From Fragilaria crotonensis (taxonomy: Eukaryota; Bacillariophyta; Fragilariophyceae; Fragilariales; Fragilariaceae): a DNA stretch of 42,377 bases. The notes below the pieces were generated by a model that was given only the letters and a program-made list of their open reading frames with translations, was not told the origin of the DNA and searched no databases. Every line of letters starts with the position of its first letter. Position 1 is the first letter of the stretch. The translations under genes and the position numbers were made by a program. Positions 1 through 42,377 of the stretch are shown piece by piece. Location: the NCBI GenBank assembly GCA_022925895.1, contig JAKSYS010000549.1, forward strand, positions 1 through 42,377, written 5' to 3'.

Positions 1-429
1 CTGTGGAGTTGCAGCAGCTGTACTAAATACTCCTAGTTTGGCCTTCAGACTTCCACTCAGGCCAAGGCAGTAAGCAACAGGGAATTGTACCAGTACTACC
101 AACCGAACTACCACCTATCATTGTCTACAGCTTTCTACACTATATGTCATCCTTGACACCAGACCTTGATTGTTTGTGACTATGAATTCTTGATTGCTTG
201 TTTGCATGACTTCTTGATTGTCAGTACCAGTACTTTTGTGCTGGTCATAGTGACTGTATTGCTGGTATGAAAAGCACATCCAGCCACTGCAGCTCACGAT
301 CAATACAGTGATAAATGCACCTTCCATCCTCATTATTGCTGTCATCATGGTCATGATGAGATATCCCTGCCATGTCATTTGGCAGTTTTCCTCCTTCCTG
401 TTCTTCACCTCTTAGAATAGTCTCTTAGG

Positions 430-1835
430 CCACCTGCCATCGGAAGGTCCATGGGAGACATTTTCCTTCACACAATTTCCTGCAGCACGAGATCAACCAA
501 ACTTTCTCCTTTGCCGCGGTGAAGGTGGCATGTAAGTGATGCAAGCCAGTCCAACCTGAAGCAACCGGTGCTGCATCTGCCTGCCCCATCAGGCAGAGAG
601 ACTGATGCAATGTCACATGACATGCTGTGCGTCCCAGCTTATGGCTGTCCCATGTTAAATCTTCATGGCAATGCCATTATACTCCAAACCTCACAGTCTC
701 CTTTCACGAAAATTGGGAAGGACAAAAACCTGTTCAATGCAAAACCGGGCTTCTCCTCTGTCCACACACTGAACCCCTCAACGCATTTCCAAGGTCCACG
801 CTCACATCAACAATTGTGTATCCCACCCAGAGGCCGCCATTGCAATTCCGACCCATCGGAGTGATGGAAGGGATGAATCGGCTTCCATGTGTTGAACGAC
901 AGACAGCACATCGAGAAAACAGCACACACCAACAGTTGCAAAGGCTGTAAAAGCTCCTTAGTACTGGATGAGGCACCTTACAGTTAGCTGCACCCCAGCC
1001 AACAGTACTCATTCTTTCAAGTAGCACCTGAGTTGTCATCATCCCAACATTCCCCAAGTTCTGTCTTGCCATGCCAACAGGAGTTACCTGCTGATGCAGA
1101 AGAGAGCTATGCTTCACAATTGCTTCAAATGAACCGTCAAAGTCATGCTGGTTCAGATGTCAGTACCACAATTTGTGGGATGCATCAAGATTTCCTATCA
1201 ATGGTGCATGACCCTGTCAGAGCATGTCACAATGATGTTAACAACTCGGTGTTCCTAAGGATCAATTATCCAGCAAGTATCTGGGATGTTAAGCTGCAAG
1301 CATCCTGGAGCCTGGAGCATATTGACAACCACCCACCGGGTGGAATTAGAGTTGACAAGGCACCAATTGCATTCTTGCATGCGGTCAGCATGTGGGCACC
1401 ACCCAAGTCAGAGCCCACAATGAAGTCAGGTGGCATCCAACAAGGGCCTTCATGATCGGCACATTGTGTTTACATGAACACTTCACAAGAAAATGTTGTT
1501 GTTAGGGCAGGATTGTGTACAATTTTCCATGCAAAAACATTCTTGACGGTGGCTACCTTGCACTTGTCATGGAAAGCAAGTGCATCTCTTCACTTATCCA
1601 TCCTTGCCAAACTGGAAGCAAAGTCTGACAGTAAGGGCGCATGCTCTAACTTTAGACGAAACCAACTCATGTCCATGACATTCCGGGAGTCTTCAATTCC
1701 TGACTTTCTGCACCAGTCCCTTGTGGCATAAAACACGCGCCCCCGGGAGGAAGGAGCGAGGCAGGAGAGTCCTGTACCTGTTCTGGTCCTAACATCATGC
1801 AGATCTTCAATTCTTTTGCATGCTGGCACCAAACA
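430..1835 (-). pseudogene. Eroded relic of the transposon-borne HxD oxygenase gene
   Basis: Reading the minus strand in changing frames gives a collinear, heavily mutated copy of the protein encoded at 18634–21103. Recognisable blocks, N- to C-terminal, are MDMSWFRL (about 1670–1690; intact copy LDMSWLRL), FGKDG-stop-VKR (about 1600), IPDTCWIIDP-stop (about 1270), PSITPMG…VGYT…VSVDLGNA (about 785–870), a GFSVWTEEKPG block (about 745–775), a SWDAQHV block (about 630) and HATFTAAKEKV (about 500–535). Spacing between the DMSW and VDLGNA blocks is about 870 bp against about 906 bp in the intact copy. In-frame stops and many indels show it is dead. The segment holding the HxD metal motif is missing at about 777–784. 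Homology may continue below 430 as an acidic tail, but that is weak. Confidence 0.8.
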
Positions 1836-2950
1836 ACATCATCAAAACCCAAGGTAACAGAAGTACCTTTGATGCAGCAGCCTTTGTTGGCGTGGTTACA
1901 GATCACATCCACCAGGATGAATTCCAAATGGTATGCAGAAACCAATCCATGCATCACTAATATGCCGTCAAAGAAGGCAACTGCATGATGGCAGTTGAAC
2001 GATCAGAATCATTGTTGAGTCCAAATGAACCAGCCAAATCATACACAATCCATTGTAAGGGCATGCAACGTTTCTCAACCTTGCCATTCCTTGTCGGATT
2101 AAAACTGCTTCACAAAATGCGGTTGCAAAATTGTGACCAGTGGAACAATTGACTCTGTAAAAGAAGGGGAAGCGATTGAGTGCAGTGCCAACACTTTGGA
2201 CTTGACAAAAGAAATTCCTCTTCTTGTGCTTTTGTTGCATTTTTTGCTGAAATACTTCTTGGCAGGAGGCACTGCCACCACACATGGGTCTTTCACACAA
2301 TAGTAAACCACAAGAAAAGAGACACATTTTCCCAACAACAAACCCTGCTTTTCAGCATGGATATCACCAAGCAGCAAGGACACCTCTGTGCTTTCAAATA
2401 ATGGTTGGTTGAGCACTATGCTGTTGGACTGTACATTGCAGAGCAATCTGTCGCCACCGCAAGTTGTTTCCACGAACTCATCCCACATCGGAAGCCTTGG
2501 CACCTACACTCACTTGGAGTCATGCAACAATTTGATCAAAGATGATCCCAATGTGGTGGACATTGCAACAATAAGAAACAAAAGATGAAAGCATGTTTCG
2601 GATCATATACTATTGTCAGGCTCCTCATCCTGATTGTGTTGGGTGATCATTTTTGTGCTGTGCTTGGACTGTTCCTCCTCCACATGAGATTTTTGCAACT
2701 TTATTGTTGTATGATTCCTGAAATGCTACACACCAACTTAATCACAATGTCATTAGCATAGTGAAAGATGTGTTTCTTTGTGAAAAGTTTTGTTCTTCAC
2801 AAGGACAAACATGGACATGGATGATGCGGTGATTGGGCGTATGCATTATGACAATTGTCAAATTCAGACAAATGGAATCGACTACAGTGTATCTGCAATG
2901 GGGTTGTACTTGTGCTAAACCTCACTGAGGGTTAAGACATCAGAACAGAA
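1836..2950. other. CpG-poor stretch without a recognisable gene
   Basis: Only short open frames occur here. The stretch adjoins the oxygenase relic and shares its CpG depletion (a single CG in 2521–2820), so it is probably the upstream part of the same old mobile element. I could not align it to a particular protein block. Confidence 0.4.
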
Positions 2951-3291
2951 ATGTTTACGCAACAGAACATCACCAAAGTAGACTTGCGACGGTCTTTTCT
3001 GGTGGCAGTGGTGGTACTGAGTGGGAAACAAGCCAGGATGTGCATGAATGCTTTCACTATTGCATGGAAGCATCATCGGGATACTACTACCTTTGGCCTG
3101 GTGGTAGTGAGCGAGTTGAGTGTCAAGGAAGGAAGTCCCAGTCGGTTGAAAAACGTAGGCAAAGGTCGGACAGTGACCTCAGCGATGCCATCACGGTGTT
3201 GACGTCACTGGCAGAGGCACGACGTCCGGCCAAGGCAAATGATGGTACATCGGCGGCCACCACGAACAAAGAGACAAAGTGATTCCTTGCA

Positions 3292-3306
3292 GGGGGGGGG
3301 GGGGGG
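3292..3306 (+). repeat. G15 homopolymer
   Basis: Fifteen consecutive G residues lie between two short open frames. The length should be treated as uncertain in any draft assembly. Confidence 0.9.
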
Positions 3307-3317
3307 CGACAATGTAA

Positions 3318-3533
3318 ATGATGATCACAGTGCTTGAGGATGTTATCAATCCGGTTCTTGTTTGCACAAAGAAGGGACTGCCAACAGCGGCAGATGTCAT
3401 GAAGACTGCTGCAACAAAGTTGGGAATGATGGTTGTTTCATACATGACAGCTTACAGGGCTCTAGGCTATGAGACCAGAAGCATGAGGAATGCAGTCATG
3501 AAGAGCTTCAAGAATGGTCCTTCCATTTCTTGA
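3318..3533 (+). pseudogene. Possible transposase fragment
   Basis: A 71-codon open frame contains the stretch KGLPTAADVMKTAATKLG followed by a YMTAYRA motif and a basic segment. This layout recalls the region ahead of the catalytic core in Mutator-like transposases, where an 'xYxxAYRA' helix is common. The stretch is short and isolated, with no catalytic residues visible. Family assignment is an inference and could be wrong. Confidence 0.25.
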
Positions 3534-4370
3534 GGGCATAGAAAGAAGAAATCCTTGTTCTGTGATTGGGTAAAGTGGGGAGGATGACATGAAACTTGTC
3601 AATCTCCATGTATTTCCTGGCATGATGAATGTGGCGCTGAAGTTTATTTGGCCGTGGTATCGTTGGATGCTGCAAATCTACTAATAAGTGAACACATAGG
3701 GACTCAGTATAGAGCATCAGTCCTTAGTGGGCGGTGCAAAGACATCTTCCCCCTTGGTCAGCAGGGAATGAGGATAGGTGCTTTGAATTGTTGAAAACAA
3801 AGGCAAGTCCAATCATTGATGATAAGGGATATGGTGACACAGACACAGATGGCATTGTCAGACCACCATTCCTTTTCATTTTGGACAGAGACAAAAGTCT
3901 TAACAAAAATTGAAAGCAGATTTCCCCAACAAGAAGTACAAAATGATTTGCACAAAGCACATTGACGAGGCAAGCGAGGTTTGAAAGTTTGGAGGCAGTG
4001 AGCAAAGTTTGTCTGTTCATTAGCTAAAACATTCTCAACATGGACTGCAAGCCTTATGGTCGGACCTTACAACCACTTGTACCTGGTACTGTAATGTTTA
4101 TTTAGTAAATTACCGCATGGCAGTTTGGTCTCAGAACTCAGAACCTTTACCATATGCATGGTAGTGGCATGCAAGTATGGAATAGTACCAAAAATACTCC
4201 GTATGAAAAAATCTCTATGTTCACTCTTCACTTGCAGGGAGGTCTGGCCCAAGCACGCTTCTGGGGGTAAACGGTAAATTTGAGGCCATAGAAATGTGCG
4301 TGCCAGCCTGGGGCTGGCTGGCATGAAGCAGAGTTTTTAGAATTGGTGTTGATCCATTGAGCCGGCAAGG
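3534..4370. other. No gene recognised
   Basis: Several short overlapping frames on both strands show no recognisable motif. Base composition (CpG-poor, many TG/CA) matches the relic DNA to the left. I see nothing else I can support. Confidence 0.4.
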
Positions 4371-4650
4371 TTTTTCATTGTCAGCAGATATTTTTTTGTC
4401 ATCATATTCTGTCAGTTATCAGCAGCTTTGTTTTTTGTCAGCAGATTTCTCAAGTCAGCAGTCTCTTATTTTTTCAACATAATACTTAGAGGGAGTCATC
4501 GCTATCACTTGATGGCACTTTTTTTGTCACAATCACCTTTTGTGTAATCCAAGCAGATTTTTCAGGAGGTTTCCATCATCAGAAGTTTTTCTTTCTAAAC
4601 CAGACTTTGTCGTCACCCGATCCTGTTTTTGTCAGCAGATTTGTTTTCAT
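4371..4650 (+). repeat. Cluster of TCAGCAG-containing short repeats
   Basis: TCAGCAG recurs at about 4381, 4419, 4438, 4455 and 4632, several times within a T-rich context resembling TTTTGTCAGCAGATTT. Spacing is irregular, so this is a dispersed cluster rather than a strict tandem array. It lies just downstream (3′ side) of the minus-strand tRNA gene. No function is evident. Confidence 0.5.
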
Positions 4651-4844
4651 TAGCAAATGGTGTTGCGTATGTCATCAAAATTCAAAATTACGTTCGTGCC
4701 TGCTTATTCATTTTTTGCCAGCCTGTTTCTTGACGGAAACATTTTCTCCCCCGGCCGGCGCGAATTTTCATCACAATCAAAATTGCATTCCGTTGGCGAG
4801 ACGGCGAGACCCCGGCCTGGCATGATTGGAGAGTACTGTAGAGG

Positions 4845-4856
4845 AAAAATGCAAAA
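4845..4856 (-). terminator. Pol III T-run terminator of the tRNA gene
   Basis: On the minus strand the tRNA is followed 7 nt downstream by TTTT and a few bases later by TTTTT. These are the usual simple RNA polymerase III stop signals. Confidence 0.7.
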
Positions 4857-4863
4857 GAAGTGT

Positions 4864-4935
4864 AGACCGACACGGGACTCGAACCCGTAACCTTCTGTTC
4901 CGAAGACAGATGCTCTGCCATTGAGCCAGCCGATC
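4864..4935 (-). tRNA. tRNA-Arg (anticodon TCG)
   Basis: The minus strand folds as a full 72-nt cloverleaf. It has a 7-bp acceptor stem (GATCGGC with GTCGGTC, including G·T pairs), a 4-bp D stem (GCTC/GAGC), a 5-bp anticodon stem (TCTGT/ACAGA) with loop CTTCGGA, a 5-nt variable region, and a 5-bp T stem (ACGGG/CCCGT) with TTCGAGT loop. U33 is followed by TCG, giving Arg for CGA codons. The discriminator base is T, unusual for arginine tRNAs. There is no intron and no encoded CCA, as expected for a eukaryotic nuclear gene. Confidence 0.93.
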
Positions 4936-5153
4936 ACATCGCAATGATGTGCAGAAGTCAGTTACAATTCTGAGAAGTGATTTTAAAATATTAATATGCT
5001 GTCAATACTTGAAAATGCAATATTGGTTGTCACTTTTGAGAAAGATCCATTCCAAGTGTAAGCTGTGTGTGACGTATGCCCAGGCCATCACATGGAGGAT
5101 GGCGGGAATGGCGGAAAGGAACATACCCAGGCCATACCGACCCTCCCAGCGGC

Positions 5154-6523
5154 ATGCGTCTACCCATTGCAGTCTTGGCGTTGGCCCAAGTTTCGGGCTT
5201 TGTTGTCCTCAGCACCCTTCCTTTGTTACGAACAAGGTCTCATTGTACGCTGCGATTTCGTTGGATTTGGGGAGTTTCATCGCAGGACTCGTACTCGAGC
5301 CCAGAACGACCCAAAAATGATTTAATGATTCGGGCAGCGGCGAGGACGTCGAAAGGACACCCGTTTGGTTGTTCCGTCAAGCCGGTCGTCACCTTCCAGA
5401 ATACAAAGCCTACAAGGACGAGGTTGGTCGGAGCTTTCTGATATGCTATCTTACCCAGAGGTAAGCCATGATTAATTGGGTTTCGGCTGCCTGCGAGTTC
5501 CAAGCCGACTATCCTATGTCTCCTCAATTCGTTGCTGACCACATTCGCTTCCAGGATGTCGCTGAGTGCAATGCAGCCAATTAGAAGGTACGATCTTGAT
5601 GCAGCCATTTTGTTTTCAGACATCTTGGTCATCGCGCAGGCGCTCCAGATCGATGTCATCATGCCTGGTGGCGTTGGAATCCAGGTGCCGAACCCTTTGG
5701 CTGAGCCTCTGGAGGTCGAGCACCGCATTCCCAAAACCTCAGAAATGACTACAGAGTATGTCGATGCTATGTTAGGCTACGTCATGCGCAGTGTGAAGCT
5801 CATTCGAGAGAAAATGGCCGAAGAAGGCATCGACATCCCGCTCATTGGATTTTCAGCTGCCCCCTGGACACTCCTATTTTACATGGTCGGTGGCTCTTCT
5901 AAGAAAAACACGGATATTGGTATGAAGTGGCTGAAGGAGCACCCTGCAGAGTCGACTCGTCTCTTGGAAACCTTGACTAAAATTGTCATCAGTACATGTC
6001 GGCCCAAGTCGAAGCTGGAGCTCACATGTTACAAGTCTTTGAGGCCATGGGAATGATGATTGAGGAACAGGAGTTTAACGATTTTGCTCTGCCTTGCCTT
6101 GCAGCTATCGCCAAGGAAATTAAGTTCCGTTTCCCAAATGTCCCGCTAATGGGATTTGCTCGCGGGGCTAGCCACGCAAATGACAAACTTGCGGCACTTG
6201 GTTACGATGTTGTCACCATTGATGGTTCTGTAGATCGAAGCTCCATAAGATCTGTTCTCGGTGAGAACGTGCCAATCCAGGGCAACTACGACCCAGCAGA
6301 GCTGATTGTTGCCAACGGCAAAACCGTTGAAACTGTCAAAGCGACTGCTAAGGAAATGCTGGAAGAGCTAGGAACCCAGCGTTTGATTGCTAACCTGGGA
6401 GAAGGTTTGGGGGGTCAAGAGAGCCCTGACTTGGTCAAGGCCTTTGTCGACGCCATTCACTCCGAAAGCACATCCATGATTGCTGCTGAGGCTGGGTTCG
6501 CCCCTGAAGTTGTAGAGGCATAA
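5154..6523 (+). CDS. UROD: Uroporphyrinogen decarboxylase, plastid type (frame-broken)
   Basis: The product decarboxylates uroporphyrinogen III to coproporphyrinogen III in haem and chlorophyll synthesis. Visible family motifs are [14 protein letters not shown] (about 5378–5420), [27 protein letters not shown] and GNYDP. The start at 5154 was chosen because it gives a hydrophobic signal peptide with an ASAF-like VSG/F cleavage site, typical of diatom plastid import. A 94-nt GT–AG intron occupies 5461–5554. The frame breaks at four places: about 5338, about 5441, 5567–5570 and 5991. Each looks like one or two missing bases, while conserved residues flank every break. Restored length would be about 425 residues. 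It could be a young pseudogene, but similar breaks in essential genes nearby make consensus error more likely. The tRNA gene lies about 220 bp upstream, divergent. Confidence 0.88.
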
Positions 6524-7853
6524 TGTTGTTTCTATCAGCCTGTTTTGGTCGAGATTCGTTTGCATATTTAAACTTCTGCCATAGGTCGCCTAAATGGATT
6601 AGTACAAACAGGACAATCTGACATGGTATTTTGTTGCGTCTTCCTTGCTCGAAAATCTGGTGGAAGGCATGATGTCGATCCTCGTGTTACCCATGCCATG
6701 GGGTATCGATCGTGAAGCCTTATGATTCGATCTGCAGTGTATCTACGGGTCCGATTAGGTTTCACCAACGTGACGTCAGCGCGTACCAATCAGGATGCCC
6801 TCAGTATGTTACTAACCTAATCGGATCTTTTGAGTACTGGAGTACAACGTACTCTACTGTACCTCTGTACTGATGTAAAACGTACCATGTACTGTACCTC
6901 TGTACGGATGTACAACGTACTATGTACTGTACCTCTGTACTGATGTACTCCGAGTACGCTACCGGTAGTATTCATACTGGTTGGAACGTAAATTGTAGTA
7001 CATGGGTACTTGTACCTTTTTTCTCCAGGTTGAACGTACACTTGCTATATGTATGCATATAACGAAGGAATCCGTCGGTTACTCGAGTGTTTCATACTAC
7101 TATTTATCAGTAGGATTCTTTTCTACTAGTCTTGTTACCATGGTAATGACCTCTGACCACGTCGTTCTTGATTACTCCTACAAGATTCCCAACAAACTTC
7201 CATTCAGACATGTCGAACTGGATTACTTAGTGTCGAAGAATTCACAAGTGATGGTACAGAACTCCTGGAGTGCTTCCGCCCTTTCGACCTATAAACCATG
7301 TGAGACTCGAGAACGAAAATGACCTCGGATGTGTTGACTGTCTTAGAGAAATGCCAATTCTTAGTTTTTGGTGGATGACGAAGCAACGACATCTTGAAAC
7401 TTGCAACGATTCTCTCACCGAAACGTGTGACCAGGTCATACGTGTGTAATTAGTAATTAGGGTTCAGTGTGAGAAAACAAGTCGTACTACGTACTACGGA
7501 GTACTCCAGTAATCCAGTACCTGGTAGCGTGTACAATCATTGACTTGCATACTTGCATAGTATTCTGATAAGAAGGGTACCTGGTACGTACTCCGTGAAC
7601 CTTCGTTCGCGAGGTGTCCATGTGTCAATTTCCTATGTGTCTGAAGTACGGCTACTAGTAGAGTCAACCGAACGTTTCGAGGTGGATCAAATAAGATGGA
7701 CTACCAGATGCAGGCAAAGGGCCAAGTAGAACGAGCTCAACTCGCCAGTGGTATTTAGTATTTACCCTATTAGTTCACATACTTTTCAGTCGATAAACAT
7801 GACTTCCACGTTTTCGTGCCTACGGCACTAGCTCGGATCATCGCTCCACGATC
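6524..7853. other. Intergenic region, no gene supported
   Basis: The 3′ sides of UROD and the armadillo gene face each other here. Apart from the tandem units at 6844–6946 there are only open frames of about 100 codons or fewer, without recognisable motifs, plus scattered GTAC/CTAGTA words. Confidence 0.5.
6844..6946 (+). repeat. Three tandem GTAC-rich units, 33–35 bp each
   Basis: Units start at 6844, 6877 and 6912. Each carries AACGTAC then a CTGTACCTCTGTAC core then GATGT. The units are close copies; the first is 2 bp shorter. GTAC and TACTAG words of this sort recur in most intergenic parts of the window. Confidence 0.75.
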
Positions 7854-8935
7854 CTAGTTGATGGGGAATCCATGTTGGTCCAATCGAATTACATCCTGTT
7901 GTTGTCTTTGCTGTTGGCCGTGTCGGTTGGGATCGTAGCCCATGGCCCGGAGCGCTTGATAGGCTGCCCTTAAAACAGTCTCTTCATCTTGATTCCGCTG
8001 TGCAGCATTCATGATGGCGTGCAAACCGCCAGCATTGGCGATATCCAGATGGTTCTCCGCAGACGCCGCCAAATTCGCCAGGGCCGTGCAACCGCATTGT
8101 TGCACTCCCACAATGTCAGGATGGTTATTCATCGCCTGCACGACAGTGTTGATGCCCCATGCTCTTTGATGGCCTCGCGATTGAACTCGTTGAGTGCGAG
8201 ATTCTGCAGTGCTTCACAACCTGATTGTTGGAGACGCTGTGATCTTGGAAAGGAGGCCATGGCGTGCAGTAGGGTTGAGATGCCACCCACTCGGCCAATG
8301 GCTGCGGAATTCTCGTCATCCCAGGATTGAATCCAAAGCTTCTCACACCCCTTCTCTTGAATCCTGCGTTCGTTGGGGTAGCGCCTCATTGCTGAGAGAA
8401 TTTCCAGGAGATCACATCCTTCGTTGTCAAAGTTACGTAGAGTGTCCTCAACAGCAGGATTACTAACTGTCGAGGCGTCTGCTGCGGAGGCATTGGAGCC
8501 AACATAGTCCGGTCTTGAGCTCCCGGGGTACGACCCTGCGGATGATACAGTATTGATCGACCTCGTGGACCGGAAGGCTGCGTCCATGGTTTGTATGGGT
8601 TGGTGACTGATGGGGTAGCAGAACAGACAACGGCCTCTGTGTACTTCATAATCCACTGTGAGAGGAACTTTCCTCAATTGCCCAGTCTGATTGTCTATTC
8701 TGAATTCATGCGTCTGCACCCCGCATTCGCTGCATCGTCCCTTCCGCTCCCTATCTCTTTTAAGAGAGATGTCGCCATCTGACGCTACAGATTGGCCACC
8801 ACCGACGCTGCGATACGCAGCGCGAGGGTTGGAAGAGAAATTGTGACCTGAGTGGTGCGATCCGGACCAGTTTGAGGCGTGGGACCTCTCATCATTGTCA
8901 TCATCCATGTTAATGTCAGGTACGAAATTTGGCAT
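7854..8935 (-). CDS. Armadillo-repeat protein with N-terminal Cys pairs
   Basis: About 360 residues once one frame break is allowed. The N-terminal part is Ser/Asn/Gly-rich. It is followed by a likely zinc-binding segment with CSEC and, about 35 residues later, CLFC (about 8620–8740). The C-terminal half holds armadillo-type helical repeats with phrases such as GCEALQNLALN, QQCGCTALANLA and AAYQALRAMGYD. Such repeats form a curved protein-binding surface, so a scaffold or adaptor role is likely; partner unknown. The break lies near 8141–8150, where one G appears to be missing from a GGGG run, joining the two halves of one repeat. ATG 8935 is the first start in the frame. Confidence 0.82.
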
Positions 8936-11900
8936 ACTCTTGATTCGTAAATGATTTTGAACTGAAGTTTCCCTCCACCAGTGGCAAGATGCAATGCTTA
9001 GTGAAAATGATGCAGTGGAGTTGGCAATCAGTTGTAGCAGGCTAAATCACGACGGGACAGGGCCACGTAGAGACGTGGGCAGGTTCACGAGTATGCTCGG
9101 CGTAGGTGCTCACCGTAGGCAGACAACAGAACTATTGCACCGACTACTCGAACAAATCCCGTAATGACCGTTCAGTTGCCGCTACAGCTTCTGCGATGAG
9201 TCTTCTGACTTGGTGGATAGGCTTGACACGACAAGAGGTGCGAGCGGAGGTGAAGACGACGTATTGGAAGATAAGAAATATGTTGACTTGCGTTTTTGTG
9301 CAACCTACTGTATTCCAAGTGTGTTACCAACCTCCCTGCAGTCAAACGAATTATGGGACTGGCACGGTCCAGAGAATGGTTCACGACGGTCGTTCTGGTA
9401 CTTTTCCTACAGTTGGGCCTCCGACCTCCCTCACTTGGCAAAGCCGCTCATAGCCGTATCCCTCTGGGATTAGGCAGTCACGAACCCTCATTCAATACTT
9501 TATGTCAGAAGGCCTTGCTGTCCTCATGGCCACTGGGTGTCATTCTATCTTACGAAAATAGACTAATAGCATATCACCGTAGCATGGACGAGGATATCCT
9601 TTAAAACTCCGAAGCACAGAACACCTACAACAAAATTGTACCGATGGGCATGCGTCTAAGCAAATTTTCAGGGCCCCTTCCGAGACCATCGATGTCCGAG
9701 TTAACATTTTTTATTGGCTACGACACAATTATATCTGATTATCTAAATACGCATAGGGCGTTGAGAATTTTGATTTCTGGAGCTGGCGATGCTTCAACTT
9801 ACTGTAGGCGAGTGCCGTTCAATGGCGTATAGAGTTCATTTCATCACCCATCACGCAAACACGGTGGTCGGCACTTTTCAGGTCCATGACCGTCTTGTTT
9901 CCAGCCTCAACATGCCCGCATAGACGCTCTTGAGACCACTGGTCACGTGTACGTAATAATAGTATTAGTATCAGCACTCTTTACCCTGTATCATACTTGT
10001 ACTGTACAGAGCTCTGTACTCTGTTCTCACCGTCTAACAACTGCCTGTTCTGCAGTACCGGAATAATGTGATGTCGGATCGCCGCATTTCATCGCTGTCT
10101 CAAAGATCAACAATCGTTATAATTTACACAACTTGGATGAGAGCATCGATAAACATCTTCTAAATTTTTAATGATTATATTCCTGCTCACAACCGCCTAA
10201 ACTCAAGCGTTTCCATTCGGGCGCATGCATTTTTATGTGCACGTACTACCTTGTACCTGTACCGTTTCGCTTTTCCAGCAAACCATTTATGGAGAACACA
10301 ATTCCTGAAATCCACTAAACGCTGCATAGTGCATAGTGCATAGTAGCTAACTTCAATACTCCGAATACCTGACACGGCCGTAGTAGTTCTTAATACTATA
10401 CGTACTCGTACCTTAGATAAGATCATATGATAGGCTGTAATGAAGGACTACCGGTAGTAGTACTACAGTAGTCTGTCGCGCTAACCCGTGCACTGAAAGG
10501 CCAGTACGCTACAACCGCTACAGTAGTTAACCTGAATCCGTCAAACATGTCTAGCTAGAGTGTAGCAATCACGTCACGGTATTAGCTACTCCCAATACTC
10601 CGAGGATAGACCACTAAACACTCAACTCTCTGAAACAGGGTTCATTGGTACTCCCTGGGACCTGGTACCAGGAACTATTCGTCAGATGATCCACGCACAC
10701 CCGGCGCAACCACTCCACCACATCTCATGAAGAGAAAGCTAACAAACGCGATCAAGGAGATCCCTCCCCCAAACATGTGATCAAATAGAACAAGGAACAC
10801 ACGAGAAACACCTCAATTTATTTCCTCATCACAGCATAACCATGACCCTCATTGGCCTCCTCTCGTATGACAAATCTCTCTTGTAATGCAGGATTGCAAT
10901 GTTGAAGTAGACCTACGTTTGCCTGGTTGCACTTCTTGACAAAAGCACGCCTTGCAGCTTGCTGTCACAATTAACAAGTCATCAAGCGGATCACACTAAC
11001 AATGTCGCCTCGCAGGTTTCGTTTTGGTACAGGTGAGACACGGCAGAGCAATGCTTCGGGTAAAAGCTAGGTCACTAGTAGCTCTACTAGAGCGGTAGTT
11101 TTATGCATACGTTTGAGGGACAAGCACTTTCAGTAGTAGGTCAAATTGTGATTGCTGTGAAACATGGGACTGGAACATTAGAGCACCCGGAGTTACGAAT
11201 CCAAACATGCCAAATGTTTGTGGCGTACGACTCCAATCGCGCCGATGATATGCGCTCAACCCATGAGATTACTAACATCATATAAATGCTCAACCGCGAC
11301 GGGGGGCATATTGACACGCCGATGAGGGGACTGCTTTCGATAATACTGAACAACAACAAGGAAAATTGACAGCAAGTGTGGATTCCAAGTGGTTCGATCG
11401 AACGAATACGATAAGCGTGAATGAAGTACAATGAATAGTACACCGAGTACTTGTATGCAGGAAGGGACGTTGCACTTTTTCATATGCACCTCTACATAAG
11501 GAAAAATAAGGCCCAACCAGTATTCGAGAGCGACGGTGTTTTTTTGCTTTTGATCGTGATTTTTTGGTTGGGCTGACTACTGTAGAGTACCGCTTCGTGT
11601 TGGGCATCACTATGAAACATTTGAGTAGGCGCACATGTTGCTGTGGCCTCATTAACGTTGTCGCGTGGCAAGGGAAACCACGGCGGAAGGAAAATTTTAG
11701 CATGTACCAACTGGATCATCATTGCATCCGTTATGCATTCCCTTTCCTAGGTAGTTCACGTGGGCAATGGGCAATGGGCAATGAGCAATGAGCAATGAGC
11801 CATCACTTGCATCCGACCTCCGACTGAAAAATGATTCATCCGATTAAAGCTGATTCGTGATTCACAGGAGCTGTCACCAGTCGCCACGCACGTACTACTA

Positions 11901-11999
11901 GTAGTACGAGTACTAGTACTCCGAGTACAAGTGGTTGATTTTCAAAGTCTGGTCGAAGCCGTGCAAGGTGGCTTTCACAGTACCAGGGTACATTACCTA
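8936..11999. other. Long intergenic region, no gene supported
   Basis: About 3 kb upstream of the armadillo gene. An open frame at 9296–9604 (+) contains a hydrophobic stretch (EWFTTVVLVLFLQLGL) and a second one near its end, but has no recognisable family and overlaps others of equal length. The rest holds only short frames and dispersed GTAC, CTAGTAG and GTACTCCGAGTAC words (for example 11889–11928). It ends at the Copia target site. Confidence 0.45.
11762..11803 (+). repeat. Six tandem 7-bp units (G[G/A]GCAAT)
   Basis: Three copies of GGGCAAT are followed by two of GAGCAAT and a variant GAGCCAT. It is a simple microsatellite in intergenic DNA. Confidence 0.9.
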
Positions 12000-12005
12000 C
12001 ACACT
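12000..12005 (+). repeat. Target-site duplication of the Copia element, left copy
   Basis: CACACT immediately precedes the left LTR and recurs at 28157–28162 immediately after the right LTR. Copia elements usually make 5-bp duplications, so ACACT may be the true duplication with one extra chance match. Confidence 0.8.
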
Positions 12006-12476
12006 TGTTGAGATGTTCCAGATCTCGGCAACAGTACTTACACTTCCGGTGCGCAGTACCACGGTATTCCTACCAGCTAGTAGTTTGACAACACTATAAA
12101 CCCTTGTTTGTTTTCCTCTCTGCAATGTTGTGACTACTTTAGATTACTCCTATCAATCCTCCCAGACCTCTTGGTCTTACCAAATTGATCTTGCTTCTTG
12201 GAAGTAACCTTCTTAGCCTTGTTCTTCACCTCAATCCATGCATCTTCATTAATTATATTTCTCGCACCGTTGATTCCTTTCGTTTCGATCGTACCAGTCA
12301 ATCTTGCATGTTGGACCTCATCCGTAGGAATTCGTATTCCATTTACGAATCCCGAATAAATATTCTTGAACGAATCTTCCAGATTCCGCACGACTGTCGG
12401 TCGTGCGTACTGCACTGTCATAGCAGTCCCGTTTCCACTGCTACTGTCGCTTGTCAGCAAACGCTTATCCTCGACA
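12006..12476 (-). repeat. 3′ LTR of the Copia element
   Basis: A 471-bp direct repeat of 27684–28156. The polyprotein frame runs into it and stops at 12134, so the last 114 or so codons lie in the LTR. A TTTATA box-like word is present on the minus strand about 90 bp from the low-coordinate end. Confidence 0.95.
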
Positions 12477-15125
12477 TCCTCCCTCCAACATTCAAGATTC
12501 CCATTCCTGATTCTCGCTGCATGCTTCGTGTGCAATTTCTTGGGGCAGTTCTTATTCAGTATGTCCGCCGAGTTCTCTTCCGATCGCACGAACTGAACCT
12601 TTAAATAACCTGCTTCTTCAAGTTCTCGAATAAAGTGTGCTCTGACGTCAATATGCTTCGTCCTTGCTCCAACGTGTTGATTCTTCACTAGATAAATCGC
12701 TCCCAGATTGTCTTCGTAAACACGCCCAACCAATTTCTCTTCTTTCGGGTATCTCATGACTTCGTCCAATAGCATCATAATAAACTTGTTCTCACATGCT
12801 CCTTTCGCCAGGCTTATGTACTCAGCCTCCGTACTTGACAACGTAACCACATGTTGAGTTTTCGACTCCCAGTTCACCAACGTACCACCAAGTGTATGTA
12901 GCCCGGACGAAATGCTCTTGCGGTCATCAATGTTCTTCGCGTAATCCGAATCAACAAACGATATGGGCCTCAATTCCTTCGGTTTCCTGTACGCTAAACC
13001 TTCATAGTACCTCGCCTTGATATGTCCCACTAAACGCTCTAGTGCTTTCCAGTGCTCGTCACCTGGATTAGACAAATGTTGCGCCAACTCTCGTGCAGGA
13101 TTCGCCAAATCAGGTGCCAGCTTGGTCATCAAATACATAATCTTGCCAACAATCGAACGGTACTCGGTCATTCTCACAGGTTCTCCCTTGTTCTTGCTTA
13201 GGAATTTGTTTGGATATCCCGGGGTCTCAGCTTCCTTGATACTCCTTCCCACACTCGTCTCGAATGACTCAACAATTTCGTCCTCCAATTTTGTCATACT
13301 CGCAACAACGTAGCTCTCACCGTTATCGTCAGTTTTCCAGTCGTACCATACTCCAAGATGCTTCTTCAAACGTCCCAAGTCAGAGATATTGAACCGTTTC
13401 TTAAGTTCCGACTTAAACTTCTCAATTGTATCTTTCTTTCCAGCAAGTAAAACGTCATCCACGTGTACCACTGCCATCAGAGTCACTTTGCCTGCTGTAT
13501 TCTTCCAATAGTAAAGGCACGGATCAACCAGACTCTGTATCATCTTCATGACTTGCGTCAAGTATCTGAACAATGTCTTCATGAATAGGCGCGGAACGTC
13601 AACTCCTCCATACATAGGTCTCGTCAGCTTGATACAAAACTTCCTCCGTTCGTCTTCCGTGATAAATCCTAGTTCAACCATTCCTTCTGGCCATTCAGCA
13701 AATACTTCTCTGTCTGCTTCAAGTTCCGCATTTAGGAATGCTGCTTCGATGTCAATCATTTCCATGATCCAACCTTTGCCCTGCCGGTACACTGCAACTG
13801 CAATTGTAGTTCGTACTGTTGTGTCTGTTGCAACCGGCGAGAAAAACTCAGTGTAATCCACTCCTGGGATCATGACGTAGCCCTTAAGTACGATCCGACT
13901 CTTGTATCGCAATGACCCATCTTGCTCTTCCTTGATCTTAAATATCCATTTCACAGGTATAGGCTTGCGTCCTTTCAGCATCTCTCTGGGAAACTTCTTC
14001 CAGGCATCACGTGACAGAAAATTGTTGATTTCCACAATGGCTGACGGTTTCCACTTAATTCCGTTCTTCCCATCCATCGCCTTACGAAACGTTTTCGGCT
14101 CTCCAGGATCCGATGATAAAGTCGCATTGAATGCAACTTGGTCCGTTCTACTTCGTGTTCGTACTCCAACTTCGTCGTCCTCGATTCTGATTGGTTCATC
14201 AATTCCAAGTCTCTTCATTTCGTTCTCCAGTCTCGTTACGCTTCGTTGCGGCCTCTCGGTTTGATCAATTTCGTCAACTTTGTCGTTCGTTTCGTTCTCC
14301 GCCATTTCTGGAGCATTTTCTCTCTGAGGAAGCTCAGGTAAGTCCTCCTCTTCCACACGCTCGTTGCTGTCATCAGTCTGGACCGAACGCGAGTCGTCGC
14401 TGTCGCTTTCGTCTTCAATAGCGGCAGCATCGTAGGTTTTTCGAATCTGGTCGTCGCGGTCGTCATCGCTTCGTTCGTCGATTTCTCCATCGATTCTCGG
14501 TCGTTCGTCGTCGTTGAAAATCGCATCCGCGTGTATCCTCCCTGCTGCAGACAATGGTGGGCTCAGAGAACGTTGAACGACGGCGAGTTCTTCGTCATAT
14601 TCGGGGATCAAGTGAAGTTCCTTGCTTGCGACCTCCTCTTCTTGCTCAATTGGTGCCTCCTTCTCGTCCAAAATCAGCTCAGGGTCGAAGACCTGAGTTA
14701 GGGTCAGTCTGATATCGTTGGCCGCGTTCGTCACGTCGGCCCAAACATGCACATCACGTGTTTCCACGACCTTGCTTGTTACTGGATTGTACATACGGTA
14801 CACATCCCTGGCATGGTTTTCACCATAGCCAATCATCACCATGGGGGAACTCTTCTCCTTGAACTTCCCCTTCATGGTGGCCCTGTTTGTAACATAGCCA
14901 ACCCTCCCAAACTGGATCAAATGAGGATAGATGTTGCTCTTTTCACCATAGAATTGCTCGTCCGGAGGTACTGTACTGCGTGTATTCGGTAGCACATTAC
15001 CCAGTAGTGCAGCGGTCTTTGTCGCTTCCGCCCACAACTTCGCTTGCATCTCTTTTGTCCATGCTGCGGCAATCATCATAGCCAACGCACGCTTCGCATC
15101 TCTCGAAAACATCCGTTCCACGACA
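12134..15125 (-). CDS. Copia polyprotein, C-terminal part: integrase end, RT, RNase H
   Basis: This part continues the protein begun at 27623. It opens with VVERMF, the end of the integrase core carrying the catalytic Glu (codon 15116–15118). An acidic linker follows. The reverse transcriptase shows WIFKIKEEQDG, IDIEAAFLNAE and the active-site VHVDDVLLAG (about 13455). The RNase H shows VDSDYA, TLSSTEAEY and the KHIDVRAHFIRE end. The C-terminal tail extends into the 3′ LTR and is basic and Lys/Arg-rich. The frame is unbroken over about 1,000 codons. Cut off from its N-terminal half by the 10-kb insertion, it cannot be made as part of the polyprotein here. A downstream ATG inside the transposon end would give only an artificial start. 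Confidence 0.95.
12477..12486 (-). promoter_or_regulatory. Polypurine tract (plus-strand primer)
   Basis: On the minus strand GGAGGGAGGA directly precedes the first base of the 3′ LTR (TGTCGAGG). This is the standard position for the RNase H-resistant plus-strand primer, and it also fixes the inner edge of the LTR. Confidence 0.85.
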
Positions 15126-15127
15126 CC
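15126..15127 (+). repeat. 2-bp target duplication (CC) of the DNA transposon, left
   Basis: CC flanks the transposon at 15126–15127 and at 25165–25166. Deleting one copy with the element restores the Copia reading frame exactly. Confidence 0.8.
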
Positions 15128-15151
15128 CATCAGAAAGCACTATATGGTGAG
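15128..15151 (+). repeat. Left terminal inverted repeat of the DNA transposon
   Basis: The 24-bp end matches the inverted right end at 18 of 24 positions: an outer perfect 8 bp (CATCAGAA), a divergent middle, and an inner perfect 8 bp (ATGGTGAG). Confidence 0.85.
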
Positions 15152-15505
15152 GCAACAATTAAATGTTGAGAAGACACACAATACTGTTCATTAGTTCTTG
15201 GAAGTCACATGTAAATGGTTACATTCCCCATATATCTTATGATGTCACCGTTAAACGTATGTATTGAACATATTAATCACAATTATTGTTGATAGTCACT
15301 TAATACATTGTGTGTTTCTCGCCATTAGTTGTATCGCATCGGACATTATATTGCATGTATGTAAATTCAAAGTTAGATTGAATGTTATGAAGTCGCCATT
15401 GGTTTTTTTCTCCTAAGCAATGTATTGTTGGGGTTCCAATGTTTGTAGGGACTAGTAACTCATCAATGGCGGTGTCGAAATATACTAATTTAGTAAAAAT
15501 GTTCA
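15152..15505. other. Transposon left subterminal region, no gene
   Basis: AT-rich sequence between the left inverted repeat and the stop codon of the acidic-protein gene. It probably serves as its 3′ region and as transposase-binding sequence, but I could pick out no repeated motif. Confidence 0.5.
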
Positions 15506-17282
15506 CTACTCATCATTCAAATCCCACGCCGCTCGAATATAGCGTGGTTGCAACATGCTGGCTGACCCTTCAACGGCAGTCGGTTCATCACTTATTCTCC
15601 CTCCTACCTTCTTCCTGTTTCCCTCTTTAATGCAATAGTTTAGGAACTCCTTTTCCACTGCAGCAGCCTGCGGGCAAGCCCTGTCCTCAACAACCAAGTC
15701 GTACAGCTCATTAAAGCGCCTCATGCCGGCATGACTCCATCCGCCATATTTGCAGGTCCCACTATTCTGAACGGTATACTTTCCCGAATTACTTTCTTTC
15801 CGCTTTGCTCCGATTGTCCTGCCTGTGCACTACCCTGTTTCGTCCACTTATCTTGGTAATTCTCGTACATTAGTAGAGCAAATGCCTCGTCGCTTACTGT
15901 GACCAGCTTGTCACTGCTACCCGTCATCGTTGCCTGTGAGATCAGTTGATATTGCTTTTGAACATTCCACACTCGTTTTCCAACCACACAGGACAAGAAT
16001 TCGCCAAAGAACCAAAACGCAGCCTCCTTTTCACGTTCGGTTTTTGCCCGCCTGAGCGTACACAACTCCTCGATGGTGAACAATTCCTTGCCCTTCTCTT
16101 GGAATTTGGGCATCGTTTCCTCCACCACAATCTTCTTTCCCGCCGTCTCGCATGTACTCCTCTTTGCATTCAACGACTCATTGAAGACACTTTCGTAAAC
16201 CACCCGATACATCAAGCGCTTGTCCTGTGGGACCTTTTCATGCCTCATCACCCAATCCATCGCCTCTCGTAACATGTCATCATTGCTTATAAATTTAATT
16301 TTTCGAAACACCTTTGATGTAACGAATGCCTTAACCCGTTGTGTCGCATACTCTTGCTGATTCCTCCTCGATTCACTTTTGGACATGCCACGAATTGGTA
16401 CGTCAAGGTTCACAACAGCGGACTCACCATTTTCTTTCCTCCCGGAACTCTTGCGTTGCATGCTTAGTGTACTAGTCGAACTTGCGCGATTGTTCCTGTC
16501 CTCATCCTCCACATCCTCGTCATAAAGTCTCCTCTGTATCTTTGAGCGTCGCGGAGGAGTCTCTTCGTGGCTTGTTGCACTCGCATAGTCATCTTCTCTG
16601 TCCTCATCCTCCACATCCTCGTCATCAAGTCTCCTCTGTATCTTTGAGCGTTGCGGAGGAGTCTCTTCGTGGCTTGTTGCACTCGCATAGTCATCTTCTT
16701 CATCGGCGTCACCTGCTTCTTTCTTATCTGCGCAATCATCATCATCATCATCATCATCATCCTCCAAAACCTCTACTACGGCTGCAATTGTAGGGTTCGG
16801 AACGACGCGGCCTGCAAAAAGATTTCCATCATCGTCATCGCTCGGGTCAGATTCATTTTCGTAAGATGATGACGATGATGATGATTTGTGTAACTTGGGC
16901 GCTCTCACTGGTTTTCTGGCTTTTCCTGTCATCTTCTTCCTTTTCACGGCTCCTTCCCTTGACGACACGAGTGTTAACTTCCTTGGTTGTTCAAGAACAT
17001 CGTCCACATCGTTCGATGAGACTTTAGTTTTCTGCCTTCGTTGATCACGATTATTGTCCACCTCCTCCACTTCATCATTGCTGTCGACGTCGTCGCTGGC
17101 AACGTCAATTTTGGGGCAGGTTTGGTCGCAATTCTTTTCCCAGTCGACTTTCTTCTCGCTACACTAGTACTTTTCCTTACCTTTCCGTCTTCTGTCCGAC
17201 GTTGTTCCGTCGTGGAGACTTTCTCACTTGTCCTGTTGACCTTGTTCGTGGTGAGCCTGTCATGGTTTGTCCAACAACTCAA
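15506..17282 (-). CDS. Transposon-borne acidic protein of unknown function
   Basis: I do not recognise the family. About 590 residues if two frame breaks are bridged: one near 17090–17110, one at 15721–15724 where two frames overlap at ATGA. Each fits a single missing base. The N-terminal third is basic (RRKSTGKR, KRKKMTGKARKPVR), so nuclear localisation is likely. It is followed by Ser and Asp runs and two 34-residue tandem copies of an acidic unit (16496–16699). The C-terminal half looks globular and conserved in style: MDWVMRHEKVP, FTIEELCTLRRAKT, FWFFGEFLS, TVSDEAFALLMYENYQDKW, RFNELYDLVVEDR. An accessory role in transposition, for instance DNA binding, is a guess from context. The start is uncertain: no ATG lies in frame at the extreme 5′ end. 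Confidence 0.65.
16496..16699 (-). repeat. Two in-frame 102-bp tandem units inside the acidic-protein gene
   Basis: Units 16496–16597 and 16598–16699 are nearly identical and encode a 34-residue acidic unit containing YASATSHEETPP and SKIQRRL. The small divergence indicates a fairly recent in-frame duplication. A separate ATC/GAT run nearby encodes nine Asp residues. Confidence 0.9.
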
Positions 17283-17671
17283 GTGAAGCCAATGAAAACA
17301 ACTAGAGAAGCAGAAGAGCGATGAGTTGTGTTTGTTCCTTTTCTGTTTTGCGATTCTATGGTATCAATAATGGTGTTTGCTGCACAAATTATTGTGGCAA
17401 AGTCCCATTCAAACAGTGAATGCGAACCCCCTCAAATGTGCATACGTATGTATTGTATACTCAAAAGTGTAGTTGAATGCTTTAAAAATGCATGTGCATC
17501 GTTTGAATAAACGAGATATTGCTCGTGTAACAGCAATATGGCTTCTATGTAAGAATATACGGTTCAGTTTAAGCGTATAGGGCATGGTCAGTCGTTTTCA
17601 ATATTTGGGTGTTCCTCACGATGCAAGGCAGGACTTCGCTCTGGTACTGTATCTACGCGTGTGCGTGCGTT

Positions 17672-17689
17672 GAAGTGCACGTGCACTTC
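17672..17689. promoter_or_regulatory. 18-bp perfect palindrome centred on CACGTG
   Basis: GAAGTGCAC followed by its exact reverse complement. CACGTG is the G-box/E-box core bound by bZIP and bHLH factors in many eukaryotes. Its position in a divergent promoter region suggests a control element, but this is inference. Confidence 0.55.
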
Positions 17690-17827
17690 GACACTCCGAA
17701 TCAACGTCCTCATATTACGCATAGAGTAACAGAGACTATGATTTTAATACTAATGAACTTGTACATTTGACATGTGTGTTGATATATATATACAAATTAA
17801 CAATTTAATAGTGCGTATATATATATA

Positions 17828-18100
17828 AATGCACTCTACCAGTGCATGTGTGCGTTGGACATGTGTTTCTCCTTAAATGTAATCACTGTGCTCATGTGTG
17901 TGTTTATACTATTCGTATCCTTGTTCTTATATAAAAGCACTATACCAGTACTTGTGTGCAATGGACATGTGTGTAACTCGCTAAGTATTATGATGGTGCT
18001 CAAATGTTTATAATATACTATTCAAATGCGAATATTTATATAAACTAACCGTATCAGTACTTATGTGCGCTGGACAGGTGTGGTCCTCGCTAAGTATCAT
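17828..18100 (+). repeat. Divergent tandem repeats, 106–109-bp period
   Basis: Three units are aligned by the motif TA(C/T)CAGT(G/A) at 17837, 17943 and 18052, each followed by a TGTGYGN…TGGACA(T/G)GTG block and an AT-rich second half. A weaker fourth unit may precede at about 17720. These could be subterminal transposase-binding or enhancer repeats. Confidence 0.75.
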
Positions 18101-18651
18101 GAATAAAAATTTCTGCGGTATGTTTTGTACAGTGCTTTGTTGTAAGCAGCTTGAAGACATTTAGAAATAGATTTTTCAATCGTTTCTGCATTGAAGTCCC
18201 AGGTTAATCCTGGGATAGCTTTCCACTGTAAAATGCATAGTAAAGTCAGTTCGCATTTTCCCTTTTTCGGATACACATGTATTTCGCATCTGCAATGCGG
18301 TATGTTTTCTACGCCATTTGTTCGTAGAACAAATTCACTCCAATTCGACGACAACAACACACCGTTTGTTATTGCTTTTTCTTGGCAATGGCAAGTTATT
18401 GTTGTTGATTGTCGCTCTGGTATCGCTGTTGTTGTCGACTGTCGCGGCGTGAACGTTCTCTTTTTGTTCTTTCGTAGTTGACGTCGTTCCCTGCCATCCA
18501 GTGGGTTGAACGACGCCTGCGAAGGAGCAACACGAGAACAGGATCGCTGGTTTTGTCTACTGTCGCGGCGTGAACGTTCTCTTGTCGTTCTTTTGTAGTT
18601 GACGTCGTGCCCTGCCATCCAGTGGGTTGAACGATGCCTACGAAGGAGCAA
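18097..18651 (-). CDS. Possible small protein encoded in the transposon core
   Basis: An ATG-less open frame of 184 codons. The N-terminal half merely translates the 121-bp duplication in two frames and is unlikely to be meaningful. The C-terminal 90 or so residues look more protein-like, with CRCEIHVYPKKGKCELTLL and IPGLTWDF. It overlaps the start of the oxygenase gene on the other strand. No family recognised; it may be chance. Confidence 0.25.
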   Translation of the reverse strand: MLLRRHRSTHWMAGHDVNYKRTTRERSRRDSRQNQRSCSRVAPSQASFNPLDGRERRQLRKNKKRTFTPRQSTTTAIPERQSTTITCHCQEKAITNGVLLSSNWSEFVLRTNGVENIPHCRCEIHVYPKKGKCELTLLCILQWKAIPGLTWDFNAETIEKSISKCLQAAYNKALYKTYRRNFYS

Positions 18652-18655
18652 GACG
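18439..18655 (+). repeat. 121-bp-period direct duplication at the oxygenase start
   Basis: Units begin at 18439 and 18560 with CTGTCGCGGCGTGAACGTTC and run to GAAGGAGCAA. The second unit contains the ATG of the oxygenase gene (18634). The equivalent position of the first unit reads ACG, so only the downstream copy provides a start. Confidence 0.9.
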
Positions 18656-21103
18656 AGAACTTTATGTCGTCCAGTCGACGTAATAAGCGCAGTATAGCTA
18701 ATAAGAAGCGAACGTCGTCTTGTGCGACAGGCTTGCGAAACCTTGGGGCGTCAGCGAAGGAGAAGCGATCATCGTCTTGTGCGACTGACGGCAAAAATGG
18801 CGTTTGTCACAATGGCCAGGATGACATCCACGCTGATGGGAATAATGGAAAGGAGGATGATGACTTGGTATTTGAGGTTGATAGCGATAGCGATCAGGAT
18901 GATGACTTGTTGTTTGACGTTGATGGCGATAGCGATAATGAAGGCGATGTTGGTGGCTATGACGGTCCATGCTTGCCGAATCGACCGGAGCGCAAATTCC
19001 TGCCGTCGCAGAGACAAGCTATGCTATTGCTGTCGATGGCGGTGCCTCCTGAGGATAGAGCTCACTTCAAGGAGCGCTATCATGCCTTCGCGACTGGGAA
19101 GGAGACATCTCCGTGTCCCCTGGCTGGAACGACGCGAAAGGTATGCAACACTAACGTTGCTTGGATAGCCGCTGCATACGGATGCGACTTCGTACACCAA
19201 CTACAATGCGCGGCTGACATGTTCCCATTCTCTGGGATGGAGTCATGCTTCCTCAGCGAGATCTACGTCATGGATGTCATCCTCAATAGATCGCCTTTGA
19301 TGAAAACCGAACCAAGTGCCGAGCTTCCAACAAAGAAGGCTGCTTCATCGGTGGTGGGGTGAAGATGATGTCCTGTTGGTCAGATCATACCATGAAGACG
19401 ATCTTGATGATAAGAATGATTTCAAGTTTCGCACCATGATACTCTTCTTGCCTCAATGTGGCGTTTTCTACTGTGCCAGAGAGCGTCGCAAGGAGGATGT
19501 CGGTGTGGCTAAAACACATGTGGCCCTGGACATGAGCTGGCTTCGCCTTGAGAGGAGCACCGACAGTAATGGGAAGGTGTCGTACACCTTCGGCAAGGGA
19601 GGGTATGTCAAGCGATTTCATATGGAAGAACCAAAACAATTTCGGTACCTGGAGTACCGTGGCTATTCATGTGGGCGATTTGACGAATTCGTTGACCGTG
19701 TTTCGGCATGGCGAATTTCCTTGAACCTCACGAAGGATTTGCAGCAGAATCGGGTTGTCTACAGGGTGGAACAATGTCGGGACAGCGACGGCCCGAAGAT
19801 GGCACCTGATGTCTTCGATGGTTCATGGCATCCCGACATCCCACGGGAATATCTGGCGGTAGAATACAACCAACGCCTTGCAGTTGCGAACAGTGCAAGG
19901 CGGGACGGGCGTCACTATGCCGAGGGGTGTCATCACTATCGTCTGCCGGACACGTGCTGGATCATCGATCCGGCATCTGAACACTTTGTCGACATCATGG
20001 TGGACCTACCTTGCCTTGGTCAGCAGAGGAATCGGCAGTCGGTCATCATGGTGAGGAATGTCAACTTCCTGACTGACGATGGGGGTGAGGATCTTTTGGA
20101 TGCGATGGCTTGTATTACAAAGCATAATAAGGCCTTGAGACTTGCAAAGAAGAAGGGTGCAGCGAGGTCCAATGCTGGTGATTACGGCACCATGCATGCG
20201 ATTGGAACTCATGTGCACTTGGATGGTGTCACCACAAGCGCATACAAGGCAAATGAGGCTGTGGGTGAGGCTCTCCTTAGGGAAATGGTCGTCTCCCTCG
20301 CAGTGATTGGGAGGTGTGCCTTTCCTCAGGTATATGCTGTGATCCGCGACACTGAGGGGAATTGTGGTCTCCATCCTGTGGTGCCGATGGATGGTGAGGG
20401 TGGACGGCGAGTTGGATACACTGTCGACACGAGTGTCGACCTGGGAAACGCTTCTCATTATGACTTCAACGATGCCTCTCAAGGTTACAGTCAGTTTTTG
20501 GAAGACATTCCTGGAAAGGGAACGAACTGGTATCTTGTGATGCCCAACATCCATGGACGTCGTCCTGGTCCCAACTCGACCTGGGTCCCCTTTGCTGGCC
20601 TTGCTATCAAGATCACGAACGGAGTTGCCGTAAGCTGGGATGGTCGAGATATCCGACACTGTACGTCGGTGTCGGAACCGGATGGTCCCCCTGTTGAAGG
20701 GGCCGCTGGTGATTGGGCTGGAAGTGTGCGACATACGGAGAATCATCTGTATGGGACGTTTACTGCGGCAAAGGAAAGAGTGGTTGACGCCGGGAGGAAG
20801 ATGTCTGCTGCTATGGCTGTGGATCGTCCTGAACGCCCCAATCCTGCAGCTGCTGCCATTGCCAGTGGTGACTTGGAAGAGTCAAGCATGCCAGCGACAA
20901 GTGCCAAGAAGAGGAGGAGACGACAGAAAGTTAGGAAGAGATCGCGGCGGAGGCATTCTCATGTTGCTTATGAGGCTGCTGACGATAATGACGATGATGA
21001 TGATGAGGATGATGGTGGTGTGGTGCCGAAGTTTACTGAACCCTTGTTGCCTGTGGAAAGTCCCCATGCTACTACATACCGAATTCCGAAGATGATCCGG
21101 TGA
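18634..21103 (+). CDS. Transposon-borne HxD…H oxygenase-like protein (TET/JBP-like candidate)
   Basis: About 820 residues. Residues 1–110 are Ser/Lys-rich then strongly acidic. The C-terminal core carries HYDFNDASQG (His codon 20456, Asp 20462), WYLVMPNIHG, GLAIKITNGVAVSWDGRDIRHC (distal His codon 20657) and VRHTENHLYGTF (Arg codon 20729). The HxD, a second His 67 residues later and an Arg 24 residues beyond that fit the double-stranded beta-helix Fe(II)/2-oxoglutarate dioxygenases. HxDxND followed by a Gly recalls the TET/JBP DNA-base hydroxylases, which fungal transposons also carry. Substrate is unproven. The C-terminus has a basic cluster (KKRRRRQKVRKRSRRRHS, nuclear) then an Asp/Glu run. 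The frame changes once near 19350–19362 (GGTGGTGGGGTGA), one extra or two missing bases; I found no intron that fits. Confidence 0.72.
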
Positions 21104-21130
21104 AAACACTTTTAATAGCAAAGATGACAT

Positions 21131-24100
21131 CTACCTTCGCTGTTTCTTCCGTGTTTCATGTGACCTGATGGCAACAATATCAACTTCGGATTCGTCGTCG
21201 TCATCCGACTCATCATCACCTTCATCATCGTCGTTGTCATCCTGATCTTCATCATCATCCTCGTCTTCATCATTATCCTCGTCTTCATCATGATCACCAT
21301 CTCTTTCATTACGAACCTTCACTTCGTAATCCTTCTCAAAAGTTGGTTTATGCCTGTCTTTGTGGCAGCTTGTGATCATGGTGTCCCACGCTGATGCCCA
21401 CTCTTCTTTCCTTAGGAAGAGGAAGAGGAAAGACTCGTCTTGTTCACGAACAGTGGGGTCAACATCGCGAATTCCAATCGTTGGTCCCACGATGTTTCTG
21501 ACGTCGATCAGATATAAAATCGGGTATGTTGCTTCTTCATCGTGGTACCACATCTTGTAACGCCCAATCATGGTGTTGCTGTCCATTCTGGTGTTTTCCT
21601 CGTCGATGGCAAGGAATGAGTGCACCAGTGCATACACGCCAGCTTTAATGGGTTCTTGTCCAACTTCGGGATGTTGATCCTCGTGATCGGAGGCAGGTCT
21701 CGCAAGTCAATGAACGTGTGGATGAAGGCTGGGAGGGGATGGGGATACTTATAGTTTGGCCACTCGACCATGGCGTGGTCATGCCATGGTTGACCGTCAT
21801 AGATGCTTGGATGGGCCCTGTATTTGTGTCCCTCAGCGGAGATGAACTCTGTGCTACACCGAAGCTCCCCATCCCCTGTATGGGGCAAACAATACGTTGC
21901 AAGGTAATGCATTGCCTTCCCCTGCAGGGAGTCTCCATGGGGATGATCCCCTGGATACTTGCGAAACCACTGGAATGATGGACGTGCATCGCCAAGAGGC
22001 CATGAGATCGTGAACCTCCGGCCGCCAAGCTTCCACTTATCTGCTGATGTGTTGCTGTCCTCTGCCGCTGCTGACCTTCCCCTCGCCATGCTGGCGTGGT
22101 CGCATTCCATGTCATAAACTGCTGACGAAATGGCGAGGTTCTCTACATATCGTTCTGCCGCTTGCTTCGTGAAAGTCTTCGCCCTTTTTTGTGTGTTCCG
22201 GGCTGTCATCTTGGAAAGTGGTATGTGAGCAGATTCAGCGTAGGCACTGTTCACATTCTCGGGCACACCATGGTCCAAAATATCTTCGCAAATGTGTAAC
22301 ACCAGATGATTCTTGATCGTGTTGTTTCCCATTCCAGTTTGTCGAGGACAGATGTTTGCAACATTGCGCATGAGCCACTGGACTGCGTATTTGGACTTCA
22401 CGACTTGATGCCTTGGCATTTCCGGTTGCTTCATCCACTGGTGCCACTGGAGGAGTGACGACACGGCCAATATCCAATCCGATACATGGCATTCGAAGCG
22501 GAGATTGTGATCGGGATGGGTGGGGATGCTCTTCGTTGCCTTGCTCTTCGCCTTCTTCTTCTTTGCCTTGCCTTCTGGCTCCCCCGCCTTCTTCGCCTTG
22601 GGCTTCATGTGGTTCACCTTCGTGTGCTTCGCCATCACCTTCTTGGGGGGCTTCTTCTTGGTCGGGAATATGTTCTTGAATGAGGTGGTATGAAGTGCAA
22701 ACAACTTCACCAGGAGGCATCCAGTGATCTCGTGACCCATGAGATTTGTACCAGATGAGAAGCCCTTGGGAAAGTTCATTCTGGGGAGGTCACGATCACT
22801 ATGTCTTGACAATTGTGTGCCAATTCTTGCACACAGCGCGTCATAACGTTTCACTGCCACAGAATTTTGCCCCCGCTTGGGATGCGAACGCTTCGAGGCA
22901 GTACTTGAACCAACCTAGCGATACAAGGTGCAACATCTCACCAGGGCATGCGCCAAAAATTCCGCGCTCATTGTGTGATCCGAAACGAGCCCTGCCAAAG
23001 CCGTTGCGCAGATAGTTTTGTGACATGTCTTTGAGTGCGTTCAGGTTTGCGGTGGCACCTACTTGACTTACAGCTGAGTTGGCACCAGCGATTAATCGGT
23101 TTATGGCTGCTGGTTTCCTGTGGTTAAACTTTGCCTTCGAGTACCCTGATAAACGTGTGGGGCATTCGCAAACACGGCAAAGCTGCTTGACCTTTTCAAA
23201 TCGGGCAGTGTAATGCCCACAGAGGCGATCGTGTCCTCGGTATCCCCAATGATGAAGGGAATATAGGGTGCAGCACCACTGGATACACTCTCTCGTTGTA
23301 ATGGAGATTCCACTTGAATCCGTGACGTTGGAGGTCAAGGTATCCCGATACTTCGAGGATGAACTCAATCTGAAGGTGCATCTTGTTGAGTAAATATGTT
23401 GCCCATGGCAAACCTGGGAGTGGTTTCAGGGGTACACGGGCAATCACGCTGCCGTCAGGCAGGTATGGGCGCGGTGTAACAGTATCAGGAACACCGCCTT
23501 GCATCTTGGTTTGGTGTGCAGGGCTGCTATGACAAACATAACCAAGAATTCGCATTGCGGTGTGCTTGAACGAACACTGTGCTTCAGAAGACCATGGGAT
23601 ATGGTCAGTGGCTCCATTTGAAGCCTACCGTAAGTGTCGACCTGTGTCTTGTCCATGGCCACGATTGTGGGTAAAATCATATCGACATCTGGATTTTTCA
23701 CGAGGGCTTCGTATGTCTTTCGGTAGCACTGTCCTGTGTTGATGTCACCAATCATCGATGATTTGGGGGGACCAATGAAAGGATCCTTTTCTGGCGAATC
23801 GAATAGGTAGTTTTCATCACGATTCAGCAAAGGGCAGGAGAGTAGGGATGCGAAGACTTCCCTGGCATCGAAATATATCATTGGTACTGTCCTCCTGGAG
23901 TAAGGGAGGTAGAACAACTTCTCCTTCGGAATCAATCCCTTCATGTTGTACCGACAATACAAGTTATGGACAACCTTGCGGCGAGAAGGTTGGCAGTCGG
24001 GATGGAATATGTGACCCTGGCCATTTGCCTTTGCAGCCCAATTGAGAATGCCTGAAAAGGCTTTCAGTGGCGCTTTAGTTCCTTCAGTAGATGCAATAAC

Positions 24101-24571
24101 TCTATATGTACCTTTTCTTCACCAGAGAACCTGTCCAAACCGAATGGATTCAATCGTAACTCCTGCATTTCCTCGTACAAGTCCAAAATGATCCCATCAG
24201 GGATCTCATTGTCCTCGCTCTCATCCTCTGATTCTTCACTGCTGTTACATACAGAGACATCACCATCAGACATCATACCAAAGTCGTCATCAAACCCTTC
24301 ATTGTTATGGTCATCAATTGGTTTGTCAACTGTTGTTCACGCCTAGAATTTTTCTTGATTGTCCTGCACCAGCGGTATCACATTCCTCGTTGCAATCTGA
24401 AGCATCAGGTCTGTGCACGTCATCAAGAACTCCGTTGTTGACCATATCTGATGGCAAGCTATCGTAGAAAGCGGCACAACGTGCATTCCAAGAAAGGTGA
24501 CTGGACAGTCGATGGAAAGCTGCATTGCAACATGCACAACGAACACTACCACCAGTTGGCACCGATGACAT
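21131..24571 (-). CDS. Plavaka-type (CMC/CACTA superfamily) transposase, frame-broken
   Basis: About 1,150 residues if seven breaks are bridged (about 24315, 24080, 23540, 23255, 23235, 22860, 21640), most fitting one missing base. N-terminus: a CACC…HLSWNARC zinc-finger-like motif. Then LLHLLKEL, FSGILNWA, and the family signature PTIVAMDKTQVDTYGRL with the first catalytic Asp (codon 23651–23653). Next ERVYPVV…FIIGDTED with the presumed second Asp, a CRVCECP knuckle, GEMLHLVSLGWFKYCLEAF, a Lys/Ala-rich basic stretch, and HICEDILDHGVPE…AESAHIP with the catalytic Glu (codon 22234–22236) followed by FTKQAAERYVENLA. It should cut and join transposon ends in the nucleus. The C-terminal tail is a long Asp/Glu run ending in a basic cluster. 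It ends 27 bp from the oxygenase stop, convergent. Confidence 0.85.
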
Positions 24572-25140
24572 GAAAGCAGTTCTTGAAAGTCAAAAGTGAA
24601 TCGATGATTGTGAAAAAAACCATTTATGTGACTGGACAAATACAATTACAAGAGTGAATACTTAACAGCAAAACGTTTGCAAGATACATACTTCGTGTGA
24701 AACAATGACATGAAATTTTGAGTGGGTACAAAGCATGGTTACACATTTAAACTTTACGTTCAGTGGAAAATTTTAAAGCGCGCAAGATCCAAATCAAATG
24801 GCAGAATTGGCGGTAAAATATGCGCACAATCGCCGGTGCATGTCGTTAAATAAGAAAATAAAATGTAAAATTACAATCCAATGTTCCATACTACATCACA
24901 AATGTCCAAAACGAACAGCAAAAGTTATCAAATATTGCATCTATAAAATGTAAAATTTATGAACAAACCTTCAATGTTGCTTGAAATAAGAAGACATGCC
25001 GATATCTAGCTACGCATCAGTACATATGCCCCATACACGTGTATGATTTACCTATGTAAATGTCAGTTATAACAATAATATTGTTAAAAGCAACCATATT
25101 ATCACCATTAACTGCCTAAATCTCGCCATGTAAAGGAAAG
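24572..25140. promoter_or_regulatory. Transposase upstream region and right subterminal DNA
   Basis: AT-rich non-coding sequence between the transposase start and the right inverted repeat. By position it should contain the transposase promoter. TAAAATGTAAAATT occurs at about 24859 and again at about 24944, the only short repeat I noticed. Confidence 0.5.
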
Positions 25141-25164
25141 CTCACCATTACGCACCTTCTGATG
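25141..25164 (-). repeat. Right terminal inverted repeat of the DNA transposon
   Basis: Ends TTCTGATG on the plus strand, the inverse of the left end, and contains CTCACCAT, the inverse of the inner conserved block. It is followed by the CC target duplication at 25165–25166. Confidence 0.85.
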
Positions 25165-27623
25165 CCGTTATGTTGTGGCGTATGAGGGGCAGTGTACTCC
25201 AACTGTATCCCGTACTCTCCTTCGCAAATCTTACGTAGCTCGGACATATGTTCACCGGCATTGTCGCACCGAAGATACTTCACAGGCTTTCCAGACGCCT
25301 TCAACTTGTCCAATAAGTCCTTCAGAACTTTTGTTATGACGTTTTTCCTGGCGCCGTAGAAATCCCACGACTTTCTCGTTTTGTCATCCACAAACTTGAA
25401 CCAATAGCGTGACCCCATGACTGTTTCCGAATAAGGGCCGCTCGTGTCCATGTAAAGTCGTTCTCCCGGATTGTCCGCTGTCACCTTAGTAGTTTTGTTC
25501 GTTCTCTTTTGGGTCGCCTTCGCTCGTGCACATCCGTCGCAAACGGACATTTTTCCTGTCGCAATAATTTCGAGCGCCTTCAGCGTTTCTCGCACCACTC
25601 TCTCCGTTGCGTGACCGAATTTTTGATGAGCTTCATTGATGTCCATGTACTGTTTTCGCTCTTTCTTCTCCATTTCTTCGTCTTTTTCGACAATTCCTTC
25701 GACGTTAAACGCCTTTCGTTCTCCTTTGACACGAGATGCAATCAGATACGCCATTGCGTCCGAACCCGTTTCGAATTCAAGCATCTCCCGCGACTCATTA
25801 AAAATCTTTGATCCTTCTTTTCCAGCCACAAACTCGTTTCCTTTCTCTGTAAGTCGGCCAACACTTATCAAATTCTTCGCAAATCCCGGAACAACCATCA
25901 CATCTTCCAACTTCAGCTTCTTTCCTGAGCTTTTCTGTTCCAGGGTCAAATCTCCAATTGCAATTGCTTTCATGGTTTCATTGTTTCCAACTCTGACATG
26001 TTCACCTTCAGTTGCTGTCTTCAAGTTAGTCATCATCTTGGTGTTAATGGAGACATGAGTTGTTGCTCCAGAGTCAACAAGCCAACTTTCATGCCCACTC
26101 TCAGTAACAGGAGACATGAATTTCCTTGAATTAGTAGCAAAAACTTGCTCGTCCCACATCCACTCTGCACCTTGACTCGATTTATCCATCCGGTACTCAG
26201 GTTCCTCTTGCTCCTCGTTAGTAAACTCAGTGTTCTCGACCTTTTCTGCAGCTTCAGACTCTCCTGTCTTGCTTTCCTCATAATGAATTTTGTCTTCCTT
26301 GTGATCGATGACTTCCTCTCCAGCTTCGGGCTCCTGCGCCTTGCTTTCTTCATACTCCAGATCGTCTTCTGCGACATCTTCAATTTTCTCTTCAGCTTCG
26401 TCTTCGTCATCTTCGTCGTCACTCGTTTCGCACATATCAGCCCAACTCATAGTATTTGACTTCTTCTTCTCCCTTCGAACTTTCACCTTGGCTTGCTCGT
26501 CGCCTCTCGGTTTCCACTTAAACTCTCGAATGTCCTTCAACACTGCTCTCTTCGTATTGTTGTACTCAGCAATCTCCTGCAATAACTCCATTGCAAACTT
26601 GTCCGTGTCAAAGTAGTAGTCCTTCGTAGACTCTACGTTCCTCTTGACGTCATCCTCCCGGCTCTCAGCTCCTCGGATTGTCATACCAACAAACATACCG
26701 GACTCTTCCTTCTTTGGACATTCCTTCGCGATGTGCCCGAAAGCTCCACAGTTGTAACATTTGACCTTCAATTTTGCGTTTTCTCGTTCTCCGTTGTTAT
26801 TGTTGTTGCTGTTCGTTCGGCATTCTCTTGCACGATGGCCTTGCTTCCCACACTTGTTGCACTTGCCCTTGAACGCACGCCAGCCTCCTTTTCCGCTTGA
26901 TGTGTTGAGCGCCAGGTGCTTGCCTTTCTCTCTCTCTTTTCCTTCTTGATTTTCGCGAGCTTGCCGATTTTTGAACGGCTCAACAAACATGTCGTAATGG
27001 CCCAGGATCTCGGTTATAAAGTCCTTGTGGGTGAAATCTTTCGACCCAATCTTGCCATTAAGCGAAGCAATTACAGACTCGTACCTTCGTTTGGGCAATC
27101 GCGCCAAAATAGTCGCTTCCATCTGCTCGTCGCTGCGCCTCGTTCCATTTTCGCATTTTTTGACCTCCCGATTCAATCGCTCCATCTCCATGATCCAGAG
27201 GTGAGGATCGTCCAAATCCGACTTCATGTAACACTTCTCCAACTTGGTCGTTGCCTTCACCAAGTCCCTTGTCTTCTTCGAATCGTAGCGGTCCTTCAAC
27301 GCTTGATACATCGCGAACGCAGTTTCGTGAGATTCTATGATTGCGAACGCGTCCCCTCGACAGGACATGATGAGGAAATGCTTCGCCTCGTCGTCTTGGC
27401 GAATCAGCTCTTCCTCTTCGTCGGTTCGTTCGGCCTTTATCGCCATGCTCGGCGACACGCGGTCCTCCAAAAGTGCGCGCTTGAAACCTTTCGTGGCGGC
27501 GAAGACCTCGGCTTTCATGAAAAATTCGCGGGGTTCCATTCCCCCTTTCGTAGTGTCCGTCCCACTGAAGGGAATCACTTTGATCGACTCCAGGGTTGCT
27601 CCAGCCTTCCTCGCTTCGCTCAT
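25165..27623 (-). CDS. Copia polyprotein, N-terminal part: Gag, protease, integrase (interrupted)
   Basis: Starts at ATG 27623, about 60 bp inside the 5′ LTR. Order: Gag helical domain (about residues 1–220); two CCHC knuckles, CNKCGKQGHRAREC and CYNCGAFGHIAKEC (about 26715–26870); a long acidic spacer; aspartic protease with WLVDSGATTHVS (about 26080); the GAG-pre-integrase zinc site (H…H…CDGC, about 25540–25620); and the integrase core with MDTSGP (Asp codon 25446) and RCDNAGE (Asp codon 25263). The insertion falls right after HTPQHNG, before the catalytic Glu. As sequenced, the frame runs 50 bases into the transposon (to 25116), giving a truncated integrase. The frame is otherwise unbroken. 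Confidence 0.95.
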
Positions 27624-27669
27624 CCTTGCGTAGTCGTCTCTCGTTGGACCTTAACTTCCCACAAACAAT

Positions 27670-27683
27670 CGTTTTTAAAAACG
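27670..27683. promoter_or_regulatory. Perfect 14-bp palindrome at the expected primer-binding site
   Basis: CGTTTTTAAAAACG abuts the inner edge of the 5′ LTR, exactly where a tRNA primer-binding site is usual. No TGG-starting tRNA 3′-end complement is seen there, so priming by an internal tRNA fragment is possible, as in several Copia lineages. Confidence 0.6.
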
Positions 27684-28156
27684 TGTTGAGATGTTCCAGA
27701 TCTCGGCAACAGTACTTACACTTCCGGTGCGCAGTACCACGGTATTCCTACCAGCTAGTAGTTTGACAACACTATAAACCCTTGTTTGTTTTCCTCTCTG
27801 CAATGTTGTGACTACTTTAGATTACTCCTATCAATCCTCCCAGACCTCTTGGTCTTACCAAATTGATCTTGCTTCTTGGAAGTAACCTTCTTAGCCTTGT
27901 TCTTCACCTCAATCCATGCATCTTCATTAATTATATTTCTCGCACCGTTGATTCCTTTCGTTTCGATCGTACCAGTCAATCTTGCATGTTGGACCTCATC
28001 CGTAGGAATTCGTATTCCATTTACGAATCCCGAATAAATATTCTTGAACGAATCTTCCAGATTCCGCACGACTGTCGGTCGTGCGTACTGCACTGTCATA
28101 GCAGTCCCGTTTCCACTGCTACTGTCGCTTGTCAGCAAACGCTTCTATCCTCGACA
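27684..28156 (-). repeat. 5′ LTR of the Copia element
   Basis: A 473-bp direct repeat of 12006–12476; the only difference noted is an extra CT at about 28145. Its U3 end faces the plastid-protein gene to the right. It contains a copy of the polyprotein C-terminal tail frame, untranslated in this position. Confidence 0.95.
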
Positions 28157-28162
28157 CACACT
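28157..28162 (+). repeat. Target-site duplication of the Copia element, right copy
   Basis: CACACT, identical to 12000–12005. Confidence 0.8.
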
Positions 28163-28267
28163 GCACACCATATCTCAGCCGTCGCAACTGTCGACTCGCT
28201 GCAGACGTTCAACGAATTGCTGCGCATTGTGTACGTCGTTTAATCTTCTGGTCTACAAACGGAAATC

Positions 28268-28603
28268 ATGTTGCGACTTCTGAACATTGCCCTCGCGATA
28301 ATCATCCTCACAGTCACACATGCCTTCACAACACCATCGAGGCACTCTACTTCGTCGTCGGTGAGCACGACGGCTGTCGGTTTGTTTGGATTCTTTGGCA
28401 AGGACGAGCAGAACACAAAGGGCGCTATTTCCAAAGGAGGTAGGAAGAACAAGTCGAAGGAAGACGAGCCGAAGAAGCCTTTCATCTTTCTTTATGGAAA
28501 ACCTCAATACGACTGGGTTAATAACAAGCCCATGGAGAAGAAGGCAGCTGCAGAGCACACCTGGTTTACCAATCCAAGGTCCGCCAAGACAACGAAGAAG
28601 TAA
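28268..28603 (+). CDS. Small plastid-targeted protein of unknown function
   Basis: 111 residues. The N-terminus is a signal peptide (MLRLLNIALAIIILTVTHA) followed by Phe and a Ser/Thr-rich segment (FTTPSRHSTSSS). This is the diatom bipartite plastid presequence with an ASAF-like THA/F site. The mature part of about 75 residues is Lys-rich with GLFGFFGKDE and FIFLYGKPQYDWVNNKPM; I do not recognise the family. The presequence points to import through the four plastid membranes. The gene stands 111 bp from the Copia 5′ LTR, so its distal upstream DNA has been displaced by about 16 kb. It converges with the RecQ gene about 213 bp downstream. It is a single exon with an intact frame. Confidence 0.8.
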   Translation: MLRLLNIALAIIILTVTHAFTTPSRHSTSSSVSTTAVGLFGFFGKDEQNTKGAISKGGRKNKSKEDEPKKPFIFLYGKPQYDWVNNKPMEKKAAAEHTWFTNPRSAKTTKK

Positions 28604-28816
28604 AGCAGAGTATTGGGATTTATCATGTCCATTCCTTACCTACTAGGAGCCACAGAATCATATAGAAGACGCTTCATGGCAGATGATTAGTATGTACTCA
28701 TAGAGGCAGCAATACAGGAACCAGGATGTAGGCAGATCGGTGGCGAAGATATATGGAGATTCTGCTGCCGACAGTTGGTGTATTCAATCACCCGCCAAGG
28801 GAAACTCAATGGAATT

Positions 28817-31800
28817 TCAAGGAATATCGATAGCGCTGAAGTCCACATCGGTGTCGAACTCATCAAACGATTCGACGTAATCATTTGCTTTCGGACGAGA
28901 TTTCGACTTAGCACCAGTTGCGACAACTTTGACTTTCTTAGAAGGCTGCTTTTGAGAGACTAGCTCTACCAGCTCTTCCTTCTCAACAAAGTTATTAATC
29001 GCCCGCAGAAGTCGCTCTCCATATTCCTTGATAATGTTTTCTCCCAGGACCCCAAGGCTTGTGAGCTCTTCGTTGGTCGTAGGTACCGTCCAAGCAATTT
29101 TCTTGATGGATTCAGGTTTCATGATGTTCCACGCTAACAGAGAGCAAACAAGTGAGTGAGCATGAGAGGGAATGGGGGGCATCTTGACCAGTACCACTTA
29201 CAGAATACCTTGTTTCCGGCGATTTGTTCTTCTTCCGCCCACATACCAACCAGTCGGTTGATTAGGGCAATGAGAGTTTGTGTCTTGTCTTGGGGTAGGA
29301 GCGACGGAGTCAGCTGCGATTTACTCCCGACCACCCGTGCATCCACTTCCAAATCACCATCCGAGTCAGAGTCCTGCGAACTATTGATAGTCACAAGCTG
29401 CGAGGATTTGAACTGCCTGCTTTTCGTGGCTGTTTTGGCTGGAGTTTTCCTCTTGGTCGCACTTTTCTCTTTTGGCTTGGCAGCCACGTCATCTTTTACT
29501 TTCGCCTTCGCAGACACCTCGTTCGCTGCGGGGGTCTCTTTCGACAAAGCCCTCGGAAAGTCCAGAATGAATCGACGCTGTCGATTCATGATGGAATATG
29601 CCTGCTCACCAAGTGTGACGTAGTCGGAATTAAAGCCCCCAGCATTTTGAACCTGCTCCTCCACCAATATCTTTTCGTAAATCATGGCGTGAGCAATTCT
29701 GTCAATGTCTTTCTTTGGATACTTCTTGCCTGCCCCAACAGCCTGTAGTTTCGACAAATCAAGGAATTTTGTGGCAGTCTTGCTCTTGCTGCCTCGAAAG
29801 AGCTCAGTAACTTGCAGCAACGTGACGCCTCGGCCGCCACGCTGATTTAACATGCTTTGAAGAAGCTGGAGCAATGCCAAGGCATCGTCGGTCAGATCTC
29901 TTGGTTCGGCCACCCTTCCACTTTTACAATTGTCACATGTCTTCTTGCACTTGCTTCGTTCAAAGGTCTCTCCAAAGAATTCGAGCTGCATTGTTCGCCG
30001 ACAAAGGAACTCGTTCTCACAGTATCGCAAGCATGTATACAGCTGATCAATCTTCCTGTTTGTACTTTGACTGTTTGGATTGTTTGACGCCTTGCGAATC
30101 ATTCCTTCAAGAACCTTCTTGTCCTTGTAGGCGTAGAAAAGGATGCAGTCTGCCTTTCCGCCATCTCGACCTGCACGCCCGGATTCCTGGTAGTAATGAG
30201 TGATCGATTTTGGCATGGCGTAATGAATCACATACCGAACATCAGGTTTGTCGATTCCCATTCCGAAAGCTATTGTCGCACACAGTACATTCAATTGACC
30301 ATTGCTCCACGCGTGATGACGACGTGCTCGTTCGGCATCGTCCACTTCGGCGTGATAAAACGAAACGCGAAGGTTGCTACAACTCTTCTCCTTCAATTTC
30401 TCCTGCAGCTTTTCAGACATGCTTTCGCAGTCCTTACGACTCAGACAGTAAATGACCCCAGATTCCTTGCGACGCGCAGCAATATACCCTGCAATTTCAT
30501 CGATACTCTTGGCATCTTTCTTTCTGACTTCGTAGTGTAAGTTGGGACGGTTAAAGGAAGATCTGTAGCGATATTCGTTCGTCATACCCAACGCCCGGAT
30601 GGCGTCGTTCACAACCTTTTCGTTGGCTGTTGCTGTGAGGGCCATAAGCGGCACATTCGGGTACTCGCGTCGTAGTAACCCTAGTTGGTTGTAGTCTGGT
30701 CGGAAGTCGTGACCCCAATCACTGAAAAAGTGTGAGGCATCGTTTCCATGTGTAAAACGCGGGATGTGTGTAGAATCACTTACCTCAAACAATGAGCTTC
30801 ATCCACCACAAAGCGACTTATATGATTCCTTTCGTGTAATTTTTTCAACACAGTTTTGATCAATCCTGAATGCCGTAACTTCTCGGGAGTGATATAGAGC
30901 AGTTTCACCCCGCCATGTGCCGAAGTGGCAAATAAACGTCGTTGGATATCTCTCTGCTCGGTCTCGTAGTCTTGAGCTGAGTTGAGAAAGACCGATTGGA
31001 CGCCAAGCTTGGTCATGCTTTGTACTTGATCTTGAATTAAGGAGAGGAGAGGCGAAATGACGACCGACAAACCTGGACAGCACCAAGCAGGAAGTTGGTA
31101 GCAAAGGATTTTCCACCTCCGGTTGGCATCAAAACGAAGACGTCACGCCCTTTGAGAGCATTCTCAATGACCTCCTTTGACCTGGGCGGAAGGAAGAGTG
31201 CCCGAATTTGCGACGATTCTCAACATGGTGATCTAAGACATCACCGCCCGGTGGAGCATAATTATTAGTCTCATTATTGTTCCAGTTACCTTCGTTGCCA
31301 TCAGCCCATTGAAAAAAATCACAGGCTCCTTGATCAGCTACTGAACACTTGTAGAATTGACGTCCGGCATTAGCTTCCGATCTTGCAGTCAAGAGGCGAC
31401 AAGGCTGATTGTGCGTCGGGCACAAAGGAGCATTGATGTCCATGTGCGCGCCATGGTTGGATCCACATGCAGTGGTAGCAGCGTGATAAGGCAGTTCCGA
31501 GCTCGCGAAGGTGTTATTTCGGTACGCATCAACTTCTGTTAATCGATCATCGTAACGTCCGTCATCAAGTCTCAAATCAGAGGAATGTGTAAAGCTTTGG
31601 TTGCGGAAATTTTCAGCACCGGATTTCGTCGAGAAGTGTTGCTGGAAAGCATCGTCATTTCCGGCAAAAGAGTTCGAGGCTCCAGACGGGGTGTTTCCTC
31701 TGTGTTGAGATTCTCGAGAATATGGATTCTTTAATGGTGGTTGCCGGGCGTATTCGTTGCTTTCTTCAAACGTATTGGACGACTCGAAGGAGGTACTCGC

Positions 31801-32892
31801 TGGCGGCTTTTGAGGCTGACTGTAGGGATTAGCATGAGCTTGGGAGTGTTGCGCGTACAGCGACTGCTGCAAATGCCCAGCACTTTCTCCTCCTCCAGAC
31901 TGTGAGGTATTCGATAGATCAAAGTGATGTCCCCCATTGTTTGCCGCCATGGATTGTGAGGCATTTATTGACGTCCGAGAAGCATCATGACTCGCTTCCT
32001 GCCGAAAAACCCCGTTGTCTCGTGGAAATGGATGCAAGCCTCGATGCGATGGTTTGGGATCGGTGCTGGACTGCACGGTGGAATCCTCGTTGGACAGATC
32101 ACACAAGTCATAAAAAGCTGGTGCTGGAGGAGAAGATGGAAGCGGATAGGACGACGTGCGTCGCGACGTTTGACTTTGATCATTCCCTTTCGGTGTGGCT
32201 TTGGACGGGACAAAACTGATGTCACTGAGCTCACTATTGCGTTTATTCTGGTGGTTCCATCGTTCTGCCACCAACCTGTCAACATCCAAATCCATTAAGA
32301 GGTCATCGACATGATCATCGGGAACATTTTCCTTCCCTTTGTTTTGTTGACGCATGATTTCCAAGCACATGGTTTGTTCTTCTTTCATCGCGGCTTCTTT
32401 TCCGAAGACACGCTGTGCGCAAGCAGGCGAATTGAGTGCGTTCGGCAAGTGCTGACCAAAAACGGCATTGTGATGATTGCGGATGCGACGAGTAGGAGAG
32501 AGAAAGGGTGCAGTTGATGAGGGTGCGTCTGACGATGGATATAGTGACTTTGTCGGAGGCAAATTCAAAGTCTGGCTGTGCAGACGACCCGAGGAATGGG
32601 TGGGAGCACTACTTGTAATTGCACGCTCTATCTGAGCCAGACTCGATGACTGATAGAGGCTATTATGATCTGAGTTGGAGCTCACGAACGTGTATGTCAT
32701 TGATCGCTCCCGTCTTTCGCGCCAGGCACGTTCTGCGAAGCTCGTTCCATCTTGTTGAATGGCATACTCGAACCCTGTTGTTCTTCCACTCTTCGCGTCC
32801 ACAGTCGATTCTGCCTGATCAAGCCAATCACGGTGATGTTGTCTGTTGTTTTGAATAACGGGCATCACTGTCGCTGTCCTTTCTGTTGCCAT
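28817..32892 (-). CDS. RecQ-family DNA helicase with N-terminal GRF zinc finger
   Basis: A 3′–5′ helicase of the Sgs1/BLM type acting in recombination and replication-fork repair in the nucleus; restored length about 1,315 residues. The N-terminal 500 residues are Ser/Asn/Gln-rich. A GRF finger follows (CPTHNQPCRLL…GRQFYKC…CDFFQWAD, about 31300–31430). Helicase motifs: FGHSSFRPGQ, the Walker A GGGKS region (about 31110), VVDEAHCL (30785–30810), MALTATA and QESGRAGRDG (about 30165–30195). The RecQ zinc site (CRYCENEFLC…CKKTCDNC) and winged-helix region follow, then an HRDC-like C-terminus (SIKKIAWTVPTTNEEL). Introns: 30722–30783 (62 nt) and 29134–29201 (68 nt), both GT–AG. Two single-base losses near 31165 and 31110 break the frame around Walker A. 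Both introns fit the corrected frame, supporting consensus error. Confidence 0.9.
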
Positions 32893-33479
32893 CGTTGACG
32901 ATGATGATACATGTCGCCGTTACTACTGAATGAACATGGAAACGGCAAGTTGCAAGTTTCAGGTGAAGGTCTACGGCAGTTTAATAGTACGACACCAAGT
33001 ACAATAGTTAATTCAGTATCCTCTATACTCTATACTCACAATACAAGTGTTTTGCATAGTAGATTACCTGGTAGTACTTTGTACCAGCTAGTAGATTACC
33101 TTGTAGTACATGTTTACTAGCATTCGGCGTAGAATGTTGCAATAATTTTGGCGCGCTTGCTTCGTTTGTCTCCTTGTCCTGCCCCCCCTGCCCTTCACAG
33201 ATCACTGCATCATATTTGCGCTGATATGAGATGCATATGTATACTACGACGGTGTAATGTATGCATACGAGAAGGACATTATGTAAAGTTGTAAAGTGTA
33301 TGCTTTTTGTATTTGTATTCGGAGTTGCTGTAAACAATCTGTCGAAGTGACTGCAAGCAAGTTCCGGTGGTAGCTACTAGGGCTATGTGAGCATCTGCGA
33401 AGCTCCTACAAAGTGTTACTGACTTGGGATCTGTCTGTCATTTGGTTTGTGTGAAACTCCTGGTGTAGCTCTTGCCAAA
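32893..33479. other. Intergenic region, no gene supported
   Basis: Upstream of the RecQ start. It contains GTAC/TAGTAG-rich words like other gaps in this window (for example 33055–33115) and then passes into the CpG-poor relic. No convincing open frame. Confidence 0.5.
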
Positions 33480-34170
33480 TCAGACTTGATGATGCACTGT
33501 AGAGATAACATCAATTGTGCCAAAATTCCTCCACCTCCACCTTCTCCAAGAATCCCAGCAGCACCAGCTTGTTCCAAAGTTCCAACAGCAGCAGCTGCCA
33601 CCGCAACCAATCCTTTGTTTCAACCTTCTTCTCAATGCAAAGATCATCCTGTTGAAGTCAGTTATGCCTGTTGATTGCACCACATGATGAAGAGAAATTT
33701 ATCACAGCAATCTTTGGTTGTCGTATTGTGAACACCACTCGCTCTGGCGGTGCATTTGGTGTCTGGTCAACTTGGCTCCATCTGCATTGCTGATATGGCA
33801 TAACCAGTACAAGCAAATCTGCTGTCAATATGAAGTATCGGCACTCCCAATTCATCCACACTATTGCTCCAAGCTCTGGCTGTAGCATTCTTGGTTTTGA
33901 GAGCAAAAAAGTCTCCACGGCTTTGAAGTTCAACGCTTGTCAAGATATGTTTTGGGAACCCTTGTGTTGCCGTCTTGACAACGCCAATGAATCTCAAGCC
34001 ATTGCAAAACAGCTCATTAGCTGCTCCAACAGAAGCAAAACAAGAATCAGCACACACAAGGCAATTCAAACCAAACCAAGGTGATATTAGATTCTTTCAC
34101 CACCGCCATTGTACCACGGAACAAACTGCTGCTGTTGTCCGCAAAGTCTTCCTACTCAACCTGCTGGCAG
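33480..34170 (-). pseudogene. Relic of a piggyBac-type transposase
   Basis: Minus-strand frames, read in order, give VCADSCFASVGAANEL and GLRFIGVVKTATQGFP (about 33960–34060), a VELQSRGDFFAL block, QVDQTPNAPPERVVFTI with RQPK, then GAINRHN and a following basic stretch. These match the late DDE part of piggyBac-type (DDE_Tnp_1_7) transposases in stramenopiles, where a 'DSYFAS…GLxFIGVVKTA…FP' core is typical. At least three frame changes and in-frame stops mark it as dead. A QLKLVKG-like block near 34170–34190 may extend the relic. CpG is nearly absent (one CG in 33421–33720), as in the other relics here. Confidence 0.75.
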
Positions 34171-35157
34171 GTTTGCTCCTTTAACAAGCTTAAGTTGCAG
34201 CATGACTAGCCCACTTCTTACTCCACATGCCACATTCTGAATCACACAACAACATTCTCAGGCTTTCTATCAGCCAAGTGGCAATTCAAGGTAGTACAGT
34301 ACTAGCAACCTTGCAGCAATTCCCACCAAGCAATGGTATCACCAAGGGTGTAAATGGCCGTGATCATGGTCACGGCACGCTTCTTGTTGGCCAATGGGAC
34401 GGCCTCGACTGCAGTCACCACTCAGTTCATCATGAGCTTTGCCCCTTCGCTGCGCTCCCGTATCTTCAATGGCACTCGCTCAATTGCATTTGTGACATGC
34501 ACCACTTTTGCATGTGCCAACAATGCATCCACCATGAATCAAGGATCCTTGCAACTCATTTTCAGATCAAATGTGTGAAGAAACTGATGAAGAGGACCAA
34601 TTGCATTGTGATGGTCAAGAATTCCCGCGACTGAAAAAAAGGGACGAGGGAAAAAATCTGGCAGCAGAGGAAAAACTGAAATAACTCCGTGTCAACAACC
34701 ACTGGCCAAATGCCACTTCAAACTTCAAACCATGCACCTTTATACTGTTCTTGAGACAATGTCCAAGTTTGGAGTCTGCGGGACGTTGGGCAAAAACGGG
34801 ATGATAAACCCAAATCGGGCGGCTAGACGCTACCGTAGACACTCTGGTAGTAGTGTATCTTACTGGAGTACTGTAGCTTCCGATGGTCCTCTACATGAAC
34901 GGGTACAAGTACTGTAGTATGACATACAGCAAGGCTCGCTTGACTGTTAACGCCTATGCCGGTTAAGCCGGTTATCCTCAATTTCATTTCGATACATTGA
35001 GCATGGAGCATCCATAGACCTCAACCCTCCGCAGACATCCGTGTACCCTGTTGGATGTAACAAGACAGTCCAGCTATATGTGTACATGTAAATGCTTCTG
35101 AAGCTTGCCCGAAACCAATTTCACTACAGACTGCTTCAATATCAAAAGCCGCACAAA
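34171..35157. other. Relic and intergenic DNA, no gene supported
   Basis: The part up to about 34640 resembles the neighbouring piggyBac relic in composition and may be its 5′ half. From about 34640 to the transporter start only short frames and GTAC-type words occur (34845–34920). Confidence 0.4.
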
Positions 35158-36201
35158 ATGAGGAACCAGGATGAGACAAAAGACCCTTCAAGGGCCTTAA
35201 CGCTGATCTTGGCGTCGCTATACGTTCTATCCGGGGTGACTCAACCCCTCATCATGACATTGATCAAAGAAGCGGGCATTTCTGATCCACGAGCTCAGCT
35301 CTACATGCTCTTCTACTACCTTGGTCCTGCCAGCGTGGGTCTGTCTGTCAAAACATGGCCGTCTCCTTCCAAGATTGGAATGACGGCACTGATTGCAATG
35401 TTTGACTTGTCCGCGCAAGCCATGAACTACACCGGGAGCACACTAGCAGGTCCCACAATCTTTTCTATTATATACTCAAGTGTCACTGTATGGACTGCCA
35501 TATTTTCCTTCCTCCTCTTGCAACGACGCCTCTCCGCATTTCAGTGGTTGGGAGTGGTCGTTGTCTTTGGTGGACTTTGTATTATGGGTCTACAATCTGT
35601 ATCGCTTGGAAAAGATGTGATACACGGATCACTGCTGGTGTTTTTCGGTTCCTGCATGCATGCCTTGACCTATGTCATGAGTGAGGGCATTATGCACGAC
35701 GATCACGTCTCGATACAAGCCAATTGTGCCATCCAAGGGATTGTGTGTTGCATATCTGTCGGAGCATGGCAATTGATATACACCCGCACTCATCTGGAGG
35801 AGGTGTTGTTGGATCCCCTCCGAGACGCGGGAACGTCCTGGATGCATGCCCTACTTCTGCTTTTAAGTTTCGGACTATCCAATTTTGTGCATTCGCTTTC
35901 ATTCTTCTTTACACTCCGTCACTTTCCCGGTGGCTCCACGTCGGCGGGTGTTATGAAGGGATTGCAAGCCGTTCTTGTGTTTGTCGTTACGTCTGTGGTG
36001 TACTGTGGGAGACTCGGAGGACCAGAAATGTGCTTTTCTTCGTTGAAACTCGCATCGCTCCTCACTGTGGTGTCTGGTGTGGCTGTTTTTGGTCATGCGA
36101 CAGAACAGGCGCGATGCATAAGTGAGGAAGGATACGAAACAATTGTACAACACGAAGAAGGAGAACGGCAACAGCGTTCGTTATTGGATTCATCGTGCTA
36201 G
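35158..36201 (+). CDS. EamA/DMT-superfamily membrane transporter
   Basis: About 347 residues from ATG 35158. An in-frame ATG at 35092 would add 22 residues without membrane character, so I prefer the internal one. The protein has about ten hydrophobic segments in two halves, as in drug/metabolite transporters. The first half contains YLGPASVGL, AMNYTGSTLAGPTIFSIIYS and the following WTAIFSFLLLQRRLSAFQWLG with VVVVFGGL. This pattern is typical of EamA repeats and of SLC35F-like nucleotide-sugar-type carriers. The C-terminal tail is short, hydrophilic and cytosolic-looking. Substrate cannot be told from sequence. The frame is intact and intronless. No presequence is evident. Confidence 0.85.
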   Translation: MRNQDETKDPSRALTLILASLYVLSGVTQPLIMTLIKEAGISDPRAQLYMLFYYLGPASVGLSVKTWPSPSKIGMTALIAMFDLSAQAMNYTGSTLAGPTIFSIIYSSVTVWTAIFSFLLLQRRLSAFQWLGVVVVFGGLCIMGLQSVSLGKDVIHGSLLVFFGSCMHALTYVMSEGIMHDDHVSIQANCAIQGIVCCISVGAWQLIYTRTHLEEVLLDPLRDAGTSWMHALLLLLSFGLSNFVHSLSFFFTLRHFPGGSTSAGVMKGLQAVLVFVVTSVVYCGRLGGPEMCFSSLKLASLLTVVSGVAVFGHATEQARCISEEGYETIVQHEEGERQQRSLLDSSC

Positions 36202-37081
36202 TACTAGTCGGCAGCGGCCGCAGCCAAGCAAGTGTGCGCAGGTTGGAGTGGACAAAGCTCCGTTGTCCTGAGAGCGGAGAAACCGCACACCTCAAGGATT
36301 GCCACCTCCCGAGAGTGCCATGTAGAGCTGCGTTTTCTTGGCTTAAGTCTTGTTTTTCATCGTGGTAGGAGTATTTGCTAGTCTTCCAAGATTCCGAGAA
36401 CATTGTGCCCTATTGCATCAGTTAAGGTTCAAGGAGTGGAGTACGCTACCAGCATTGTGCTGCGGGTGGACTTGGTTGCTGTACTACAGATAGTAAAGTG
36501 CACTACTAGGAAGGGGCTCGCAGACTGATCTTCTATTAGTTCCAACCAGTCGAAACGGAGATCGCGCATAATACGCTTAGTAAGTGTGCGTAAAGTCTCC
36601 GGAAACGTAAACTACGGGAGTATATAAGGGCGCCTTTTCATGAGGCATTTGTCGGTATTGCCTTGATGAAGCCTTAGCAAAGAATTGACCGGTTGTACCA
36701 AGACCCCAATTTTTGGGTTTATCTTCATCTAACCAGGACTGTACCCCAATCTGCCTCTGTTGATGAGAGCAACAAATGCTATTGTTGAGAGTGGCAGGTG
36801 TACTCTGAGTACTTAGGGTTGTTGTTTGTTGTTTGACCCGAAGGTGTAGCCGCTTGTTTTGAACTGGAATAGTAAAAGTGAGTACTGTAATGGAACTTGA
36901 GTATTCTACTGTCGTTCGGGTACAAGTAGCCAGTAGAGCCATTGAAAACCAAATTTGACGGTGGGGTGTGGAATCCTGCAGAACGTCAGTATAACAGTAA
37001 AGTCTAGGCCGGTACAGTACCACGAATCAAGGAAAAAGCCTCGTCAAATTATTTGTGATCCCTTGACAACACCTCTTCACC
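36202..37081. other. Intergenic region, no gene supported
   Basis: A NotI-like GCGGCCGC word occurs just after the transporter stop, followed by short unconvincing frames. Nothing else supported. Confidence 0.45.
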
Positions 37082-37967
37082 ATGGTATGGCCCCTCTACG
37101 TCGCCTCGGCTTTGACGCTGCTCACACAAGTCCTTCCCTCAAAGAAAGCTAACGAAGCTGCGATGGTTCCTTCATCGTCTGTGTCATCTGCACGTACTTT
37201 GTTTTATACTGGGATTCGTAAGTTTTGAAAGAAACAACTTGTTGATGGATGCATTTTAGTAGTCGTTGACAGGACTACCGGGATTCCCCAATAATCCAGT
37301 ATTGACCTCTACTATCGACATCATTCTTACTTATCCATGTTTTTTCCCAAATGAAGTGACTGGAATGAGCCTCGGATACCTCCTAACAGCCGAGTTCCAA
37401 AGGCGCCGAATCTGGGAATATTGGCGACTGAAATGGCACAAACGCAACGCTCATGATGATAGCAATGCTGATAATTCCAAATCAATCACTGAACAAAATT
37501 TCGACGGCATTACCATCCAGCCTCTCGTATCGCCACGCTCTCACAGGACAAGTCAATTCCATGTCGACATGCTGACGATACCTCCCAAACGACGACTGAA
37601 GGGGCGTTCTCAAGGGGTGGAATGGTACCACGTAGTTCGGGGGAACATTGTGGTACAGCTAGATGACAAAGAGCTTGACGACAACGGCGACCGACGTGTC
37701 ATTATTGTGATCGATCCGTTTGTGGAACGCACAATTTACAATCCATCCTCCACCGTTTCGGCTGTTGTCTATCGTGCCGCAGATGGAGTAACTAAGGACG
37801 TCAGTGTGGACTCAGAACCGACAACAAATAGTAGGTATAAAGCAGTTGCTGCAATGATGAAGGGCATGTCCGTCAAAGGTGCTACAACTTTCGACTATGT
37901 GTCGTCAATAATTCCCTTTACCAAGAGAAAGAAGGACGAAGGAACACCAGACTCCCTCCTCGTTTGA
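37082..37967 (+). CDS. Unidentified protein with a cupin-like stretch, probably two exons
   Basis: The main exon is open from 37263 to 37967 (about 233 residues). It has hydrophobic DIILTYPCFFPNEVTG, a basic FQRRRIWEYWRLKWHKR segment and a beta-rich block GVEWYHVVRGNIVVQLDDKE…VIIVIDPFVERTIYNP…AVVYRA, which reads like a cupin barrel half. The family is not certain. Upstream, ATG 37082 in a good context (CACCATGG) opens a hydrophobic 45-codon exon (MVWPLYVASALTLLTQVLP) ending at a GTAAGT donor (37218), with acceptors at 37259 or 37262. The join is off by one frame, so either the splice sites or one base of the first exon are wrong. The main exon is firm; the first exon is tentative. Confidence 0.6.
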
Positions 37968-38209
37968 ATTCCTGTCCCCTCTTGTCTGTGGTGTAATCCA
38001 GTCACTCCTTCTGTATTGTTTTGCTTGCAGCAAAAGTTCATGCATGGTTATTTACTTCGCCAGAAAACATAACTTTAAAAAATCGGTCTAATTAATCCTC
38101 GAACGATCCTTAACCGGTTGTGATTGCCCAACATTTTCCATTCACAAATACTCCATATCGGACGACACTCCCAGCCCCGACGAGATCCGCTGACACAAAA
38201 ACAACGAGC

Positions 38210-41200
38210 CTACCGCCCAAATTTATTCACCACGTCTTCTGCCAGCCGAATGTCTGCTTGAACTTTTTTCCGTCGATAAAATTGGCAAGCACATCCATCT
38301 CCTGTGCACATGATATCCGAATGGACGGTGCCATGGATGCGTTGGGCTGCTGCCCAGAGGGATGCAAACCGCATTTCCGCTTCGCGCAAAACTTGGAGTT
38401 TTTCAATGTAAATTTCAGACTCGAGGGGAGAACAGTGGGCACAGAGATATCCCTGCTGTTTGGGATCAATGGCCACCTTGCAACCCAAACATGTTGCCTT
38501 TTTGACAGCAAACATGGTAAGACTGCCCTTGCGGGCGGTCGGGGTGGGTATAAAGATTTTTCGGGTGTGGTCACCCTGCAGCAGGGACTTTTCGACATTG
38601 TCAATTATCGGTTCAAAGATTCGAGTAAGTGGTTTGGACAATTGATTCGTCAAATACCATTTGCAATCAATGGGCAGGTTGTTTTCCAAAACATAAATTG
38701 GATCTTCCGCCTTCTCAAAATTGGCTGCTCCTTTCGCACCTGTAATAATCACGTAGGGAACGCGATCTCCCATTTGCGGTGCCGATCCTGGATCACGTTT
38801 CTTCATGCGAGCGGCAAGTTCCACATGGGCCTGTTTCGTCTTGTAATCGTCCTTCTTGCCACCTAATCCCAGTGCGTACTCCGCTCCCTTGTTGAGAGAC
38901 TTGGTTATGACCAAACGAGAAATATCCATTTTGTTTTGAAGCAAATCGGCAATCTGCGATTTGACGTAGCTGATGGCACCGGGCACGTCATTCCCAATAA
39001 TTATTTTATCCAACGAGGTTTGAATCACCTCTCGGACCAAGGCGCAATTGTCGCGACGCACCGTCTCCAAACCCTTTGTGTCCATCTTGTCGTACTTGTC
39101 TGGCTGGGTCCACATGAGACCCGCGTATCGTTTCTTGTTCATCAAAAGATAGGGAAAGTATACCTTTTCGAATTCCAAATCAATGGGCTTGGGGAAAATC
39201 TTTGTACACTCTTCAGCTGCCTTCAATGCCAGAGGAAACGTATCCTTCACATTGTCAGGCCCAAATTTGATCATCACCGAATCCGTGTCACCGTATACAA
39301 CTTGCGCATTGTGTTCATACCCATTGGCAATCGTAAACTGCGTTTCAACAAAATCCTTGGTCTTCTCCAACAGCTGCCTTCCGTACGACGTGACGGAAGC
39401 GGCAATGGGAACGCAGGGCAACTGCCCAACGGTGGCTCCGGTGAAGCCGTAGACAGAGTTGGCCGACACTTTGAGGGCCAATTGGCGACCATTTTGGACG
39501 GCGCGTTCAAAGTCGGTGGTTGCGCTCTTCATGTCCTTCTTTGCGCGCTTGCGGGCGGCCAAGAGTTCTTCTAGAATGGTGGGGAGAATTCCCTTCTTAA
39601 CGGAGGAATGGACAAAGGCGTTGCCATTTTCTGATTTTTTGTAGAGCTTGGGATCAATGTGGGGAACGTCGGCCGGGTTGATCAAGGTTGAGTAGCATAG
39701 GTTGTATGCCTGCATAATCGATGGGTACAGTGAGGCAAAATCCAATGTTGCAATCGGAACTTCATAGTAGGCCTTGATGGGGTCCAATACCGTAGCTCCC
39801 TCGTATCCCTGATCAGCGCCTGCGTTTCCGCTCTTTTGCAGTGTCGGCACCAGCATCTTTTCGTCTCTGCATTTGCGCAAAATCATACTAAACACTTTGA
39901 TTTGTTGTCCTCGAGCAATCAAAAAGGACACTGGGACGCCCGTCACACGCGCCATTTCAACGTAGTTGACCAGAACACACAATTTGTCCATCAATCGCAA
40001 TGGCAAGAGTGCATCCTTCAAGCAGTATACAGCCAATCGATGCCGATCTTCATCACTCCCGTTCTGCAAATCGGAGATGATGGAATGATGCACATCTTCC
40101 TTTTGCTGTCCACCCAGAAATTCAGCACACACGCTGTTGAGAGTATAGGAACTGAGTTTGTGATTCCGTTGCATGTATGGAAGCATATCAAAGACGACCC
40201 GACCGTCAATGGTCGTTTCGACGTTGGCGCGGCGTCCAAATGCTGCGGATTGGAACATGGTTTCTCGCATCTTGGCAAGTCCATTGCGGATGCGACCCCA
40301 TTGACAAAATCCTTTCATTGACTTGCTGTTGTTACTGCCGTGTCTTGCCTTTTTACTGAGTGTTTCGGCGCGATCGAGCAAGTATGGGATATCGAAATTT
40401 TGGACGTTGTAGCCAGTAAGGATATCCGGATCGGCGAGTTCCAAAAAGGCCCGCCATTTCATGAGCATGTCTTCTTCCGTGTCGGAAGTGATGACTTGGG
40501 ATCCCACGATGGGCAAGCATCCCTTCAAGGTAAAGACATTTTGCAACACAAGGGGGTTTCCGTATTCGGTAAGGGCGTTGGCAATCTGAATGACTGGATC
40601 ATGTTCGGCTTCTGGAAAATAACCCTTGCGGCCTTGGCATTCAATATCAAAACTGAGAATACGAAGTGGAGCAATCTTGTTCCACTCTCCTTCAGATTTG
40701 TGGGCCACAACGTCATTGTAGGTGACATCCACTTCGAGCTGCATGATAAGGAAATGTTGTTAGTATATACGTATTGCATGCAAACGAGAAAATGGCTCCG
40801 AGAAGTCCATTCGAGCAGACTCACTTGACAATGCGTCTGGCCGGCACCCTGCCTAATGACATAGGTCTTCTTTGGCAATGTGAGCCATCCAGCTCCCGAT
40901 ATATCTCGATCAATCGAATCTCAATACAAATGGGACATTGCATTCAAAGGCTGCCAATGACGTTTCTGACGAGTGTCCCGGCCATACAATGCCCTGTTCG
41001 AGGACTCGCTTCAACGTGGGCACAAGGGTGGGCATGGCGACATGAATTTTGATAAAACGGTCGTGTTTTGAATTGTATCCCAAGAGGGACGTGCAATCGG
41101 CGACAGGCGTGACGCTAAGGACAAGTTCGAGAGGATGATCCCCGCTTGTTCCACCTCCCCCAACTGAACCACGCGAGGAGGCTTGGAGTAGCTTTGCATT

Positions 41201-41748
41201 GAGGAGGGAGCGGAATCGTGCTAGAGTAGAGGCCGAGGTATCGCATCCGGCGGGAATGGCAAAGTATCCGTAGGGCGTAAAACCATGAAGGAATGCCGCA
41301 ACGGAATTTCCTTGCATTGTGACGCCGTAGACTCTGAGTATGGGAACTTGCGGAGATGTTGTGGCGCCGACGACGTGGGAGGCAGAAGCATTCGGATTTT
41401 GGGTAAGCGGTTTTCCGCCAATGACGTCCATGTCGAGCCATTGGAAACTAAGATCTTGCTCGTTGGAAGTAATCGCGACGGGAGGACGACTCCACTTGGA
41501 AGTAACTGGATCTGGTAGGCGGGGTTTGTCGATATCGTGCTCTTCCTCTTGACTAGTGTGAAGCATTAACAAGTCGTCCAAGTCGTCGCCTTCATCCATT
41601 TCAATCATATCATGTTCAAATTCTGGTTCGTGATCCAGATCGCGATCCCGTTCGTCAATGGCATTGCCACCCCTCCACGAAGGCGTTTAGGCCAATGAAG
41701 TACATCATGGTCAGTGGCGGGAGACGTTGAGCGCTTCAGTGTCGACAT
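38210..41748 (-). CDS. POLD1: DNA polymerase delta catalytic subunit
   Basis: Family B replicative polymerase, about 1,150 residues when two frame breaks are bridged. The start ATG 41748 (MSTLKRSTSPATD) precedes an acidic linker. Exonuclease motifs: ILSFDIEC, NVQNFDIPYLLDRA, YCLKDALLPLRL. Polymerase motifs: DFASLYPSIMQAYN, KVSANSVYGFTGA, VVYGDTDSVM. The C-terminal CysA zinc site is complete (CLGC…CAHC). CysB retains only its last two cysteines (CTGDGC). One GT–AG intron (40739–40824, 86 nt) lies between HCQ and LEVDVTYNDV. Frame breaks sit near 41690 (one base missing) and 40915 (two missing), both in otherwise conserved contexts. As the gene is essential, consensus error is the likely cause. 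It converges with the gene ending at 37967. Confidence 0.95.
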
Positions 41749-42377
41749 GAAATCTGGTTTGGCGGACGGCGGTATCTGGCACAGAGCACTTTACTCTCTC
41801 CTAAGTACTATTGATGCAATCTATGATCTGCGCATGCATCCGTGGAGGCAATTTGGCAATACACCTTGCTGTGATTGGTGGACGTATTTGGCGCGCGATG
41901 CCTTTCTCTGATAGTGCGAGGTGCAAGAGAGATTCGAGCTGTGTTGGTGTGACACTTGCGAGTTGCGAGGTTGGACGCAAATGGCGCGCTCCATTTTCTC
42001 AGACAGTCGCAGCTCGCAGCTGAGAACATAGCAAACAATACGCACGTCGTACAATTCACAGAACACCGTGGTACCATTGTACCCGGTACCCGGACCCGGA
42101 CTTCAGTCTACTGTAGTATAGTATGCATACTTTATCTGGTGACACTACAGACTACCAGTACTGCAATGGGACCGCGCTACGGAAATACCGGGCTGTAGGA
42201 CAGACGGGATGTCTGTGACATCCACCTGTGACTGCCGACTTTTTTGAATTCAACCATGAAACTGCATCCTACTCTCCAATTGTACGAGTGCCACGGGAAA
42301 CGATTTTGAATTCGACCACCCGTACCGACGGAGTATGGTGTCATAAATTCATATAACTTCAACAATGAATATAATGA
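41749..42377. other. Upstream region of POLD1, no gene supported
   Basis: No open frame with recognisable content. Contains the intergenic GTAC/CCGGGTACC-type words (42060–42130) seen elsewhere in the window. Confidence 0.5.

What the first reader, a model, noticed from the sequence alone, without database searches (positions are those of the whole stretch)
15128..25164. A Plavaka-type DNA transposon carrying a TET/JBP-like oxygenase candidate
Seen: within sharply defined termini, a transposase with Plavaka/CMC motifs lies convergent, 27 bp away, to a protein with HxD…H…R spacing and a nuclear-type basic tail, plus a third acidic gene. Known: TET/JBP dioxygenases oxidise thymine or 5-methylcytosine, and fungal genomes have expansions of TET/JBP genes tied to KDZ-class DNA transposons. 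Inference: this algal element may carry its own DNA-modifying enzyme, perhaps to escape host silencing or mark its ends. A diatom Plavaka-like element with such cargo would, to my knowledge, be new.
Basis: partly seen in the sequence, partly recalled or inferred. Interest (0 to 1): 0.92.

Follow-up and report, generated by a model that had tools for sequence, protein, structure and literature searches.

The report
Diatom jumping gene carrying TET-like enzyme
A cut-and-paste jumping gene in a freshwater diatom carries, beside its own jumping enzyme, a gene for an oxygenase shaped like the TET enzymes that alter methylated DNA bases, which suggests a way for the element to escape silencing, a strategy so far described in fungi.

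The parts
15128..25164 (.). Plavaka-type DNA transposon, 10037 bp
   Evidence: ends, empty sites and three further copies
15126..15127 (.). target duplication CC, left copy
25165..25166 (.). target duplication CC, right copy
15128..15151 (+). left terminal inverted repeat: 8 bp exact, then imperfect
   Evidence: 3 of 2000 random pairs score as well
25141..25164 (-). right terminal inverted repeat
15721..17070 (-). third gene, acidic N-terminal part and helical C-terminal domain, function unknown; conserved partner of the oxygenase
18634..19362 (+). N-terminal part of the oxygenase gene (frame break before the next part in this copy)
19316..21103 (+). main part of the TET-fold oxygenase gene (GTG is only the tool's start)
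20456..20464 (+). HxD iron-binding motif (H609, D611 of P0001)
20471..20473 (+). Asp at HxD+3 (D614 of P0001), position of CMD1 Asp350
20495..20497 (+). Phe here, Trp in most relatives (position of CMD1 Trp358 by spacing)
20657..20659 (+). second iron-binding His (H676 of P0001)
20741..20743 (+). Asn (N704 of P0001) at the spacing of the TET 2OG arginine
20906..20962 (+). basic, nuclear-type tail (by eye)
21131..24571 (-). Plavaka-type transposase gene in pieces of different frames; upstream limit uncertain
23531..23896 (-). PF18759 Plavaka match
12134..15127 (-). copia host element, integrase end to reverse transcriptase
   Evidence: RVT_2, SH3_retrovirus
25167..27623 (-). copia host element, gag to integrase

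Best explanation
A Plavaka-type (CMC-group) cut-and-paste transposon of the diatom Fragilaria crotonensis carries a TET-fold Fe(II) oxygenase gene as standing cargo. Shown by sequence: mobile unit, ends, duplications, recurrent gene linkage, conserved HxD...H and base-recognition Asp. Predicted: the TET fold. Inferred: the protein enters the nucleus, flips methylated cytosine out of element DNA and oxidises or otherwise modifies it, so that the transposase gene stays expressed or the ends stay usable in a host with cytosine methyltransferases. A DNA-binding role of the third gene is a guess.
For: Mobile unit. Transposase. Fold. Residues. Linkage: 43 of 67 gene loci have a Plavaka-type transposase within 10 kb, 41 of the 43 convergent, about 7% expected by density; third gene near 32 of 67, divergent at 31. 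PlavakaB ends and 2-3 bp duplications as in TET-carrying fungal elements. The gene also sits in a MULE-like element. dN/dS 0.14-0.22 in four distant pairs. Host has 13 C5-methyltransferase matches.
Against: No activity is shown. No sequence link to TET/JBP (the control rang nowhere). Foldseek TM-scores are modest (to PDB target 0.19-0.45 for the TET rows, rmsd about 7-13). The 2OG arginine seems absent. 24 of 67 gene loci have no Plavaka-type transposase within 10 kb, and in a first pass 98 of 134 transposase loci had no oxygenase gene within 12 kb, so neither gene needs the other everywhere. This copy is broken in both genes. No methylation data for this genome were at hand.
Confidence: 0.62

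Rival explanations
1. Same element, but the enzyme does not use 2OG: like the algal CMD1 it uses ascorbate or another donor and puts a larger group on 5mC. The element would mark its DNA rather than demethylate it.
For: Asn (71 of 72) where TET2, NgTET1 and CMD1 have an aligned Arg; Trp at H+13 in 63 of 71 rows, as CMD1 Trp358, which overlaps the 2OG carboxylate site and contacts vitamin C; Thr at H+2 as CMD1 Thr399.
Against: Mapping is by spacing, not by superposition. CMD1 Arg418 and His249 have no clear counterpart. The window copy and 6 other rows have Phe, one Ala. TET2 and NgTET1 score at least as high as CMD1 in fold.
Confidence: 0.13
2. The oxygenase acts on another target (thymine, 6mA, RNA or a protein) or has a direct part in transposition, such as marking the ends for the transposase.
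For: CcTet also takes 6mA and NgTET1 also thymine (PMC12730594 section 3.4; PMC12344493 passage); tight linkage to transposases.
Against: Asp at HxD+3 fits cytosine N4; the gene also goes with an unrelated transposase, which speaks against a part specific to one transposase; many transposase loci lack it.
Confidence: 0.13
3. The gene is a passenger: a captured gene that is carried along without use to the element.
For: Broken frames in this copy; many transposase loci without it.
Against: Purifying selection, with saturated dS in three of the four distant pairs; conserved active site; conserved order with two partner genes at 24 of 67 loci; two transposon vehicles.
Confidence: 0.05
4. The protein is another double-stranded beta-helix oxygenase (AlkB, FTO or prolyl-hydroxylase type), not TET-like.
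Confidence: 0.03

Closest known systems
TET-carrying PlavakaB transposons of fungi (Agaricus bisporus, Gymnopus confluens; Kojima 2025, PMC12730594)
   Same: Plavaka transposase, CATCA...TGATG ends, 2-bp duplication, TET-fold oxygenase gene beside the transposase; the paper also finds the gene moving between transposon superfamilies
   Different: Diatom host; oxygenase keeps HxD, whereas the PE type found in fungal Plavaka has HxE; conserved third gene; MULE-like second vehicle (not in the paper's list of lineages)
CMD1 of Chlamydomonas reinhardtii (PMC7854593)
   Different: Asn in place of Arg410; no counterpart seen for Arg418; a gene of transposons in many copies
Human TET2 and Naegleria NgTET1
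   Different: The two 2OG arginines are not both recognisable; about 7-12% identity in the structural alignment
Mutator-like (MULE) transposons
   Same: Second vehicle of the gene, at G000:C108 and C560: 72-bp inverted repeats, 9-bp duplications, MULE- and SWIM-like stretches
   Different: Pfam scores below cut-off (17.3 of 27.6 and 15.8 of 19.6); carries a TET-like gene

Membership tests
Plavaka (PlavakaB of Kojima 2025) | transposase of the Plavaka family | tested here: met
   PF18759 33.2 bits, cut-off 26.3
Plavaka (PlavakaB of Kojima 2025) | D, D, E with C(2)C and H(3-4)H between the second D and E | tested here: met
   read by eye in the open frame of the C529 relative: MDKTQVD, GHD, CRVC, HLVLH, YAESAH; catalytic roles not tested
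Plavaka (PlavakaB of Kojima 2025) | ends 5'-CATCA...TGATG-3' | tested here: met
   4 of 4 copies
Plavaka (PlavakaB of Kojima 2025) | 2 or 3 bp target duplication | tested here: met
   2 bp in 4 of 4 copies
Plavaka (PlavakaB of Kojima 2025) | transposase groups with PlavakaB in a tree | not tested
   no fungal PlavakaA or PlavakaB sequences at hand
TET/JBP oxygenases | double-stranded beta-helix with TET proteins as nearest structures | tested here: met
   predicted model only:
TET/JBP oxygenases | iron motif HxD...H | tested here: met
   H 75/75, D 72/74, H 72/74
TET/JBP oxygenases | Asp/Asn that binds the base N4, three after the iron Asp | tested here: met
   D614 72/74, CMD1 Asp350; by spacing
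TET/JBP oxygenases | arginine for the 2OG C5-carboxylate | tested here: inconclusive
   Asn 71/72 at that spacing; no superposition; another basic residue may serve
TET/JBP oxygenases | match to the Pfam Tet_JBP model | tested here: not met
   no match; 0 in the genome (control silent). Filed as TET-like by fold, not as a member of that Pfam family
TET/JBP oxygenases | oxidation of 5mC or thymine | not testable with these tools
   needs an assay
PE-type fungal TET/JBP | HxE in place of HxD | tested here: not met
   D in 72 of 74 rows, N in 2; definition in section 3.4 of PMC12730594
AlkB / FTO / prolyl hydroxylases | nearest fold | tested here: inconclusive
MULE (second vehicle, locus L067) | long inverted repeats and about 9-bp duplications (family trait recalled) | tested here: met
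   71 of 72 bp; 9 bp in 2 of 2 copies
MULE (second vehicle, locus L067) | MULE transposase domain | tested here: inconclusive
   PF10551 17.3 bits, cut-off 27.6

The most novel reading that the evidence does not exclude
Diatom transposons of two unrelated superfamilies carry a separate TET-fold enzyme family that has lost the 2OG site and, like CMD1, uses ascorbate or another donor to put a larger group on 5mC of transposon DNA: a selfish element that writes its own hypermodified base.
Probability: 0.13. Interest if true: 0.93.

Novelty: new variant of a known kind. Interest (0 to 1): 0.77.

Why it matters
It takes transposon-borne TET-like enzymes from fungi to a photosynthetic stramenopile; none of the titles and abstract starts listed by searches reports this (listings were capped, most of the listed papers were not opened, and the library lacks most subscription papers). 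It gives a testable case of a mobile element with its own DNA-base-modifying enzyme, in a group where the diatom Phaeodactylum has methylation limited to transposons (PMC12344493, passage). It also offers a natural family of at least 67 loci in one genome in which to look for new base chemistry.

Tried and rejected

The first linkage count used part of the rows and is replaced, which used 93 of 93 rows, 80 of 80, 149 of 149, 79 of 130 and 98 of 98. One search scored 74 of 497 candidates, so 67 loci is a lower bound; the copy on C560 was missed by it and found. The tree has 14 rows that I chose; MULE_C659 (partial), PlavA_C285 (beside the outgroup) and PlavA6kb_C22 (beside the second clade) do not follow their label.

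Full report
WHERE IT IS. The window is contig C502 of a 62.1-Mb genome of 881 contigs. Named proteins of Fragilaria crotonensis come from contigs of 14867, 262753, 114936, 62388, 49822, 136091 and 41235 bases, which are the lengths of C855, C76, C22, C286, C418, C797 and C529. The published draft of strain SAG 28.96 has 61.85 Mb in 879 nuclear contigs (PMC9476933, abstract start in a listing).

THE ELEMENT. It lies in the integrase part of a copia polyprotein: gag to integrase in 25167-27623 and integrase end to reverse transcriptase in 12134-15127, both on the minus strand. A pattern of the joined flanks found 11 uninterrupted copia sites with 1 or 2 mismatches (control 0). Three other copies, on C797, C8 and C341, begin and end with the same terminal bases in unrelated flanks; 4 of 4 have a 2-bp duplication (CC, CA, TA, TA). 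Lengths are 10.02 to 10.22 kb (from positions). The inverted repeats match over 8 bp and then imperfectly; 3 of 2000 random pairs score as well.

THE TRANSPOSASE. PF18759 Plavaka matches at 33.2 bits (cut-off 26.3). A relative on C529 has an open frame of 1107 residues; against it the window's gene falls into pieces in different frames, so this copy is dead or carries sequencing errors. By eye, the C529 protein has D, D, C-x2-C, H-x3-H and E in the order that Kojima gives for Plavaka, EnSpm and Transib (PMC12730594, passages). That paper gives PlavakaB ends as CATCA...TGATG with duplications of 2 or 3 bp, and says that all TET-carrying Plavaka families are PlavakaB (section 3.2). The window's element meets both marks.

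ACTIVE SITE. In P0001 numbering, H609, D611 and H676 are kept in 75/75, 72/74 and 72/74 rows with a letter. D614 (72/74) stands three after D611, as CMD1 Asp350 stands three after Asp347; the CMD1 paper aligns Asp350 with TET2 Asn1387 and NgTET1 Asp234, which bind the base (PMC7854593, passages and section 9). F710 (72/73) is six after N704 (71/72); the stacking aromatics Phe416, Tyr1902 and Phe295 are six after Arg410, Arg1896 and Arg289 of CMD1, TET2 and NgTET1. So the 2OG arginine would be Asn here. At H+13 there is Trp in 63 of 71 rows with the motif, Phe in 7 (the window's copy too) and Ala in 1; CMD1 has Trp358 there, which contacts vitamin C and overlaps the 2OG carboxylate site. T678 (71/74) is at H+2, as CMD1 Thr399. 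Against a CMD1-like reading: CMD1 keeps Arg410, and its Arg418 and His249 have no clear counterpart. All of this is by spacing, without superposition.

LINKAGE. The 93 matches of the oxygenase in this genome merge into 67 loci. Of these, 43 have a Plavaka-type transposase within 10 kb: 41 convergent, 1 tandem, 1 divergent; by density about 7% are expected. The third gene is within 10 kb at 32, divergent at 31. The full order of third gene, oxygenase and transposase stands at 24; neither partner is found at 18. At one of the 41 (C286) a Mutator-like transposase is nearer. The transposases are of at least two groups, found with different queries.

A SECOND VEHICLE. At C108 the gene lies with a MULE-like transposase between 72-bp inverted repeats that match at 71 of 72. 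On C560 the part compared is 99.7% identical over 4626 bp and has the gene at 100% protein identity in two pieces, with a frame change between them. Both copies have 9-bp duplications, TTCACACGG and CGTTTTCAT, in different flanks. The repeat also brackets the gene at C286 (32804-40793), and pairs stand at C723, C193 and C744, where I did not look for the gene. MULE-like transposases are convergent to the gene at C108, C286 and C659 (2.1-2.3 kb) and at C873 (9.3 kb). Counting these, 21 of 67 loci have no transposase found within 10 kb. In a 14-row tree, three of four MULE rows group (100/100), four of six rows of the window's clade group (100/99), and the two rows of the second clade group (94/93); the rest lie elsewhere. 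The gene thus seems to have moved between transposon superfamilies and then stayed, as Kojima reports for fungi.

SELECTION. Four distant pairs of copies give dN/dS 0.14-0.22, with dS 1.2, 2.1, 2.3 and 2.8 (the last three near saturation); near-identical pairs give 0.34-0.82.

HOW IT LIKELY WORKS. Step 1 (shown by sequence): the element moves with its oxygenase gene. Step 2 (likely): the protein enters the nucleus and binds DNA as TET proteins do. Step 3 (inferred): it modifies methylated cytosine in the element; the genome has 13 matches of C5-methyltransferases, and in the diatom Phaeodactylum methylation is limited to transposons (PMC12344493, passage). Step 4 (inferred): silencing is lifted or the ends stay usable. 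Steps 3 and 4 have no direct evidence. Kojima proposes the same for the fungal elements and also calls it untested (section 4, part 1 of 2).

STANDING. The kind, a DNA transposon with a TET-like gene, is known from fungi, PlavakaB included. New here, as far as searches show: a diatom host, an enzyme family outside the Pfam model, an unusual co-substrate site, a conserved third gene and a MULE-like vehicle. Iyer and others 2014, the first report on Plavaka, is not held and is known here only through papers that cite it.

Noticed in passing
G000:C108:107618-114812 (L067) and G000:C560:45876-53079 (L078, L079): Mutator-like transposon with 72-bp inverted repeats and 9-bp duplications that carries the same oxygenase family.
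   Followed up: partly
window 15721-17070 and 88 merged loci in the genome: Third gene with a conserved helical C-terminal domain and no recognised fold or family, found upstream of the oxygenase gene in divergent orientation at 31 of 67 loci.
   Followed up: partly
L066 (G000:C131:26000-35900) and G000:C87:156846-158264: An 808-codon open oxygenase-family frame with no other ORF of 130 aa or more in 9.9 kb at C131, and a near-identical one at C87: possibly a non-autonomous element or a gene that settled in the host.
   Followed up: no
window 17799-18102: Three copies of an about 89-bp direct repeat (61-75% alike) between the third gene and the oxygenase gene; possible regulatory or transposase-binding repeats.
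   Followed up: no
window 29134-30792, 31129-32892, 35092-36201, 38210-40744: Ordinary-looking host genes by Pfam: RecQ-type helicase part, GRF zinc-finger protein, EamA-type transporter, family B DNA polymerase with the C4 zinc finger of the delta type.
   Followed up: no
G000:C626, C173, C152, C351, C327, C323, C65: The MULE inverted repeat also stands in pairs 0.6-0.9 kb apart, as in short non-autonomous derivatives.
   Followed up: no
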